A model generated the notes under the pieces. It worked only from the letters and a program-made list of their open reading frames with translations. It was not told where the DNA came from and searched no databases. A DNA stretch of 64,000 bases, taken from contig PCBK01000016.1 of NCBI GenBank assembly GCA_002731275.1, positions 1-64,000 of the forward strand, given 5' to 3'. Below are positions 1 through 64,000 of this stretch, one piece after another (the stretch's first letter is position 1; every line of letters begins with the position of its first letter). Made by a program: the position numbers and the translations under genes. The stretch comes from Deltaproteobacteria bacterium (GTDB taxonomy: Bacteria; Myxococcota_C; UBA6777).

Positions 1-1
1 T

Positions 2-622
2 CGGAAACTTTCATCCCAAATAGACGGTATCTACAACAAAATAGAGCGATTGAAGGGATGGCTGGTCGGGACGCTTCGGCTGACAAAAGATGCATGGATT
101 TCAAAAGAGATCAGCTTTTTGGAAGAAAACGTACAAAGAAACCATCAAAAATTCTTTGCTTTGCTTGAGTTTGTAGAAAAGATCAAGCGGAAAAGACGAT
201 GGCTGTATAAGAAAATGCTTGGTGTGAGAAAAAGTTGGTTTGGCTTCGTTGCAAATGAAGAAGTGCTTTTGGCAAAGAAGTACAAAGCGATTGTGATTCG
301 GGAAAAGCTGACTTTGAAGCCGATAGAAAGGGAGAGCATCGAGTACAAGGGAAAAGCGTTCAACAAGATGTTGAGCAATGGTGCAAGAGGAACCTACGAG
401 AATATCAGTGCTCATAAGCTGGAGTTCTGGGGGATAGGAGAGTATGGCGTAGGAGCGTGGTTCACTTCGAGTACATGCATCAAACATGGTCTTGTGGACA
501 AAACAATGCGAAAAAGCCAGGATTCCTTTGTATGTCCGATGTGTGCGAAAGAGAAGAACGCAGATATAAATGCAGCTGACGTTCTTGCAAACTATTTTGG
601 ATTGAAAGCGATTGATTTGTGA
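2..622 (+). CDS. TnpB-like (IS200/IS605 OrfB) RNA-guided nuclease, C-terminal part, cut by window edge
   Basis: The frame is open to the first base of the window, so the N-terminus and the RuvC-I aspartate lie outside. The visible part follows the TnpB C-terminus. A segment VIREKL aligns with the RuvC-II VxVEDL motif and keeps the glutamate. A zinc-ribbon region reads TCIKHG then CPMC, and KNADINAAD carries the RuvC-III aspartate. The zinc ribbon is odd: the first CxxC is C-I-K-H, so it would be a Cys3-His site. TnpB proteins are guide-RNA-directed DNA nucleases of IS200/IS605-family elements. No TnpA transposase is visible. A domesticated or immobile copy is possible. The family is fairly sure, activity is unknown. 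Confidence 0.75.
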   Translation, partial: RKLSSQIDGIYNKIERLKGWLVGTLRLTKDAWISKEISFLEENVQRNHQKFFALLEFVEKIKRKRRWLYKKMLGVRKSWFGFVANEEVLLAKKYKAIVIREKLTLKPIERESIEYKGKAFNKMLSNGARGTYENISAHKLEFWGIGEYGVGAWFTSSTCIKHGLVDKTMRKSQDSFVCPMCAKEKNADINAADVLANYFGLKAIDL

Positions 623-945
623 TAAGCGTCTTCTGAGGGCTCGATGTCTCTGTATTGAACTCGGTTCTCAAGAAGCCCCTTCCAAAGGCTTAGCCGGCGG
701 GAGGGGAGAATTCACATTTTGTGTATGTGTAGCGCTTGCTAACGAAAATGATTCGGTTGTAGATGGGGGGCAAGGCTTGTATACGAAGTCTTTTTTAATT
801 TTAGTCAGATAGAAAGTCTTGTAAGCACAATATGTAGCCTTTTTCTGCATCCGCAACGATTGCAGACATGAGAAAAACTCCCTTTGTCAGACGAAGACGC
901 AAACACCTTCTCTGTTGTGGATGTCGTTTGGGTGGTGGTCTTGGG

Positions 946-965
946 GGCGGGTCTTTAGACCTGCC
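946..965. repeat. Hairpin 1: GGCGGGTCT-TT-AGACCTGCC
   Basis: Nine-base stem with one G-T wobble around a TT centre. Its inner part, GGGTCTTTAGACC, has the same layout as the second hairpin 49 bases downstream (arm, TTTA-like centre, arm). It is not followed by a T-run, so it does not look like an intrinsic terminator. Confidence 0.6.
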
Positions 966-1013
966 CATTCTAGATGATGTGAGGCCTTTGGCATCGCGTA
1001 CCCTCTCTATAGG

Positions 1014-1031
1014 CCCAGGTTTTAACCTGGG
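1014..1031. repeat. Hairpin 2: perfect palindrome CCCAGGTTTTAACCTGGG
   Basis: Eight-base perfect arms around TT. Lies 392 bases after the tnpB-like stop codon. Such subterminal hairpins are expected at an IS200/IS605 right end, but a REP-type repeat unrelated to the transposon is equally possible from this one copy. Confidence 0.65.
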
Positions 1032-1426
1032 TGCATGACCATTCGTATCCTGACAACCGTCCATATGTGATTGTGTTCGTATCCGCCTTGTGTATCTTCA
1101 TGGATTGTTTTTATGGGTTGGATGGTTGCGGTTTTGTAGGGGAGATGTCTTTGCGCTACAAGCCAACACACTGTAAACCTTTACAGTGTTTTGTGTTGAA
1201 TGATCTTGACCCCTGCAAGTCTCTGTATCTTCGAGTCGATAGAGAGTTTTGTCTTTACGAAGAGACCCAAGAGGGCTTGACTTACGTGTGGCAACTTGGC
1301 AGGGTGTCGTCTGGCCAATCGCCTCACGAAGGATTGCAACCCCTTTTTGAGGTCATTTTTTCGAACCAGTGATGACTTGTCAGCCCTGCTGACACGGTAA
1401 AATTGCCCTGTAGATGAGGAGATGTC

Positions 1427-3751
1427 ATGCAAAGTGACGCGTCGACGTTTGATCCAGTTCCCTTGTTAAGTGAAGAACTCAGCCTCAACACTCACGGTGT
1501 CTCCGCCGTTGTGAAGCTTCTGGAAGAGGGAAACACTGTCCCCTTTATCGCGCGATATCGAAAAGAAGCGACCGGAAACCTCGATGAGGTCCAGATCCGC
1601 GACATCAAAGAGCGTCACGCCTATCTCCTCGAACTCGAAGACAGACGCCAAACCATCCTCGCTTCCATCGAAGAACAGGGCAAACTCACTGACGAGTTGA
1701 GAGGTCGTATTCTCGCCTGTCAGGTCAAGTCCACACTCGAAGACCTCTATCTCCCCTATAAACCCAAACGTCGCACTAAAGCCACGATCGCGAGAGAACG
1801 TGGTCTTGCGCCACTCGCCCTTCGTATCCTCGAACAACCCACAGACGGTGATCCCGAGTCCGAAGCAGAAGCCTACATCGACAAAGAGAAGGGCGTCGAT
1901 AGTACGATCATGGCGCTCATGGGAGCACGTCACATCGTCGCCGAGTCGATCGCTGAAGATGCAGACATCCGCGCGTATGTTCGCGACACGTTCCTCAAAA
2001 CAGGGCGCCTCAAAGTCGAAGCCGATGAGGAAAAGAGCAAGCAACCGACCAAATTCGAGCAGTACTACGACTACGAAGAGTCTGTGGCTGAGATCCCCTC
2101 CCACCGCTTTTTGGCCATTCAACGTGGTGAGCGTGAAGGTGTCCTTCGTGCCCACATCGAGGTGGATGTCGACTCGATCCTCCACCGCGTCCACTCTATG
2201 ATGAAGCTCAACAGCTCCTCTCCCTTCTCCGAACAAATGATCCTCGCCGCCAAAGATGCCTATAAACGTCTACTCGCCTCTAGCGTCGAGACTGATGTTC
2301 GTGTCGAGCTGAAGCTCCGTTCTGATCGGACGGCTGTTGATGTCTTTGCCAACAACCTGCGTAACCTTCTGCTCGCTGCCCCCCTCGGAGAGAGAGGCGT
2401 CATCGGGATCGACCCCGGTCTACGTACTGGTTGTAAGTGTGTCGCGCTCGATCACACTGGAAAGTTTTTGGAAAACACCACCATCTACATCCACTCCCAA
2501 GGAAATCTCGTGGCAGCCAAGCGGGATATCCTGGCCTTTGTGAAGAAGTATTCTCCCTTCGCTGTGGCGATCGGTAATGGGACAGGTGGTCGTGAGACGG
2601 AATCATTTGTCAAAAAAGCGCTCTCAGGTGAAGGCATCCGCGATGTCGTCGTCGTGCAAGTCAACGAAGCCGGCGCGAGTGTGTACTCTGCCTCTGACGT
2701 CGCTCGCGAAGAGTTCCCCGATCTCGACCTCACCATCCGTGGGGCGATCTCTATCGCTCGTCGACTGCAAGATCCTCTCGCTGAGCTCGTGAAGATCGAT
2801 CCCAAAGCGATCGGTGTCGGACAATATCAACACGATGTCTTCCAGCCTCTACTCCAACGCAAACTCGACGAAGTGGTCGAAAGCTGCGTGAACCATGTCG
2901 GCGTTGAGTTGAACACAGCCAGCGCGCCACTGCTCTCCTATGTCGCTGGTATCGGAAAATCTGCCGCAAAGAAGATCGTGAAGCACCGCGAAACCAAAGG
3001 TGCATTCACCTCTCGTAAAGAGCTCTTGAAGGTCGCAGGTGTCGGACCCCGGACCTTTGAACAGGCAGCGGGCTTCTTGCGTCTTCGTGGCTCCAAACAC
3101 CCTCTCGATGGTTCTGCTGTCCACCCCGAGCGCTACGAGCTCGTCGAACAGATGGCCAAAGACCTCGATGTTTCCCTCACCGAGCTGATCGGCAATGAAG
3201 CTGTCGTTCGTAAGATCAATGTCAAACAGTACATTAGTGAAGAGGTCGGTGAGCCGACACTCAAAGACATTATCGATGAGCTGAAGAAGCCAGGCCGTGA
3301 TCCCCGCGCGAGCTTCGAGCCACCTAAGTTCCGCGAAGATGTCCAGGAGATGGACGATCTGCGCGTCGGTATGTGGCTCGAAGGTGTCGTCACAAACGTC
3401 ACCAACTTCGGCGCATTTGTCGATGTTGGTGTACATCAGGATGGGCTGGTGCATATCTCACAGCTCGCCGATCGATTTGTCAAAGATCCCCACGAAGTCG
3501 TGGCTGTCGGGCAAAAGATCAATGTCTGTGTCTTGGAAGTGGATCTGGTCCGTCGTCGCATCGCACTTTCGGCGCGAAGTGATGCGCAACCTTCGGCATC
3601 TTCTTCTTCACAAAGCGGTGGAGGAGACCGCCGAGGACAACAAGCACGAGGACCGGCGAGACGCAACCAAGGCAACAAGCGAAGCCAGGGGAACAACAAG
3701 TCTTCAAACAGTTTTAGTAACAATCCATTTGCCAACTTGCTCAAAAAGTAA
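1427..3751 (+). CDS. tex: Tex-family transcription accessory / S1 RNA-binding protein
   Basis: Full-length Tex (774 residues, usual 720-790). Order of domains: helical N-terminal Tex domain (about 1-190), an RNase H-like YqgF domain beginning GVIGIDPGLRTGCK (about 322), tandem helix-hairpin-helix motifs (YVAGIGKSAAKKIV and VAGVGPRTFEQAAG, about 505-560), and an S1 RNA-binding domain (about 647-717, GVVTNVTNFGAFVDVG...GLVHIS). The tail after residue 718 is Ser/Gly/Asn/Arg-rich and disordered. Tex binds nucleic acid and affects transcription and RNA metabolism in the cytoplasm. The start is set by GAGGAG 6 bases before the ATG. A WD40 gene follows after 30 bases and is probably cotranscribed. 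Confidence 0.96.
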   Translation: MQSDASTFDPVPLLSEELSLNTHGVSAVVKLLEEGNTVPFIARYRKEATGNLDEVQIRDIKERHAYLLELEDRRQTILASIEEQGKLTDELRGRILACQVKSTLEDLYLPYKPKRRTKATIARERGLAPLALRILEQPTDGDPESEAEAYIDKEKGVDSTIMALMGARHIVAESIAEDADIRAYVRDTFLKTGRLKVEADEEKSKQPTKFEQYYDYEESVAEIPSHRFLAIQRGEREGVLRAHIEVDVDSILHRVHSMMKLNSSSPFSEQMILAAKDAYKRLLASSVETDVRVELKLRSDRTAVDVFANNLRNLLLAAPLGERGVIGIDPGLRTGCKCVALDHTGKFLENTTIYIHSQGNLVAAKRDILAFVKKYSPFAVAIGNGTGGRETESFVKKALSGEGIRDVVVVQVNEAGASVYSASDVAREEFPDLDLTIRGAISIARRLQDPLAELVKIDPKAIGVGQYQHDVFQPLLQRKLDEVVESCVNHVGVELNTASAPLLSYVAGIGKSAAKKIVKHRETKGAFTSRKELLKVAGVGPRTFEQAAGFLRLRGSKHPLDGSAVHPERYELVEQMAKDLDVSLTELIGNEAVVRKINVKQYISEEVGEPTLKDIIDELKKPGRDPRASFEPPKFREDVQEMDDLRVGMWLEGVVTNVTNFGAFVDVGVHQDGLVHISQLADRFVKDPHEVVAVGQKINVCVLEVDLVRRRIALSARSDAQPSASSSSQSGGGDRRGQQARGPARRNQGNKRSQGNNKSSNSFSNNPFANLLKK

Positions 3752-3781
3752 AAAGTCGATCAGACCGAAGGAGAGGAAGAG

Positions 3782-4738
3782 ATGAAGTTGCGGGAAGTAC
3801 ATCGTTTAAGTGACGAGCAGAGATTTTGCTTTGCGGCGGATTTTCATCCTCAAGGCGAGATGATCGTGCTCATCGACGATCTCTGTGGAGAAGATGGCCA
3901 ACCTTGTGTGCGAGGATGGTCACTCTCTTCGATGGAGTGGCTCGATGACCTTGGCATCAAGGCCACGTACCCGATCGAGAGCCTCAAATGGCATCCTGAT
4001 GGTGAGCTGATCGCGCTCGGCGGCAAACGCAGCGAGCAAGAAGACACCATCACACTGTTCTCAACCAAGAAACACAAAAAAGTCGCGACATTCACCTATA
4101 CATCGATAGAAGAACCTACGTTTTTGTGTGACATGCGGTTTTCTCAGGATGGTTCGCAACTGATCTCCGCACATGACGGTGGAGCGCTCATCGTTTGGGA
4201 TGTGGAGAACAAAAAGAAGGCGTATCAACGCGAGCCCGACAATACGGAGCAGATCGCTCCCCATTGTTCGGGGGGATCGTGGACATGTCTTGGTCAACTC
4301 TCAGAGCTTCGTGTGTTGGACAACACCCTCGAAGATGTACACATCGTCTTTGGCTACGAAGATCAAGAGGATACATACGCACAGGTGCAATGTGCAGATG
4401 AACAGACGTTGTTGTTGTTTGCGATGTTCGATCCGATGCTGCGGTGGGTCTCTATCGAAGATGGGAGTGTGAAGAAAGAGCTCTTTCTCGAAGACGCCAA
4501 AGGATTCCAATGGATGATGGAGCTGGCGTCGTTATCGCCAGACCAGTCCTTGCTCGCGGCGATCTCTGAAGAGGGAGAGCTCGGATTGTGGGAGCTTGAG
4601 AGCGGAAAGAAGATCTTCTCACAGGTTCTCGAAACACAAGAAGAGCCGTGCTTTGTGCGCTTCAGTCCTGATGGAACAAAACTCTTGTCGTACGGCTTTG
4701 ATACTCGTTTGTGGGAGATCGAATCGTCTAACGAATAG
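3782..4738 (+). CDS. WD40-repeat protein
   Basis: 318 residues without signal peptide or membrane segment. Repeats have the WD40 pattern: RFSQDGSQLISAHDGGALIVWDVE (cut here into FSQDGSQLIS and ALIVWDVE), LSPDQSLLAAI with LGLWELESG, and FSPDGTKLLSYG with TRLWEIES. Less clear blades precede them, including WHPDGELIALGG. The protein probably forms a beta-propeller scaffold for protein-protein contacts in the cytoplasm. The partner is unknown. AAGGAGAGG 6-14 bases before the ATG fixes the start, and the 30-base gap to tex suggests one transcript. Confidence 0.8.
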   Translation: MKLREVHRLSDEQRFCFAADFHPQGEMIVLIDDLCGEDGQPCVRGWSLSSMEWLDDLGIKATYPIESLKWHPDGELIALGGKRSEQEDTITLFSTKKHKKVATFTYTSIEEPTFLCDMRFSQDGSQLISAHDGGALIVWDVENKKKAYQREPDNTEQIAPHCSGGSWTCLGQLSELRVLDNTLEDVHIVFGYEDQEDTYAQVQCADEQTLLLFAMFDPMLRWVSIEDGSVKKELFLEDAKGFQWMMELASLSPDQSLLAAISEEGELGLWELESGKKIFSQVLETQEEPCFVRFSPDGTKLLSYGFDTRLWEIESSNE

Positions 4739-4818
4739 GTTCATGGGTATACATTGAGAGCGGGAAGAGCCTGTCTGAGGGGGGCTTCATTTCGAACAAC
4801 GGCAAAAGAGAGAGAAAG

Positions 4819-4841
4819 ACGTAGCGTAAATATACCCTACA
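4819..4841. repeat. 23-bp direct repeat, copy A
   Basis: Identical over 23 bases to 9856-9878 (begins ACGTAGCGTAAATA, ends CCCTACA). Both copies follow a stretch of A/G and precede a copy of the 169-bp repeat, by 384 and 379 bases respectively. The motif also contains TAAATATA, which could be a promoter -10-like segment, but no matching -35 was found. Confidence 0.75.
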
Positions 4842-5063
4842 TATGATCTTTTTGTGCTTGAGGGGGTTGGTTCATGAATGTTTTCCGTTGGGAGCTGGGG
4901 TTGGCTATTCTATTTGCCTCAATGCAAGTGCTTGATTTTAATAGATTACGTGCTTTTGCGCAGTGTGAATCTTTGCATCTTGTCCTACTGGTCACCCTGG
5001 GGTGGATGACCCTAAATCTCCCACCCGACCTTCTCATATAGAGCCGCTGGGACATTGCTCAGC

Positions 5064-5110
5064 CCGCGCCGCTTAGTCTCCCCCCTATGTTGTTGGGAGA
5101 GTAGGCGCGG
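5064..5110. ncRNA. Strong two-tier hairpin, possible structured RNA or terminator
   Basis: CCGCGCC (5064-5070) pairs perfectly with GGCGCGG (5104-5110), and inside it TCTCCC (5077-5082) pairs perfectly with GGGAGA (5095-5100). It lies 326 bases after the WD40 stop and has no T-tail, so a simple intrinsic terminator is unlikely. Whether it is transcribed cannot be seen. Confidence 0.4.
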
Positions 5111-5202
5111 AGGGGGTTCTCAGGCCGCTTCAGGGGCGGGGAGGAGCCCTTGCCCTTTTGGACATGTTTCGCCACATCTACGAGACCGAGCTGAAACGTC
5201 CT

Positions 5203-5371
5203 CTTATAGCACTTGTAGGATTCCTATCTCCTCGTTCGCCGAAACACAGCGAAGTCAGACGGAGAAAACTGCCGAAACAGTGAACAGCACGGCAAAGCCG
5301 CACACCTGTTCAAGGAGCCTACATCTTTCTATCTCTCTTCCATTGTCAAAGAACGAGTCCCATTGATATCA
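5203..5371. repeat. 169-bp structured repeat, copy A
   Basis: Matches 10235-10403. Only four substitutions were counted over the first 154 aligned bases, with no gap there. Terminal arms TGTAGGATTCCT (5' side) and AGGAGCCTACA (3' side) are imperfect inverted repeats (10 of 12 positions pair). An internal hairpin is formed by TGAACAG/CTGTTCA around CGGC-AAA-GCCG. This layout fits a MITE-like element or a structured RNA gene. Confidence 0.85.
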
Positions 5372-5427
5372 TCAAGGGCTGTCGTTGTCAAACAGGTGGT
5401 GTACTTTTTTCTTACAGTGGCCTTATG

Positions 5428-6930
5428 TCAAACCTCATCGCGTTTACGCCTGCGGATGCCGAAGAGTAAGATAACGAGACCAGCGAAGCCCACAAAGACG
5501 ATCCTGAATCGTCGAGTTTGTCGTTCCGCCTCGTGTTTGCATTGGGAGCGTGCAGCGCGAGACAGTGTCGATATGAGCTGGTGAGGGAATGCACGTTCGA
5601 GGTCGGATTTTCGTTTGGGTGGATGGTGTGTCTTGAGTAGATTGAGCAGTTTCACTCGTTTTCTTTTGTCTGTGGCTTTGGCGTGTACTTTCAGGGGTTG
5701 TTTTTTCTTCTTGGGGAGGAAGCGGCAGGCGTGCAGTGGGAACCAGCGTCTTGGTGCTGAAAGTGTTTGCTTCTGTGTGGGTTGTGTTGGTGTGATGGCG
5801 TGGAGTTGTTTCGCGAGGTAATGTGCAAGTGTCTGTACAGGAGGGTTTTTGTCCTGTTGGGCTTGTGAGAGGCGTGAGAACAACTTGCCCCACTGCTGTG
5901 CTGGAATGTTGTTGACGTTGATATCACGAGTGTTGATCCAAAGATGAGTGCGCTTCTTTTTTTGACTGAGGGCTCTGACTGCCCACCAGTATCGATAAAT
6001 ACGGGCATACCATTTTTCTTCGGTGGTGAGCGCGGTGGTGGAATAACGTGGTGTATCGAGCTCATGTATTGTGAGCAGCTTGGGAGGGAAAGTCGCCTGG
6101 ATCATCAGTCCGAGGCTCTTCTTTTTTGTCGACGATGGACGTGTAAAGTACATCCCTGCGAGACCAAAGTGCGGTATGTCACTGCCTTTGTGGCCATGAA
6201 AGGTCCATTCGTAAGAAGATGTTCCGATCTTGTGTGGTTTGGGTTCGATGTGTTTGATATATCGTTTTTGGATGCCATGTAATGTGAGGGAGACATGCAA
6301 TGAGCCTACTTTTTTGTACGTACTGTGGGGAAAGTAAGACCAAATAGAGTGTCTCAGTGAGTCTGCTGGGGAGATGGTCTGGGCATAGCGCATCTTAATG
6401 GTGTGGCTTGTTTTGGGTTTGAGTTGCAAGGTCCATTCGCGCCAAAAGTTGCTGTAGGTGCGGCGATGTCCTTTCCAGGTCCATTGTTTCACTTTGTCGG
6501 GGACGGAGCGTCCATCAAGGGTGAGTCTGAGGCCAATCAAGGGAAAATGATATCGATTTTCAGTCAATCCAAAACGTAGCGTCACGGTTTTGTTCGTTGG
6601 GTTGTACAGCTTCAGTGTCGATGAGACTTGGAGAAGCGTTGGATACCACTGAAGTGAGACGACCTCTTCTTGGTGTTCAAGTGGAAGGACTGGGAGTTTG
6701 GGGAGAGCTGGTTTGGGTTTCTTTTTTTTCGGGTTGATGACGAGCAGTGTCGGAGGAGGACTTTGTTGGAGATGTCGTATCGCGAGCTTGATACGTTGGT
6801 GAAGGGCCGGTACAGGTGTGTGGTATGTGAGTTGTGGTGGGGGGAGGATATCTGCCTGCAGTGTGGCTGGTGAGAGCGTGCAAAAGCTCAGCAGCGTGGC
6901 TGTGAATAATACGGGGAGATGCCGTTTCAA
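5428..6930 (-). CDS. Uncharacterised secreted, membrane-anchored protein
   Basis: Start taken as TTG at 6930 because AAGGAG lies 6-7 bases before it and the resulting N-terminus (LKRHLPVLFTATLLSFCTL) is a proper signal peptide; the open frame extends 28 codons upstream without such support. The 500-residue product has a Pro-rich segment with KKKKPKPALPKLP, a central region rich in beta-type sequence (about 90-280), and a C-terminal single membrane segment (FVGFAGLVILLFGI) followed by RRRKRDEV, giving an outward-facing protein anchored at its C-terminus. The region before the anchor is Lys/Arg/His-rich. I do not recognise the family. It is divergent from the LpxR-like gene, with 178 bases between starts. 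Confidence 0.7.
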   Translation of the reverse strand: MKRHLPVLFTATLLSFCTLSPATLQADILPPPQLTYHTPVPALHQRIKLAIRHLQQSPPPTLLVINPKKKKPKPALPKLPVLPLEHQEEVVSLQWYPTLLQVSSTLKLYNPTNKTVTLRFGLTENRYHFPLIGLRLTLDGRSVPDKVKQWTWKGHRRTYSNFWREWTLQLKPKTSHTIKMRYAQTISPADSLRHSIWSYFPHSTYKKVGSLHVSLTLHGIQKRYIKHIEPKPHKIGTSSYEWTFHGHKGSDIPHFGLAGMYFTRPSSTKKKSLGLMIQATFPPKLLTIHELDTPRYSTTALTTEEKWYARIYRYWWAVRALSQKKKRTHLWINTRDINVNNIPAQQWGKLFSRLSQAQQDKNPPVQTLAHYLAKQLHAITPTQPTQKQTLSAPRRWFPLHACRFLPKKKKQPLKVHAKATDKRKRVKLLNLLKTHHPPKRKSDLERAFPHQLISTLSRAARSQCKHEAERQTRRFRIVFVGFAGLVILLFGIRRRKRDEV

Positions 6931-7108
6931 GATGGACTCCTTTTTGGTTGTATGCGCTTCTTTCTCGTGCCATCGATATGGCTCGTTGGGTTGGATTGTA
7001 CATGACAATATCATCAGCGTTCAACGGCCTTGCTCTTGTGTGATGTTGTGAGCTGGTGTACATTTTTGCTTTGTGTTCATCTTTGGATTTCATCTGCTGT
7101 GGTGTGTC

Positions 7109-8185
7109 ATGCGTTTGATTGTTTTGTGTACATTGTTGTTGTGTTTGTGGGGGAATGATACTTGGGCAAACGGACGGACGTTTCATCGAGACTCGCTGCC
7201 TGCGCGGATCGCGGCACATAACGATAATGATCTGCTCTTTGAGCGAGACCGTCTCTATTCCAATGGGATGATGGTCGAGCTTACAAATATTGGCTTCTTG
7301 CGTGATCTCGGCGTTGGTTTCACGCACAAGTTGTTTGGTCAGCGTCCGATGTTATCGTCTTTCAGCTTCTTTTTTGGACAGCATATTTACACACCCAACA
7401 AGATCGGCTGGGAGGGTTTTTACCTCGAAGAGAGACCCTGGGCGGGGTGGTTATTTTGGAAGCTGCGTTACAAAGCTGTCGCGCGTTTGTGGAGCCTCCA
7501 GCTCAGCGCGAACATCGGTCTCGTTGGTCCTTACAGTCTCGCCGAAGATTTTCAAATTATCTGGCACACATATCTTCGCAGTGTATTGGGGACTGTTGAT
7601 CCTCGACATCCCCGTGGCTGGAAGTACCAACTCGGCCATGAGGTGACGTTCCAGCTCACGGCTCGCGTGGACCGCTTAATGTTTGAAAAGCAGCTCTCCA
7701 AAGAGTGGATGGTCGACGCGAAGGTGCACGCCAAAGCCGAGCTCGGGACCGTGTTTATACGTGGAAGTGTCGGTATGACCGTTCGTGTTGGGAGTATGAT
7801 TCGTTACTTTGCGTCATCGTATCCCAGGCAAGCGCGGGCTGCCCTTGCCAACAACAAAGACGAAGCGGCCTTCTTTGCGCTCCCAAAGGAGACCCTGAAG
7901 ACGTGGGGAAGGCGTCAAAAACCCTGGGAGTTTTTCTTCTTTGCGTCTGGGCGAGGGTTCTTGGTCGCGCGCAATCTCTTTCTCGACGGCTCGACCTTTG
8001 AAGAGAGCCACAGTGTCCCAAAATTACCGCTCGTCTGTGAGGTCGAGTTGGGACTCTCATGGAAGCTTCATCACTTTCGTTTGACGGCCTCAGCGATTCT
8101 TCAAACAGTCGAAGGTGCCTATCGTTTTGCCGATCCCGAAGGGCATCGCTATCACCGTGTCGTTTTGGCGTATGAGGGGTTTTGA
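7109..8185 (+). CDS. LpxR-like lipid A deacylase family (DUF2219) outer-membrane protein
   Basis: The N-terminal motif HNDNDLLFERDRLYSNGM matches the LpxR hallmark NDND...TDRxYTNG, which contributes catalytic and calcium-binding residues. GFYLEERPWAGWLF matches the family's DRPYAGWL segment, and VGPYSLAEDFQIIWH follows as expected. LpxR removes the 3'-linked acyl chains of lipid A in a calcium-dependent reaction in the outer membrane. The product is 358 residues from ATG 7109, which gives a standard signal peptide (MRLIVLCTLLLCLWG...WA). A GTG 36 bases upstream is the alternative. It ends in phenylalanine, as many beta-barrels do. The next gene begins 1 base after the stop codon. Confidence 0.8.
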   Translation: MRLIVLCTLLLCLWGNDTWANGRTFHRDSLPARIAAHNDNDLLFERDRLYSNGMMVELTNIGFLRDLGVGFTHKLFGQRPMLSSFSFFFGQHIYTPNKIGWEGFYLEERPWAGWLFWKLRYKAVARLWSLQLSANIGLVGPYSLAEDFQIIWHTYLRSVLGTVDPRHPRGWKYQLGHEVTFQLTARVDRLMFEKQLSKEWMVDAKVHAKAELGTVFIRGSVGMTVRVGSMIRYFASSYPRQARAALANNKDEAAFFALPKETLKTWGRRQKPWEFFFFASGRGFLVARNLFLDGSTFEESHSVPKLPLVCEVELGLSWKLHHFRLTASAILQTVEGAYRFADPEGHRYHRVVLAYEGF

Positions 8186-8186
8186 G

Positions 8187-9851
8187 ATGTCTTTGTGTCG
8201 TGCTCTCTTGCTGACGTTGTGTGTCCTTTGTCTGCCTGTCGCACAAAGTACTGCACAGTCGGATACTTCGCGAGAATTATTGGTCTCTGTGCCACTACAA
8301 TCCTTGCATCAGCTCGGACTGACAACGGAAGACACCCACGAACAGCTTGGACACATTCGTCTGCGTCGTGCGCAATATGCTGCATTGAAGAAGCAAGGTG
8401 TGGATGTTCGTGTCCGTGCAGTCAATGGCGTGTTACCCGATGTGTTTTTGACACCGTATGAGATCGACACCGAGATGAAGCGGTTGGCCAAAACGTACCC
8501 TGATCGGGTTGAGCGCGTTAATTTGACACAGCGATTCAATATGCCAAAAACCCACGAAGGGCGTTCTCTTTATGCGCTTCGGCTTCGTGCGCAGCGTGGT
8601 GGTGAAGACAAAAACGCCCCTCGTCCTGTCGTCCTGTTCGACTCTCTACACCACGCACGTGAACTGATCACGCCGATGATTACGTTGCGTGCGGCCAAAC
8701 AACTCGTCGAAGGTTTTGGTCGCGATGAGGAGGTTACGGCGTGGCTTCGTCAGTACGAGATATGGATTGTTCCTGTCGTGAATCCCGACGGATATGCGTA
8801 TGTCTTCTCGGACAATCCTTTCTGGCGAAAAAATCGTCGTCCCAATCCTGACGGGAGCTTTGGTGTCGATCTCAACCGCAATTATCCCTATCAATGGGGA
8901 CAGTGTGGCTCCAACAGCGACAAAGGGGCGTCTGAAGTCTACAAAGGGAGCGCGGCTTCGAGTGAACCGGAGATCCAGACGATGATCGCGCTCGGAAAAG
9001 CCCTCCGTCCTTACCTGTATCTCACCTACCATTCTTACGGCAATGAGGTCGTCAGACCGTACATGTGTCGGACCTCTTCACAAGAAAGTATGATCAAAAA
9101 GATATGCCAGGAGCTGCTCTTTTCGAGCGGCTATCAAAACCGGACAGCGTCGAGCAGCGGGGAGAGTTTTGAACATTTTTACAGCCAGTTCAATTCATTC
9201 TCACTGTTGATCGAGGTTGGAGACGCCTTTCATCCTGAGGAGAACAAGATCGAAGGTTTTCTCAGCAAGGCGGATGAGACCTGGAAGACGATGCTCAAGA
9301 GGGGATTACAGGCTGGTCTGTTCGTCGGTGTGCGGGACAAAAAGAGTGGGGCACCGCTCGACGCGACGTTCTCTCTTGCGCCATTAAAGCACCACCTGGA
9401 TGATGTCCGGAAGACGCGAACAGATGGCTCCTTCCATATGTTGCTCTCACCAGGGACGTACACTTTACAGGTGAAAGTTGATGGATACGGGTTGTTGTCC
9501 AAACAGATCGAAGTGACAGAGAAAGAACCCCTTCGACTCGATATCTTGCTCCAAAAACAAGGCTCTGTCGACGATACGTTGGAGTCAGTGAGCGAGAGGG
9601 GAGCGGAACGCTCTGTTGATGATGGCGTGATGTCACAAGAAGAGATAATGATAGAGACGATACAAGAAGCGTCAAAGGAGCGACACAAAGACGCTGGATA
9701 TATCCACGAAGGCGTCCTTGAGCGCGATGGGCAACAAGAGTTTGCGGGGTGTTCTTGTTCGGGGAGTCGAGAGGAGAGGCCGTTTTCTGTGGTGTGGGGA
9801 GTGTTATTGTTGTGGGGATACTGGGTGTCTCGAAAGCGAAAGAAGAGATAG
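8187..9851 (+). CDS. Secreted M14 zinc carboxypeptidase with MYXO-CTERM-like tail
   Basis: ATG 8187 follows GAGGGG and sits directly after the upstream stop. Signal peptide at 1-23. The M14 zinc site is visible: HARE (HxxE, about residue 156), the substrate-binding NPDGYAY and DLNRNYPYQWG segments, the third zinc ligand in YHSYGN, and the catalytic glutamate in LLIEVGDAFHP (about 342). A carboxypeptidase-regulatory-like beta domain follows (about 375-455), then a Ser/Glu-rich linker. The C-terminus is GCSCSGSREER, a hydrophobic span and RKRKKR, resembling the MYXO-CTERM signal for processing and surface display. Likely substrate is peptides outside the cell. 554 residues. Confidence 0.88.
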   Translation: MSLCRALLLTLCVLCLPVAQSTAQSDTSRELLVSVPLQSLHQLGLTTEDTHEQLGHIRLRRAQYAALKKQGVDVRVRAVNGVLPDVFLTPYEIDTEMKRLAKTYPDRVERVNLTQRFNMPKTHEGRSLYALRLRAQRGGEDKNAPRPVVLFDSLHHARELITPMITLRAAKQLVEGFGRDEEVTAWLRQYEIWIVPVVNPDGYAYVFSDNPFWRKNRRPNPDGSFGVDLNRNYPYQWGQCGSNSDKGASEVYKGSAASSEPEIQTMIALGKALRPYLYLTYHSYGNEVVRPYMCRTSSQESMIKKICQELLFSSGYQNRTASSSGESFEHFYSQFNSFSLLIEVGDAFHPEENKIEGFLSKADETWKTMLKRGLQAGLFVGVRDKKSGAPLDATFSLAPLKHHLDDVRKTRTDGSFHMLLSPGTYTLQVKVDGYGLLSKQIEVTEKEPLRLDILLQKQGSVDDTLESVSERGAERSVDDGVMSQEEIMIETIQEASKERHKDAGYIHEGVLERDGQQEFAGCSCSGSREERPFSVVWGVLLLWGYWVSRKRKKR

Positions 9852-9855
9852 AAAA

Positions 9856-9878
9856 ACGTAGCGTAAATATACCCTACA
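9856..9878. repeat. 23-bp direct repeat, copy B
   Basis: Identical to 4819-4841. It starts four bases after the stop codon of the M14 peptidase gene. Confidence 0.75.
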
Positions 9879-10234
9879 ATGTCGGTCGACGAGGACTGCA
9901 CTGTCGATCTCGGTATGGGCTGTGACAGGTCCATCATCATGAATTACGGCGAGGATGTTTTTAAGTTGTTGATTATAGAGGATTTTGTGCTTTTTCTGTC
10001 GTGAAACGGCTGGCCGGGTTTGTGGTGCGGGGGTGGCGCGGGAATGGAATAATTTACCTGCTTGCCCTCATGTAGAGGATGAGCAACTCACAGACGCTGG
10101 ACGCGTGAGAACTTTTATGAAGGTCGTTGTGGCAGTAGGGGATGCGGGAACGTGAACATCAGCTTCGGGGCCGATGATCGTGGTTCACCTGGCTCAGCAG
10201 CGTGAGAAAGCTTCCGTGACGTCAACAACTTGTC

Positions 10235-10403
10235 CTTATAGCACTTGTAGGATTCCTGTCTCCTCGTTCGCCGAAACACAGCGAAGTCAAACGGAGAAAA
10301 CTGTCGAAACAGTGAACAGCACGGCAAAGCCGCACACCTGTTCAAGGAGCCTACATCTTTCTATCTCTCTTCCATTTTCAAAGAACGAAGTCCATTGGTA
10401 TCA
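10235..10403. repeat. 169-bp structured repeat, copy B
   Basis: Second copy of the element at 5203-5371, same orientation. The internal hairpin TGAACAG...CTGTTCA and the terminal arms are unchanged between copies; the four substitutions fall outside the arms and hairpin. Confidence 0.85.
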
Positions 10404-10627
10404 CTTTTGGTTTGGGCGTGTCAAGTTCGGAGATATGTGAAACATGTGTTCGTTGAGTAAGCAGTGCTTTTTTCGCCGGGATCGGGAACATGAGCGGGTG
10501 TGTGTTGACTTATGTAACGAAATGGGCATCTTGGAAGAATAGATCTTTGGAATGGTGTGACCGTTCTAGTTGTTGTACGTGAAGACCCGCATGAATTTTC
10601 ACCTTCGTAGCATGTAGGAGCGAGAGC

Positions 10628-13600
10628 TTGCAATCCATCATACGTTTGTTTTCGTTCGTCATTTTGGGATGTTTTTTGTGCACTTTGGCACCTTTGACGT
10701 CCGAGGCGCAATCGGGAAACTGGCAGGTTCGTCGTCGCGACCGTAGCCAGATTGTGATTCGTCGTTTAAAAGGCATCCTGAAGAACAAGCCCTTTTCGAG
10801 CTATGCATTTCGTCAATTAATGCGGTATTACGGCACATCCAGCGCCAAACGTAAGTTGGAAGCTTACTACAAGAAGGCGTTGAGACGCTCTCCTTCCGCA
10901 GTCAATTATAAAATCATCCTTGCCCGTTTGTATCGATACCAGCGCAAATTTACGCCAGCTCTTCAGATGTATCAGCGCGTGCGCAAGGTGCGTCCCAAAT
11001 CACAGGCTGTGATCCTCGGTGAGGCGGCGTGTCTGCTTGGTTTGAAGAAGCGCAAACAGGCGATCGCGTTGTTTCAATCGTTGCTCCCTCGCCTCAACAA
11101 GAGCCAGCGCCGCCGTATCCTGAAGAAGATGTTGCGGGCGGCGCTTGAGGCGAAAGACGATGCCTCGATCAAGTATGCGTTAACATCCCTCCAAAAAGAG
11201 AAGATCTCCAGCAGTCAACGGTTGGAGTTGGCGCGTTTGCTCGTGCGGTATGGGCACGCAAAAGAAGCGATTGTCCAGTTTGAGGTGGCGCTGAAGAAGG
11301 CGCGTGGTGCTAAGCGCGTGAATCTGTTGATGGAGCTCGCACGTGTGGAGCTGCGAGACAAACAGTACAACAAGGCTCTGTCCCGTGTGAAGGAAGCGCG
11401 CAAGAGCCGCAGTCGTTTGGGTTGGTTACGCAAAGAGTTGTTGGCGTTGGAGATTGAGATCTACCGACAGCAAAAGCAGCTGTCTGTGTTGGTCCAGCGA
11501 CTCGCCGAGAAGTGGAGAGGGACAAAGAAGTACGAACAGGTGGTGTTGTTGGCCCGGTTGTATCATGAGATTCAACAGGGACAAGAGGGGCAATACATGG
11601 ATATCCTGGCGCTGAAGCTCAAACCCTCTGCCCGTGAACCCCGCCTTCGTGTGATCAAGTGGTTTACCCGTATGAAGGAGCCCGAAAAGGTCCGCGAACA
11701 CATCCTTAAACTGATCAAGTACAAAGGCGCTGAGCCCAGACATTATATCCAGGTCGCGAATTTCCAATTGCGGGAGTCCGGACGTTCCAATTACACAGAG
11801 CCTCGTTGGAGTCCTTCCTGGGGGTTGATGACGTACTGTCGTTATCTCAAAAAGAAACCACGAAAACCTCGACGACGTCGTTACCGCTATGGTTTTGGAT
11901 ACTATCGCTATCGCTATCGCAGCCGATACCGTTACCGCTCAGCCAAACAAAAGGCCCGCTGTCGACGCTCGACGTGGGAATCCTACAGAAGAAAGCGTTT
12001 GAGCCGCTGGACCAAGTTTTATGGCAAGTCGAAAGTGCGTCAAAAACAATTTAAGTTGGCGATGAGCTTGTTGACGAAGTGTATGAGGCGTTTTCCCAAG
12101 CGGTGGGAGACGTTGCTTCAGATCGAGAGCTTGTTTGACAAGCATGGACAGCGTACGAAAGCGAAAGAGGCCTTGCGGAGGCTTGTACGTGCGACGGACG
12201 ACAATATTGGGCGCTTACAACATATGAAGCGATTGCTCGTCCAAACAGGGAACGTCTCTTCCTTGCGGCGGATCTTCAGTAAGGTGTTGCGTCAACGCCG
12301 TATCGCACCGCAGCGTGCGAAAGATCTACTCTCTTACTTGTATGAGGATTGGTTACGAGAGCAACGCCTTCACGCCTCCAAATCCAAGCGTAAGTTACAT
12401 CCTCGTGTTTGGCGAGGCAGTCCATGTCCACAGATTCGCCGAATTTTGCGCGGGACACTCAAGAAGATGCCCCAACGGTACATCTCCCAAAAGCCGCTGC
12501 TTGCACTCCAGCTCGCCTCGATGGCATGGGGTTGTAAGGCCAATGATTCGTTTATCGCGAAGTTGATCCAAAAACAAGAGAAGCAATTGATGGGTGATCC
12601 ACAGGGGCTCAAGCACCTGATGAGGACCTACATTAAATATGACCACCATAAGGCGATGGGGCGGCTGCTCTCACAGCTCTTGCGCCACAAAGATATCAAG
12701 TGGCTGTTTCAATTTATGAGTCCTATTTTGCAACAGCTTCGTGGTGATTCGTCTGGTGGTGTGTTGCGCCATCTCGTGCGTACGTTCCCCGAACGGCCGG
12801 ATTTTGTGTGCCGTGCGATTGAGATGTTCTGCTCGAAAAAATCGAGCTGTATGGGGAGTAAAGAGGCGATCGACACACTGATTGATAAGCCTAAGACCCC
12901 ACCCATTGCGCTTATTCGTGCGATCAAGGCGACATCGGTGTTTCGACTTTTTCCACGTGCGCGATTGAAGTGGCTTCAAAAGTTGGTCAAGAGACATTGG
13001 GATGAGCCGCCTGTGTTGCAGCAATTGGCCGAACAAAACACCATGTACACGGCGCTCGCCAACTACACGATTCGTCGTCAATTGTCTCCAGCTTACCGCA
13101 AGCTTCATCGGCGGGCGATTTTGCGTGTGCTCTCCCTACGCGAAGTCGCTCCTGAAGATTCCCAGAAATGGGGGGGGATGCTCGTACGTCACTTGCGGTT
13201 TATTTCGAGAAAATACAGCGAGCGCAACAAGGTCTTGTTTCTCTTGGAGAAGGTCCTACCTCGTTTTCCAGAGCTGAGACGCTTCGTGATTGGGTTTTTG
13301 CTCAAAGATTATCGGTATCGTCGATATGGTCGAATGCGCCTCATTCATATGTTGACCCATAAACCTCGCTTCGAAGATCTACTGATGCTCCAAACGTATT
13401 ATTATTGGCTTGGACATAAGCGGCAGGCGTTGATACAGCAAATCCTCGCCAACTTAAAGCGACCCGAGGAGATCGTCGTCATCGAACTCTTTGCGCGGCA
13501 AAAAGGGAAGATCAATTACCCATTGCAGGTCGCTGCGTTGAGGCGATTGCTCCAACTGCGCTCCAACGATCGGGCGCTGCTGCGTCGTTTGGCAAAGGCG

Positions 13601-15331
13601 CTCGATAAATCGGGCAACACAAAAGAGGCCGATGGGGTCTGGTTGCGCTTGTTGCGGCTTCGTGGTGCCGAGCTGACCTCCGTCGCGAGACTCACCCGCC
13701 TCGAAAAATACTGTTGCGCAGATCGAGCTTCTCAACGGCGTATTCGTCGTCTCTTTACGATCGCCTTGGAACGTCATCGTATGCAAAAGATCTGGCCACT
13801 GCTCAAGGGGGTGTTGGCGAAACTCAAGAAGAAAGAGCAGTCCTTTTTGCTCGCACATGTCTTGAGAAGTCCAGACCTCGATCAGGCGCGTAGAGCAGAT
13901 CTTGCACAGCTTGCCTATCGTCAAAATCTCCCCAAGATCGCGATCCAACTGTACCAACAGCTCATTAAGTACGGGAAGGTCAAACCTATCCACCACAAAA
14001 AGCTCGCGACACTGCTTGATAAGTCAGGGAAGTATAACGAGGCTTATGATTCTTGGAAGTCCTACATCGCGCAAAAAGGCATTGGTGATCAAGAAGGGTT
14101 TTTCAACACATTGGCTGGAAAACAGATCTCCACAGGAGATAGGCAACTTGCGATGCTTTCGTATTATCGAGCGCTCTTAAAAAAGAAGCCTGTTGATAAG
14201 AGCAAAGAGAAAGAGTCTATCGTGCGCTTGCAAGAGCAGGGAAAAGGGTTGAAGGCGTGGGCACGGTGGCTGTGGCTTCAGGGGACACGTGCGAGTGATT
14301 GTCTGAAGGGTGATGAAGCGACCGCGACATTCTCTCTAAGTGTCCCTAAAACAATGTGGCAATACAACACCGAGTATCGTGGTCCAGTGGCGTTCTTCGA
14401 TCGATGCCATTGGAATCTCAAGACCCAATCTGTCGATCAGCTTAAGTTACTCGCCAAGTATATGAAGAAAAACCCTAAATTTGCGCTTGATATTCGTGGG
14501 AGCGCGGACGCGCAATCCGAACCTGACGCCGATTTCCTTGCGACACAGAGAGCCTATGCGCTCCAACGTGCCCTTGGACGGTTTGGTATCGCGCTCGGTC
14601 GTATGAAGGTCGGAAAAAACGACAGCACGCTGCTGTGTGATACACAAACATCCAGCGAGAGGTGTCGGCTGTATAAACGCCAAGTGTCCATCGGTAAGAC
14701 AGTCATGCAGAGCGGGTGGTATATGAGGATGGATGCGGACAAAGATGGTGTCAAAGACGCCTTCGACTTTTGTCCACTCCACCACAAGAGTTTATATGCT
14801 TCGAGACGTCGCAGAAGCCGTCGTTATTATAGTTCGTATTGGCGTCGAAGACGTGGATATCGTCGGGTGAAAAAGAAGAAACTTCCAAAGGCCAAGCCCG
14901 GTTGTCCTTCTGGTAAGTTTGTCCAGGCTTTGCAAGGCGTCGTAAAGGACGAGATCAAACTCTTTGTGCAGCCGACGTTCTATTACAACCGTTACACCAT
15001 GCCACGACGCTCACAAGAGGTGCTTCGGCAGCTTTCGGCGTTTTTGTTACTTTCACCTCACCTTGGACGTGTACAGGTGGAGATCACACCTATCGTCAGG
15101 AGACAGACGTCTCGCTACTATCGCTCTTATGGATCCTCTAGCTGGTTACATAAGCGAAGAGTTCGTGCGCTACGTCGCTATCTCGCGCGCTATGGTGTCC
15201 CTTCAAGTCGTCTCCAATTTAAGGTCATGCCTTCAAAGGTGAAGCCTTACGCCAGTCGCTATGTCCAGCCAAAGATTGTCTTCCGACTCCTGGAATCCAA
15301 GGCATCCAAGACCGGCCGTAGTTCTACGTGA
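10628..15331 (+). CDS. Giant periplasmic/envelope TPR protein with OmpA-like C-terminus
   Basis: 1567 residues. Starts at TTG with GGAG 9 bases before it and a signal peptide (IIRLFSFVILGCFLCTLAP...SEAQS). Helical tetratricopeptide-type repeats fill most of the protein (about 40-1200). A strongly basic Arg/Tyr-rich insert lies near 417-445 (RRRRYRYGFGYYRYRYRS). The C-terminus has a first OmpA-like domain (FALDIRGSADAQ..., about 1275-1365), a TSP3-type calcium motif (DADKDGVKDAFDFCP), a second Arg/Tyr-rich stretch and a second OmpA-like domain (about 1430-1555). OmpA-like domains bind peptidoglycan, so the protein is probably cell-wall-attached with a long TPR scaffold. No clear partner nearby. 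Very Lys/Arg-rich throughout. Confidence 0.8.
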   Translation: MQSIIRLFSFVILGCFLCTLAPLTSEAQSGNWQVRRRDRSQIVIRRLKGILKNKPFSSYAFRQLMRYYGTSSAKRKLEAYYKKALRRSPSAVNYKIILARLYRYQRKFTPALQMYQRVRKVRPKSQAVILGEAACLLGLKKRKQAIALFQSLLPRLNKSQRRRILKKMLRAALEAKDDASIKYALTSLQKEKISSSQRLELARLLVRYGHAKEAIVQFEVALKKARGAKRVNLLMELARVELRDKQYNKALSRVKEARKSRSRLGWLRKELLALEIEIYRQQKQLSVLVQRLAEKWRGTKKYEQVVLLARLYHEIQQGQEGQYMDILALKLKPSAREPRLRVIKWFTRMKEPEKVREHILKLIKYKGAEPRHYIQVANFQLRESGRSNYTEPRWSPSWGLMTYCRYLKKKPRKPRRRRYRYGFGYYRYRYRSRYRYRSAKQKARCRRSTWESYRRKRLSRWTKFYGKSKVRQKQFKLAMSLLTKCMRRFPKRWETLLQIESLFDKHGQRTKAKEALRRLVRATDDNIGRLQHMKRLLVQTGNVSSLRRIFSKVLRQRRIAPQRAKDLLSYLYEDWLREQRLHASKSKRKLHPRVWRGSPCPQIRRILRGTLKKMPQRYISQKPLLALQLASMAWGCKANDSFIAKLIQKQEKQLMGDPQGLKHLMRTYIKYDHHKAMGRLLSQLLRHKDIKWLFQFMSPILQQLRGDSSGGVLRHLVRTFPERPDFVCRAIEMFCSKKSSCMGSKEAIDTLIDKPKTPPIALIRAIKATSVFRLFPRARLKWLQKLVKRHWDEPPVLQQLAEQNTMYTALANYTIRRQLSPAYRKLHRRAILRVLSLREVAPEDSQKWGGMLVRHLRFISRKYSERNKVLFLLEKVLPRFPELRRFVIGFLLKDYRYRRYGRMRLIHMLTHKPRFEDLLMLQTYYYWLGHKRQALIQQILANLKRPEEIVVIELFARQKGKINYPLQVAALRRLLQLRSNDRALLRRLAKALDKSGNTKEADGVWLRLLRLRGAELTSVARLTRLEKYCCADRASQRRIRRLFTIALERHRMQKIWPLLKGVLAKLKKKEQSFLLAHVLRSPDLDQARRADLAQLAYRQNLPKIAIQLYQQLIKYGKVKPIHHKKLATLLDKSGKYNEAYDSWKSYIAQKGIGDQEGFFNTLAGKQISTGDRQLAMLSYYRALLKKKPVDKSKEKESIVRLQEQGKGLKAWARWLWLQGTRASDCLKGDEATATFSLSVPKTMWQYNTEYRGPVAFFDRCHWNLKTQSVDQLKLLAKYMKKNPKFALDIRGSADAQSEPDADFLATQRAYALQRALGRFGIALGRMKVGKNDSTLLCDTQTSSERCRLYKRQVSIGKTVMQSGWYMRMDADKDGVKDAFDFCPLHHKSLYASRRRRSRRYYSSYWRRRRGYRRVKKKKLPKAKPGCPSGKFVQALQGVVKDEIKLFVQPTFYYNRYTMPRRSQEVLRQLSAFLLLSPHLGRVQVEITPIVRRQTSRYYRSYGSSSWLHKRRVRALRRYLARYGVPSSRLQFKVMPSKVKPYASRYVQPKIVFRLLESKASKTGRSST

Positions 15332-15448
15332 ACTGTGGTCGGATATAAGGCTCGCTCCTGCGAGGAAAATATCATATCGTGGTTGTACGTGGGTTTTGTG
15401 GGAGAACCACCAAGTGCTTGTCTCACAAAGTCAATGAGTAGGCAGGGG

Positions 15449-15484
15449 GTAGACAGCCCCAATGTTGTCTGTGGGGCTGTCTAC
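15449..15484. terminator. Bidirectional hairpin between convergent TPR gene and lon
   Basis: A perfect 12-bp stem, GTAGACAGCCCC (15449-15460) with GGGGCTGTCTAC (15473-15484), and a 12-base loop. It lies 118 bases after the TPR stop and 20 bases after the lon stop. It has no T-run on either side, so termination may not be purely intrinsic. Confidence 0.6.
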
Positions 15485-15503
15485 GTGTGAGGAGGTTGGC
15501 AGC

Positions 15504-17885
15504 TTACGCTGCTGCGCGGTTTTTGGAGGGATTGTGCTCTGTGTGGAGTTTTTTGAGGGGAGAGTGGACGTGTTCTTCGAGCGCAAGGTCGAGGACTTCT
15601 TGCATGTCTTCGACAGGGAAGAACTCCATTGTGTCTTTGATCTCTGCTGGGATCTCATCCAAATCAACTTCATTGCGTTTGGGGATGATGACTCTCGTGA
15701 GACCTGCTCTGTGGGCTGCGAGGACCTTCGCTTTGATGCCTCCAACGGGAAGGACGCGACCTCGCAAAGTGCATTCTCCTGTCATGGCTGTATCTGAGCG
15801 GACCTTTCGACCTGTCAACAACGATGTCAGCGCCGTAAAGATCGTGACACCTGCGGAGGGACCATCTTTTGGGACGGCACCTGCCGGTACGTGGATGTGA
15901 AGGTCTGTGTTCTCTCTGAAGGAAGGAGAGATACCCAGCTCATCTGCGTGACTGCGGACATAAGTAAGGGCCGCTCGCGCTGATTCTTGCATCACATCGC
16001 CAAGTTTTCCCGTGATTTCAAGGTGGCCTTTGCCCTGCATCTTTGTCGTCTCGATGAAGAGGATGTCACCTCCTACAGGGGTCCAGGCGAGACCGACAGC
16101 GACACCTGGTGTGGCCGTTCTCTCTGAGACCTGATCGAAGAACCTTGGTTTCCCAATATGTTCTTTTAGATCTGGAGCATCGATGAGCATCTTGGGCGGC
16201 TTGCTGTCTTTGTTTCGGACAAATTCGAGTGTCAGACTTCTAAAGAGTTTTTGGATCTCTCTGTTGAGTTGTCGTACACCAGCTTCGCGGGTGTAGTGTT
16301 GAATCATCGACTGGAGGGCTTCATCACTCAATGAAACTTGGCCAGTCATGCCGTGCTCTTTGGCTTGTTTGGGCAACAAGTGGTGTCGAGCGATGGCTTG
16401 TTTTTCCTCTGACGTGTACCCTGATAACTCGATGATATCGAGACGGTCTCGCAGAGGCGCGGACATTTGACTGAGATCGTTGGCGGTACAGATAAAGAGT
16501 ACCTCGGACAAGTCAAAGGGTTGTTCGATGTAGTGGTCTGTGAACGTTGCATTCTGTTCGGGGTCGAGGACTTCGAGCAGTGCAGCTTCAGGGTCTCCGT
16601 TCCAGCTACGGCTGAGTTTGTCAATCTCGTCGAGGAGGATGACGGGGTTTTTGACACCAACTTTTTTCAGCGCGTGAATGATTCGACCGGGGAGGGCGCC
16701 GACGTACGTGCGTCTGTGTCCTCTCATCTCGGCTTCGTCGCGGATGCCACCGAGGGCGATGCGAGCGAGTGGGCGACCTGTTGCGTCAGCGATGGACTGC
16801 GCGAGGGAGGTCTTACCAACTCCTGGAGGGCCTGCGAAACACAGGATGGTCCCACGTGCCTTCTCTGAGACTTGTGAAAAGGCCATGTGTTCGAGAATGC
16901 GCTTTTTGATGTCTTGCAGGCCAAAGTGGTCTGCGTCGAGCTGCTCGGAGACATTGTCGAGATCCTTCAGGACTTCGACGCGGTCGTCCCATGGCAACGC
17001 TTTCATCCACTCCAGGTAGTTGAGGATGACGTTGTACTCGGCTTGGTTTTTCGACATCTTCTCAACTCTGGAGAGTTCACGCATCACGACCTTTTCGACT
17101 TCTTCGGGGAGTGTCGTGTTTTCGAGCCACTCTTTGATCGGTTGAAGTTCTTGGGATTCTTCTTCACCGAGCTCTTTCTTGATGGCTCGCAATTGCTCTC
17201 GGAGCAAGGCTTCCCGGTGGTTTTTGGCCATGTTTTGTTGAATCTCTCCCTCAATGCTCTGCTTGACGTCCATCCGTGCTTTGAGATGGGTCAGCAGAGA
17301 GAGGACTTTCTCCAGTCGCTCTTCGAGGTCGAGTGTCAAGTAATAATCGAGCTCCTCTTCCGTGGGCAGGCCGAGCCGTGCAATCATCGCATCAGCGAGC
17401 AATCCCGGTGACTCTGGAATGTCATCTGCCATTCCAAACTGAGCCGGTGCTTGTTCGAGGGCTTGTAATAACTCTTTGCGTAAGAGCTGTGCGAGGTCTT
17501 TTGTTCGAGAGGAATGTTCGTTGTGTTCGATGGCGGCTGCACCTTTGGCCATCCAATAGGGCTGGTCCTCGACCAGCTCGTCGATGGTGATGCGAAACAG
17601 TCCTTCGACTGTGACTCTATAGTGGTCTGGGCGTTTGACGATGCGGTGCAGTCGAGCCCAGGTGCCAATGGGATGAAGGTCTTCTAACTGCGGATTTTCA
17701 GTCTCTGGTTGCAGTTGGACCATGACACCAAACTCTGCGCCTGGTGTGAGTTCTTCTATCAATTGAGTGGAACGTTTACGCCCGACTGAGAGCGTTATCA
17801 TCGAACCTGGAAACAAAATACCGTTGCGTAACGGCATGATAGGAAATGGATGCGCCGGCACTGTTTTTGTTTCTTTGGTTTGCAT
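15504..17885 (-). CDS. lon: ATP-dependent Lon protease (endopeptidase La)
   Basis: 793 residues, usual length for Lon A. LON substrate-binding domain at about 14-210, coiled segment, AAA+ module with Walker A GPPGVGKT (352-359) and Walker B VILLDEID (about 415-422), and the protease domain with the catalytic dyad Ser677 (PKDGPSAG) and Lys720 (GGIKAK). It degrades misfolded and regulatory proteins in the cytoplasm. GGGAG 5-9 bases before the ATG sets the start. The promoter region contains an inverted repeat (see 17956-17991). The frame ends NPSKNRAAA and is followed by a strong hairpin. Confidence 0.98.
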   Translation of the reverse strand: MQTKETKTVPAHPFPIMPLRNGILFPGSMITLSVGRKRSTQLIEELTPGAEFGVMVQLQPETENPQLEDLHPIGTWARLHRIVKRPDHYRVTVEGLFRITIDELVEDQPYWMAKGAAAIEHNEHSSRTKDLAQLLRKELLQALEQAPAQFGMADDIPESPGLLADAMIARLGLPTEEELDYYLTLDLEERLEKVLSLLTHLKARMDVKQSIEGEIQQNMAKNHREALLREQLRAIKKELGEEESQELQPIKEWLENTTLPEEVEKVVMRELSRVEKMSKNQAEYNVILNYLEWMKALPWDDRVEVLKDLDNVSEQLDADHFGLQDIKKRILEHMAFSQVSEKARGTILCFAGPPGVGKTSLAQSIADATGRPLARIALGGIRDEAEMRGHRRTYVGALPGRIIHALKKVGVKNPVILLDEIDKLSRSWNGDPEAALLEVLDPEQNATFTDHYIEQPFDLSEVLFICTANDLSQMSAPLRDRLDIIELSGYTSEEKQAIARHHLLPKQAKEHGMTGQVSLSDEALQSMIQHYTREAGVRQLNREIQKLFRSLTLEFVRNKDSKPPKMLIDAPDLKEHIGKPRFFDQVSERTATPGVAVGLAWTPVGGDILFIETTKMQGKGHLEITGKLGDVMQESARAALTYVRSHADELGISPSFRENTDLHIHVPAGAVPKDGPSAGVTIFTALTSLLTGRKVRSDTAMTGECTLRGRVLPVGGIKAKVLAAHRAGLTRVIIPKRNEVDLDEIPAEIKDTMEFFPVEDMQEVLDLALEEHVHSPLKKLHTEHNPSKNRAAA

Positions 17886-18282
17886 ACTCGTCTCCCTGTG
17901 ACCATATTATGGTCTGTATGATTCTCTTGCCTTTTTCGCTACAGAGAATGTGAATTCGTGAGCGATGAATAAAAGTTAATTTCATTCACGAGCAGGTCAA
18001 GCAAAAATCTTCAGGAAAATACCAACACATCTGTTTTTTCAGGTGTTTTATTTTTTGCATGCTGCAGAAAGTGTGGTTTTGGGCGTCATACGGTGGTGTA
18101 AAAAGGGTACCAAGCGTTCAGTCAGTTGGGTGCCAAAAAAGAATATGGGGAGCTGAAGGGATGTGGAGAGCTGTTGTAAGATTGCTGCGAGGAATAAAGC
18201 GCATGGAGTAGGGAGGAAGAATCGGCTCTCGTTGTGGGGGATGACGAGGTTGGAGAGGCTTAGCATCTTGGTGGGGTGTGAT
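17886..18282. other. 397-bp interval with the lon promoter region
   Basis: Holds the candidate lon promoter and operator near lon. The remainder (about 18020-18282) is downstream of the duplicated-Cys gene; a minus-strand frame at 18048-18266 lacks a ribosome binding site and is not supported. An imperfect stem, AACACATCTG / CAGGTGTT around a T-run, at about 18024-18047 could be a weak terminator. Confidence 0.5.
17956..18000 (-). promoter_or_regulatory. Candidate lon promoter with overlapping inverted repeat
   Basis: On the minus strand TTGACC (18000-17995) could be a -35 element, with a weak -10 (TAACTT) 16 bases on. Overlapping this is an inverted repeat: TCGTGA-gcg-ATGAA (17956-17969) against TTCAT-TCACGA (17981-17991), arms of 11 bases apart from a 3-base insertion. 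An operator covering the promoter would suit a stress-regulated lon. It is neither CIRCE nor HAIR by sequence. Confidence 0.45.
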
Positions 18283-19161
18283 TCACAGTCGGCTTACGAG
18301 TTTTCTTTCCAAGAATTTGTGAATGTTGGATTTTTTCCAGTCAACCCAATATGTGAGTGTTCCTCTGCGTAGTTTGACGCGAGCTCTTCCTTTTCCGCCA
18401 AATTTGCATACATATCGTTTGACTTTGCGGTTGATACGTGCGCGAAAGCGAGAGTTCTTACGGCAATAACTTGCGAGTGTTGCGAAGGGGGGGTGACAGA
18501 AGGAGTACGGGCTCTTGAAGATCTCTTTTCGGAAGTTTCTGTGGATTTGTTTGCGGAAAGACATCCAATCAATACGGGCAGGAATCTTGGTTTTGCAAGC
18601 GCGCTCAAAATACTTCAAACGACCGCTGTAAAAGTAGCGCTCTTGTCCTTTGATGTAGCGCATCTCGCGGATTGTGAACTTTCCACGTTTGGCGTTGGCT
18701 TTCATACGTTTGCCAATCTCTTTTTCGAGATACACATGGACGTTGGACATCTTGAAGTCGATCCAGTGCGTGAGCACACCATTTCGCAGGGTGACCTTTG
18801 CGTTCCCTTTGCCACCGTACTTGCAGACGTATTTGGTGACCTGCTGTTTGACCTCTGAAACAAATCCCTCTCGGCAAAATGTGCGGAGCGCGTCGAGGCT
18901 TTGCACACAAAAAGAGTAAGGACTTCTTCGTGCTTTGCCTGCCAAGGAGCGTTGGATGTGTCCTTTGAAAGACTTCCAATCAATGACAGTAGGGATGTTG
19001 CTTTTGCAGTGCCTTCTGAAGTAGCGAACGTTACCTCGCTTGAAATATTTCATCTGTTTTTGGATGTATGCTTCTTCTCGCATTGAGAATGCTTCGGCGT
19101 CGGATGTGTTGACGAGCATGATGCCTGCAAAGAGCATGGCGAGGAGTTGGATTCGTTTCAT
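18283..19161 (-). CDS. Secreted protein made of two tandem Cys-containing repeats
   Basis: 292 residues with a signal peptide (MKRIQLLAMLFAGIMLVNTSDA). The mature part is two copies of a roughly 130-residue unit: each begins with an (Y)IK.Q.(K/R)YF..G..RYF motif, continues ..(H/A)CK..IP..IDW.SF, YSFC, a second Cys 11 residues later, KYVCK(Y/F)GGKG, and ends (W)-(V/I)D-(F/W)-K-(M/K)-SN-(V/I)-H. Four Cys per unit are conserved, consistent with two disulfides per unit. Strongly basic. I do not recognise the family. GGAG before the ATG supports the start. It may share the transcript direction with lon, 397 bases away. Confidence 0.75.
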   Translation of the reverse strand: MKRIQLLAMLFAGIMLVNTSDAEAFSMREEAYIQKQMKYFKRGNVRYFRRHCKSNIPTVIDWKSFKGHIQRSLAGKARRSPYSFCVQSLDALRTFCREGFVSEVKQQVTKYVCKYGGKGNAKVTLRNGVLTHWIDFKMSNVHVYLEKEIGKRMKANAKRGKFTIREMRYIKGQERYFYSGRLKYFERACKTKIPARIDWMSFRKQIHRNFRKEIFKSPYSFCHPPFATLASYCRKNSRFRARINRKVKRYVCKFGGKGRARVKLRRGTLTYWVDWKKSNIHKFLERKLVSRL

Positions 19162-19384
19162 CAGGAATCTCCATTGTAGGTGTCTGTTGTAGCGTTCTAG
19201 CCTTGGTAAACTGCTGTTTGGGCAGCTCCTTCGCTGTTATGTTTTCTGTGCAAACAAGGCTTGTGCGTCATTCATTCCTGATTTTGAAAAAAATTGAAAA
19301 AAAATGTAAGATTGTTGAACGCAAAGAAGAAAATGGTTTGGCATCATCATGTTTTGTTGAGAAGGGCACGTTGGAGAGGGGTTT

Positions 19385-19975
19385 TCACGTGTGGTTTGTT
19401 GCGAGCAAGCCAAGCCGGATGAGTTTTTTGAGCTGTGTGTGACTCTCGATCAGGCTCTCGCGACAATTGGTGTGTATCCATGGTGGGGAAAATTTGAACA
19501 ATGCGTCGAAGATGCTGCGAGCAGTGAGCGTTGGGTTCTCAAGAGAGAACAGTCCTTGTTGTTGCCCGTCTTGTAAGATCGCGATCATGAGCTGTTCTTC
19601 TTGTTCGCGAAAGCATAGGTAGGCATGCTTGATCGAATCACAAGCGCAGTGCAAAAGGTCGGGAGCGTGTGTTCCTTCCTCTGATAGCTTTAACAAGGCA
19701 TCAAATCGGGCTTGCAACAGCGCGTCGATTTGTTCTGCGGGATCGGTGTGTTGTTGTGAGGCTTGTTGCATGGTGTGCAGGATGGTGGAGTAACGTTGAG
19801 TGGAGAGGGCGGAGAGGATGTCATCCTTCGAGGAAAATTCGAGGTAGACAGTGCCTACACCGACGCTGGCTTCGCGGGCGATATCGGAGATGGTCGTTTT
19901 GTGTGGACCGTAATGACGAAGCAACCTCTCAGCTGCGGTCAGGATGATGTGTCTTCTGTCTTTTTTTCTATTCAT
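19385..19975 (-). CDS. TetR-family transcriptional regulator
   Basis: 196 residues from ATG 19975 (a TTG one codon upstream is also open). The N-terminal helix-turn-helix is typical: ILTAAERLLRHYG, TTISDIAREASVGVG, TVYLEFSSKDDILSAL (about 10-60). The all-helical C-terminal half would bind an unidentified ligand. TetR proteins usually repress neighbouring genes. The divergent small membrane protein gene at 20239 is a possible target, but no clear palindromic operator was seen in the 263 bases between them. Confidence 0.9.
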   Translation of the reverse strand: MNRKKDRRHIILTAAERLLRHYGPHKTTISDIAREASVGVGTVYLEFSSKDDILSALSTQRYSTILHTMQQASQQHTDPAEQIDALLQARFDALLKLSEEGTHAPDLLHCACDSIKHAYLCFREQEEQLMIAILQDGQQQGLFSLENPTLTARSIFDALFKFSPPWIHTNCRESLIESHTQLKKLIRLGLLATNHT

Positions 19976-20238
19976 CAAAAGAAGCCTCTCATTTTAGGCC
20001 ACATTGGGTGAGGCCTTACCAGGGGATAGACTCTTTCGGAGTAAGAGGAGTAGACCCTGAGAACGTCTCTTTTGGGACGAGCTTAGTGTGCTCTTGGCTG
20101 ATTGTCAATAAGGTGTGGTGTGCGGATTTTTTCTCTCCTTGGGGTAAAGGTCTCCCGAATAAAGTCGTTTGTTGAGAGGTGAAGGAGTTCACCCACAAAC
20201 ACTCACCCGACAGTGTGTTGATATGATGGAGAGGAAAC

Positions 20239-20643
20239 GTGATTACATTTTTTCAGGTCTTTGTAAGCCTGTCTCTGCTGACAATGATGGTCGTTGTATA
20301 CCGTTTGTTGTTGGCCATCCGGATGCTGAACGCGAGGGTCAATATCCAATCGTCGTTGATCAAAAATATTCGCCACGAGCTTGAGAAAGGGATGGAGGAT
20401 TACTCCTCTGAGTTCGCTCAGATGATGGACTCGTACTCCGCTGCGGACAACGAGCTCCATGGACAGCTCAAGCGAGACTTTTCCTATCAGGACAAAAAGC
20501 ACCACGAGCTCTTGAGTTCCTATGTGGTTGAAGGGAAAAACAGCAGGGATAATCTTGATGTTGCTGTCAACACAGATCTTTCCTACATCGGGACAGGTTC
20601 ACAAAAAGAGTCGATCAAGACAACCATCCCAGCCAGCAAATGA
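20239..20643 (+). CDS. Small single-span membrane protein, unknown function
   Basis: 134 residues from GTG, with GGAGAGGA 3-10 bases before it. One N-terminal membrane segment (FFQVFVSLSLLTMMVVVYRLLLAI) is followed by a charged, probably helical cytoplasmic or periplasmic tail (RHELEKGMEDYSSEF...). No family recognised. It is divergent from the TetR gene and convergent with the LMF-like gene. Confidence 0.6.
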   Translation: MITFFQVFVSLSLLTMMVVVYRLLLAIRMLNARVNIQSSLIKNIRHELEKGMEDYSSEFAQMMDSYSAADNELHGQLKRDFSYQDKKHHELLSSYVVEGKNSRDNLDVAVNTDLSYIGTGSQKESIKTTIPASK

Positions 20644-20661
20644 ACAACAAAGCTCGACTCA

Positions 20662-20694
20662 CTCAGCGCCCTGACTTTTGTTGGGGGCGTTGAG
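20662..20694. terminator. Hairpin between convergent genes
   Basis: CTCAGCGCCC (20662-20671) and GGGCGTTGAG (20685-20694) pair over ten bases with one G-T wobble. It lies 19 bases after the 20239 gene's stop and overlaps the last codons of the LMF-like gene, so it can serve the plus-strand gene best. Confidence 0.5.
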
Positions 20695-22204
20695 AAGAGG
20701 GGTTGTGTGCGACGAGCCAGGGGAAGGGCAAGTAGTTTCTCTTGTATGTGCGCGTCCACCAAAGATGTGCAGGGGTATGTCCTGAGAGCTTTGTGAATGT
20801 GTACCTGTACACTGTGGCTCTGAGATACTTGGGGGGATGTTTGGGGAAGGGGTTCTTGGAAAGCAACGCGAGCACGTCGCGATTTCCTTTTTGTAATTGC
20901 CTCATGAAGTTGAGCATCCAGCGATTTCTTTTGATCGTGCCAAGGGACGCGAACCACATCTGCCAGTCCAATCTCGGCATATGAGGGGTGAGGAACCTCG
21001 GTTTGCTCGATAAGCTACCTGGTTTCCATCGAAAGGTGTAAGCCTTCCATGTTTTTGTATCCTGGCTTCCCTCAATGATGATCTCAGGGCGTGTTTTGGT
21101 CATGATCGCGAACAGCCCGTATCGATTGATGCTGCGAAAAGGACGCGTTTTTTGATCTACATACCGTGCGATCGGTGGTAGCTGGCTGCTGGGGACAAAG
21201 CGCGAGAGTGTTTTGTAGCCACTTACTGTGATGACAATGACCGCGAGCATATAAATGATGGGTGCGCGCCAGAGTGCTTCTTGCGTTCCTGTAAAACGCG
21301 GAAGGTGGGTGGAGAGTTTTTGAGGGAAGTAGCGAATGATCGTGTCATCGTCGAGCAAAAGCAGGCACAAAGCGAAGCTCAAGAGGTTAAAGAACCCATA
21401 ATTTCCCGTCAGCATAATGAGGACTTGTAACGATGCCATTGGAAAGAAGGCCCACTTTCTTATTTTCTGTGGGGTGAAGATCAGCAAAGGGATGATCAAT
21501 TCGACGATAAACATCGAGAGTGTACCCACCCTCAATAAGATCTCTGGCAATTGATGCATCCACCAACTCGTCCATGTGGGGAGCGGCTGCGTCTCAAAGT
21601 GGTACAGGAGCGCTGTAAAGTCTTGCCACGCTTTGTCACCTGATTGTAGCTTCACAACACCTGAGAAAAAATAGAGCCTGAAGAGTAACCAACGCAACAA
21701 CCACAAGATGACATTGGAGGGGAGGGTTCGTTTGTACTTCGGCAGGGCGTGGAGGGGCGCGAGGAAGATCGCGAGGAGACCGACTTCGAGCAATAAATTG
21801 TCCCACTGGTAGGCCAAAAACGTACGCCCAATGTTGACCATTGAGAGATACAACACCCACAACATCAAGGCCGAGATGGAGGGGAACAGATCGAGGATGA
21901 GCATGACTGAAAAGAGACAGCCTGCGATGAGACAGGCCTGGATCATCTCGTTGCTCGCACCAAGCCACCAGCACAGAGTCGGCAACAAGGCAAAGCTCTC
22001 TGTGTGTTTGTATTTGTACACAAGATCCAGGTAAGATTGTGCAGGCAAGATCCCTTGTTCGCCGACGAGCCCGATCATTTGGAAGAGAAGGGAGGCGAAC
22101 GCGAAGAGGTAGATAGCGCCGAGCATTCGGAGGAAGATCCACCTGACGAGTGTGTACTGGTGTGTATGATCTATGTCGGTGAGTGGGAAAGAAGTGCTAT
22201 GCAT
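20663..22204 (-). CDS. Lipase maturation factor (LMF1)-like membrane protein
   Basis: 513 residues with many hydrophobic spans. The N-terminus matches the family pattern RWIFLRMLGAIYLFAFASL...GLVGEQGILPA; later LEVGLLAIFLAP, WLLFRLYFFSGVVKLQSGD and FNLLSFALCLLLLDD are also characteristic. The C-terminal soluble part contains RPEIIIEGSQD, PRLDWQMWFASLG. In animals LMF1 assists folding of lipases in the ER; the bacterial role is not settled. AAGGGA before the ATG supports the start. The divergent DUF3891 gene starts only 36 bases away. Confidence 0.82.
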   Translation of the reverse strand: MHSTSFPLTDIDHTHQYTLVRWIFLRMLGAIYLFAFASLLFQMIGLVGEQGILPAQSYLDLVYKYKHTESFALLPTLCWWLGASNEMIQACLIAGCLFSVMLILDLFPSISALMLWVLYLSMVNIGRTFLAYQWDNLLLEVGLLAIFLAPLHALPKYKRTLPSNVILWLLRWLLFRLYFFSGVVKLQSGDKAWQDFTALLYHFETQPLPTWTSWWMHQLPEILLRVGTLSMFIVELIIPLLIFTPQKIRKWAFFPMASLQVLIMLTGNYGFFNLLSFALCLLLLDDDTIIRYFPQKLSTHLPRFTGTQEALWRAPIIYMLAVIVITVSGYKTLSRFVPSSQLPPIARYVDQKTRPFRSINRYGLFAIMTKTRPEIIIEGSQDTKTWKAYTFRWKPGSLSSKPRFLTPHMPRLDWQMWFASLGTIKRNRWMLNFMRQLQKGNRDVLALLSKNPFPKHPPKYLRATVYRYTFTKLSGHTPAHLWWTRTYKRNYLPFPWLVAHNPSSQRPQQKSGR

Positions 22205-22239
22205 CGGACGTCCCTTTTAGCGGTCAAACAGGAGAATGA

Positions 22240-23013
22240 ATGCTACATCAACATCGAGAGCGAGAGAGTTGGTTGATCACCCAACACGCACATGGGCTTC
22301 TCTCTGGTGAGCTGGCGCGTGTGTGGAAATACAAGACGGATGCTGCCGCAAAACTCTTCCCATTGCAAGCGGAGGGGGACCTCATGCCATCATTTGAGTT
22401 TCTCTTCGCGATCGCGATGCACGATTATGCGTGGAGTGCGTACGATGTGTCTCCAAGATTCACCGAAGAAGCTGCTGGTGTTGCCGACTTCTTGCATTAT
22501 CCACTCGCTGAGAGGCTGCCGTTATACAACAAAGGTGTGCGTTCACTTGCGTCGATGATGCCGTGGGCGGCGTCACTTGTGAGTCGACATTTTTCGGCGT
22601 TTGCGGGACTCCAGGGAGAACGTGATTTTCAGCGGTGGCATGAGACGTTTCGCGAGGGGCTTATGCTCACTCAAGATGCGAAGTTACGGGTGGAAGAAGC
22701 GCTTCCTTATCTGCAAGGGTTCGATCTGCTGTCCTTGTATCTTTGTTTGACGCCTCCGGGGGCACTTCGTGATCATCTGCCTGCTTGGTTGCTTGCGGAT
22801 GACACGTTTCGCGCTCCTTGTGGAGAGAGGATATCATTGCGATGGGAAGGCGATGATAAGCTGAGCTTCGATCCTTTTCCATTCCTCACAGAGTGTGTGT
22901 TGGAGATACCTGTTTACGTTTTGGAGGGGAAAAGCTTTGCGACACCAAAGCAGCTCGATGATGCCTGGACGTCGCGGACGCTGAAGAAGTGGAGCGTGCG
23001 TATTTGTTCGTGA
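22240..23013 (+). CDS. DUF3891-family protein
   Basis: 257 residues, soluble. The opening ITQHAHGLLSGELARVWK and the segment AIAMHDYAWSAYD correspond to the conserved His-rich pattern of DUF3891 (QHxxxSGxxA and HDxGW-type), which suggests a metal-binding helical fold of the HD type, though this is inference. AGGAG lies 6 bases before the chosen ATG; an ATG four bases upstream is out of frame. Function unknown. Confidence 0.7.
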   Translation: MLHQHRERESWLITQHAHGLLSGELARVWKYKTDAAAKLFPLQAEGDLMPSFEFLFAIAMHDYAWSAYDVSPRFTEEAAGVADFLHYPLAERLPLYNKGVRSLASMMPWAASLVSRHFSAFAGLQGERDFQRWHETFREGLMLTQDAKLRVEEALPYLQGFDLLSLYLCLTPPGALRDHLPAWLLADDTFRAPCGERISLRWEGDDKLSFDPFPFLTECVLEIPVYVLEGKSFATPKQLDDAWTSRTLKKWSVRICS

Positions 23014-23073
23014 ATGTGGACTTGGTGTCTGTGAGAGGTGGTTGTCGAGATGCTGTGCCTTTGTTCTACGGTC

Positions 23074-24516
23074 CTAGAAAGAGTGGGGTTGCAGTCGGTT
23101 GAGTTCTCTCTTGCGCCACTCTTTGGCCTTCCACAATTCACAACGGATATGAGGCGTAAATTGATGACGTTCGTTGTACAATTGGCTCCAGATCTCTCTG
23201 AGCGTTTGTTGTGTACTTGCCGTTCGAAGTGCGCGACATTGTTTGTCTGATTCGATCTGTTCTTTGGCGCTGGGTCTGCGCTTGAGTGCATCGATACTCT
23301 CTTGTATGAGCGTCTCTGATGCTTGTTCATCCGTCTCGATCCCCATCACAAATCTGGAAGCTTCCCACAGTCGTTCTTGTACGCTCTTTTTGAGCAGCTC
23401 TTGCTCCAGTGTATCACGCAACTCTTGGAGTGAGTATAGCGCTTCATCATTGTCCTCGACGACCTTCTGGTGTTTTGGAGCTTCGGGAGGGGGTTGAGGT
23501 GGCTTTGTATTGGGTTGAGGGGTCGGATGGTTTGGGCGTGTACTTCGTGAGGGATAGGCTGGTGTCGATGAAGGTGTACGATGGTTGGGGGAACGCATCG
23601 GTGTATTCGTTGTTTTTTGGGACGCTGGAGGTGGGGTGGGGCGAGCTTGCTTGTTCTGTTTGTTGTCAGCTTGCTTGTTTTGTTTGTTGTCGACCTGCTT
23701 GTTTTGTTTGCCCTCAGTGTGTGGTGGCGTTTTTTGTGTTTGTGGTGTTTCTATGCGCTCTTGCGAGGACGCAGGCGTTTGTGTTTTTCTGTGGATGACC
23801 TGCGTTTCTTTTCGCTTCAGTGCTTGTTGGGCTTGCGGCGCCAACTGGGCTTGCGGTGTTTGTTGGAGCTGTGGCGCTTGTTGGAGCTGTGGCGCTTGTT
23901 GGAGCTGTGGCGCTTGTTGGGCTTGCGGTGTTTGTTGGAGCTGTGGTGCTGGTTGGAGCTGTGGTGTGTTTGTTGGTGGGAGTGGAGTTGGTTGTCCCAA
24001 CGCTTGTTGATGGGGTTGTCGTGTTTGTGTGTATTGTGGGGGGCGTTGTGCTGGGGGGTAGCGTTTCCACAATCTGTGGAGCATGCGTGCCCAACAGGTG
24101 TCTTCCCAGGATACGCCGGGGGAGGGTTTTTTTCTCGACTCGCTGATGGAGTAGGTGGTTTCCCCGATCAGCTCACCATAAGGTCCGATCAATTTTCCAT
24201 GATATCCAGCGAATTGGTTGTGTTCATTGAGGAGGTCATCTGCCTTGAGTATGTAGCCGAATTTGGCATAGATCCGTCTGATAGAGGCGGCAGCGAGTTC
24301 GAGCTGGACGACTTGTTTTCCGTGACTGTTGAGTTGGATAATGTGGACGCCACGGTTAAGGGCTTCGGCGGCGCCGAGCCCGCAGTCGATGCCAAACTGC
24401 GCAACGAAGATCGCTTGTTCCTCTGAGGCAAGATGTGGGCAGAGTCCCGAGTTGTATGCTTGTTTTGCGAATTCGGCGACCTCTTTGAAGTTGTGCACTG
24501 GATTCCCTTTCGTCAA
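23074..24516 (-). CDS. PQ-rich repeat protein with weakly RecT-like N-terminal domain
   Basis: 480 residues from a TTG. Residues about 1-150 resemble phage RecT-type recombinase heads: AIFVAQFGIDCGLGAAEALNRG, then a GKQVVQLELAAASIRR segment and WEDTCWARMLHRLWKRYPP near the end. This assignment is weak. A long disordered region follows with tandem QLQQAPQ and KQNKQ(A/V)DN repeats and Pro-rich stretches. The last 120 residues are helical and charged (QELRDTLEQELLKKSVQERLWEASRF). The start is uncertain: a neighbouring frame upstream (to 24652) has a plausible N-terminus, see findings. No phage genes surround it. Confidence 0.5.
   Translation of the reverse strand: MTKGNPVHNFKEVAEFAKQAYNSGLCPHLASEEQAIFVAQFGIDCGLGAAEALNRGVHIIQLNSHGKQVVQLELAAASIRRIYAKFGYILKADDLLNEHNQFAGYHGKLIGPYGELIGETTYSISESRKKPSPGVSWEDTCWARMLHRLWKRYPPAQRPPQYTQTRQPHQQALGQPTPLPPTNTPQLQPAPQLQQTPQAQQAPQLQQAPQLQQAPQLQQTPQAQLAPQAQQALKRKETQVIHRKTQTPASSQERIETPQTQKTPPHTEGKQNKQVDNKQNKQADNKQNKQARPTPPPASQKTTNTPMRSPNHRTPSSTPAYPSRSTRPNHPTPQPNTKPPQPPPEAPKHQKVVEDNDEALYSLQELRDTLEQELLKKSVQERLWEASRFVMGIETDEQASETLIQESIDALKRRPSAKEQIESDKQCRALRTASTQQTLREIWSQLYNERHQFTPHIRCELWKAKEWRKRELNRLQPHSF
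23645..23960 (-). repeat. In-gene tandem repeats encoding KQNKQ(A/V)DN and QLQQAPQ units
   Basis: Two short tandem arrays within the PQ-rich gene: about three 21-base units (CTTGTTTTGTTTGTTGTC type) near 23649-23711, and 18-base units (TTGGAGCTGTGGCGCTTG type) near 23860-23960. The near identity of the units suggests recent slippage-driven change in length. Confidence 0.7.
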
Positions 24517-24703
24517 TTTGGGCCTTTACTTGGCGGTCTACGAAGCGCGTCAGAAGGTCTTGCGCAGAGATGAACATGCCATGTTTTGTGTGTGAACTCA
24601 ATTTTTGCGAGTCTTTCGGCTTGACTCTTCGTCTTAGAGATGGATAACCCATTGTGGCATCTGCATCAATGGATGATTGGATGGTTCAAATGTTGGAGAG
24701 AAC

Positions 24704-25594
24704 ATGAGTTTAAAAGAGCAATTTTTAAAGAAAGATAGAGTCATTCGAGGGATCACAGAGGATGGTTTTTTCAAGGTCGCAGTGATCAAGCTGACAGACG
24801 TTGTAAGGGCCGCTCAAGAACGTCACCAATTGTCTCTGCTCACGACGATTTATCTCGGACGTACGATGGCAGGCGCGATGTTGATGGCTTCGGATCTGAA
24901 GGGAGAGGAGCGCGTCCAACTCAAGCTCGAAGGCAGTGGTCCGATCGGTTTTGTGCTCGCAGAGTCCAATCGTGTCGGGGAAATTCGTGGTTATGTGCGC
25001 TCTCCTGATGCTGAACTTGATTACTCTGGCAAGGCAAAGCTCTCCGACGGGCTTGGTGTGGGTGTGTTGACCTTTACGAAGGTCTTGTTTAACGAGGCCA
25101 AGCCCTTGCGAGGGATTGTGGAGCTGGCTGGTGGAAACGTTGACGATGATCTGGCGTACTACCTGACACAGTCCGAGCAGATCCCCTCTGCTGTCAAGAT
25201 CGATGTCAGCCTCAACGATCAAGGTGAAGTCGAACAAGCGGTTGGTGTGTTGGTCCAGGCGTTACCAGGTGCACCTGACGAGAGCATCACATTGATCGAG
25301 CAAAACTTTGCGTCCTTGCCTTCCTTGGCGTCCCTCGTTGTCGATGGTGACTACATCGACGATATCATGCACAAAGTGCTTGAGCCACTACCTGTAAAAG
25401 AGCTTGTGCGTTTTCCTGTTCACTTTTTCTGTCGTTGCTCTAAGGCGCGCTTCAAAAACGCCTTGATGACTGTTGGAATTGATGAACTGAAAGATATGCA
25501 GGAAGAGTCCCAAGAGCTTGTGTGTCACTATTGCAGCGAAAAATACGAAATTACGTCCGACGAGATCAAAGAACTCGTCAGTAAAATGCAGTGA
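24704..25594 (+). CDS. hslO: Redox-regulated holdase chaperone Hsp33
   Basis: 296 residues from ATG 24704, 7 bases after GGAGAG; an in-frame ATG at 24677 has no such site. The C-terminal redox switch is intact: C-R-C, then C-H-Y-C about 30 residues later, the CxC...CxxC zinc site of Hsp33. The body has RTMAGAMLMASDLK and the GYVRSP segment typical of the family. On oxidation, zinc is released and the protein binds unfolding clients in the cytoplasm. A terminator hairpin follows immediately. Confidence 0.96.
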   Translation: MSLKEQFLKKDRVIRGITEDGFFKVAVIKLTDVVRAAQERHQLSLLTTIYLGRTMAGAMLMASDLKGEERVQLKLEGSGPIGFVLAESNRVGEIRGYVRSPDAELDYSGKAKLSDGLGVGVLTFTKVLFNEAKPLRGIVELAGGNVDDDLAYYLTQSEQIPSAVKIDVSLNDQGEVEQAVGVLVQALPGAPDESITLIEQNFASLPSLASLVVDGDYIDDIMHKVLEPLPVKELVRFPVHFFCRCSKARFKNALMTVGIDELKDMQEESQELVCHYCSEKYEITSDEIKELVSKMQ

Positions 25595-25597
25595 CAT

Positions 25598-25630
25598 AAG
25601 CCGAGCTCGTCGGTTCTTCTTTGTTTCAGA
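25598..25630 (+). terminator. Rho-independent terminator after hslO
   Basis: Stem AGCCGA / TCGGTT with loop GCTCG at 25599-25615 (one G-T pair), followed by a T-rich run (TTCTTCTTTGTTT). Confidence 0.65.
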
Positions 25631-25681
25631 TATACGCCTTCCCTTCTCCTCGCTCCTTCACTTCACGGAGGATCCCTCTCG

Positions 25682-27082
25682 ATGAAACATCAACAACCTA
25701 TCCATCGACGTGTATCGCCTGCTGAGAGGATGTTTACGCGCTCACCTTTCTCTGTCGTTGCGATGTTTGCACGTGTTCACGGAGACATCTCGTCCGATTT
25801 GTTCTCCTCTGCTGTGGGGAATCTACAGGAACGTCACGCGCAGCTTCGTGTGCGTCTTGAGGACGATCATGAACATGTGCCGTGGATGACTTCCACAGAT
25901 GTGGGAGAACTCTTTGTCGAGGTTCGTGCTCGTGACACTGAGCGGGATTGGGTGGCGCTCTACGACGAACAATGTCGGATTCCGTTTGTATTTGAAAAGG
26001 AACCTGCTGTTCGGTTCTTTTTGCTACGAGGGGAGGGGGTCTCTGACATCCTGATTTTTTGCCATCATATTTTGTGTGATGGGCTCTCGTTGGCGTACTT
26101 GATGCGCGATCTGCTCACGTGTCTTGGCGAACCTTCAGCGCAGCTTGCGTCGTTGCCACAAGCTGCGCCTGTGTCTCGGGAGACCATCCCAGATGATGTC
26201 TCGATCAACTTTTTGGTGCGTTGGATTCTTAATCGGACCAACAAGAAGTGGCATAAGCAGCCTTTTTATCTAGATCAAGAAGACTACGAGGTGCTTCACG
26301 AGGCGTATTGGTCGCAGACCGCGCACAAAATGCTGACGATACACTTGACGGAAGCAGAGACGACAGCGCTCGTGGAGCGTTGTCGTGGAGAAGGTGTCAC
26401 TGTGAACAGCGCGCTGGGTGCTGCTGCGCTTTACGCTCAGGAGAGCGTCGGGGGGATGTTGCCTGTACAGCCTCAGCTCGCAGTCGCAGCCTCTCTGCGA
26501 GAGCGTATGAAGGAAGCTCCTGGCGAAAGTATGGGATTTTTTGCGGGTGTTGTGGAAGTAGACAGACCTGTCGATGTGCATCGGCCCTTTTGGGAACAGG
26601 TGAGTGTGCTTCATGAGAGACTACAATCTTCGTACACAAACAAGAACTTATTTTTGGATTTTTTGCTGTGGTGTCATCTCGATCCTGCGATCTTGGAGTC
26701 GCGGATCTGCAAAACACATGGGGATTTGGTTGCGCCTGATGCGCCGCAGTTCGAGCGGTTACATTCATTTGCTGAGGCGCAAGATTTGGTGTGGAAGTTG
26801 TTGAAGAGGCGAGGGATGGAGCGTCGAGAGAATGTGGTGATGGGGACCGCCTTGACGAATCTCGGTCGACTGGATATCCCCCAAGAGTATGGGCCACTAC
26901 GCCTGGAGCGGATGTGGATGAATCCTGGTGGTGCCTTCCCTCTGGCGATGGTGCATATGGTCGTTGGTGCTGTCACTTGTGCCGGAAAGCTCTCTATCTT
27001 GTTGGAGTACGCAGAAGAACGTTGTACGACAGAGCGTATGGAGCAGATTAAAGAAGAGATGAGGGGATTTTTGTTGGGCTAG
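25682..27082 (+). CDS. Condensation-domain-type acyltransferase
   Basis: 466 residues. The catalytic HHxxxDG motif is present as HHILCDGLSLAYL (about residue 125-137), in the place expected for NRPS condensation, PapA and WES-type acyltransferases. The later half contains a region (TALTNLGRLDIPQEYGPLRLERMW) in the position of the family's second structural motif. As a stand-alone domain it probably moves an acyl group onto an alcohol or amine, forming a lipid ester. The substrates cannot be read from the sequence. GGAGG 8-12 bases before the ATG sets the start. No NRPS or PKS genes are nearby. Confidence 0.8.
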   Translation: MKHQQPIHRRVSPAERMFTRSPFSVVAMFARVHGDISSDLFSSAVGNLQERHAQLRVRLEDDHEHVPWMTSTDVGELFVEVRARDTERDWVALYDEQCRIPFVFEKEPAVRFFLLRGEGVSDILIFCHHILCDGLSLAYLMRDLLTCLGEPSAQLASLPQAAPVSRETIPDDVSINFLVRWILNRTNKKWHKQPFYLDQEDYEVLHEAYWSQTAHKMLTIHLTEAETTALVERCRGEGVTVNSALGAAALYAQESVGGMLPVQPQLAVAASLRERMKEAPGESMGFFAGVVEVDRPVDVHRPFWEQVSVLHERLQSSYTNKNLFLDFLLWCHLDPAILESRICKTHGDLVAPDAPQFERLHSFAEAQDLVWKLLKRRGMERRENVVMGTALTNLGRLDIPQEYGPLRLERMWMNPGGAFPLAMVHMVVGAVTCAGKLSILLEYAEERCTTERMEQIKEEMRGFLLG

Positions 27083-27132
27083 AGAGGTGCTTGGTAGCTT
27101 TTTGGCGGGGCGGTAGAGAGAGGTCTTTTGGC

Positions 27133-28308
27133 TTAGCGCCTTCTACGTTTTGGGCGTTTTTTCTTTTTTCGGGGGGCTCTTTGAGGGATCTTGTAGCTTT
27201 TTCCTGTGGGGGGGAGTCTTTTGATGATTGGGGTGGAGCTTCCGCAGCGAATACTCAGGCGATGTGTTCCAGTGTAGGGGCCATCAGCACGACGGTAAGC
27301 CGCTCTCATTTTGTCTGCATACCACCACCATGAGCCTCCTTTGAGGATGCGTTTTTTATAACGGACGCGACGAGGTCGTTTGTAGACTTTGCGTACACGT
27401 GTGTAAGTCGTTTGGTAGCGGACGGTGCGTTTTTTCCCTTTTCGAAGGGTGATGCGTTTGCGCGTTTTTTTCCAGAACCACCGGACCTTTTTCTTTTCAA
27501 AGCAAAGTTTGGAAGGTTTGCCATCACAGGGGCCTTTTGGGTTGATGCGAGGGCAGTTTTTGTCGTTGGGGTCATCACAGCCTGCGTATGCGTGGGGATC
27601 GTAGAAGTCTTGCACCCATTCGTACCCATTGCCCGCCATGTCGTAGATTCCACGGAAGGGAGGGGAGATGCCAACGGGCCAGGTTTGGTCTTGGCCGTGT
27701 AAGAAGAGTTTCTTGGTGTTGGCTTTAGGGTTGGGGCAAAAGCGCATTTTTCTGTACGCGGGGTACGATGTGTGGGGCGGGAAGGCGCGGTAGTTGGCTT
27801 TGGTGCAATCGGGAGGCTGGTTGCCCCACGGGTATGTATCTCCTTTTGGACCGCGGGCAGCGGCTTCCCATTCTGCTTCTGTGAGCAGGCGTTTACCAGC
27901 CCACTTGCAATATTGGTGTGCCAGAAACCACGTCGCTCGGACAAAGGGACGCTTTGGGGAGCGAAATCGTTTCCAGAAGGAGCCACCGATGATCGCCCAG
28001 TACGCTGGAGGTTTGCAGTGGCCGGCTTTCATACATTGGATGTATTGTTCATTTGTGACTTCGTACTTGTCGACGTAGAAGGTGTTGAGTGTGACTGCGT
28101 GTCTTGGGGACTCCGCACGCATCTGCCACTTCTTGTGTTGGGCGTTTCGGTTGCTTCCGCGAATATACTGCCCTCCTGGAACACAGACCATGTCTTTGGG
28201 GGCGTCTTTGCTGCACGGTTTGAAGGTGCGTTTGTTGGCCTCACTTTTTGGTTGGATGCACACAAAAAGGGCGGCGAATATGAAAGCTTGGATCAGTCGT
28301 TGCTGCAC
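27133..28308 (-). CDS. Secreted FGE-sulfatase (SUMF1)-fold protein
   Basis: 391 residues from GTG with GGAG before it, and a signal peptide (LIQAFIFAALFVCIQPKSEA). The formylglycine-generating-enzyme fold is clear: CVPGGQYIRGS, FYVDKYEVTNEQYIQCM, RLLTEAEWEAAARG, TYPWGN, YDMAGNGYEWVQDFY, KGGSWWW and the end LSIRCGSS. Many bacterial proteins of this fold are not sulfatase activators. It has a basic insert (about 265-320) and a strongly basic C-terminal tail (RAPRKKKKRPKRRRR). Located divergently upstream of the nuo operon, whose promoter lies in the 242-base gap. Confidence 0.85.
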   Translation of the reverse strand: MQQRLIQAFIFAALFVCIQPKSEANKRTFKPCSKDAPKDMVCVPGGQYIRGSNRNAQHKKWQMRAESPRHAVTLNTFYVDKYEVTNEQYIQCMKAGHCKPPAYWAIIGGSFWKRFRSPKRPFVRATWFLAHQYCKWAGKRLLTEAEWEAAARGPKGDTYPWGNQPPDCTKANYRAFPPHTSYPAYRKMRFCPNPKANTKKLFLHGQDQTWPVGISPPFRGIYDMAGNGYEWVQDFYDPHAYAGCDDPNDKNCPRINPKGPCDGKPSKLCFEKKKVRWFWKKTRKRITLRKGKKRTVRYQTTYTRVRKVYKRPRRVRYKKRILKGGSWWWYADKMRAAYRRADGPYTGTHRLSIRCGSSTPIIKRLPPTGKSYKIPQRAPRKKKKRPKRRRR

Positions 28309-28428
28309 AGCATGTCTCCGATGAAAAAGAATCGTTGCGGCTTGGATTGGACATCATTCTTCAGTCAACATCATAGCCTATCGTCTCTGGTGTGGGAAAT
28401 TCGTTGCAAGGTTGGTGTGATGTCCATG

Positions 28429-28457
28429 TTGACTTACGCTGGGAAATTCGCTATAAG
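28429..28457 (+). promoter_or_regulatory. Sigma70-type promoter of the nuo operon
   Basis: TTGACT (28429-28434), a 17-base spacer, and TATAAG (28452-28457), each one base from consensus. The predicted transcript would start near 28464, about 87 bases before the nuoA ATG. Confidence 0.7.
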
Positions 28458-28550
28458 TGCCTATGAATTGGAGAAAAGTCATCGTTGCGTTTCATCCAGA
28501 GTGGACTCAGCTCTCGCTGAAACATCGGCATCCGTTTGTGTAGGTGGGAA

Positions 28551-28925
28551 ATGGTAGGTTTTGTACACCTTTTTGCTGTTTTTGTGATCATGTCCTTGGT
28601 CTTGTGGGGGGCGAGGGCCTTTGTGAAGTCGATGCGCGATACATCTGGAGAGCATGGACATACAAAAGAGATCTCTGAAGGGGAACGTGCTGGTGTGCTA
28701 CTTCCGTATACGCACACACAGTCCATCATGCCTGTGATCCTGGTCTTTGTGCTGTTATTTCTTGGTACAGTGTTGCTTTTCCCTTGGGCGCTTGCGCGTC
28801 GGGCTGGCTATGTGGCAGAATGGCTCGGAGGTGGGGCTTTGTTTGCGCTTGTTCTGATCGTGAGCTGGTTTTTTGCCATCGGTCACGGTTTGCTTCCTTG
28901 GAGTGGTCAGGGAAAGAAGGATTGA
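28551..28925 (+). CDS. nuoA: NuoA-like NADH-quinone oxidoreductase subunit A, divergent
   Basis: 124 residues, three membrane spans, first gene of the nuo operon; AGGTGGG precedes the ATG. NuoA lies at the junction of the membrane and peripheral arms of complex I. The span pattern and LLFPWALARRAGYV match the FxPWA region of NuoA, but the acidic FDVE motif (Asp79/Glu81 in E. coli) is missing: the corresponding stretch reads LLFLGTVLL with no acidic residue. The identification therefore rests on order, size and topology together with the PWA segment. Confidence 0.75.
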   Translation: MVGFVHLFAVFVIMSLVLWGARAFVKSMRDTSGEHGHTKEISEGERAGVLLPYTHTQSIMPVILVFVLLFLGTVLLFPWALARRAGYVAEWLGGGALFALVLIVSWFFAIGHGLLPWSGQGKKD

Positions 28926-28974
28926 GCATTGTGGACAAAAAACCTCTCATCGTGAAATGTGGAGTGGAGCGCTA

Positions 28975-29568
28975 ATGTCTCATGTAACCCTTCATCAACA
29001 ACCATTCATCCAATCATCTCTCAAACACCTCGTTGAGTGGGCGGAGCAACACGTTTGTTGGCCGATGCCTTACGAGACCGCCTGTTGTTCTCTAGAGCTG
29101 ATGGCGGCGACCAGCGGTAACTACGACCTCGCGCGTTTTGGTGCAGAGTTAACGCTTTACTCTCCCAAACAAGCTGATTTGCTTTTGGTGCTGGGGACGA
29201 TCACCTGCAAACAAGCACCATTTCTGCAACGTGTATATCACGAGATGCTCGACCCCAAGTGGGTGATCGCAGTGGGGGGGTGTGCTGCCTCTGGCGGGCC
29301 GTACAACAATTATCATACGGTTCAAGGTGTGGACGGCTTGATCCCTGTCGACTTGTACGTTCCTGGATGCCCTCCACGCCCAGAAGCCATTATGAACGCG
29401 ATCTTTACGCTCATGCGACAACATGAAGACAGCGATACACAAGAAGATCTCAAGTCGCGACGCTCTGCGTCACTCTTCTCTCTCAAACAAACGGAGTCCT
29501 TCCAGAATTTGGCAAAAGAGAGCGCCAAAAAACAAGCACATCGAAAACAAAAATATGACTTTTTCTGA
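28975..29568 (+). CDS. nuoB: NADH-quinone oxidoreductase subunit B
   Basis: 197 residues from ATG 28975, 7 bases after GGAG. All four ligands of the terminal N2 [4Fe-4S] cluster are present: the tandem Cys in ACCSLELM, VGGCAASGG and PGCPPRPEA. RFGAELTLYSPKQADLLLV and DPKWVIAVGGC are typical of the family. N2 hands electrons to quinone at the NuoB/NuoD interface. An extra charged C-terminal tail of about 35 residues follows the usual end. The gene starts 49 bases after nuoA. Confidence 0.95.
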   Translation: MSHVTLHQQPFIQSSLKHLVEWAEQHVCWPMPYETACCSLELMAATSGNYDLARFGAELTLYSPKQADLLLVLGTITCKQAPFLQRVYHEMLDPKWVIAVGGCAASGGPYNNYHTVQGVDGLIPVDLYVPGCPPRPEAIMNAIFTLMRQHEDSDTQEDLKSRRSASLFSLKQTESFQNLAKESAKKQAHRKQKYDFF

Positions 29569-29606
29569 GACGATATGATGCCAGCGTGCGGATATGGAGA
29601 GCGTTC

Positions 29607-31313
29607 ATGAGTCAGGCGGTTCTCGACGAACTGCAGCGTCGTTTTTTTCAACATATTATTGAGACTTCAAGCGATGATGCTGAGGTGGTGATTTGCATCC
29701 AACGTATCGGCTTACTACCTCTCATCAAATACTTGTGGAGTGATCTGGAGTTTCATATCCTCGTCGATATTTGCGGTTGTGATTATCCCCAAAGAGAGCA
29801 AAGGCTCGAAGTTGTGTATCAATTCAAGATGGGGGATGAGGCACAACGGACGGATATTCGTGGCCTTCGTGTGCGTATTCGCGTCCCTCTTTTTGAACAA
29901 GATGCGGTCGTGCCTTCTTTGATGTTTTTGTTTCGCAACGCAAATTGGTTGGAGCGAGAAGTCTGGGATATGTACGGTATCCGCTTTGATGGGCACCCTG
30001 ATCTCCGACGCCTTTTGACGCACTGGAAGTTTGAAGGCCACCCTCTGCGTAAACGCTACCCCAAACAAAAACGTCAGTACCTCGATGAACCTGCGCCAGT
30101 CTCCTTTTTTAATGTCCGTCCAAGGCAGCGAGAAGACGGGGCGATGACTGAGGTCGTCGATATTGGTCCTATGCACCCAATCACCCAAGGGCGGCTGCGT
30201 CTGCTGCTCGAATTTAATGGTGAGCATGTCGTCGGTGGGGACGTTGAAATTGGTTATTTGCACCGGGGTTTTGAGAAGGAAGTCGAAGACCTCTTTTGGG
30301 GGGGGGTGATCCCCTATTGTGAGCGGCTCAACTACCACTCTGCGCCTGTAAACGCCATCGGCTATGCGATGGCTTGTGAACAGCTCGCGGGGATCGAAGT
30401 GCCGGAACGCGCCGTATGGATGCGCATGTTTTTTAGTGAGCTTGCGCGTGTGATGGATCATGCGCTGTGTCTCGGCAACGCTTTGCACCAGATGGGTGCA
30501 TTGACCCACTTTTGGTTCTTCTTTCAAGTGCGCGAGCTGTGTACGCAACTCTTTGAGCAGTTTTCGGGACACCGAGTCACTGGTGCGATGGTTCGCATTG
30601 GTGGGTATGTGGCGGATGTTCCTTCTGACTTCGAGGAGAAGGCGCGTGGGTTGGTCGCAAAACTTCGACCTAAGCTCGATGAATTAGAGCGTTTGTTGGT
30701 CAATAACCGTATCTTTTTGGATCGTACAGTGGGGGTTGGGCGGCTGCCAAAAGAGGCTGCGATTGCTTATGGTATGAGTGGACCCATTGCCCGGGCATCT
30801 GGGGTCGCTTTCGATCTTCGAAAAGATCGAACCTACGCATTTTACGACCAGATCGACTTTGAGATGGTGGTCGCGAGCAACGGGGATGTCTACGATCGGA
30901 TGATGGTTCGCTTTTACGAGATCAGAGAATGTCTCGATATTCTCGAACAAACAATAGGATATATCGCTACAACACACGGACAACCTGTGCTCGCAGATGT
31001 GTACGGTGTGACGCTGCCAGACATTCATGAGACATACACACAAATCGATGCGATGATGCGGCACTTTCAGCTTGCAACAAAAGGAGAGCAGTTGCCAAAG
31101 GGGGAAGGATATACCTGCATCGAGAGCCCCAACGGAGAGCTCGGTTTTTATCTCGTCAGTGACGGATCGAGCAAACCACAACGATTGCACGTTCGCTCAC
31201 CAAGTCTCTGCGCACTTCAGGGATTGATTCCAATGTCAGTCGGCGGGACGCTCGCTGAAGTTGGTGTCTTATTGGGATCTCTCAACATCGTCCCTGGAGA
31301 GCTTGATCGTTAA
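29607..31313 (+). CDS. nuoCD: Fused NADH-quinone oxidoreductase subunits C and D
   Basis: 568 residues from ATG 29607 (GGAGAG precedes; a GTG at 29586 is in frame). Residues about 1-165 are NuoC (LEREVWDMYGIRFDGHPDLRRLL, EGHPLRKRYP), the rest NuoD (49-kDa subunit; IGYLHRGFEK, GIEVPERAVW, GMSGPIARASG). C-D fusions are known from E. coli. The quinone pocket is altered: the motif usually written HPxxHG reads HPITQG, placing Gln194 where the quinone-binding His (bovine His59) should be, and the DxGA motif reads HQMGA, placing Gln295 at the partner Asp. The pocket tyrosine in RLNYHS is kept. Confidence 0.93.
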   Translation: MSQAVLDELQRRFFQHIIETSSDDAEVVICIQRIGLLPLIKYLWSDLEFHILVDICGCDYPQREQRLEVVYQFKMGDEAQRTDIRGLRVRIRVPLFEQDAVVPSLMFLFRNANWLEREVWDMYGIRFDGHPDLRRLLTHWKFEGHPLRKRYPKQKRQYLDEPAPVSFFNVRPRQREDGAMTEVVDIGPMHPITQGRLRLLLEFNGEHVVGGDVEIGYLHRGFEKEVEDLFWGGVIPYCERLNYHSAPVNAIGYAMACEQLAGIEVPERAVWMRMFFSELARVMDHALCLGNALHQMGALTHFWFFFQVRELCTQLFEQFSGHRVTGAMVRIGGYVADVPSDFEEKARGLVAKLRPKLDELERLLVNNRIFLDRTVGVGRLPKEAAIAYGMSGPIARASGVAFDLRKDRTYAFYDQIDFEMVVASNGDVYDRMMVRFYEIRECLDILEQTIGYIATTHGQPVLADVYGVTLPDIHETYTQIDAMMRHFQLATKGEQLPKGEGYTCIESPNGELGFYLVSDGSSKPQRLHVRSPSLCALQGLIPMSVGGTLAEVGVLLGSLNIVPGELDR

Positions 31314-31350
31314 CTGTTCACCTTGAATCTTCGAACACAGGACCGTTTGG

Positions 31351-32904
31351 ATGTCAGAGAAGGCCGCCAAGATCACAATGACTATTGATGGTAGAGAAGT
31401 GAACGCGACGAGTGGCGCACGTTTGCTCGATGTCGCAGCATCTGTGGGGGTTGAGATTCCTCATTTTTGTTACCATCCACAGCTCTCAAACCCTGCAGAT
31501 TGTGGGATGTGCCGGGTGCATATTGAGGGCGAAAAAGACCTGCAAACGGCGTGTAATACGTTTGTTGAAGAGGGGATGAATGTCCAAACGCGATCCGATG
31601 AAGTGCTCGAAGCGCTCAAGGAGACGATGACGGAGAAGTTGACGGGGCACCCTCTTGACTGCCCTGTCTGTGATAAGGCCGGAGAGTGTGCATTGCAAAA
31701 CTACGCCGAGTCTCTTCAGTTGTCGGGACTCTCCATTCCAAAAATCCGACGCAATAAACCAAAATCAGTCATCGTCGGTCCGACGTTGGTGTTGGATGGA
31801 GAGCGCTGTATTCAGTGTTCGCGTTGTGTTCGCTTTTCCGAGGAGATCGCAGGCGACAAAGAGTTTGTGATGTTGCCTTGTGATGGGGAGCTTCAACTGA
31901 CCGTCAAGAAAGAGGTGACCCATCCATACTCGACGAATCTTGCGGATATATGTCCTGTGGGAGCGTTGACGCAGAGGGATTTTCGAACAAAGCGACGTGT
32001 CTGGAGTCACCAGCAGGTGCAATCTGTTTGTCCTGAATGTGCGCGAGGTTGCAATATCATCTTGGATTGTGCTGAGGGGGAGGTGCAGCGCATTCGACCG
32101 GGGCACAACGACGCTGTGAACCAATGTTGGATGTGTGACGCTGGGCGAGTTGCGTATCGTTCAATTGCCTCGTCCTATCGCTTAAAAATGCCCTTGGTGT
32201 CGTTGCGTGGCAAGCTGGAAGAGGTCAGCTGGCAAGAGGCGTTTGACTACGTCGCTGGTTTTCTCGAAGAGGGGCAAGACCGACTGGCCTCCCAACTCTC
32301 TGCGCTGGCAAGTAACGAGGACAACTACACGATGGCGGCGCTACTTTCTCACCTGCACGCTCCTGCACCTGCGTCTTTACCTCAAGGTCCAGATGGGTGG
32401 GAGGACGTTGAGGAGGAGTTGTTGCGTCGCAGTGATAGAACGCCCAATCGGATGGGGGCGGAGGTGTTTTCTGGAGCACGTCCTTTCGTGGAATGTCTCG
32501 ACGGTGCAAGTACTGCGCTGATTCTTCATGAGAATGTACTTCCAGAGCCTCGCATTCATCGTTCGTTGCGTCATGTTATCTATCTCGGGACACACATGAA
32601 CGCGACTGCGCGGGCTGCGACGATTGTGTTGCCTGTGACCTTGTGGGCGGAACAGACAGGTAGTTTTACCAACTTTGAGGGGCGTGTTCAGCGGTTCTTT
32701 CAGGGGGTCGAGCCTCCTTCAGGTGTGCTCCCTGCCTGGAAAGTGTTTGTCGAGTTGCTTCAGATGTTTGGAGGCAAGCGCGCCCAACGGGTGGATGCTG
32801 TGTTCAACATGATGTCGCGTGAAACGGAGTTTTTTCAGGGTGTGACGTTTGCTTCTTTGGGAGAGAAGGGTTGGCGAGCGTTCATGACAAACGAAGAAGA
32901 TTGA
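31351..32904 (+). CDS. nuoG: NADH-quinone oxidoreductase subunit G, short form
   Basis: 517 residues against 680-900 for typical NuoG. N-terminal [2Fe-2S] ligands (CYHPQLSNPADCGMC ... QTAC), the His-Cys3 cluster (HPLDCPVCDKAGEC) and a ferredoxin cluster (CIQCSRC ... DICPVGA) are intact, as is the Fe4S4 module CPECARGC...CWMCDAGR of the molybdopterin-type domain. The remaining molybdopterin-like domain is short: after about residue 300 only a segment like TAIVLPVTLWAEQTGSFTNFEGRVQRF remains. NuoG normally passes electrons from NuoE/NuoF towards NuoB, but neither of those genes is in this operon. Confidence 0.92.
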   Translation: MSEKAAKITMTIDGREVNATSGARLLDVAASVGVEIPHFCYHPQLSNPADCGMCRVHIEGEKDLQTACNTFVEEGMNVQTRSDEVLEALKETMTEKLTGHPLDCPVCDKAGECALQNYAESLQLSGLSIPKIRRNKPKSVIVGPTLVLDGERCIQCSRCVRFSEEIAGDKEFVMLPCDGELQLTVKKEVTHPYSTNLADICPVGALTQRDFRTKRRVWSHQQVQSVCPECARGCNIILDCAEGEVQRIRPGHNDAVNQCWMCDAGRVAYRSIASSYRLKMPLVSLRGKLEEVSWQEAFDYVAGFLEEGQDRLASQLSALASNEDNYTMAALLSHLHAPAPASLPQGPDGWEDVEEELLRRSDRTPNRMGAEVFSGARPFVECLDGASTALILHENVLPEPRIHRSLRHVIYLGTHMNATARAATIVLPVTLWAEQTGSFTNFEGRVQRFFQGVEPPSGVLPAWKVFVELLQMFGGKRAQRVDAVFNMMSRETEFFQGVTFASLGEKGWRAFMTNEED

Positions 32905-32914
32905 GGTCGGCATC

Positions 32915-34210
32915 ATGGGATGGAGTATCGTTCAGTTTTTAGTACCTTTTGGGGTGATGAGTGCCATCGTGTTGCTGGTGATGGCGCCTCTGTCTGCGTG
33001 GATGTCGCACAAATTACGTGCTATGGCGGAGGAGAGGATCGGCCCCAACCGTATACATGTGTGGGGGTTTCGTCTCTCTGGAGTATGGCATAGCCTCGCG
33101 GTGATGATCCGTGTTCTAATGCGACAGGAGAAAGAACCAGCCAACAGTGAACGGTATCTCTTTCGTGCAGCTCCTTACTTCTCTCTGATAGGGTCTGTAT
33201 TGGCGCTCTCTTTGATTCCTTTTGCCCACGGTGTAGAGGTTTCGAGTGGTCATTTATCTTTTCAGGTGGCCAACGTCCACGCGAGTGTGTTGTTTTTTCT
33301 CATGTTGAACGTGTGGGGGCTTTTTGGGATCATCTCCGCGGGATGGTCTTCCAACAAACAAGCTACATTGCAAAGCGCGATTGAGCGTGTGACACAGGTG
33401 TTTGTTTACCGCTTGGGGGTGGCGTTGTCGATGTTGGCGTTGTGCTTGGCGTATGGCACCGCGGATCTGAGCATGTCAGTCCATCAGCAGAGCCATCTTC
33501 CGTGGTTGTGGGGCGCGGCCATTTCGCCTTTTGGACTGTTGCTATGTGGTGGGTGTGTCTTGGCCGAGTTAAGGGGGAATCCTTTCGCAGATACAGACTC
33601 TCCTATCCGCACAGTGCCCCAATATCGCTCTGAGTACGTAGGGTGGAAGAGCGCGGTGTTTGGTTGGGGAGATACGCTTCACCTGTTCTCCTTTGCGGCT
33701 TTGATCACGACGATGTTTTTGGGAGGGTGGCAAGTCCCGGGTCTCTCAACACAGCAGCTTGAGCGACACAGCGCGACATTGCTCGCTGTCTTTCTGATCT
33801 TTCTCGGTGGATTGTTGTGTCTCTTGGGAGCGAGCGCGCTTCATCGAATGTTGCGGCCTGCTGTTGTTTTTGGTGATGCGCGCGATCGTGAGTCGAGGCG
33901 GTTGTTTCCTATCGCTTTGGGGGTGGGGCTTGTGTGCCTGTGGTGTGGGATCTGGTTGCTTGGATGGGGGTGGAGTGTCCGACCTTGGGGCCAAGTGACC
34001 ATTCGCTTTGCATTTCAGTTGATGGCGTTTGTGGGCAAAATGCTCTTTTGTGTGTTTATGTTTTTGTGGATTCGGCTGAGTTGGCCTGTATTCCGAAGCG
34101 CTAGGAGCATGCGTGTCGCGGTATTGTACGTCGTTCCTTTGGGGATCTTTAATCTCTTTTTGACCTTGGTATTCTCGTGGGGAGTCCGGTCGTTTGGTTT
34201 GTGGGAGTGA
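32915..34210 (+). CDS. nuoH: NADH-quinone oxidoreductase subunit H, divergent
   Basis: 431 residues, at least eight membrane spans. Family marks: ERIGPNR (about 40-46), SAGWSSN (141-147), FLGGWQVP. NuoH forms the quinone tunnel and the start of the proton path. The acidic third loop is altered: E. coli PFDQPEAEQEL aligns without gaps to PFADTDSPIRT (223-233), so Glu218 and Glu220 become Pro and Arg, and Asp213 becomes Ala. The SYE glutamate (Glu157) is Arg166. Glu240 (SEY) is retained. About 100 residues longer than E. coli NuoH. Confidence 0.85.
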   Translation: MGWSIVQFLVPFGVMSAIVLLVMAPLSAWMSHKLRAMAEERIGPNRIHVWGFRLSGVWHSLAVMIRVLMRQEKEPANSERYLFRAAPYFSLIGSVLALSLIPFAHGVEVSSGHLSFQVANVHASVLFFLMLNVWGLFGIISAGWSSNKQATLQSAIERVTQVFVYRLGVALSMLALCLAYGTADLSMSVHQQSHLPWLWGAAISPFGLLLCGGCVLAELRGNPFADTDSPIRTVPQYRSEYVGWKSAVFGWGDTLHLFSFAALITTMFLGGWQVPGLSTQQLERHSATLLAVFLIFLGGLLCLLGASALHRMLRPAVVFGDARDRESRRLFPIALGVGLVCLWCGIWLLGWGWSVRPWGQVTIRFAFQLMAFVGKMLFCVFMFLWIRLSWPVFRSARSMRVAVLYVVPLGIFNLFLTLVFSWGVRSFGLWE

Positions 34211-34214
34211 TGTC

Positions 34215-34808
34215 ATGATCTCTGTTGAGCGTGAGCGAGAAAAGAACGGCAAAAATCGCTGGTTTCTTCCTTTATTGTGGTCTCTTTGGATGATCTTGAA
34301 GCGGCTCTCTTCGAACATCTGGGCGGCTTTGTTTCACCGCATGGATATGGAGCAGAGGACTTGGCAATATCCGGAGGAGCCCAGACGATACGAGGAGCGG
34401 ACACGACTGGTTCACAGGCTCGTGAAGCGTCCTGATGGGCGTCCAAAGTGCGTAGCGTGTGAACTTTGTTCGACTGTTTGTCCGACACAGGCGATTGAGA
34501 TGGTGGTGGGTGACTCTGCAGAGCCCGACGTTGGAAAGTTTCCACAGAGCTTTGCGATCGACGAGTTGCGTTGTATGTACTGTGGATTTTGTGTCAATGT
34601 GTGTCCCAAAGACGCGCTACGCATGGACACGGAGCTTGGTGATCTGGTTGGGACCAAGCGCGAAGATCTTGTGTTTGACTTGGAGTCTTTGCTCTCCATG
34701 CCACCTCGTCCTGGCGCTTCTTTGATCGACAAGGAGCTTGAGGCGGGGCGGCGTGATCCGGAGCAATCTTTTCTTGAGGTGACCCAACGTGAGCAGCTGT
34801 TGCCATAA
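34215..34808 (+). CDS. nuoI: NADH-quinone oxidoreductase subunit I
   Basis: 197 residues from ATG 34215, right after the nuoH stop with GGGAG upstream. Two complete ferredoxin motifs bind clusters N6a and N6b: CVACELCSTVCP and CMYCGFCVNVCP. It links NuoG to NuoB in the peripheral arm. The N-terminal amphipathic segment that rests on the membrane is present (WFLPLLWSLWMILKRL). The C-terminal part after about 145 is charged and longer than usual. Confidence 0.95.
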   Translation: MISVEREREKNGKNRWFLPLLWSLWMILKRLSSNIWAALFHRMDMEQRTWQYPEEPRRYEERTRLVHRLVKRPDGRPKCVACELCSTVCPTQAIEMVVGDSAEPDVGKFPQSFAIDELRCMYCGFCVNVCPKDALRMDTELGDLVGTKREDLVFDLESLLSMPPRPGASLIDKELEAGRRDPEQSFLEVTQREQLLP

Positions 34809-34826
34809 CGTATTGAGGAAGATGCC

Positions 34827-35393
34827 ATGAGCTTACTCGTAATTCTTACGTTGGTGGTGGGAGGTTTGACACTGGCTTCTGCGGTCATCGTCATTTTGTC
34901 GAAAAATCCTCTCTTCGCCATCGTGTATTTGTTTTTGACTTGTATGGGGGTCGCGTGTGAATTGCTGCTCTTGGGGGCTTTTTCGCTTGGTGTGTTGCAC
35001 TGGGCAGTGTCGGCTGTGAGTTTGATGGCGTTGTTCATGTTTTTGGCGATGATCTCGAAAAAGCGGAAAGATATACATCATTTAAAGACCTCGGTTCCTG
35101 TCGTGGTGCTGTCGGTCATGTTGGGGTGTGTTTTTTTGGCATCGAGTGTGAGTGGTCTTGGTGGCATGAGTGATCCTGTCGCGACGTTCTCTGTTGAAAC
35201 CATGTCGACAACTCCGAAAGGACATCAGCACATAAGGCAGAGTAAAGCGGGCTCGTTGTACCAGATGGGCACCGCGTTGACGGGACGGCACTTATTAACA
35301 TTTGAGCTGCTAGGTGTTCTGTTGTTGTTATCGTGTGTGGCGTTGGTCGTTTTTTTGCGAGGTGGAGATCGTTCTTCGAGGGGAGGTCTTTGA
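34827..35393 (+). CDS. nuoJ: NADH-quinone oxidoreductase subunit J
   Basis: 188 residues, five predicted spans. AIVYLFLTCMGVACELLLLGA and VLHWAVSAVSLMALFMFLAMI follow the NuoJ pattern of spans 2 and 3, though the usual Tyr-Val-Gly region of span 3 is changed to AVSAVSLMALF. GAGGAAG precedes the ATG. nuoK begins one base after the stop. Confidence 0.85.
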   Translation: MSLLVILTLVVGGLTLASAVIVILSKNPLFAIVYLFLTCMGVACELLLLGAFSLGVLHWAVSAVSLMALFMFLAMISKKRKDIHHLKTSVPVVVLSVMLGCVFLASSVSGLGGMSDPVATFSVETMSTTPKGHQHIRQSKAGSLYQMGTALTGRHLLTFELLGVLLLLSCVALVVFLRGGDRSSRGGL

Positions 35394-35394
35394 G

Positions 35395-35709
35395 ATGCGA
35401 GCGTTGAGTATTTGTATCACTTTGAGTGTGTTGTTGTTTACGGTTGGCTGTATTGGTGTATTACTGCGTAAAAAGTTACTGATGATGGTGATGTCCGTCC
35501 AGGTGATGCTCTTGGGGGTGGTGTTGGCGTTGGTGACGTTTTCGAGGGTACATGGGTTGCAAAATGGTCTTGCGATGGATGGTCAGGTGATGGCCTTGGG
35601 GGTGATCCTCTGGGGGGGCATGCAGGTTGTGTTGGGGGTCGGATTGTTGCAGTCGTTCTATCGGTCAAATCGTCAATCTGAGGAAGTCGATTCTTTGGGT
35701 GAACTTTAG
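35395..35709 (+). CDS. nuoK: NADH-quinone oxidoreductase subunit K with both key Glu replaced by Gln
   Basis: 104 residues, three spans, usual length. Layout matches NuoK closely: GVLLRKKLLMMVMSVQVMLL (residues 21-40) against the family's GLLTRRNL...GIELMLNA, and GQVMALGVILWGGMQ against GQVFAL...AAAEA. Both buried carboxylates essential in E. coli (Glu36 and Glu72) are Gln here: Gln36 (codon CAG at 35500) and Gln77 (CAG at 35623). GGGGAGG precedes the ATG. Confidence 0.9.
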   Translation: MRALSICITLSVLLFTVGCIGVLLRKKLLMMVMSVQVMLLGVVLALVTFSRVHGLQNGLAMDGQVMALGVILWGGMQVVLGVGLLQSFYRSNRQSEEVDSLGEL

Positions 35710-35732
35710 CAGTGTAGGGAGAGCTTTCGTCC

Positions 35733-37736
35733 ATGTTGCGGTATATTTTGTTGTTTCCCCTGTTGGGTACATTGCTTAACGGATGTCTGCCTCTCTTTGG
35801 TGTACGGCTCAAGCGACAGCATAGTGTGTTTATCGCCTGTTTGGCGTCCGTATGTACAGCGTTATGGAGTCTTCGTCTTTTGGTGACGTTGGCCTACTTA
35901 CCGGCAGGTCACCAGGTGATAGAGGATGTGCTGTACAACTGGATGCAAGTTGGGAGTGTGCGGATTCAGTTTTCTCTGTATGCAGACGTGTTGGGTGTGG
36001 GGGCTGCTGTTTTGTTGAGCCTTGTTGCCCTTCTGATCCATGTATACTCAGTGGGATACATGGCTCGTGATGAGGGATACGCGCGGTATTTTGCTTTGCT
36101 CAACGCGTTGTTGTTTTCGATGATGATGGTGCTCTTTGCTGGTAATGTCCTTGTGGGTATGTTTGGTTGGATGTGGGTGGGGTTGTGCATCGTCTTGTTG
36201 ATGAGCTTTTGGTACGTGGATGTTGAGCGTGTCAAGGTTGGGAGCAAAGCCCTCGCGTTGTTTCGCTTGGGGGATGTCGCGCTGTTGTTTGCGTTGGTGT
36301 TGTTGTATTGGAATGTCCACACATTGGACTGGTCTGTATTACGCCGTGTGGGAGATTCATCCTTATTGCCTGGTCTGTTAGCGCCGTGGTTGTGGGGGAT
36401 GTCGAAGATGGACTGGATCGGTGTATGTCTGGCGATTGGGGTGTTGTGTCGAACAGCACAGTTGCCATTTTACATGTGGCTGCCGGACTCTACTGCAGGA
36501 CCGGCGCCAGCGGTTGCCTGGATTCATAGTGCGATTTTGCCGTTGCTCGGCGTTTTTTGGTTGGCGCGTTTTCACTTCCTCTTGAAGTTTTCATCTGTCG
36601 CGTCTGGTCTATTGATCGTGTTTGGAGCGTTGACGTCGTTGTTGGTGATGGCCATCGCGATTTTTCAGTACGATGTGAAGCATACTTTGGCCTACATCGC
36701 GATGAGTCAGGTAGGGCTCATGGTCGTCGGGATTGGTGTGGGAGTTCCGGATGCTGTGATTTTCCATGTGTTTTCATTTGTCTGTTACATGACCGCGCTC
36801 TCATTGGCGGGAGGGGCCGTCTTGATGGGGATGCACTACGTGCAGGATATTCGGGTGATGGGAGGGCTCGTTCATTCGATGCCCTGGACCCATTGGGGCT
36901 TTTTGCTTGCGGTGTTTGCGGGCATTGGATTTCCGGGGTTTTCGGGTTTTTTTAGTGGCCATTCGTTGCTTTGGCGCTCGTTAGAGCGCGGTTATACGGC
37001 GGTTTGGTTGGTGGGGGCGATGACGATGGTGCTGCACGCTTTTTGTCTGGTGCGATTGTTGTGTTTGATCTTTTACGACACATTGCGCGGAGGGGAGCAG
37101 TTGCGGTGGCATTTGCCCGAAGGCCAGCCAAAAGAAGTCCCTTGGACGATGCGCATTCCGATGTACGTGTTACTGCTCGCGTCGTTGGTTGTTGGGGCGA
37201 TGCACGTGCCGACATTTTTTGGTGGAAAGGCCTTACTCGGTCATTGGTTACACGGTGGATTTATTGGGACAAAGGTCACGACAGAGACGATCTTGACGAG
37301 AGAGTTTTCGACGGGTGTGGTGTTTGTCGGTGTGTTCGTCGGTGCGTTGTTGGCGTTGTTAACTTTTGGACAGGGCGCAGTACAGGCATTGCGTAACGAA
37401 GCTCTTCTGCAAGTGAATGGTCGGGGCGGTGCTGCTGGGGTGTTCTTTCGCTGGGCGCAGCGTCGTTTTTACATCGATGTGTTTTTAGAGCTCGTGACTG
37501 TGAAGTTGTTGTTGCAGGTGGTTCGTTTTGTCCTCGCGCCTATCGAAAAGTACGTTATAGAAGGTGCTTTACGTTTGCTATCTGCGACGATCTTGGGCGT
37601 GGGAGTGATGTTTGGGCTTGAAAAGCGTGAACCTCCAGGAAGAGCCATCTCCATCGCTGTTTTTGTGTTGGTGTTGTGTTTGTTGTGGTGGATGCTTTCA
37701 AACGCGATGATCGTGGAAGGCATGGGAGGGGTTTGA
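35733..37736 (+). CDS. nuoL: NADH-quinone oxidoreductase subunit L, key charged residues lost
   Basis: 667 residues with the antiporter-like core and the long C-terminal lateral helix. Family marks: HVYSVGYM, SFWYVDVE, WLPDSTAGPAPAVAWIHSA, SQVGLM. Residues needed for proton translocation in E. coli are replaced: Glu144 by Met147 (FGWMWVG), Lys229 by Arg240 (CRTAQLP), Lys342 by Thr354 (YMTALSL), and Lys399/Asp400 by Gly409/His410 (GFFSGHSL). Asp181 (RLGD) is retained. Its stop overlaps the nuoM start (TGATG). Confidence 0.93.
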   Translation: MLRYILLFPLLGTLLNGCLPLFGVRLKRQHSVFIACLASVCTALWSLRLLVTLAYLPAGHQVIEDVLYNWMQVGSVRIQFSLYADVLGVGAAVLLSLVALLIHVYSVGYMARDEGYARYFALLNALLFSMMMVLFAGNVLVGMFGWMWVGLCIVLLMSFWYVDVERVKVGSKALALFRLGDVALLFALVLLYWNVHTLDWSVLRRVGDSSLLPGLLAPWLWGMSKMDWIGVCLAIGVLCRTAQLPFYMWLPDSTAGPAPAVAWIHSAILPLLGVFWLARFHFLLKFSSVASGLLIVFGALTSLLVMAIAIFQYDVKHTLAYIAMSQVGLMVVGIGVGVPDAVIFHVFSFVCYMTALSLAGGAVLMGMHYVQDIRVMGGLVHSMPWTHWGFLLAVFAGIGFPGFSGFFSGHSLLWRSLERGYTAVWLVGAMTMVLHAFCLVRLLCLIFYDTLRGGEQLRWHLPEGQPKEVPWTMRIPMYVLLLASLVVGAMHVPTFFGGKALLGHWLHGGFIGTKVTTETILTREFSTGVVFVGVFVGALLALLTFGQGAVQALRNEALLQVNGRGGAAGVFFRWAQRRFYIDVFLELVTVKLLLQVVRFVLAPIEKYVIEGALRLLSATILGVGVMFGLEKREPPGRAISIAVFVLVLCLLWWMLSNAMIVEGMGGV

Positions 37737-39253
37737 TGAACGGATTTTGGTTGTTTGCGTTGGTTTTGATCCCTTTTCTCGGTGCGTTGTGTATCTTGTG
37801 GGTGCCTTCTCGTTATCGAGCGTATGTGCCAGCCATCGGTTTTGTCGTGGGTATGCTCAATGTACTCGTGGTGGCTTGGTGTTGGTCACAGTTTGACGCG
37901 ACCTCACCTGTCGATCAGTTCCAGCTGAAGTTACGTTGGTTGCCGATTCTCCACGTCTCGTTTCGATTGGCTCTGGACGGTATCAACATCCTGTTTGTGT
38001 TGTTGGTTTCATTACTCGTGCCGTTTACGAGTTTGTTGTGTATCTCGATGGATGACGAGCGTCTGAAGAGTCGGACAATTGCATTGTTAATGGTCCAGGT
38101 GGGGGCGTATGGTTTCTTTCTGTCGAGGGATCTTTTTTTGCTCTTTGTGTCGTGGGAGTTGATGACATTCTCGACACTGTTCCTCAACGGGAGTTGGGGA
38201 CGTCAATCGTTTGAATCGAACAGGCGTTTTGCGATCTCTTCTGCGGTTGGTTCTGTTTTCTTGGGAATGTGTGTTTTTTATATGGGATTTCGGCATGAGA
38301 CATTTCATATCTCGGAGCTTGTGGGCAGCTTCTCGGTGTTTGAACAGAAGCTCTGTTTTGTGTTGATGGTGTTTGCGTTTGTGCGGAAAGCGGGTTTATT
38401 TCCTTTTCACGCTTGGTTCCCCCACATTGTCCCACACGCGCCGGTCTCTGGTGCGGTGTTGATTATGGGGATCTTGATCCCGTCGGGTGTGTATGCGGTC
38501 TTGCGAGTGATGTTGCCTCTTGCGCCGGCGGCGTTTGCTGAGTGGGGACATATCTTGATGTTCTTCGTCGCATTTGGTGGTGTGTACGCGTCTTTGTTGT
38601 CCTTGGTGCAGATTCACATATCTCGGAGACTTTCCTATATCTATATGAGCTATATGTCCTTTTCGATGCTCGGTGCGTTAAGTTTACGCGTCGAAGCAGT
38701 GCAAGGGGCGTTGGTGTTTGTGCTTTTTCAGTGCATTGCAGCGTCGGGGCTTTTGTTTCTCTTCGCGATTTTGCGCAAACACTTTGCGACGTCTCGTCTC
38801 GCTGAGCTTGGTGGTGTCGCGAAGCGTGTACCGTCCTTGACGACGTACTTTGTCTTGTTTGTCTTGTCGCTGATTTGCCTACCTGGATTGGCAGGCTTTT
38901 CGGGGGAGTTTCTTTTGCTCTTGGGACTCCTCTCATACCACCCTGTCTTTGCGATTGCGTTTGGTTTATCCTCTATTTTTGGTGTGTTGTCGTTGTGGGA
39001 GTTGGTGAGGCAGGTTTTCTTCGGCGCAGCGCAAGGCAAGCAAACGGAGGAAATCCAGGACATTTCGCGTGTACAAAGTGGTTGGTTGGTTGTGTTTTTG
39101 TGTCTTCTTTTGTGGGGAGGGTGGTCTCCTCACTCGTTTACTCATCGTACATCTGTCTCGGTATCAGCGTTGGTGATCAAGCTCCAGCAGGCGGTCAAGG
39201 CACATCGTGTCATGAGAACAAGACAACGTGTTGAGCAAAACGAACGACGTTAA
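37736..39253 (+). CDS. nuoM: NADH-quinone oxidoreductase subunit M
   Basis: 505 residues, antiporter-like subunit. Start is the ATG overlapping the nuoL stop by one base. In contrast with NuoL the central pump residues remain: Glu141 (FVSWELMTF), Lys218 (AFVRKAGLFPFHAW) and the GEF glutamate (AGFSGEFLLLLG). One change: the TMH8 lysine of ILLKTGAYG is Pro249 (ILIPSGVYA). Confidence 0.93.
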   Translation: MNGFWLFALVLIPFLGALCILWVPSRYRAYVPAIGFVVGMLNVLVVAWCWSQFDATSPVDQFQLKLRWLPILHVSFRLALDGINILFVLLVSLLVPFTSLLCISMDDERLKSRTIALLMVQVGAYGFFLSRDLFLLFVSWELMTFSTLFLNGSWGRQSFESNRRFAISSAVGSVFLGMCVFYMGFRHETFHISELVGSFSVFEQKLCFVLMVFAFVRKAGLFPFHAWFPHIVPHAPVSGAVLIMGILIPSGVYAVLRVMLPLAPAAFAEWGHILMFFVAFGGVYASLLSLVQIHISRRLSYIYMSYMSFSMLGALSLRVEAVQGALVFVLFQCIAASGLLFLFAILRKHFATSRLAELGGVAKRVPSLTTYFVLFVLSLICLPGLAGFSGEFLLLLGLLSYHPVFAIAFGLSSIFGVLSLWELVRQVFFGAAQGKQTEEIQDISRVQSGWLVVFLCLLLWGGWSPHSFTHRTSVSVSALVIKLQQAVKAHRVMRTRQRVEQNERR

Positions 39254-39264
39254 CGGAGGATGGT

Positions 39265-40803
39265 ATGAAGAGAGTGCTGTTAGAGTCGATGTTTGCGACC
39301 CGTCTGCTTGAGACCTCATGGATGTCTTTTGGGCCGGAGCTATGTCTTTTTATCGCGGCGTTGGGATTGTTGCTGTTGTCCGTGACCAAACAGGGGCGAA
39401 ATTGGGAGAGAGTGCTTGTGATGTTGGGGGTGTTCGCCTCTGCGGTGTTTGTGGTGTTTATCCCGAAAGGTGGTTATCCAGATCCGCAAAGCGCGAGTTA
39501 CCTTGCGATAGACATGTACTCTCGATTCTTTCACATACTCTTCCTCATGAGTGGATCTTTGGCGATGGCGCTGTTGACGCGGCGGTTGAAAGGGCGCGGA
39601 GATATCTTCTACGCCTTGGTTTTGTTGTCGACCTGTGGGTTGATGGTGATGGTCTCTGCACGGGATCTTTGGCTTATGGTGTTGGGTATGGAGCTTGCGA
39701 CGCTGTCGTTGTGTGTCCTTGTTGGGTACCTTGTGCCTTCTCGGAGGTTGCTACGTGTCAGTGTCTATCTGTTTTTGTACAACACTGTGGGGAGTGTCAT
39801 TTTGCTATTTGGGATCGTCTTTCTTTACGGTGCGATAGGGCACTTACACTACGACCAGATGGCTTTGAGTCTCGGCAACCAATTGGCGAATAAACCCTTT
39901 TTGGCGGTTGGTTCGATCTTTCTTGTGGTGGGTTTTGGCATGAAGATGGCCGTTGTTCCCTTTCACTCGTGGATGTCTGATGCGATTGAATTGACATGGA
40001 CACCACTCACCAATCTCCTCGATGTCACGATGAAGCTCTCTGTCCTTGCGGTCTTCCTTCGGTGGTTTATCGTTTCCATCGATGCAGCGAATGCTTCGTG
40101 GCTAGGAGCGCTGATTGGAGGCTTCTCTATCCTCGCGATGTTGTTTGGCAGTTTTTCTGCTGTGACACAGCGCTGTGTGAAAAAAGTTTTGTACTATGCG
40201 GCCCTCGCTCATACAGGGTTTTTCTTGCTCGCGATCATCTCTCGCCAGGAGCTTGGTGTACAGGCTGTTTTGGTGTATGCGCTTGTGTATGTCTTGATGT
40301 ACTACGGTGCATATACGGTCCTGTCGATCTTTGAAGAGAAGGTTGGGCAGTCCTTTCCTATCGAACATTTTGCGGGTTTTGCGCGCCGCTATCCAGGGCT
40401 GGCGTTTTGTATGTTGATCTTCTTGTGTTCGATGTCTGGTGTCCCGCCTACAGCCGGGTTTATGTGTCGCTGGCTAAGCCTCGGGAGTGTGATGAAGCTA
40501 CGCTCTGAGTGGGGATTCCTGCTCCTCTTGTCCGGGGGATTGGCCTCCATCTTGTTGAGCTATGCCTTTTTGAGAGTGCTCTACACCATGTATGTTGTTC
40601 CTGCGTCAGATAAAGCGGTGTTTACTAAGCAACCTTATCCTCTCGAACAACGCATCGCCTCTACACTTGCCGTATGTCTGCTCTTGATCGGTCTCTTTCC
40701 CCACGGGCTTTTGTACATCTCCAGCCAACACCAGTTACGACCCAACTTACAAAACCAGGTTCAACGCACCACCAAATCACCTGCGCTTGCCTCGCGAGAC
40801 TAA
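39265..40803 (+). CDS. nuoN: NADH-quinone oxidoreductase subunit N
   Basis: 512 residues, last gene of the operon; GGAGG precedes the ATG. Core residues are kept: Glu143 (GMELATLSL), Lys227 (GMKMAVVPFHSW) and Lys257 (DVTMKLSV). In PPTAGF(F)GK the lysine is Arg (PPTAGFMCRW). A palindrome follows 54 bases after the stop. Confidence 0.93.
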   Translation: MKRVLLESMFATRLLETSWMSFGPELCLFIAALGLLLLSVTKQGRNWERVLVMLGVFASAVFVVFIPKGGYPDPQSASYLAIDMYSRFFHILFLMSGSLAMALLTRRLKGRGDIFYALVLLSTCGLMVMVSARDLWLMVLGMELATLSLCVLVGYLVPSRRLLRVSVYLFLYNTVGSVILLFGIVFLYGAIGHLHYDQMALSLGNQLANKPFLAVGSIFLVVGFGMKMAVVPFHSWMSDAIELTWTPLTNLLDVTMKLSVLAVFLRWFIVSIDAANASWLGALIGGFSILAMLFGSFSAVTQRCVKKVLYYAALAHTGFFLLAIISRQELGVQAVLVYALVYVLMYYGAYTVLSIFEEKVGQSFPIEHFAGFARRYPGLAFCMLIFLCSMSGVPPTAGFMCRWLSLGSVMKLRSEWGFLLLLSGGLASILLSYAFLRVLYTMYVVPASDKAVFTKQPYPLEQRIASTLAVCLLLIGLFPHGLLYISSQHQLRPNLQNQVQRTTKSPALASRD

Positions 40804-41200
40804 GCTTCCTATCTTTGCTTCCAACGACCTCATCAGCCAAGAAAGACTCCATGGACTCCCTCAAATTTTTGAGGGCACCGGTGAAAAGATGTCTTGATCC
40901 GTTCGCGTTGGAGCTAGACTGTATCGAACTTTGCCTGTGACTTTTCCCTGTTTTCCGAGTTGTTTGATACGTATTTGAATATGGATCAATATGTGCATAG
41001 ATAATGCCTTGGTCGTGGTGAGTTCTTTTGAGAGCAGAGAGCGCGAGATATACGCAGTCATCGTACAAACAACCACACATGTATGACATCTCTTCTCTTG
41101 ACGCTTAAAGAGACACCATCTACCCTGTTTGCTCTGTCGAGTTAAGTGGAACAAACAGGTTTCCCTTGTGGGAGCGTGTTGCAATCGGAAGCGGTGGATT
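40804..41200. other. 397-bp interval between nuoN and the kinase gene
   Basis: No gene supported. It holds the palindrome at 40858-40875 and a weak promoter-like pair, TTGAAT (40975-40980) and TAGATA (40998-41003) with a 17-base spacer, which could serve the kinase gene. Small frames on both strands lack ribosome binding sites. Confidence 0.5.
40858..40875. terminator. Palindrome CCCTCAAATTTTTGAGGG after nuoN
   Basis: Eight-base perfect arms around TT, 54 bases after the nuoN stop. The arms end in A/T next to the centre. There is no T-tail beyond it, so its role as terminator is plausible but unproven. Confidence 0.45.
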
Positions 41201-44014
41201 ATGAAACATTCTGCAGAGGACGCCAAAAAACTCATCTTCCTGGCAAGGGAAAAGGGGTTGCTGTCAACACCACAGACCATCCAAATCACCCTCCAACTAG
41301 AGGAATATACAGGTGATATGGTTGAGCGTGTACGAGAACATATGTTGACCGCGGGGTGGATAACCGAGGACGTCTTCAATGAGTTGTGTGGTGCCCTCGA
41401 ACAAGGGGGAGAGCAACTCTTGGACGCTGCAGAAGCCTCTCTGGATATGTTCCAAACCCTTCGCGAAACCGTCTCTCTCGGTAGCCACCATGAAGAGGAG
41501 CCTTTCTCGCTCCGCTCCCCCGTTCATCTCACTCTCTCTTTTCAAGACGAGGAAAAGCCTCCTGCCGTCGAAAAAGAGTTCGATCCCCCCGCATTTGAAG
41601 AGACTCTTCAACTCGATTCCGTACGAACCGACGAGATCACTGAGACTGTCCAGATCTCACAAGCAGAAGCGGCTGAGTGGTCGCCTGCAGTGATCCCTGA
41701 AAAACGCTATCAGATAGGGAAAGAACTCGGTCGTGGTGGTCTTGGCGTCGTTGCAGAGGCCTTTGACCACAATCTCGGTCGCAAAGTTGCCCGCAAGACG
41801 TTGCTGACAAATAAAGAGGCCTCCAAGCAAGAGTTACGTATGTTCATCGAAGAGGCTCGTCTCACTGGACAACTGGAACATCCGAATATCATGCCTGTTT
41901 ACGAGATCGGGATGTTGGAAGATGAGCAGCTCTACTACACGATGCGTCTGCTCCCACCCAACAATCTCGAACAGGCGATCAACGAAGGGAAGCTGTCTGT
42001 CCTGCAATTTGTCAGGCTTTTACAACAGGTCTGCATGGGCTTGGAATACGCTCACTCCCGTGGTGTTGTCCACCGAGACATTAAACCTGCAAACATCATC
42101 CTTGGTCAATTTGGTGAGGTTTTGATTCTCGATTGGGGAACCGCCAAGATCCTCGAACCACAGGCAGATTTGGGGAACGCTCCGACACATCCCGGTCATG
42201 CAACGCAAACGATCAAAGGAACCCCTGCGTACATGGCACCCGAGTTGATCAAGTTGGGGTTGGTGACGCCGTATATCGATCAGTACGCTCTGGGCGTCAT
42301 TTTGTACGAGATCCTGACCGGTGAAATGCCCGTATATAGCGAAAATATCTACACTCTGATGTTTCAAATTTGCTCTCAAGAACCGATTCCGCCTAGAGAA
42401 CGTGCACCTGAAAGACATATCCCAGAGGAACTTGAAGCCATCTGCCTGAAGATGTTGGAGAAAGATCCTGATGAGCGGTTCGCTTCCTGTCGTGAAGTGC
42501 ATGATCGACTTGAGGATTTTCTCGAAGGGACCAAGGAGAAAGAGCGACGCCGACAGGCCGCACTGGATCGGATGACAGAGGCAACAGAGATCGCCGGAAG
42601 ATATCATGAGAACAGAGCGATGGCGTTGTGGCTCAAAGAGGACTGGGAGAAAGCCCAGAAGGAAGTGAAACCCTGGGAAGCGCTCGATAAAAAGCGCAAG
42701 GTGTGGGACAAAGAGCGCGCATATCATTCTTGTATGCAGGAGACGATTTCTCTGTTCGGTGAAGCCATCCAAAAGTACGATCAGGCGCTCGATCATGATC
42801 CCAGCAACAAAGAAGCTCGACGTGGTCTGGCTGACCTACATTGGAGTCGCTTTCTGGAAGCCGAACAGCAACACGACGAGCTCGCACAAATCTACCATCG
42901 TGATCTCGTAAAGTTTTACGATGACGGACATTATGAGCGCTTGCTGGAAGGAAAGGGTTCACTGACAATCGACACCAATCCTTCAGGCGCAAACGTCAAG
43001 ATATACCGTTATGAGGAGCAGGATTGTCAGTTGGTTCCAGTGTTAATCGATGAACCTGGATGCACACCGCTGCGCGTGGATATGTCGATGGGGTCGCACC
43101 TGATCATTCTAGAGAAGGAAGGATTCCGCGATGTACGCTATCCTCTCTATCTCAATCGATGCGAACAGGCAGACGTCAAGGTCAACCTCTACACTGACGA
43201 GCAGATTGGCGAGGATTTTGTCTATATCCCTGCAGGCTCTTTCCCATATGGTGGAGATAAAGAAGCCCCTATGAGCGAAGGACTACGCTATGTCGAGTTG
43301 GATGACTTTTTCATTTCGAAATATCCTATCACTTTTGCCCAATACGCAGATTATCTCAATGAAAAGGGAATCAAAAATCCGGATCTTGTGAAGGATTATA
43401 TACCTCGAAGCATCGAAGAAGAATTTATGGTTGTTAGTGAGGAAGGAAACTACATACCGTTGTATGGCTCGCTTTTCTCGGGGAAAATAAAAGAAAGATA
43501 TCCAGAGGGGAGCAAGTTCGAGTTCCAACTCCCGGTGTTTGGTGTTACTTGGTTCGAGGTTTTTGAATATTGTGAGTGGCGTTCTCAACGAGAAGGAAAA
43601 ACTTATCGTTTGCCAACCGAAGAAGAGTGGGAAAAAGCATCCTCTGGGTGTGATAATCGTCTTTATCCTTGGGGCAATAGTTTCGAGGCCACGTTTGCAA
43701 AAACAGGACTGGCTCGTTCTCCTGATGAACTCCAGCCCGAACCCGTTGGTTGTTTTGTTCAGGATACATCGCCTTACGGAGTTCGGGATATGGTAGGTAC
43801 AGTCGCTGAGTGGACACAGGATAGTGATGTTGAGAAAGTGAAGGGTGCAAATTCACGACGTGAGTATACCTCTGTTCAGAGGGGAGCTGGCTGGGTTGCT
43901 TCGAATGTTCTTAGCTACCGTATTGGCTCGCGTGTTCCAAAGAACGGAGAAATGCGCTCCTACAATTGTGGTTTTCGTGTCGTAACTATACCGGAATTTT
44001 CGAAAGAATCATAA
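41201..44014 (+). CDS. Ser/Thr protein kinase fused to PEGA-like and FGE-sulfatase domains
   Basis: 937 residues from ATG 41201. Residues about 1-165 are an acidic helical leader. Kinase domain about 168-440: glycine loop GRGGLGVVAEA, Lys in VARKT, catalytic HRDIKPAN, and LDWGTAK in place of DFG (the Asp is kept), then GTPAYMAPE. A helical Lys/Glu-rich region follows (about 445-580), then a PEGA-like beta domain (GSLTIDTNPSGANVKIYR ... GFRDVRYPL, about 585-670), and a C-terminal FGE-sulfatase fold (FVYIPAGSFPYGGD, RLPTEEEWEKAS, YPWGN, VAEWTQD, CGFRVV). No membrane segment is evident, so it is probably cytoplasmic. The lipoprotein gene follows after 18 bases. The FGE part probably acts as a binding or sensing domain, by inference. 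Confidence 0.9.
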   Translation: MKHSAEDAKKLIFLAREKGLLSTPQTIQITLQLEEYTGDMVERVREHMLTAGWITEDVFNELCGALEQGGEQLLDAAEASLDMFQTLRETVSLGSHHEEEPFSLRSPVHLTLSFQDEEKPPAVEKEFDPPAFEETLQLDSVRTDEITETVQISQAEAAEWSPAVIPEKRYQIGKELGRGGLGVVAEAFDHNLGRKVARKTLLTNKEASKQELRMFIEEARLTGQLEHPNIMPVYEIGMLEDEQLYYTMRLLPPNNLEQAINEGKLSVLQFVRLLQQVCMGLEYAHSRGVVHRDIKPANIILGQFGEVLILDWGTAKILEPQADLGNAPTHPGHATQTIKGTPAYMAPELIKLGLVTPYIDQYALGVILYEILTGEMPVYSENIYTLMFQICSQEPIPPRERAPERHIPEELEAICLKMLEKDPDERFASCREVHDRLEDFLEGTKEKERRRQAALDRMTEATEIAGRYHENRAMALWLKEDWEKAQKEVKPWEALDKKRKVWDKERAYHSCMQETISLFGEAIQKYDQALDHDPSNKEARRGLADLHWSRFLEAEQQHDELAQIYHRDLVKFYDDGHYERLLEGKGSLTIDTNPSGANVKIYRYEEQDCQLVPVLIDEPGCTPLRVDMSMGSHLIILEKEGFRDVRYPLYLNRCEQADVKVNLYTDEQIGEDFVYIPAGSFPYGGDKEAPMSEGLRYVELDDFFISKYPITFAQYADYLNEKGIKNPDLVKDYIPRSIEEEFMVVSEEGNYIPLYGSLFSGKIKERYPEGSKFEFQLPVFGVTWFEVFEYCEWRSQREGKTYRLPTEEEWEKASSGCDNRLYPWGNSFEATFAKTGLARSPDELQPEPVGCFVQDTSPYGVRDMVGTVAEWTQDSDVEKVKGANSRREYTSVQRGAGWVASNVLSYRIGSRVPKNGEMRSYNCGFRVVTIPEFSKES

Positions 44015-44032
44015 GATTTGTGAGGTCAGGAG

Positions 44033-46489
44033 ATGAGGCGAGAAAGAGAACAGAAACGATTATCGAACAAGCACCTGAATTGGAGGTTTGGTATTGCTTT
44101 GTGCCTTTGTTTTGTGTTCGGGCTCTCGCTGTTTTCTGCGTGTGCTTCTGGCCTTAACCAGACAGAGCCCAATGCCAAAGAGGCTGAGTCTCGCGAAACT
44201 GAGCCTGTGACGACCTTTGCAGAGGGTGGTGGGCGCGATGGCAGTGTACAAGAGGAGCCAGATCCTGCAGAAAATTCGAATACAGGTCGAAATCCGACAC
44301 TTCCTACGAGCGATGTCGTGGCGTATAAATGCCCAGCTGGACAAGAGTCTTTCCAAACAAAGCCTTGTCAGCAGGGGGACAAGTCATGTGATAGTGGTTG
44401 TGTTCCCTCACAACTCGCGACCAAGAGTGGACGGAACGATAGCAGTGTTGACTGCAAAGACGATGCGGTCCTTTGTGTGGGAGATGAGCCTTCAGCGGAG
44501 GTGAAAACGATCCGAGAGGCTGCGGTGCTCGCAGAAAAAGATCAAAACATCACCAGAGTGTTCATCTTTGCTGGGACTTACAAGGAGAGTGTGACCTTCC
44601 GAAACCTTCGACAAGACTTGAGTATTGAAGGTGTCTCCAATGACAGCACAACAGGCACACGGATCATCGCACCACCATTGAAGAATACTGCACTTCCATT
44701 GTACGCAACACTACGTTTTATAAACGTAAAAAAAGTGAAACTCTCCTTTGTTCACCTTTCGGGGGCTGGGCATGGTGTGTTTGCTGCTAGAGGTATATCT
44801 ATTCATCTTTCTCATTTATTTTCAACAGGGAATGTGAGAACAGGTGCTACTTTGGTGAATATAGGAGAGGCTGTTGTTGAAAACTGTCAATTCTCGGACA
44901 ATGGTAACTTTGTTGCTGTTAACATCAATAACCAACATTACCCTGTTGTTGAGAATCAAATCGCAGTGAATATCAACAACCAACACAAAGGTTCCGGACA
45001 AATCGCAGTGAATATCAACAACCAACATCGACCTTATGATGAGAGTCGGTTTGGTCTTGTTATTGAGGGAAGTCGCGAAGTTTTTGTTGATAAAAACCTT
45101 TTTGCGAAAAATTATAATGGAGGATTGGCTGTTTTTGGTCCTGGGCAAGTTGCAGTGAACATTAACAACCAACACAAAGGCACCGGACAAATTGCGGTGA
45201 ATATAAACAACCAACATCGAGTTATCGCAGGTAGTCAAATCGCCGTAAATATCAACAATCAACACAAGGTTGTCGGAAAAGGTAACCGCTTCGCGAATAA
45301 CGGACCTGTCTCTTTTCACCGTGGAAGACTCTCGACTGGCCAGTGTGGTCAGTGTTCACCTGGATCGTATTGTCAGGGAACAACGTGTCAACCCAAGCTC
45401 TCAGTTGCTCACGAGCAGCTCAGTGGTGCAAAGGCGATTATGGGGGTTGGAGCTGTGATCGCTGGAATGGGTGATGTGCAGCTCACTGGCAACAGCTTCT
45501 TCCGTAATGACGCGACTGGTTTGATTGTCCACTCTATCAAAGATCTCACTCTCTCCAACAATGCCATCTCCAGAAATGGTGTGCGTCCAGAGTCTACACT
45601 TCCAAATTTGCTGGCATTTGCGCTTCCCGCAATCCATCTTTGGAATATCCATGGGAAGGTCGATGTCAACAAAAACCTGATCGCAGAAAACGTCTCTGTC
45701 GGACTTCAAGTCTCGAACTTTGATCACAAAGGGATGCCAGCGATGCTCAAAATCAACGCCAATGCCAACCATATCACCGGAAATGGCGTGTTCTTGAGCA
45801 AAAATGAGTCCGTCGGAGATGGAATCAAGCTCATGACAGAGCTGAAAGGCAGCAACTCCATCGAGATGAATGTCTACGGAAATGTCTTTATGAAGAACCG
45901 ACGTTCGGGCTTTGCAAGCCACGGTGCGATTCGTGGTTCGTTGGAAGGGAACTTGTTTAGAAGTCATCCAGGCCGCGCGCTCGCGCTTCATGATACCGGA
46001 TTCCAGAAGGACAACACGATCAAGATCCTCAAAAATACCATCCAGGAAGCTTTTGGGTACGGTATCCAAATCTACGGTGGGACTGAGGCGCAAAACAGTG
46101 ACGCAAAGATCGAGTTGAGTGGCAACCGTATCGACTCTGTGAAGTCCTTAAAGACCATGGACAGTTCCAAAGAGATGCCCGAAGCTGACGGAGTGAGTTT
46201 GGTCAACTTGAGCATCGCCAATATCACCATCAAGGAGAATTTATTCGCAGAGATGGGGCGGGCTGCCGTGTTTATGCACTCCTCCAAGGCCACCGCCGAA
46301 GGGAACCAAATCGATAGCTGCACGTACGGATTTATCTTGCAGCACAATGCTTCTTTGACCCGAGATAGTGATGTCCACAACAAGGACAGTATGAGCACTC
46401 CGTCCAATGAGTCCGATGTTCGTAGTCCAAGCAGCACGGGAGGGATGCGCTACAACAACGAAAACTGGACCTGCCAAAAAGATTGGTAG
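44033..46489 (+). CDS. Beta-helix lipoprotein with six AVNINNQH repeats
   Basis: 818 residues. Lipoprotein signal with lipobox FSAC (about residues 23-39), then an acidic disordered linker. Cys-rich segment CPAGQESFQTKPC...DSGC, followed by a start typical of right-handed beta-helix proteins (TIREAAVLAEKDQNITRVFIFAGTYKESVTF). Many NosD/PbH-type rungs (LTGNSFFRNDATGLIV, LSNNAISRNG, LEGNLFRSH) run to the end. Residues about 293-411 hold six copies of (Q)xAVNINNQH. A Cys motif (CGQCSPGSYCQGTTCQ) follows. Probably a surface-exposed outer-membrane lipoprotein. It is 18 bases after the kinase gene and likely cotranscribed. Confidence 0.8.
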   Translation: MRREREQKRLSNKHLNWRFGIALCLCFVFGLSLFSACASGLNQTEPNAKEAESRETEPVTTFAEGGGRDGSVQEEPDPAENSNTGRNPTLPTSDVVAYKCPAGQESFQTKPCQQGDKSCDSGCVPSQLATKSGRNDSSVDCKDDAVLCVGDEPSAEVKTIREAAVLAEKDQNITRVFIFAGTYKESVTFRNLRQDLSIEGVSNDSTTGTRIIAPPLKNTALPLYATLRFINVKKVKLSFVHLSGAGHGVFAARGISIHLSHLFSTGNVRTGATLVNIGEAVVENCQFSDNGNFVAVNINNQHYPVVENQIAVNINNQHKGSGQIAVNINNQHRPYDESRFGLVIEGSREVFVDKNLFAKNYNGGLAVFGPGQVAVNINNQHKGTGQIAVNINNQHRVIAGSQIAVNINNQHKVVGKGNRFANNGPVSFHRGRLSTGQCGQCSPGSYCQGTTCQPKLSVAHEQLSGAKAIMGVGAVIAGMGDVQLTGNSFFRNDATGLIVHSIKDLTLSNNAISRNGVRPESTLPNLLAFALPAIHLWNIHGKVDVNKNLIAENVSVGLQVSNFDHKGMPAMLKINANANHITGNGVFLSKNESVGDGIKLMTELKGSNSIEMNVYGNVFMKNRRSGFASHGAIRGSLEGNLFRSHPGRALALHDTGFQKDNTIKILKNTIQEAFGYGIQIYGGTEAQNSDAKIELSGNRIDSVKSLKTMDSSKEMPEADGVSLVNLSIANITIKENLFAEMGRAAVFMHSSKATAEGNQIDSCTYGFILQHNASLTRDSDVHNKDSMSTPSNESDVRSPSSTGGMRYNNENWTCQKDW
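44910..45266 (+). repeat. Six dispersed AVNINNQH-coding repeats
   Basis: Units of about 27-30 bases (CAAATCGCAGTGAATATCAA type) encode AVNINNQH. The spacing in protein is 12-16 residues, except a 37-residue gap of ordinary beta-helix sequence between units 3 and 4. Units 2-3 and 4-5 form a duplicated pair (KG(S/T)G between). Differences between units are mostly at third codon positions. Confidence 0.85.
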
Positions 46490-46584
46490 ATGCAAGGAGA
46501 GTTCTTCTTGTGTATTCTTCAGTTCGTTCTTACATGTGCTCTTTTTGACTTGTGGTTTCGGTGTTGGGGATAGATGAGGGGTTC

Positions 46585-46614
46585 TTGACAAGAGGGTCGC
46601 CCTGCTCATAGTAT
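46585..46614 (+). promoter_or_regulatory. Sigma70-type promoter for the second kinase gene
   Basis: Perfect -35 TTGACA (46585-46590), 18-base spacer and TAGTAT (46609-46614). Located 151 bases before the kinase ATG. Confidence 0.55.
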
Positions 46615-46764
46615 TTTGATGAAGAAAGACTTTTTCACCGTGCCCAACACCACTCACTTTTGTTTGTGACAAAAGGAGTGATGTGCTGTGTGATTGGGCG
46701 ATGAAATAGCTTGTGTCGAAGGTATCGTCGGTGTTTTGCACTTTTCAGTTAAGGGGTGCTATGG

Positions 46765-48621
46765 ATGCGTAAATCTCCACTTCGTGACATGTCCGCGAAT
46801 GCCCCGGCTGATCTATCTGCTCCACCTGCTTCTGGTCCGATCGTGCCATCCCTCAACGGTGCCATCCCAAACAATCTCCCCCCCAGTTCCTTTATCGGCT
46901 GCCAACTCGGTAACTTTCGACTCGTTGAGATGATCGGACAAGGTGGATTTGGGACGGTCTACCGAGCCGAACACATCTACATGCAGCAATCCTTCGCGAT
47001 CAAAATCATTCACAACCATCAACAGCACCACAATGAGATTCTGCAACGCTTCCAACGAGAAGCGCGCACAATGGCGCGCCTCGAACACAGCAATATCGTC
47101 CAACTGAAAGATTTTGGTCATCTCGGTGAACATGGTTTTTACATCGTTATGGAGTATCTCAAAGGGATCAGTTTACGTGATGCCATTGAGCGCGAATTTC
47201 CACTGTCGATTGCACGCACCAAAACCATCTTCCAACAAATCTGTTCTGCCCTTGAATACACGCACCAAAAAGGTATTTTTCACAGAGATCTCAAACCTTC
47301 CAACATTCTCTTGCTCAAAGAGCCCGGCGCTGCAACCGCTGATACTGTGAAAATCATCGACTTTGGGATCGCTTCTGTCTCCGAAGAAGATTCACAATTG
47401 ACCCAAACGGGGATGTTGCTCGGTAGTGTGCCTTACATCTCACCCGAACAGGTCCGTGGGATCAAGAAGTTCATCAACGGTAGCTCTGACCTCTACTCCC
47501 TTGGCATTCTGCTCTACTTGGTGCTTACAAGACGATTGCCGTTTAAAGCCGATCAAATTGCGGGGTATCTGACCCACCATCTCTTCACACCGCCTCCTTC
47601 GCTAAAGAGTTTGCGTCCTGGACAGGTTTGGAGTTCACAACTCGACGCTTTCATGGCCAAAGCCATCGCGAAAGAAGCAAGTGAGCGCTTCACCTCCGCA
47701 GCTGATTTTTGGCGCGAGCTCGACAAAGCTCTCGACACACAGCCCGAAATTGAGCTCGCCGCGATTTTCTCGCAAGACACTGTTGAAGATGAGCCACCAC
47801 TCCAGTCTGTAGGGGCCAAAAAAACCGATGAATCCGACTCCTCTGAGGGGGATGTGGTTCCCGAGCAGGAAGCTTTTTTGTCCGGAGCGAAGAGCCTCTT
47901 GTACATTCCAGAGGAGCACGAGGTCGAAGAACTCCAAGAGGAAGATATCGTGTGGGGACATGAGCTGACATTTGGTCCTCCCACACAAACAGGTGTTGAG
48001 AAGTACACTGTACCTTCTGAAGGCTCGCTCGTTGGGATTTTGATGGTCACTGGGGTGATGTTGTTGCTCGGTGGGGTCGTCGGGAGTGTCGTTTACTTTG
48101 CGTTTCTTTCGGAGGATACACAGCAAGGTGTGACGAGAGTCATTCCACTCCCACCACCAACAGAGCAAGGACGCAAGCGAACCAAGCCACCATTGGAGAC
48201 CAAACCCCAGACGCTTCCTCTACCAACAAAGCAAAAAAATCCAATCTTCGGAGCGATTCGTATTCTTACTGTTCCAGAAGGTGCGTATGTGTATGCCTCG
48301 GGCAAGATCCTCGGTGTCACACCCCTCACGATGAAAGGCAAAGTCGGAACGCAGCGGACGATACAGCTCCGAGCTGACGGGTATGTTCCACAGTCTCTCT
48401 CGTGGACATTTCGTGTCGGTCAAAACAAGACGTTGTTTCAGATGGTGAAGAAGCCCGAAAAGCAAGCGCCTGTTGTGCGTCCTGTGGGGACGCGAAAAAA
48501 CAACACTTTACTGAAAAAGCGTCGACGATACCGTCGAAAAAAGACATATATTCGCCCTAAACGTCGAAAAAAACCTGTTGGGAGGAAGAAGTTATATGAG
48601 GTGGATGATCCCTTCAAGTGA
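46765..48621 (+). CDS. Transmembrane Ser/Thr protein kinase with extracytoplasmic PEGA domain
   Basis: 618 residues from ATG 46765 with AAGGGG 8 bases upstream (a GTG three codons earlier is in frame). Kinase domain about 45-310: GQGGFGTVY, Lys in FAIKII, HRDLKPSN, DFGIAS, GSVPYISPE. After an acidic juxtamembrane linker comes one membrane span (LVGILMVTGVMLLLGGVVGSV, about 420-445), a Pro/Lys-rich linker, a PEGA domain (RILTVPEGAYVYASGKILGVTPL, about 495-560) and a very basic tail. The PEGA part would lie in the periplasm, perhaps sensing cell wall or a partner. The next gene overlaps by 26 bases. Confidence 0.93.
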   Translation: MRKSPLRDMSANAPADLSAPPASGPIVPSLNGAIPNNLPPSSFIGCQLGNFRLVEMIGQGGFGTVYRAEHIYMQQSFAIKIIHNHQQHHNEILQRFQREARTMARLEHSNIVQLKDFGHLGEHGFYIVMEYLKGISLRDAIEREFPLSIARTKTIFQQICSALEYTHQKGIFHRDLKPSNILLLKEPGAATADTVKIIDFGIASVSEEDSQLTQTGMLLGSVPYISPEQVRGIKKFINGSSDLYSLGILLYLVLTRRLPFKADQIAGYLTHHLFTPPPSLKSLRPGQVWSSQLDAFMAKAIAKEASERFTSAADFWRELDKALDTQPEIELAAIFSQDTVEDEPPLQSVGAKKTDESDSSEGDVVPEQEAFLSGAKSLLYIPEEHEVEELQEEDIVWGHELTFGPPTQTGVEKYTVPSEGSLVGILMVTGVMLLLGGVVGSVVYFAFLSEDTQQGVTRVIPLPPPTEQGRKRTKPPLETKPQTLPLPTKQKNPIFGAIRILTVPEGAYVYASGKILGVTPLTMKGKVGTQRTIQLRADGYVPQSLSWTFRVGQNKTLFQMVKKPEKQAPVVRPVGTRKNNTLLKKRRRYRRKKTYIRPKRRKKPVGRKKLYEVDDPFK

Positions 48622-49633
48622 GCGCAGTCGAGCGCTCGGTCTCATACTCTTTGGGGGGATGTGGATGCTTTTGTGCGTGTGGGCTCCCTACGTGATGGCG
48701 CAAAGTCCAAAGGCATACGTTCAACAAGCCAAAGCCCACTTCAGGGCAGGGAAAAAGCTCGCTGAGCAAGATGACTACAAGACCTCCTTGATCCATTACC
48801 ACAAAGCCTTACGTGCGATTCAGTTTGCGAAAACCTACACAAAGAGTGGGCAGGGACAGGAGCGGTTACGGCGGATTGAAGTGACAATCGTGTACATCGT
48901 TGCCCGCACATATCAGCTGGACCGTCAATATAAAAGAGCGTTTGCGTTTTACGAAAAAGCCTTGACGCTCCAACCTTCTCCAAAGATTGCCGCGAATTCA
49001 CGTCGCTACATGCAAGCTCTTCGTCCTTACCTGCGAGCACGATTTCACATCACAAGCACCCCTGCAGGAGCGCGCTTTGTGATCCTCTCTTTACAAGGGG
49101 CTATCCGGCGTGGTTATACACCGCGTCAGTTGCGCTTTCAGGCAAAGACGTACACCATCGAAGTCAAAAGAGATGGCTACAAGACGATTCGAGAGCGTGT
49201 CACATTCCAACCCGGACGTTTATTGCGGCGTCATTACAAACTGACACGCGCCCAGTCGGACGCATCAGACACACCTCCTGTGGAGAGCGGTTTTATCGAA
49301 AAGAACGCAAATGTGTTGATGTGGGGAGGCTTGGGAGCCGCGGTCGTCGCAGGGTTATCGGGGTCCATCTTGGTGATATGGTCGCGAGTCGAGTTTGCCG
49401 CTGTGGAAGCTCGCCTGGGTGATCCTCTCGAATCCATCGATCAGATCAAGCAACAACGTGACAGCGGCGCGACGATTCAGTCCATTGGTATCGTCCTGAT
49501 GACACTTGCTGTATTGTCTGGTGGTTTTGCCATCGTCGTCAAAGCCACACAAAAGAAGAAGCCAGCTCTCTCGCAGCGTCCTCTGCTTCTCCACCGTCAA
49601 TCCAGGCGTGTGACTACTTTTGGGACGTATTGA
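48596..49633 (+). CDS. TPR-PEGA protein with C-terminal membrane hairpin
   Basis: 345 residues; start ATG 48596 inside the kinase gene's end, with GAGGAAG upstream. Signal peptide (LGLILFGGMWMLLCVWAPYVMAQS). TPR-like repeats about 30-145 (AHFRAGKKLAEQDDYKTSLIHYHKAL, RAFAFYEKALTLQPSPK), a PEGA-like domain (FHITSTPAGARFVI ... YTIEVKRDGYKTIRE, about 150-215), then two membrane spans (about 238-260 and 295-320) around a charged loop. Same build as the pair at 60546-62149. Tight overlap with the kinase gene on one side and the lipoprotein gene on the other suggests one functional unit. Confidence 0.8.
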   Translation: MRWMIPSSERSRALGLILFGGMWMLLCVWAPYVMAQSPKAYVQQAKAHFRAGKKLAEQDDYKTSLIHYHKALRAIQFAKTYTKSGQGQERLRRIEVTIVYIVARTYQLDRQYKRAFAFYEKALTLQPSPKIAANSRRYMQALRPYLRARFHITSTPAGARFVILSLQGAIRRGYTPRQLRFQAKTYTIEVKRDGYKTIRERVTFQPGRLLRRHYKLTRAQSDASDTPPVESGFIEKNANVLMWGGLGAAVVAGLSGSILVIWSRVEFAAVEARLGDPLESIDQIKQQRDSGATIQSIGIVLMTLAVLSGGFAIVVKATQKKKPALSQRPLLLHRQSRRVTTFGTY

Positions 49634-49635
49634 CC

Positions 49636-51282
49636 ATGCAATCCTCCGCTCGAATGACCATCATCGGCTTCTTTTGTCTGCTCCTCAGCATTGTGCCCGG
49701 TGGTGCCTGTGTTCCACAAATATGCAGCGTCGACTTTGAGTGCACTATCCCCACACCCTATTGTTTGGTGGGAGTCTGCAAAGAGTGCCTTGAATCCGCT
49801 CATTGTGGTGTTGGTATGCGATGTGTTGAGTATAAGTGTGTCCCACTGCAAATTGATGCCCCCCCAGCAGTCGAGCTTCCAGCAAGCGAGCCTTTTGAGA
49901 AGCAAAGTGAATCGACGCCAAAAGAACCCACGATCACACCTGAGGAGGAGCAAGTCGCTTCGCAAGAGGTCTCTTCTCCAGAAGACGCAGGGGAAGGTCG
50001 CGAGCCTGACGAAAATATCACACCGGAGCCTGTGATTGAGTTTGTTCCCGAGTGTCAGGAGGGGGAGACGAGAGAGTGCTATACCGCCAAGAGCGGATGC
50101 CTGAAGGACGCTGGTGGAAAATGGGTTTGTAAAGGCCAGTGCAAAGTGGGATCACAGAGCTGCACGAACGGCCGGTGGTCGGTCGCTTGCACAGGACAAA
50201 GCACGCCGAGTACCGATCTTTGTGATGGCGTGGACCGGAACTGTGACGGTAGCGTCGCTTGTTCAAGGGTCTCTGTTTATACGAACTACGTCGATTATGC
50301 GGTCAATGATTCACAACAAATTGTCTCTCTTAGTCTGAACGCAAACCGCACACAGGCGAAAGTTCGTTGTTTTCCAAAGGGGCCGTTCTCCACGCCTGTT
50401 GAGCTGAGCATTGCCTCTAACAAAAATACAAACGCATTTACCGCTGTTCGGGTGCTTTGGACAAAAGGGTTGCCACATTTTATCGTAGCCTGGAGCCACT
50501 CAAAACCGAGCTTTGGTGTCTCTTTTCGTGCGATCGATGCGAATTGTAAACTGAAGACCAGCCCGAAGTTCACGTACACAGGGTTTATGTCCGATCTGGC
50601 AGTCGACAAAAAGGGGCGTATCGCGCTCTTTCAGTGGGGGGTGACGACCGCCTCCAAGCTGCACTATCTCGCCGCTGACGGCTCCTCGCTGAAGGTGATG
50701 AGCAATCCTGGAAAGATGGGATGTTCGTTTTTTGTCGGGTTGCGGATGAATCCTTCTGGGGAGGGTGTTCTTGTGTGTCGTCAGACCGTGAAGCCATTCG
50801 CTTTACAGGTGAGTCGCTTTACATTCTTGAATACACCTGCGAGCGCGATCTCTGCGACTGATTCAGATGTCTCGAATGTGCAAAATGGCTACGTTTTCAC
50901 ACCCGGTATCAATGACAAAGGCGACATCATCGTTGTCTCTCAGGATCTCGATGAAAAAGTCGTCAAGGCGTTCTTTTGGCCAAAGGCTGGGAGCAAGAAC
51001 TCGAAGATCATCCATCGAAAAACCGGGCGGGGGATCAGCGGCACGACGATCGCAAAATTCCCCGCTTATGTCGGTCTTCTTGGTGATGACTTTGTGATCC
51101 AGGAGTATCCGGCCAAGCCGGCAACGCAAAAGTGGTATCGTTATACACCGGCTGGAAAACTCGTCAAAACGTATTCAAATAACGCCTTACCTGAGTCGGT
51201 GCGGACTGCTGGGAATGATCTTTATCTGACGAAACCCGGTGATCTGCATATCTTTCGCGTCCCCAAAGCGCTGACTCCCTGA
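49636..51282 (+). CDS. Cys-rich lipoprotein with MopE-like metal-binding motif
   Basis: 548 residues from ATG 49636, two bases after the previous stop. Signal peptide ending GGAC, a plausible lipobox. Cys-rich opening (CSVDFECTIPTPYCLVGVC, CLESAHCGVGMRC) of a kind frequent in myxobacterial secreted proteins, then a Glu/Pro-rich linker, then CQEGETRECYTAKSGC...CKVGSQSC and DLCDGVDRNCDGSV, which matches the CDGxDNNCDG calcium/metal motif of MopE-type proteins. Residues about 215-548 look like a beta-rich, possibly propeller, domain (RIALFQWG, VVSQDLDE). Probably at the cell surface. Confidence 0.8.
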   Translation: MQSSARMTIIGFFCLLLSIVPGGACVPQICSVDFECTIPTPYCLVGVCKECLESAHCGVGMRCVEYKCVPLQIDAPPAVELPASEPFEKQSESTPKEPTITPEEEQVASQEVSSPEDAGEGREPDENITPEPVIEFVPECQEGETRECYTAKSGCLKDAGGKWVCKGQCKVGSQSCTNGRWSVACTGQSTPSTDLCDGVDRNCDGSVACSRVSVYTNYVDYAVNDSQQIVSLSLNANRTQAKVRCFPKGPFSTPVELSIASNKNTNAFTAVRVLWTKGLPHFIVAWSHSKPSFGVSFRAIDANCKLKTSPKFTYTGFMSDLAVDKKGRIALFQWGVTTASKLHYLAADGSSLKVMSNPGKMGCSFFVGLRMNPSGEGVLVCRQTVKPFALQVSRFTFLNTPASAISATDSDVSNVQNGYVFTPGINDKGDIIVVSQDLDEKVVKAFFWPKAGSKNSKIIHRKTGRGISGTTIAKFPAYVGLLGDDFVIQEYPAKPATQKWYRYTPAGKLVKTYSNNALPESVRTAGNDLYLTKPGDLHIFRVPKALTP

Positions 51283-51304
51283 ACAGTTCGTTTCTTTCTT
51301 TGCT

Positions 51305-52747
51305 TTACACAGAGAGCTTGGAGGTCGCCTCTATGTACCGAAGGAGTCGTTTCTTCGCTTCACCGGAGGTGAGCACTTGTTTGACTTCCTCAATGGCCTG
51401 CTCGATATTATCGACAAATCCCAGCAAATGATCTGTCATGGCGGCTGTCCAAACGAGTTGGTTGTAAAGATATCCTTCCTCTCCCTCAAGTGCCTTCATA
51501 CATCGAGAGGCCGCTTCTTTCGCTGTTGCTGGTTCGAGTCTTGGTTGGTGGGGGAGTGAGAGGCCGTACTGTGCAGGGTCCGCGTCAAGTGAGAAAGAGT
51601 GCCTCTCTCCAGCGACGTTTCGAAATCCCGCGGTGTAATTGAGGGTCTTTTTGTCTGGAGTCGAGGGGGTTGGAGAGCGCAGGGAGTAAATGGCTGTGCC
51701 CTCACAACCTTTGATTGTGAGGCCGGCGTCGACTCCACGTTCCCACAACAGATCGAGTAATTTTTCTTCATATCCAGAGTGATAGAAGCCAATCACTGTT
51801 GCGTTGAAGGTGTCACTACGAAAGAGTTGTTGTGCCTTTTCAGTGGTCGCGAAGGGCGGCCGTTTTTTGATGTGGTGTCGAGTCTCTTTCAGTGCGTAGA
51901 TGGCAGGCGAAAAGGTCTTTTGGCTGACGTAGGCGAAGCCAATCGATGGGTCTTCAAGCCATTGCGCTGTTTGTTCCATGTTCTGGTGTGTTTGGCCTCC
52001 AAGTTCGTGTATGATCTGCTCCTCTGTGATGCCAAATTTAGGTGCCATCGTGTCGACGCCGTGGAGGATGCAAGGGCGGCCCAAAGCTGCGTGGATGGCG
52101 GCGAGAAAAAGTCGTGGACGTGTATAGCGTTTGGCGCCGTTATAAGGCTCGCCAAAGTGCGTCAGTGAGGGGATGTGAAGGGTGCGAATGTTTTCAGGGG
52201 GGAGGACGGTGTCGAGATAACCTTTGACCTCCTCTTCATCCTCGATGTTCATACGTTGGCCGATAAGGACAGCCGCACGAAATGCATCGTGGCAATCTGG
52301 TTGCTGGATGGCTGACAGCGCTGTAAGGGTGTCTTGGTATGACAAATGTTGTCCAGAGAGAATACGTTGAAGATGTGGAATGAGCGTTTCATGTGTCGTC
52401 GTTGTGCTCGTGTAGCCACGTTGGGGCTCCCATAAGAACAACAACTCTGGAGGGAGTGTGGACGCAAGCTGTTGCCGATGGCTCGAAAATGCACGTCGCT
52501 CTGCTTCTGACCAGCCTGTTTTGCCCGCGAAGGTCCGGCGGATAGTCATCGCGGTGAAAAATGCTCCCATCTGGACTTTGCTGGGGTGGTCTTGTGAGGG
52601 GGTGTGTGAGCATGCCTCGATAATACATCGCAGGACATCTTCGGGCTGGATGGGGTCATTCTCTTTTGCGCCGAGTGGACGACTTTGGTGAGGACCAGTG
52701 CAGACGCGTCCTTGTGCTTCGAGGAGGAGAGGGTGAGGAGAGTTCAT
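51305..52747 (-). CDS. TrpD-like (anthranilate phosphoribosyltransferase-related) protein
   Basis: 480 residues. The N-terminal helical domain (about 1-150, AGKTGWSEAERRAF) and the Rossmann-type core with THFGEPYNGAKRYTRPRLFLAA, GRPCILHGVDTMAPKFGITEEQIIHELGG and FAYVSQKTFSPAIYALKETRHHIKKRP follow the class of glycosyltransferase family 3 / TrpD2 (YbiB-like) proteins. The KTGTGGD phosphate loop of true TrpD enzymes was not found, so a role in tryptophan synthesis is doubtful; YbiB-type proteins bind nucleic acid. It overlaps the upstream gene by four bases (ATGA), so both are cotranscribed. AAGGAG supports the start. Confidence 0.78.
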   Translation of the reverse strand: MNSPHPLLLEAQGRVCTGPHQSRPLGAKENDPIQPEDVLRCIIEACSHTPSQDHPSKVQMGAFFTAMTIRRTFAGKTGWSEAERRAFSSHRQQLASTLPPELLFLWEPQRGYTSTTTTHETLIPHLQRILSGQHLSYQDTLTALSAIQQPDCHDAFRAAVLIGQRMNIEDEEEVKGYLDTVLPPENIRTLHIPSLTHFGEPYNGAKRYTRPRLFLAAIHAALGRPCILHGVDTMAPKFGITEEQIIHELGGQTHQNMEQTAQWLEDPSIGFAYVSQKTFSPAIYALKETRHHIKKRPPFATTEKAQQLFRSDTFNATVIGFYHSGYEEKLLDLLWERGVDAGLTIKGCEGTAIYSLRSPTPSTPDKKTLNYTAGFRNVAGERHSFSLDADPAQYGLSLPHQPRLEPATAKEAASRCMKALEGEEGYLYNQLVWTAAMTDHLLGFVDNIEQAIEEVKQVLTSGEAKKRLLRYIEATSKLSV

Positions 52748-53121
52748 GTGTTCTCCTTGTCGAATTGCGCACCTTTATAGGTCTCTACAACGTCGATTGT
52801 ACCGATGATATGTTGGTTAAATTGCTCTAGGTCTTCAGCGGGGATCCAGTACTCCAGGTGTTGTGTGCTTCCGGCTTGTTTGACGGGGTATTGGGAGAGG
52901 TACGTGCTGTCGACTTCGAACTGTGTGACATAACCAACGTAGCTGGAAGCTTCGTCTTTTGTGTTCCAGTCTCGGGCGATGGTGATGGCGTAGTCTTTGT
53001 GGACGACGGGGTAGAAAATGGGTTGAAAGGGTAGCCTTGGTGGAAAGGCCGTCCAAGCTGTTTCTTCGATCAGATCGAGTTCTTTTTGTCCGACAGGGCG
53101 GTACAACGTTGTGGAGTTCAT
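52744..53121 (-). CDS. Small protein of the family often annotated ADP-ribosylation/crystallin J1
   Basis: 125 residues from ATG 53121. The sequence TTLYRPVGQKELDLIE, AFPPRLPFQPIFYPV, ARDWNTKD and HLEYWIPAEDLEQFNQHIIG is the well-known pattern of this small family. It is usually named ADP-ribosylation/crystallin J1 in databases, but it is too short to be the hydrolase and its role is unknown. Its stop overlaps the TrpD-like start (ATGA). Confidence 0.8.
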   Translation of the reverse strand: MNSTTLYRPVGQKELDLIEETAWTAFPPRLPFQPIFYPVVHKDYAITIARDWNTKDEASSYVGYVTQFEVDSTYLSQYPVKQAGSTQHLEYWIPAEDLEQFNQHIIGTIDVVETYKGAQFDKENT

Positions 53122-53228
53122 GTGACACCTTTGCCTTTTGTGTATGCTCGCGATATATTGGGCTCCCACATTTACAGTGAGAAGATAGCATAGGGTTTCA
53201 ATTTACATATATGGACGAGGAGATTTTG

Positions 53229-53630
53229 ATGCAAGTTCAAGTTTTTCACATTGCGGTAGTCGTGTTGTTTTTGGTGGTCTTTGCGGAGGCGTCTTTGTCG
53301 AAGATCGTCGCACGAGAGACACCGGATTGGTTTCGCGATCAGTTCAAAGATACGTGGATGGGAAAGTTTCCACTTTCGGCGATGTGGTGGAGTATTGCGC
53401 TCGCAGAGTTGGTCGTCGCGGTGGTCTTCGTGATTGCGCTTGTGATGATGGAGTTTCAGCCTACTGTCCCGAATGTATGGACAGGATGGGGATTGATCGG
53501 CTCGATGTTTTTGTTTGCGGGGTTGTGCTTTGGTCAGCGTGTCTCTTTTGACTTCGCAGGCGCTGCCAACTCATTTTACTACGCGAGCTTGAGTGGCATT
53601 TTGTGGTACATCATGCAGATGTTGAAGTAG
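53229..53630 (+). CDS. Four-span integral membrane protein, unknown function
   Basis: 133 residues from ATG 53229; GAGGAG 7 bases before it decides against the ATG at 53211. Four hydrophobic spans (VFHIAVVVLFLVVFAEA, IALAELVVAVVFVIALVMM, GLIGSMFLFAGLCFG and YYASLSGILWYIMQML). The arrangement and size recall DoxX-like proteins, but no decisive motif is seen. Divergent from the crystallin-J1-type gene. Confidence 0.65.
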   Translation: MQVQVFHIAVVVLFLVVFAEASLSKIVARETPDWFRDQFKDTWMGKFPLSAMWWSIALAELVVAVVFVIALVMMEFQPTVPNVWTGWGLIGSMFLFAGLCFGQRVSFDFAGAANSFYYASLSGILWYIMQMLK

Positions 53631-53638
53631 TCTTTTCT

Positions 53639-54148
53639 TTAGGACGAGGGGGAAGACATGTGTTCATTGTATTGCTTCCATTCAAGCTCGAAGTTTTCGG
53701 TGAGTAGTCCTGTTCCAAGTGCAGTGTTGATCTCCTGAGGTGACCACCACTTGATGTCTGCGAGCTCTGTTGGGTGGGGAGAGAGTGGGGTGTCTGTAGT
53801 GCACATGTACGTCGAAACCAGCTCTGACTCTCGCTCGCAGCGCCATACGTAACGGTAGAGGAAGATCAGCTCTGCCTGAATGCCTAACTCTTCTTGAAGC
53901 TCTCTGTGCGCAGCGATGATAGGCGTCTCGCCTGGATCGACGTGTCCACCAACAGACGTATCCCACTTGTTGGGTTGGATGTCCTTGTGTGGCGGCCTAA
54001 ATTGCAGGACAAGCTCACCTTTCGTGTTCCATACAAAAATATGTACAACTTGGTGAAGTAGGGCAGGGTTGTTATGACATTCTTGTCTCGTCGCTTTGCC
54101 GATGACGTTTCCGTCTTCATCGACAAGCTCGAAATACTCGGTAGACAT
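53639..54148 (-). CDS. Nudix hydrolase
   Basis: 169 residues from ATG 54148. Complete Nudix box GGHVDPGETPIIAAHRELQEELGI split as GHVDPGE and AAHRELQEELGI, binding Mg2+. The N-terminus EYFELVDEDGNVIGKATRQECH and HQVVHIFVWNTKGELVLQFR resembles the IPP-isomerase-like/YfcD branch, which includes diphosphate hydrolases of unknown substrate. It lies 84 bases after eno on the same strand. Confidence 0.9.
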   Translation of the reverse strand: MSTEYFELVDEDGNVIGKATRQECHNNPALLHQVVHIFVWNTKGELVLQFRPPHKDIQPNKWDTSVGGHVDPGETPIIAAHRELQEELGIQAELIFLYRYVWRCERESELVSTYMCTTDTPLSPHPTELADIKWWSPQEINTALGTGLLTENFELEWKQYNEHMSSPSS

Positions 54149-54191
54149 CGTTGGCTCCGATTGGAATGTTGGGTGATGTGAGGAGGGAGCG

Positions 54192-54216
54192 TGCAGGGAC
54201 CTCGTGGGTCTCTGCA
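54192..54216 (-). terminator. Hairpin downstream of eno
   Basis: On the minus strand TGCAG-A-GACC, loop CACGA, GGTC-C-CTGCA: nine pairs with one A-C mismatch. It lies 17 bases after the eno stop and has no T-tail, so it may only attenuate read-through into the Nudix gene. Confidence 0.45.
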
Positions 54217-54232
54217 TGTGAGAGGGGATGGG

Positions 54233-55564
<1,332 letters not shown>

Positions 55565-55575
55565 TTATGGGGCGC

Positions 55576-58500
55576 TTATGCGTTTGGATCGTAATTGAGC
55601 TGAGGAGCCAACCACTGTTCTGCTTTCTCCAGACTCATGTCTTTGCGTTTTGCGTAGTCTTCGACTTGATCGCGTCCAATGAAACCGACCGCAAAGTACT
55701 TGGATTGTGGATGGTTGAAGTACAAGCCTGAGACTGACGCTGCTGGCATCATCGCGAAGCTCTCTGTCAGGGAGATGCCTGTGTGTTTTTCTGCATCGAG
55801 CAGATCAAACAAGAGGCCTTTCTCCGTGTGATCAGGGCATGCTGGATAACCGGGAGCTGGACGAATACCGCGGTAGCGTTCGTTGATCAGGTCCTGATTG
55901 CTGAGTTGTTCATCCTGTCCAAAGCCGCAGTCTTTTCGAGCTTGTGCGTGCAGGTATTCGGCAAACGCTTCGGCCAATCGGTCCGCGAGCGCTTTGACGA
56001 GGATTGCGTTGTAGTCGTCGTGATCGGCTTCGTACTTGGCGACGAGTTCTTGGACGCCGTGTCCTGTTGTGACGGCAAAACCTCCGATGTAGTCGGGTGT
56101 GTTGCTGTCTTTGGGGGCGACAAAGTCTGCCAGCGCGTAGTTGGGGAGAGTGCTCTCTTTTTTCTTCTTTTGCTGACGAAGGGTGTGCATGCGCATCAAC
56201 TCTTCGTTGCGTTGTTCGTCTGTGTAGAGGATGATATCGTTGCCATCGCTGTTTGCAGGGAAGAAGCCGTAAACAGCGTGTGCTTGCAAGAGTTTACCTT
56301 TGACGATCTCATCGAGTCGTGCTTGTGCGTGTTCGAAGAGTTCACGCGCTGTTTCGCCGACTTTTTCGTCTTCGAGGATCGCAGGGTAACGTCCGTGTAG
56401 TTCCCAAGTCTTAAAGAAAGGAGTCCAATCGATATAGGGGACGAGCTCTTCGAGGGGGAAATCTCTGAGCTGTTTGGTCCCCAAGAAGGAAGGTGTCGCT
56501 GGAGGCGTCGACCAATTTGCCTGGAAGCGTTTGGCTTCAGCTTCTTTGTAGGACAGGATAGGGACACGTTTTCGGTTCGCGAAGCTCTCACGCGCTTTGG
56601 CTTGTTTCGCGAGCAGATCCTTCTCAAAATCAGCCCGAAGGTCGTCACTGAGGAGATTCCCGACGACACCAACCGCACGAGATGCGTCGCGCACATGGAC
56701 GGTCAAGTGTTCGTACATGGGGGCGATTTTGACAGCAGTGTGTTTGCTGCTTGTCGTGGCACCACCGATCAGGAGGGGGACATTGAAGCCTTCATGTTGC
56801 ATCTCTTTGGCGACGGTCACCATCTCGTCGAGTGAGGGGGTGATCAGACCACTGAGTCCAATAACATCGACTTTTTCTTCTTTGGCGACCTTGAGAATTT
56901 TGTTGGCAGGTACCATCACGCCGAGGTCGATGATATCGTAGTTGTTGCATCCTAGCACAACACCGACGATGTTTTTTCCGATGTCGTGGACGTCACCTTT
57001 GACTGTTGCCATGAGGATTTTTCCTCGTGGGCGGGTGTCGCCACTCTCTTCCTTCTCTTTCTCCATGATGGGTAACAAGAAGGAGACAGCTTTTTTCATC
57101 GCACGAGCGCTTTTGACGACCTGTGGCAAGAACATTTTGCCTTCGCCGAACAAGTCTCCGACGATATTCATCCCATCGAGAAGGGGACCTTCGATAATAT
57201 CGATGGGGCGATTGTACGTCTCAAGGGCTTCTTTGATGTCCTCTTCGAGGAAGTCTGTGATGCCGCGGAGGAGGGCATGAGCAAGGCGATCTTGCAATGA
57301 ATTTTCTCGCCATGAGAGATCGGCGGTCTTTTGCTTTTTGCCTTGTCCCTTGAAGTTCTCCGCGTATTCGACGAGTTTGTCTGTCGCTTCGGGATGTTTG
57401 TTGAAGAGGACGTCCTCGATGAGGTCTTTGAGTTTCTCTGGGATCTCCTCGTATACTTCGAGTTGACCGGCGTTGACGATCCCCATGTCGAGACCTGCCT
57501 GGATCGCGTGGTAGAGGAACGCCGCGTGCATCGCCTCTCGGACGACGGGATTGCCGCGAAATGAGAAGGAGATGTTGCTGATACCACCGCTGATTTTACA
57601 CAGCGGAAAGCGCTTTTTCAGCTCGGCGACGGATTCGATGAAGGACATGGCATAGTCGTTGTGTTCTTCCATACCTGTCGCGACTGTGAGGATGTTGGGG
57701 TCGAAGATGATATCCTCTGGAGGAAAATGAACCTCTTCTGTCAGGATCTTGTAGGCGCGCGAGAGGATCTCGACGCGACGGGCTGTACCGGTCGCTTGAC
57801 CTTCTTCGTCAAAAGCCATAACAACCACTGCTGCGCCGTGCATTCGGCACTCTGTGGCCTGCGCCTTGAAGATCTCTTCACCTTCTTTCAAGCTGATCGA
57901 GTTGACGATGCTCTTTCCTTGGAGGACCTGAAGACCTGCCTCAAGGACTTCAAACTTGGAGCTGTCGATCATGATCGGAAGGCGTGCGATATCTGGTTCA
58001 GCCATCAAAAGGTTGAGGAACTTGACCATGACTTTTGGCGAATCGAGCAAGCCTTCATCCATGTTGATATCGATGATATTGGCGCCGCCTTCGACCTGCT
58101 GGCGTGCAACGGAGAGAGCGGCTTCGTAATCTTCACTGGTGATCAGTCGTTTAAATCGCCTTGAGCCCGTGACATTCGTGCGTTCCCCAACCATAAAGAA
58201 GTTGCTCTCTGGACGGAGGACTTGTGCTTCCATGCCGCTGTATGTGCTCAGTGGCACATGCTCTGGGACCGTGCGTGGAGTCATCGTTCCGACAGCGTCG
58301 TGGATCGCTTTGATATGCTCTGGACGTGTTCCGCAGCAACCGCCGACGATATTGAGCCAGCCTTCCTCTGCAAATTCTTTGAGCAGATTCGCCATGAACT
58401 CAGGTGAGTCATCGTATTCGCCGAATTCGTTGGGGAGTCCAGCGTTGGGATAGCAGGAGACGTGTGTATCTGCGAGCTTGGAGAGTTCTTGCACAAAGGG

Positions 58501-59262
58501 GCGCATCTCGGTTGCGCCGAGGGCGCAGTTGATGGAGATCGCGAAGAGGTTGGCATGTCGGACTGAATACCAGAGCGCTTCGAGGGTTTGTCCTGAGAGT
58601 GTGCGTCCACTTTGGTCGGGGATCGTAAAAGATGCGATGACGGGCAGGCGGACGTCGTGCTCTTGAAAATATTTTTCGGCGGCGTAGAGAGCGGCTTTCA
58701 AGTTGAGCGTGTCGATGTGTGTTTCTGGGAGGAGGATGTCCACGCCACCATCGACGAGTCCACTGATTTGTTCTGTAAAGGATTCGACGAGCTCCATAAA
58801 GGTGACGTTGCGAAATCCGGGGTCATTGACATCAGGAGAGAGGGAGCCTGTGCGTGTTGTTGGTCCCATCGAGCCGGCGACAAAGCGAGGTCGCGAAGGG
58901 TCTTTTTGTGTATAGGCGTCAGCGGCTTTTCTCGCGATGATGGCCGATTGTTTGTTGAGCTCGTAGACATGTTCTTCCATGTCGTAATCAGCCATCGCGA
59001 TGGAGGTGGCACCAAAAGTGTTGGTTTCGATGATATCCGCGCCAGCGTCGAGGAATTGACGATGAATTTCTTCGATGATGTGGGGCTGGGTGAGGGAGAG
59101 GAGCTCGTTGCACCCCTTGAGTTGTCCTTCGTGTTCGACAAAGCGTTGTCCACGAAAGTCTTCCTCTTCGAGTTTATAGCCTTGGAGCATTGTCCCCATC
59201 GCGCCGTCGAAAATCATGATGCGTTGTTGAAGGATGTTTTCGAGTGTTTCTTGTTTGTTCAT
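55576..59262 (-). CDS. metH: Cobalamin-dependent methionine synthase
   Basis: 1228 residues, full four-module length. Homocysteine-binding module with zinc cysteines (INCALGA and GGCCGTRPEH, about 1-325), pterin (methyl-THF) module beginning FMVGERTNVTGSRRFKRLI (about 345-620), cobalamin cap and binding module with DVHDIGKNIV (DxHxxG, the His that ligates cobalt, about 650-890), and the C-terminal AdoMet reactivation module (RPAPGYPACPDHTEK, about 1140). It makes methionine from homocysteine in the cytoplasm. AGGAGG precedes the ATG. A 17-bp palindrome lies in the leader. Confidence 0.98.
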   Translation of the reverse strand: MNKQETLENILQQRIMIFDGAMGTMLQGYKLEEEDFRGQRFVEHEGQLKGCNELLSLTQPHIIEEIHRQFLDAGADIIETNTFGATSIAMADYDMEEHVYELNKQSAIIARKAADAYTQKDPSRPRFVAGSMGPTTRTGSLSPDVNDPGFRNVTFMELVESFTEQISGLVDGGVDILLPETHIDTLNLKAALYAAEKYFQEHDVRLPVIASFTIPDQSGRTLSGQTLEALWYSVRHANLFAISINCALGATEMRPFVQELSKLADTHVSCYPNAGLPNEFGEYDDSPEFMANLLKEFAEEGWLNIVGGCCGTRPEHIKAIHDAVGTMTPRTVPEHVPLSTYSGMEAQVLRPESNFFMVGERTNVTGSRRFKRLITSEDYEAALSVARQQVEGGANIIDINMDEGLLDSPKVMVKFLNLLMAEPDIARLPIMIDSSKFEVLEAGLQVLQGKSIVNSISLKEGEEIFKAQATECRMHGAAVVVMAFDEEGQATGTARRVEILSRAYKILTEEVHFPPEDIIFDPNILTVATGMEEHNDYAMSFIESVAELKKRFPLCKISGGISNISFSFRGNPVVREAMHAAFLYHAIQAGLDMGIVNAGQLEVYEEIPEKLKDLIEDVLFNKHPEATDKLVEYAENFKGQGKKQKTADLSWRENSLQDRLAHALLRGITDFLEEDIKEALETYNRPIDIIEGPLLDGMNIVGDLFGEGKMFLPQVVKSARAMKKAVSFLLPIMEKEKEESGDTRPRGKILMATVKGDVHDIGKNIVGVVLGCNNYDIIDLGVMVPANKILKVAKEEKVDVIGLSGLITPSLDEMVTVAKEMQHEGFNVPLLIGGATTSSKHTAVKIAPMYEHLTVHVRDASRAVGVVGNLLSDDLRADFEKDLLAKQAKARESFANRKRVPILSYKEAEAKRFQANWSTPPATPSFLGTKQLRDFPLEELVPYIDWTPFFKTWELHGRYPAILEDEKVGETARELFEHAQARLDEIVKGKLLQAHAVYGFFPANSDGNDIILYTDEQRNEELMRMHTLRQQKKKKESTLPNYALADFVAPKDSNTPDYIGGFAVTTGHGVQELVAKYEADHDDYNAILVKALADRLAEAFAEYLHAQARKDCGFGQDEQLSNQDLINERYRGIRPAPGYPACPDHTEKGLLFDLLDAEKHTGISLTESFAMMPAASVSGLYFNHPQSKYFAVGFIGRDQVEDYAKRKDMSLEKAEQWLAPQLNYDPNA

Positions 59263-59318
59263 TCCGCCTCCTGTTGGAGCTGCGTTTGGCAGTGTGTTTA
59301 TGAATACATTGTGTTTGG

Positions 59319-59335
59319 ACGTATCCAGGATACGT
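59319..59335. promoter_or_regulatory. 17-bp palindrome in the metH leader
   Basis: ACGTATCC-A-GGATACGT, perfect arms, 57 bases upstream of the metH ATG. The one-base centre suits a dimeric DNA-binding protein better than an RNA hairpin. The regulator is unknown. Confidence 0.5.
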
Positions 59336-59418
59336 TGTCGGAGCTATCGAATGAAAATGCCCGACATATAGGCGGTTCGATGAATGTCGACAGGACATCA
59401 GCGCTCACATGAGTACGT

Positions 59419-59447
59419 AACATAGCGCGTTCGTATTGGGGGTGCAA
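59419..59447 (-). promoter_or_regulatory. Candidate metH promoter
   Basis: On the minus strand TTGCAC (59447-59442), 17-base spacer, TATGTT (59424-59419). Lies between the lexA stop and metH, leaving a leader of about 150 bases. Confidence 0.4.
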
Positions 59448-59492
59448 GAGTGTTGATGAGTTGAGTGTGAGGAAGGTGTGCGGAAAGGGGGA

Positions 59493-60200
59493 TTAATACT
59501 TGCGAAAGAGTCCGTTTGTGATGCCGATAATTTCGACATCTCGCCACTCTGAGAGGGGGATGTAGATGGGTTTCATTTGGGAGTTTGCCGGTTGCAAACG
59601 AATGCGTGTCTCTTCGTGGTAGAAGCGTTTCACGGTGACTTCATCGTCAACGACCGCGACGACGATATCGCCGTTGTTGGCTTCGGATTGTCTACGGACA
59701 AAGAGGTAGTCGCCTTCGTGGATGCCATCTTCGATCATGGAGTCGCCAGTGACACGAAGTGCGAAGACTTCGTCGTGTGCACCGACGAGATCTTTGTCGA
59801 TTTGTAGGGAGGGACCAGAGTCCTCGATGCGAGGGATGGGGATACCAGCAGCGACGCGACCCAAGAGCGGAACTGATTTGACTTGATCATTGGAGTGGAT
59901 GGGTTCATTGAAAACATCTTCATCCCCCATAATCGGAGTCAAGGCACGTGCACGAAGGTTGCCTTTGCGAAGGTAGCCTTTACGCTCAAGCGCTTTGAGG
60001 TGATCATTGACGCCATTTGTGGAGCGGATCCCCATGTGATTTCCGATCTCTCTGAGCGTGGGGGGGTATCCTTGTTCTTTGATGGTTTTCATGACGAAAT
60101 CCAAAACCATCTTTTGGCGTTTGGTCAGCTTCTTTCTCTGTTCTCCAGTGCGTTTGGAGCCGGTTGTTTTAGATTTGCTGGTGGTTTTTGTCTTTCGCAT
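59493..60200 (-). CDS. lexA: SOS-response repressor LexA
   Basis: 235 residues, slightly longer than E. coli LexA because of a basic 25-residue N-terminal extension. Winged helix-turn-helix (about 27-85, LTKRQKMVLDFV, YPPTLREIGNHMGIRSTNGVNDHLKALERKGYL). Self-cleavage site Ala118-Gly119 (GRVAAGIP), catalytic Ser154 (TGDSMIEDGI) and Lys191 (DDEVTVKRFY). It represses DNA-repair genes until RecA filaments trigger its cleavage. Its own promoter carries a candidate LexA box, indicating autoregulation. Confidence 0.97.
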   Translation of the reverse strand: MRKTKTTSKSKTTGSKRTGEQRKKLTKRQKMVLDFVMKTIKEQGYPPTLREIGNHMGIRSTNGVNDHLKALERKGYLRKGNLRARALTPIMGDEDVFNEPIHSNDQVKSVPLLGRVAAGIPIPRIEDSGPSLQIDKDLVGAHDEVFALRVTGDSMIEDGIHEGDYLFVRRQSEANNGDIVVAVVDDEVTVKRFYHEETRIRLQPANSQMKPIYIPLSEWRDVEIIGITNGLFRKY

Positions 60201-60545
60201 TTGTTCTTGATTACCTCACAAATGTTGATCTGTTGATATACGTACGATAGTTTACTGAACAAGGTATCAGGAGTCAACAAAAAACTTCATTTTTCATGTG
60301 TTGGCTCCTTTTTGGTGGGTTTGAGTTTGTGCTGTGGAGGTGTGCTGAGGTGCTTGGATATCGTTGATACGTAAGGGAGATGGAATTCTTGATTTTCGGT
60401 GTGTTTGCGTGTTATGTTCGATCTTCGAATTGACTGTGTTGGTCGACAGGGGTTTTGCGTACAGGTTATTTGTATCGTGACAATGGGTACGTGCTGTCGA
60501 CTTACGTGAATCTATGCTCAAAGTTGAAGCGATGGAGGAGTGGTT
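60201..60545. other. 345-bp divergent promoter region, lexA and TPR pair
   Basis: Contains the lexA promoter with its box at 60249-60277. The half nearer the plus-strand gene shows the ribosome binding site GGAGGAG (60534-60540) and no clear promoter. Small frames lack support. Confidence 0.5.
60249..60277 (-). promoter_or_regulatory. lexA promoter with LexA (SOS) box between -35 and -10
   Basis: On the minus strand TTGACT (60277-60272), 17-base spacer, TAAACT (60254-60249). The spacer contains CTGATACCTTGTTCAG, agreeing at 14 of 17 positions with the Myxococcus LexA box CTRHAMRYBYGTTCAGS as I recall it. Bound LexA would cover the whole promoter. Confidence 0.65.
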
Positions 60546-61370
60546 GTGTATTTGCGGTGGTTCTTTTGTGTGGCCCTGTGTTTGACGGCCATGTTGGGTG
60601 TGGAGAGAGACGCGAGTGCCCTTACAAACGCACAGTTTCGTACTGAATTGCAGAAAGTGATCCGCGCATATCAGGCTGGCAATCCAGGACGGGCGTTGCG
60701 CTTATCTCGCCGTCTGGTTCGTCCCGGGTTTCGGCGTATCTCTGCACCGTTACGCGTTCGTTACTTTTTGTACGCTGGGATGGCGATGTTTCGCCAGAAA
60801 TCGAAAGCCATCTCCTGGAAGATGTTTGAAAAAGCTTTGCGCATGAAGCCTGCGCTTGTCCTGCCAAAGGGGCAGCCTACCGAGCTGGTTGCGTTCGTGC
60901 AAAAGGTGCGTGAGAGCCTCAAGCGACGAAAAGGGTGCCCACCCTTTATTCAATGTGAAGGAGGTACTTCAAAGGGACCCAAGTTGTTACCTTTGTTGAC
61001 AATGATCACTGGTGCGCTCGCGATCGTTGGACTCGGAACGGCAGGGATCTCTGCTGTGAGTAGTATGCTCGCAGGTAATAGGTTTGATGATGTCTATATA
61101 AGCGCACGCTCCGGACAAAAGCTCAGCCAACCCATCGTCTATCCCATTCTCGCAGAGCTTCAACAGCAAGCGGCCGAGCAGTCAAACACGACCAATATCC
61201 TTTGGGTTGTTGGAGGTGTGCTTGGAGTCGCTGCTGCGACCCTCGGAACGCTCACCATTCTCAGTCATGGTCCCTCTGTGTTGCTCACGCGGACAAAACC
61301 TTCTGTCCATCGCCTTCCTGTGAAGGTTCACACTCCTCAACCCTCTCTGCTCGTGGATGTTTCATTATGA
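60546..61370 (+). CDS. Secreted TPR protein with membrane hairpin (first of a pair)
   Basis: 274 residues. Start taken as GTG 60546, 5-7 bases after GGAGGAG; a GTG two codons earlier is too close to it. Signal peptide (YLRWFFCVALCLTAMLGVERDASA). One or two TPR-like helical pairs (VIRAYQAGNPGRALRLSRRL, YAGMAMFRQKSKAISWKMFEKALRMKP), a Cys pair (GCPPFIQCEGG), then two membrane spans (about 150-172 and 218-240). The last base of codon ATGA overlap links it to the next gene. Function unknown. Confidence 0.75.
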   Translation: MYLRWFFCVALCLTAMLGVERDASALTNAQFRTELQKVIRAYQAGNPGRALRLSRRLVRPGFRRISAPLRVRYFLYAGMAMFRQKSKAISWKMFEKALRMKPALVLPKGQPTELVAFVQKVRESLKRRKGCPPFIQCEGGTSKGPKLLPLLTMITGALAIVGLGTAGISAVSSMLAGNRFDDVYISARSGQKLSQPIVYPILAELQQQAAEQSNTTNILWVVGGVLGVAAATLGTLTILSHGPSVLLTRTKPSVHRLPVKVHTPQPSLLVDVSL

Positions 61371-62149
61371 AGATCTGTTGTAGGCACTTTGTCGTTCTCT
61401 TGGGGCTGGTTCTTCTGCCTGGCTATGCTTTTGCGCAAAAGGCCTCCATGGAAAAAGGAATCCAGGCATATAAACAAAAAAAATGGGATGACGCCCTTGG
61501 CGCGTTTCAAAAGGCACTCCGCGAGCTTAAAGGAAAACCTGTTTCGCAAAAAGCCGGCGTACACGTTTATCTCGGCCTTACCCTGTTAGGCAAGGGCGAA
61601 AAGGGACTTGCCTGGAAAGCATTCGAGCAGGCTTTGTATGCGAATGGAAGTGTTGGACTACCTTCCAAATCAAGCGAAGAAGCTGTCGACTTTTTTGCCC
61701 GCGTGAAAAAGCGTGTGAAACGACGTGGTGGAGATCTTGGTGATGGAGTCGTTCCCTCAACAGGGTTTCGTTTGACCTATCTCTCATATGCGTTTCTTGG
61801 TCTCGCAGGTGCGACTGTGATTGGCGGTGTTATTTTGCTGGGTAGCAGCCAAGCCGCAAGGACCGAAGCCCAAGCATGGCAGGAGAAAGCCGCGAAAGAA
61901 AATCCCCCAGACGCCAGCTCCATTCAAAACCTCTCGACCGGTGCTCTCAACAGCGCAGAGCTGCAGGGAACCATCGCGATTGCTTCCTTTGTGGCCGCGG
62001 GTTTGTTTGTCGGTGGCGCTGTTGTCACTGGTCTCTTTCATCGCCCAAGTGTTAACAAAACCCACACAGCTCCCTCTCTGTTGGCTCTTCCCTCTGTTGG
62101 TCTCTCCTCAACATCTTCCTCGCCTGCGACATCTTCGAATCATCTGTAA
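61367..62149 (+). CDS. Secreted TPR protein with membrane hairpin (second of a pair)
   Basis: 260 residues; ATG at 61367 overlaps the previous stop by four bases (ATGA), translational coupling likely. Signal peptide (FVVLLGLVLLPGYAFAQ), TPR-like helices (GIQAYKQKKWDDALGAFQKAL, LGLTLLGKGEKGLAWKAFEQALYANG), then FFARVKKRVKRR and two membrane spans (about 135-158 and 204-228), ending in a Ser/Thr-rich tail. Same layout as its neighbour and as 48596-49633. Confidence 0.75.
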   Translation: MKICCRHFVVLLGLVLLPGYAFAQKASMEKGIQAYKQKKWDDALGAFQKALRELKGKPVSQKAGVHVYLGLTLLGKGEKGLAWKAFEQALYANGSVGLPSKSSEEAVDFFARVKKRVKRRGGDLGDGVVPSTGFRLTYLSYAFLGLAGATVIGGVILLGSSQAARTEAQAWQEKAAKENPPDASSIQNLSTGALNSAELQGTIAIASFVAAGLFVGGAVVTGLFHRPSVNKTHTAPSLLALPSVGLSSTSSSPATSSNHL

Positions 62150-62446
62150 CATTTGACATCTTCGCAAACCTTCAAAAACATCGGGTGAGGCGCTGTGCCG
62201 AGTGATGGCTGCGTCCTCCTCACAGAGGTTCATCCGCACGATGCAGCTTTGCTGTGGAGCCTTTCTGTGTATCTGTTCCGCTGGGTAGGATGTTCATCTG
62301 TTTGAAGAGGACGCCTGTATGTTGTATGGCATTACAGACAGAGTCTATTGTAAGGAAAGTGTCTTTTCGCAGTTTTGCCGAAGGGGCAAAGGGATTGGAG
62401 TGTGTAAGTGATGTCAGGCAGGCTGATGGTTTGCTAGGAGGTTGCG
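62150..62446. other. 297-bp convergent intergenic region
   Basis: No supported gene and no convincing terminator hairpin seen. Short frames on both strands lack ribosome binding sites. Confidence 0.4.
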
Positions 62447-64000
62447 TTATTGCCAGTTGGCTTTGACGAGGGCAAGTGGTTCGTTGTTGCCGCTTTTGAT
62501 GGAGACGGGGATTTCGAGGCGCTTTTTGGCGGTGTTGTTGTTGGTAAAGACGATGCGATGCCGTCCGACCTTGAGTTTGATGCGTTTGGGTGTTTGCCCG
62601 AGGTTTTGACCCCTGATAAAGATCTGTGCGGGAGGTCTTGAGGAGACGAAAATGATACCGTATTGAGCCTCTTTGGGCTTTTGGCAATTGACGATAAATT
62701 TTCTGTACGGATCGAGTGGGAAGCTGACTTTGAACTCTTGTGCTTTGCTACCATCTTTTGGAACGATTTTGACCGTATATTCGCGTTTGATACTGAGTCG
62801 GTCTTTCTTCCAGGGTTTTCCAGATCGCAAGACGCCTCTTCTGCGATTGTTCAGGTAGATTTTGGCTTCGCCTTGTGCTCGACATCGAAGCTCGATACTT
62901 GCGCGTGTCCTTGGGAGTTTGACTTTGAACGTTTTGCGTTCGTTGCGTTTGAGGGAGATCACCTGTTCCCAGGGTTTATGTCCTTGCATCAGTACACGGA
63001 CGGAACGTTTTCCGGAGAACACTTTGTACGTTCCAGGAGTTGTCGTTGCTTGTCGGTCGCCATCGATAAATACGACAGCACCTTTTGGGTTGGACTCGAT
63101 GATGAGGTGTGCGATCATCGGTTTCATTTTGATGAGCGTACTGAGTGTGGAGTCCATCTGGATTTTAAAGCGTTTTTTCTCTGTTTGGTACCCTGGTTTT
63201 TTGATCTGTAGGGTGTATTTGCCTTCTTTGCGTATGATCAACATCATACGACGACTTCCGACTTTTTGAACATCCTTTGCGGGCATGGGGGCGTCGTTAA
63301 GCAAGAACTGTAAGTCATTTGTGTCGACGTTGAAGATGAAAGTCACCTTACCTGGCTCTTCCACGATGGGGTTGGGGGGAGGTCCACCATTCCCTTTAAA
63401 CGCCATGTAGAGTCCAAAACTGGCACCCGCGAGGACAATTGCGATCAAGGCTCCGAGCAAAATGATTTTGAGTTTCGAAGGACCGCTCTCTTCGATACCA
63501 CCTATGTCGATGATGGTATCCTGCTCTCCATCGGAAGAGAAACCTTGTATTTTTTCGATTTCATCGTGTGTCCCGCCGAGATTGTATGAATTGTCTTGTG
63601 CACCAGGGAGGTATTCACCTGTAAGAGGCGAAGAGTCTGGTCCTGATGGCATTGAGGGCTCTGGTGGAGGCGGTGGTTTGAAGGCTGAGGCCACGTCCTG
63701 TCCGAGCATTGTCGGATCATCATCATCATCATTCACATATGTATTTGGAAAACCACCAGCTTGTGGTGGAAGAGGGGGTTGGGGTGGCGGTTGGTTTGTT
63801 GGGTACGCGCCTGAATGTGATGAGTGGGATGATGTTTGTTGGGGAAAACCCGAAGGATTGGGGGGAGGAGGTGGAGGTGCGCCGACAAAAGAGCTTGGTC
63901 CACTGCCATGACGTTGCTGTTGATGTGCGTGGCTATCCCAACCCGCTGTCGCGTTATTCATTGCAGGAGGTTGGGTCTCTTCGGGGGCATTTGTGAAGTA
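62447..64000 (-). CDS. TM/PEGA-domain protein, probably the C-terminal part of a Ser/Thr kinase; cut by window edge
   Basis: The frame is open to base 64000. An ATG at 63961 exists but has no purine-rich site before it and would begin inside a Pro/Gln/His-rich linker, so the true start is probably beyond the window. Visible order: Pro-rich linker (PPPPPPNPSG, NQPPPQPPLPP), acidic segment, one membrane span (IILLGALIAIVLAGASFGLYMAF), then about four PEGA-type beta units (LIIRKEGKYTLQIKKPGYQ; SNPKGAVVFIDGDRQA; ...YLNNRRRGVL; SSRPPAQIFIRGQNLGQTPKRI). This is the usual C-terminal half of myxobacterial kinase-TM-PEGA proteins; the kinase itself is not seen. Confidence 0.75.
   Translation of the reverse strand, partial: YFTNAPEETQPPAMNNATAGWDSHAHQQQRHGSGPSSFVGAPPPPPPNPSGFPQQTSSHSSHSGAYPTNQPPPQPPLPPQAGGFPNTYVNDDDDDPTMLGQDVASAFKPPPPPEPSMPSGPDSSPLTGEYLPGAQDNSYNLGGTHDEIEKIQGFSSDGEQDTIIDIGGIEESGPSKLKIILLGALIAIVLAGASFGLYMAFKGNGGPPPNPIVEEPGKVTFIFNVDTNDLQFLLNDAPMPAKDVQKVGSRRMMLIIRKEGKYTLQIKKPGYQTEKKRFKIQMDSTLSTLIKMKPMIAHLIIESNPKGAVVFIDGDRQATTTPGTYKVFSGKRSVRVLMQGHKPWEQVISLKRNERKTFKVKLPRTRASIELRCRAQGEAKIYLNNRRRGVLRSGKPWKKDRLSIKREYTVKIVPKDGSKAQEFKVSFPLDPYRKFIVNCQKPKEAQYGIIFVSSRPPAQIFIRGQNLGQTPKRIKLKVGRHRIVFTNNNTAKKRLEIPVSIKSGNNEPLALVKANWQ

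Follow-up and report, generated by a model that had tools for sequence, protein, structure and literature searches.

To our knowledge, all models of coupling in complex I centre on the E-channel, and published tests alter single residues one at a time. It is still debated how the reduction of quinone powers pumping at sites hundreds of angstroms distant. The E157(H)-D79(A)-E36(K) series is a highly conserved proton route (PMC13324432). In E. coli, the NuoA change D79N alone leaves quinone activity at 26% and pumping at about 19-22%; electron transfer and pumping fall together, in proportion, and the stoichiometry is unchanged (PMC13324432). Because the stoichiometry holds, the usual effect of breaking the E-channel is a slower enzyme, not a decoupled one. 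The proportional losses also mean that the proton path cannot simply be cut and that other changes must restore turnover. In complexes without NuoEF, ferredoxin or flavodoxin is the likely electron donor (PMC6682613; PMC11238625). We found no paper on a natural non-pumping complex I in the literature searched.

The window analysed here is a 64,000-nucleotide stretch from a draft metagenome-assembled genome (MAG) of 10.75 Mb (200 contigs, 94.65% complete, 5.5% contamination). It carries an intact complex I operon at 28551-40803 on the + strand, in the order nuoA, B, CD, G, H, I, J, K, L, M, N, with NuoC and NuoD fused and a short NuoG. Every subunit is recognised as complex I by Pfam or NCBIfam profiles (NuoM was compared with Pfam alone, NuoN with NCBIfam alone), many of them under the curated equivalog cut-offs. 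NuoB, C, D, H and I stand in one operon with homologues of A and J-N, as in the Complex I (NDH-1) superfamily, and the NuoD domain scores are those of a complex I NuoD/CD. The product of nuoA (28551..28925) is NuoA-like, with a PF00507 E-value of 8.6e-4 that lies under the Pfam cut-off; AGGTGGG stands ahead of its ATG at 28551, though translation may begin further upstream, at a TTG (28536). A search of the region upstream of the operon (28308-28551, + strand) found no sigma-70-like promoter, and promoter-like sites are rarer there than in shuffles. Two Ser/Thr kinase genes lie near the operon at 41129-44014 and 46756-48621; the latter has a PEGA domain, and the gene at 41129 appears, by eye, to have kinase-like and sulfatase-modifying-factor-like parts.

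The draft state of this MAG, with its contamination and its missing part, leaves some room for an assembly error, for foreign DNA or for a canonical operon lying outside the assembly. We consider such an artefact extremely improbable, as the tetranucleotide profile of the operon and of the rest of the window fits best to other contigs of the same genome (0.84-0.95), the gene order and the CD fusion recur in the family, and assembly error could not produce 140 point changes in open frames. The original prediction proposed a search for a second, canonical nuo operon in the same genome; only one NuoH was found in the 94.65% that is present.

The operon lacks nuoE and nuoF, a loss absent from the original prediction. 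Between nuoCD and nuoG there are only 37 bases (31313..31351, + strand), and it is at this place that two relatives of the same family, the "Myxococcota bacterium" MAGs G002 (JAKLKB010000089.1) and G004 (CAUJFU010000234.1), have both genes. Elsewhere in the window genome, the sole NuoF domain match is fused to NuoE inside a formate dehydrogenase. Without NuoE, NuoF and their FMN/NADH site the enzyme is no 14-subunit NADH:quinone oxidoreductase, and a role as an ordinary NADH dehydrogenase is therefore ruled out. The formate dehydrogenase (C35:211000-230000, 8400-12817) is NAD-linked; a single in-frame TGA interrupts its large subunit where Sec or Cys usually stands (...NVHQCAAT-U-HAPTVAGL...), and it is probably a selenoprotein.

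The iron-sulphur wire NuoG-NuoI-NuoB is intact. All 27 conserved cysteines are kept: 4/4 N2 ligands in NuoB (28957..29568), 8/8 for the two 4Fe-4S clusters (N6a/b) in NuoI (34215..34808), and 15/15 in NuoG (31351..32904), whose short form of 517 amino acids is like that of the relatives. At the quinone site the record is mixed. NuoCD (29607..31313, or from a possible earlier GTG at 29586, from which its residues are numbered here) retains the Tyr (E. coli Y277/Y273) as Tyr250, while the His (E. coli H228 in the 600-residue numbering, H224 in the numbering used) has become Gln201 in a column that holds His in all gap-free panel sequences. With this His lost, quinone is a probable acceptor but no longer a sure one.

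We compared the key membrane-arm residues with panels of 17-91 other complex I sequences, in which they are nearly invariant (E. coli residues are given first, window residues second). The window differs at every key site: NuoK E36/E72, NuoA D79/E81, NuoH E157/D213/E218/E220 and NuoL E144/K229/K342/K399. Both NuoK (35395..35709) carboxylates are Gln (E36->Q36, Glu in 86/87 of the panel; E72->Q77, 84/87); the one other NuoK-like panel sequence without both seems, from its sequence, to resemble an Mrp antiporter subunit. NuoA has lost the acidic FDVE motif (D79->F75 and E81->G77, 17/17 in the panel each, and F78L). The changes in NuoH (32915..34210) are E157->R166 (66 Glu and one Asp among 67), E218->P230, E220->R232, D213->A225 (67/67), D63->V63 (65 Asp, 2 gaps) and E36->S31 (64 Glu, 3 gaps), with R37H, R148E and E216 to D besides; E228 is kept and the loop still holds the acidic D226 and D228. 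NuoJ (34827..35393) has lost Y59 (S62) and G61 (V64) of TM3. In NuoL (35733..37736) we find E144->M147 (90/91), K229->R240 (Lys in 91/91), H338 to F, K342->Met353 and K399->G409 (91/91 for these last three), and D400->H410, with D178 and H254 retained. NuoH also has an insertion of about 90 residues (about 33750-34050), with extra predicted helices, which is common to G002, G004 and the distant genome G029.

The original prediction had read most of these replacements correctly: those of both NuoK carboxylates, of the NuoA motif, of NuoH E157, E218 and E220, and of NuoL E144, K229, K399 and D400 all stand against E. coli and the panels. It was right that NuoL K342 is lost and wrong about the replacement, having named Thr354. 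Its statement that NuoM and NuoN keep their Glu-Lys core is true of the TM5 Glu (Glu144) and TM7 Lys (Lys234) of NuoM (37736..39253), where Glu407 is kept too, and of E133, K217 and K247 in NuoN (39265..40803); but the NuoM core is not intact, having lost K265->P249, the central Lys, H322->Y306 and H348->Q332, and NuoN has K395->R402 (NuoN E104->I114 is a further change). Thus the E-channel carboxylates of a proton-pumping complex I are missing from H, A and K, and its Glu/Lys pairs and central Lys are mostly kept in NuoN, half kept in NuoM and lost in NuoL. The alignments show all protonatable steps of the E157(H)-D79(A)-E36(K) route to be gone, together with several central NuoL and NuoM residues. 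Compensating acidic residues at neighbouring positions, which by the original prediction's own account would have told against it, are absent from the TM columns of NuoA and NuoK; NuoA has no charged residue in its TM columns at all. Glu45 in a TM column of NuoJ was rejected as a replacement because G002, whose complex I is canonical, also carries Glu at that site. AlphaFold models of NuoH and NuoL, built from three-row alignments, have mean pLDDT values of 39 and 34 and are unusable.

In the collection searched, the phylum of the window genome comprises five genomes in one family, and a GTDB scan for closer relatives found only G002 and G004. Their operons are orthologous to that of the window, the three forming a clade in the tree of each subunit. 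They share with it the gene order, the CD fusion, the short NuoG and the NuoH insertion, and differ in keeping nuoE, nuoF and the near-invariant membrane-arm residues of a 14-subunit complex I (NDH-1). The change is therefore derived in the window's lineage. This one family thus holds a canonical 13-gene complex I (G002, G004), the altered one, one of another type in G001, with no NuoE, F or G recognised, and, in G003 (86% complete), no match to NuoH. In G029 there are two complex I operons (L046, L044), one with E, F and G and the other without them on the stretch examined.

How far does the change extend? For each subunit we set the window against E. coli and 15-29 complex I sequences from other families, and took a column as conserved when 95% or more of this panel shared one residue. 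The window changes 140 of 305 such columns (46%) in the membrane arm (A 4/7, H 24/46, J 3/3, K 4/7, L 45/110, M 38/79, N 22/53), against 17 of 143 (12%) in the peripheral arm (B 6/36, CD 5/62, G 1/25, I 2/15). Since G002 and G004 change none in A, H, K, L, M and N and 1/4 in J, chance is excluded as the source of the window's losses. The original prediction had taken the losses for one coherent set of proton-carrying residues, which the counts do not support. Conserved membrane-arm sites are lost at similar rates whether charged (35/78, 45%) or not (96/227, 42%; Fisher p = 0.69), and NuoM is hit as well; we accordingly rejected a selective loss of charges. Conserved Gly and Pro are retained at 63 of 78 membrane-arm sites, and hydropathy profiles track those of the relatives (r 0.67-0.82).

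The window branch is 2.47 substitutions/site long for H and J-N (sister G002, 0.42) and 0.73 for NuoB plus CD (G002, 0.23); all subunits are accelerated, and even B, CD, G and I by a factor of 2-3. In the membrane arm the rates of conserved and variable sites have drawn closer together (ratio 0.61 vs 0.18). Membrane-arm identity between the window and G002 is 34%, lower than the 45% median of G002 with other families, whereas it is 68-70% for pyruvate:ferredoxin oxidoreductase (PFOR) and two haem-copper oxidases and about 65-83% for the Nqr subunits, and we rejected a generally fast-evolving genome on these figures. It looks as though the whole membrane arm has been released from its usual constraint while the fold and the electron wire were retained, a loosening overlooked in the original prediction. 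The changed coupling path that it had proposed is borne out as far as the proton-path residues are gone, but the pattern resembles a general release more than a designed new path.

Could the enzyme still pump, perhaps fewer protons or a different ion, through NuoN and what remains of NuoM and NuoH? All membrane subunits are present, for which a pure electron-transfer enzyme has no obvious need; the Glu and Lys residues named above persist in NuoN and NuoM; and some TM columns of NuoL and NuoM hold new charged residues. Nonetheless a re-routed path seems unlikely to us, as nothing is left to connect quinone with the antiporters (neither NuoA nor NuoK retains a TM carboxylate, Arg stands in place of NuoH E157, and the NuoJ TM3 Tyr and Gly are lost) and the losses are unspecific to charged sites.

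The genes show no decay, as the original prediction had noted from their intact frames and Fe-S ligands. Despite about 2.5 substitutions per site, the roughly 4,000 codons are free of stops and frameshifts, whereas G002 membrane-arm genes mutated neutrally in simulation have acquired 22-30 stops by 80% identity and 62-75 by 40%. Purine-rich, Shine-Dalgarno-like sites precede most genes, including H, J, K, L, M and N. A pseudogene is rejected on these grounds and on the Fe-S ligands, and the comparison with simulated genes shows reading frames kept open by selection. The same facts bear on a complex on its way out, with Na+-NQR having taken over and the membrane arm decaying ahead of the peripheral arm. 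Redundancy with Nqr, the loss of NuoE and NuoF, the acceleration of every subunit, the converging site rates and the lack of a NuoH match in sister genome G003 are what such relaxed selection would leave; neutral drift would also have left tens of stops, and would hardly have spared the ribosome-binding sites and all 27 cysteines. We regard it as unlikely.

The window genome encodes a complete Na+-NQR (nqrABCDEF and apbE), a PFOR and three haem-copper oxidase genes; the Na+-NQR and PFOR go unmentioned in the original prediction. G002 and G004 carry both Nqr and an ordinary complex I, from which we infer that Nqr probably predates the alteration of complex I. The reading we favour, with moderate confidence, is that of a complex I derivative that no longer oxidises NADH and has most likely given up proton pumping. 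By analogy with NuoEF-less complexes elsewhere, ferredoxin, flavodoxin or some other partner would hand electrons to NuoG, and these would pass along NuoG-NuoI-NuoB to menaquinone with little or no ion pumping, so that fewer protons are presumably moved. The complex would still assemble, as NuoA, H and J-N keep their topology and most Gly and Pro, and might work as a sink for low-potential electrons or as a valve for redox balance, with coupled NADH oxidation handled by Na+-NQR. Against this reading stand the proportional losses of D79N in E. coli, the lost quinone-site His, which makes quinone less than certain as the acceptor, the persistence of NuoN, part of NuoM and the NuoH loop acids, the lack of a donor gene near the operon, and the reliance on one genome, 94.65% complete, that has no close relative.

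A membrane arm recruited outside quinone-linked respiration, as a scaffold or a carrier driven by the retained redox wire, would also fit the retention of Gly and Pro while function-specific side chains go, and the replaced quinone His. The quinone Tyr and the peripheral arm are kept, however, and we found no new domain in the operon proteins and, inside the flanking genes, no new gene joined to the operon, which makes recruitment very unlikely.

It is tempting to go further than the favoured, decoupled derivative and to suggest, more tentatively, that evolution has split electron transfer from proton pumping in this complex I, the redox arm being selected while the E-channel and the NuoL and NuoM proton sites were erased, as enabled by the loss of NuoEF and by Na+-NQR. 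The operon alters the whole proton path at once in a complex kept by selection. If quinone is still reduced, it would be a natural decoupled complex I; if the complex still pumps, the accepted proton path would not be the sole one. The suggested route is that complex I sheds its donor module first and its pump next, given Na+-NQR as the other coupled NADH dehydrogenase.

Several known enzymes share parts of this design. The Campylobacterota complex I has NuoG and lacks NuoEF, as here, but nuoXY replaces nuoEF there and the window has only the 37-base gap (PMC6682613); moreover, that enzyme is described as proton-pumping (PMC6682613), whereas the window's proton path is lost. The Desulfitobacterium enzyme (PMC11238625), Fpo and cyanobacterial NDH-1 are also without the NADH-oxidising subunits; they are described as an energy-coupling core, from which the window differs, and the window has NuoG. 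The other antiporter-type genes of the window genome form an Mrp cluster (C67), whose subunits are homologous to the NuoL/M/N/K type. Unlike Mrp, the operon described here includes NuoB, CD, G, H and I, and it groups with complex I in every tree.

Follow-up and report, generated by a model that had tools for sequence, protein, structure and literature searches.

The energy-converting-hydrogenase-related (Ehr) complexes, derived from group 4 hydrogenases, are NuoD-family complexes that have stayed in the membrane after losing their signature active-site residues.

In respiratory complex I, the link between quinone reduction and pumping is still disputed. Coupling models take the His-Asp ion pair of the quinone pocket as the first link between quinone protonation and NuoH plus the E-channel (PMC8119997, PMC7434922): quinone is protonated by a Tyr and a His, the His-Asp pair breaks, loops of NuoH move, and the E-channel passes the change on to NuoN, NuoM, and NuoL (PMC7434922, PMC8119997, PMC9271201). 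Single His-to-Arg and Asp-to-Asn mutants are partly active, and the Tyr can act as proton donor (PMC12890310). Single mutants in the membrane arm of the Paracoccus enzyme lose rate with coupling staying full, being slow and not uncoupled (PMC9802314). In addition, variants that do not use NADH have been described: the Campylobacter complex I, which takes its electrons from flavodoxin instead of NADH and has replacement genes for nuoE and nuoF (PMC4178425), and 11-subunit enzymes such as that of Desulfitobacterium, which lack the NADH module and conserve the quinone-channelling and pumping features (PMC11238625). A respiratory operon kept without conserved functional residues is also on record, in the form of the "deranged" bc1 complexes of Acetobacteraceae (PMC10715153).

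The window analysed here (the whole stretch of 64,000 nucleotides) lies on contig C21 of genome G000, a 10.75 Mb assembly of 200 contigs, 94.65% complete and with an estimated contamination of 5.5%. It carries a nuo operon for subunits A-D and G-N, arranged as in the orthologous operons of G001 and G002, two genomes of the same phylum in which the set is complete (A-B-CD-E-F-G-H-I-J-K-L-M-N); only E and F are missing. The features of the region are as follows.

Gene for an FGE-sulfatase-domain protein, 27133..28308, minus strand: divergent from nuoA, a conserved context outside the complex.
nuoA, 28551..28925, plus strand: inferred start at ATG 28551 (ORF opens at 28536); Pfam Oxidored_q4 match below the cut-off (E = 8.6e-4); E. 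coli D79 changed to F (28758-28760) and E81 to G (28764-28766), ECG loop motif lost.
nuoB, 28975..29568, plus strand: likely start at ATG 28975 (ORF opens at 28873); the four N2-cluster Cys all present; E. coli R87, an Arg in G001, G002, and nearly all compared operons, changed to L (29155-29157).
nuoCD, fused, 29607..31313, plus strand: NCBIfam NuoD match with E = 1.7e-121; the gene of the original prediction.
Gap of 37 bp between nuoCD and nuoG, 31314..31350, plus strand: the site of nuoE/nuoF in G001 and G002.
nuoG, 31351..32904, plus strand: short, 517 aa against 593-595 in relatives; invariant Fe-S Cys all retained.
nuoH, 32915..34210, plus strand: 14 of 22 invariant titratable residues lost; ERK to SHK, SYE to VYR (E157R, 33410-33412), PFD to PFA (33587-33589); in E. 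coli numbering E36S, R37H, D63V, E157R, D213A, E218P, and E220R.
nuoI, 34215..34808, plus strand: inferred start at ATG 34215 (ORF opens at 34194); both CxxCxxCxxxCP motifs intact.
nuoJ, 34827..35393, plus strand: TM3 motif VYAGA changed to VSAVS (Y59S, G61V).
nuoK, 35395..35709, plus strand: E36 to Q (35500-35502) and E72 to Q (35623-35625).
nuoL, 35733..37736, plus strand: E144M, K229R, H338F, K342M, K399G, and D400H.
nuoM, 37736..39253, plus strand: ATG 37736 overlaps the nuoL stop (ORF opens at 37676); E144, K234, and E407 retained; K265P, H322Y, and H348Q changed.
nuoN, 39265..40803, plus strand: E133, K217, and K247 retained; K395 changed to R.

Alignment of NuoCD to the sequences of solved complex I structures and to the E. 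coli K-12 protein (from NC_000913.3) placed Gln194, in the motif HPITQG (codon CAA, 30186-30188, plus strand), at the position of E. coli His224 and T. thermophilus His38, and Gln295, in HQMGA (codon CAG, 30489-30491, plus strand), at that of E. coli Asp325 and T. thermophilus Asp139. The pocket Tyr was retained as Tyr243 (codon TAC, 30333-30335, plus strand), equivalent to E. coli Tyr273 and T. thermophilus Tyr87. Misalignment as the cause of the Gln/Gln reading was ruled out by MAFFT and by the stretch from Gln194 to Gln295, which aligned without a single gap to both the E. coli and the Aquifex NuoCD. Thus, the original prediction of a Gln pair in HPITQG and HQMGA, with the Tyr of RLNYHS kept, holds on proper alignment, which recovered no canonical His/Asp. 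Its description of the second motif as DxGA had the position right, although the residue found there in nature is either D or E, with Glu being common.

Only 3 of the 26 invariant titratable residues of NuoCD were altered, two of them E/D exchanges and the third the quinone His. Among the features of respiratory complex I (NDH-1), NuoD/49 kDa, NuoB with its N2 cysteines, and the pocket Tyr were present, and a pocket His paired with Asp or Glu was missing. A group 4 [NiFe] hydrogenase was ruled out by the absence of CxxC from NuoCD, as two CxxC bind NiFe in the large subunit of those enzymes. Like the Ehr complexes, the window complex would be a NuoD-family complex retained in the membrane despite losing signature active-site residues, but it derives from a true NuoCD; descent of the Ehr type was discarded, as the protein matched NuoCD/NuoD models best and was nearest to the NuoCD of G001.

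The Gln/Gln combination was not found elsewhere in the genomes surveyed. In all other aligned NuoD loci (29 places in diverse genomes), the first position was occupied by His and the second by Asp or Glu. Of 386 diverse genomes, 135 matched the canonical HPxxHG...HRG DNA pattern; extrapolated roughly, this would correspond to some 30,000 of 84,980. A scan of these 84,980 species genomes for HPxxQG, which may omit records from the genome of the window itself, returned 97 stretches, ten of them NuoD-like, and in none of the ten was there a Gln at the second position within an intact DxGA, nor was membership of a complete complex I shown for any. For the second position, a pattern allowing Gln or Glu was applied to 290 genomes and matched 14, of which the window alone had Gln; the other 13 (ten read out, three known from an earlier alignment) all had Glu. 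These two scans rule out a frequent natural variant. No complex I of this kind turned up in a search of open-licence papers.

Five other HPxxQG loci were examined as possible cases of the same kind and rejected. Locus L195, on a Deltaproteobacteria contig, had NuoC/NuoD-like genes and no membrane-arm genes on that contig, and the contig of L197 (Thermoanaerobaculia) was too short to judge its setting. L196 (4896-11923 of the locus; record PCUW01000050.1, Bdellovibrionales) presented a nuoB-CD-E-F-G-I cluster without a membrane arm, whose NuoD pocket reads Gln/Phe/Asp; this cluster is preceded by a gene for a 538-aa protein without Pfam match and has 2-oxoacid dehydrogenase E2/E3-type genes nearby. 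Finally, L198 (8470-10434) and L199 (8718-10692), both from Candidatus Nanopelagicales, were solitary NuoD paralogues with EFHPSAQGG or DFHPIAQGG and the pocket Tyr replaced by Trp, in genomes carrying another NuoD; these marine actinobacterial paralogues did not align at the second position, and they adjoin a gene for a PF02636 NDUFAF7-type methyltransferase. A PF02636 methyltransferase gene also follows the nuoB-CD-F-G-I genes of locus L039 (8333-13931 of the locus; contig C17 of G046), where the pocket is canonical (His/Tyr/Asp), the 20 kb read contained no membrane-arm gene, and a further NuoD locus exists elsewhere in the genome.

To score the losses over the whole complex, subunits were aligned with those of up to 16 comparison operons, and each operon was scored in turn on the columns invariant in the others (leave-one-out). 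The window broke 43 of 114 invariant D/E/K/R/H columns, against 0 to 5 for each comparison operon, and 104 of 301 other invariant columns, against 2 to 34. None of its 22 invariant Cys was broken, and the Fe-S relay was complete, with every invariant cysteine of NuoB, NuoG, and NuoI in place. Summed by arm from the per-subunit rows, the losses came to 6 of 44 invariant titratable residues for the peripheral subunits (B, CD, G, I) and to 37 of 70 for those of the membrane arm (A, H, J, K, L, M, N). The E-channel acids of NuoH, NuoA, and NuoK were replaced in comparison with E. coli, and the antiporter Glu/Lys pairs and central Lys were retained in NuoN, partly retained in NuoM, and lost in NuoL. 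Of the 10 invariant titratable residues in NuoN, 3 were lost, and at least two of these, if not all, were like-for-like exchanges (E to D, R to K, K to R).

The double loss in the pocket had been taken originally as a sign of coordinated change agreeing with alterations in the membrane arm, and both points are borne out, the 43 losses extending across the complex and 37 of them falling in that arm. The sequences support a coordinated change affecting the pocket that is far bigger than had been stated. The earlier description missed the loss of nuoE/nuoF and the fact that this NuoCD is the only NuoD of the genome.

Neutral decay does not account for these losses. All reading frames of the operon were open, and the number of hydrophobic segments was about that of relatives. 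When the membrane-arm genes were subjected to random substitution until residue differences reached the observed 38% (50 runs, indels ignored, hence a lenient simulation), neutral drift produced a mean of 50 stops and a minimum of 37 in 2536 codons, against none in the actual genes, which rules it out. The branches of the Nuo subunits were 2 to 12 times longer in the window than in G001, but those of COX1 were equal (0.31 and 0.32, respectively), which confines the acceleration to complex I and rules out a generally fast-evolving lineage. With one genome of this genus in the collection, maintained selection is argued from the open frames and the retained motifs rather than from dN/dS, and we read the pattern as altered constraint on a complex that would still be under selection.

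The phylum of the window is represented in the collection by five genomes of one family. The NuoCD proteins of G001 and G002 are 50-52% identical to that of the window and keep His, Tyr, and Asp. G001 provided the nearest sequence in every subunit tree, and the FGE-sulfatase-domain gene lies divergent beside nuoA in G002 as in G000; the operon is thus most simply read as vertically inherited. No NuoD match, and no complex I, was found in the same-family genome G003 (86% complete). In another member of the family, G004, locus L038 (contig C765) is an 11-subunit-type cluster in which E, F, and G were not found; it shows about 33% identity in NuoD and has the canonical His/Tyr/Asp.

Within G000, the NuoD of the window was the single 49-kDa homologue, and a second, canonical complex I was not found, in an assembly that may lack about 5% of the genome. 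The genome also encodes a MenG/UbiE-family methyltransferase, haem-copper oxidases, and an Nqr-type cluster with NqrB-, NqrD/E-, and NqrF-like genes plus apbE (contig C81, locus L193). The only NuoF-like (51K) gene belongs to a formate-dehydrogenase-like cluster on contig C35 (locus L194), where it specifies a fused NuoE/F-like subunit; this cluster also has split NuoG-like and molybdopterin subunits. Two POR-family proteins, homologues of the pyruvate- and 2-oxoglutarate-type ferredoxin oxidoreductases, are encoded as well.

Compared with the 14-subunit complex I of E. coli K-12, G001, and G002, the operon shares homologous A-D and G-N genes in the same order, the Fe-S ligands of NuoB, NuoG, and NuoI, and the pocket Tyr; it differs in lacking NuoE/NuoF, in the change from His-Asp to Gln-Gln, and in the loss of coupling residues from NuoH, NuoA, NuoJ, NuoK, and NuoL. 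Judged by its genes, the predicted complex is a complex I derivative by descent that fails several defining features, namely the NADH module, the His-Asp pair, and the E-channel acids. It resembles the EF-less enzymes of Desulfitobacterium (PMC11238625) and Campylobacter (PMC4178425) in having no NADH module and, probably, a ferredoxin or flavodoxin as donor. However, it keeps NuoG, unlike the 11-subunit type, and has lost the quinone-channelling and pumping features that those enzymes conserve (PMC11238625), and where Campylobacter has replacement genes it has just the 37-bp gap (PMC4178425). In the deranged bc1 complexes, the cofactor ligands were lost, whereas here they were kept and the proton-coupling residues were lost (PMC10715153).

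Given this anatomy, our tentative reading, to which we would give somewhat less than an even chance, is a maintained EF-less derivative of complex I that may wire electrons to quinone without canonical coupling. In the absence of NuoE and NuoF, electrons would have to come in at NuoG, from reduced ferredoxin or flavodoxin, the genome having the POR-family homologues named above; the nuo operon itself has no electron-donor gene. From NuoG they would pass to N2 and on to quinone, whose protons would come from Tyr243 or water. Such transfer could survive the Gln/Gln pocket, since single mutants of the His and the Asp are partly active and the Tyr is able to donate (PMC12890310), which, together with the kept Tyr, fits the earlier suggestion that quinone is protonated by another route. 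Without the His-Asp switch and the E-channel, quinone reduction would be untied from canonical proton pumping. The subunits with surviving ion pairs, NuoN and part of NuoM, would perhaps be retained for folding or as a residual path, and NADH oxidation could be handled by the Nqr-type cluster. Because the first switch, the NuoH acids, the NuoA/NuoJ/NuoK relay, and the NuoL end were replaced jointly and the Fe-S wire was kept, an uncoupled electron wire seems the likeliest working. With greater reserve, we regard it as possible that this is a natural, selectively maintained, non-pumping complex I, that is, an electron-only ferredoxin:quinone oxidoreductase evolved from a coupled enzyme by replacing residues that coupling models deem essential. 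The Glu/Lys pairs kept in NuoM and NuoN would be unneeded by a wholly non-pumping complex, which leaves room for residual pumping.

The main rival of the electron-wire reading is a poorly active vestige, as the Paracoccus membrane-arm mutants were slow yet strictly coupled, so that losing pump residues may give a dead enzyme and not an uncoupled active one (PMC9802314). Such a complex, en route to loss, would assemble and be catalytically poor, kept temporarily as a scaffold or by chance once the Nqr-type enzyme was relied on. We consider this rather unlikely: accelerated evolution in all Nuo subunits, a barely recognisable NuoA, a shortened NuoG, the Nqr-type cluster as a candidate alternative NADH:quinone enzyme, the same-family G003 without detected complex I, and the precedent of the deranged bc1 complexes (PMC10715153) are consistent with it, but zero stops against about 50 expected under neutrality and 22 of 22 invariant Cys argue for maintenance, and G001 has an Nqr/Rnf-type gene beside a complex I that is nevertheless canonical. 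Somewhat less probable still is a remodelled but coupled enzyme in which NuoN and NuoM go on pumping, at lower stoichiometry, and the drive comes by a conformational route bypassing the His-Asp pair and the E-channel glutamates. The residues retained in NuoN (E133, K217, K247) and NuoM (E144, K234, E407), the mild losses of NuoN, and the E. coli E407K mutant, which pumps with reduced stoichiometry (PMC9271201), would suit it; nonetheless, the known connection between the quinone site and NuoN (both Glu of NuoK, both acids of NuoA, the motif of NuoJ, and the acid cluster of NuoH) was jointly lost.

The remaining explanations appear weaker. A pocket for an electron acceptor other than quinone, or a complex acting as a redox sensor, would explain why the pocket His and Asp were both lost together with the NuoH ERK residues, but we hold it improbable, as the pocket Tyr was conserved along with most of NuoD and NuoB, the few titratable changes of NuoCD include two E/D swaps, and the operon has no acceptor gene. 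The use of a different quinone, also put forward in the original prediction, would agree with the altered pocket residues; it is very improbable, given that family members retain the canonical pair and that residues were lost as far from the head group as NuoK and NuoL. Finally, the 200 contigs and the estimated contamination could point to an artefact of assembly, contamination, or alignment, which we regard as almost certainly not the case: G001 was nearest in every subunit tree, the FGE-sulfatase neighbour is common with G002, and 43 changes at conserved sites within open frames are not base errors.

If the electron-wire reading is true, the evolved complex would separate the parts needed for coupling alone from those needed for electron transfer, and would amount to a natural test of the coupling mechanism (a double E-to-Q change in NuoK, His/Asp-to-Gln in the pocket), for which the canonical relatives, with NuoCD about 50-52% identical, serve as comparison. 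If it is instead a vestige, the operon would record in what sequence complex I is taken apart, with the NADH input and the coupling residues going first and the Fe-S ligands last.

Outside the nuo operon, the window also encodes a right-handed beta-helix protein (44033-46489), in which in-frame repeats encode IAVNINNQH, the DNA copies being 60-88% alike to the reference.
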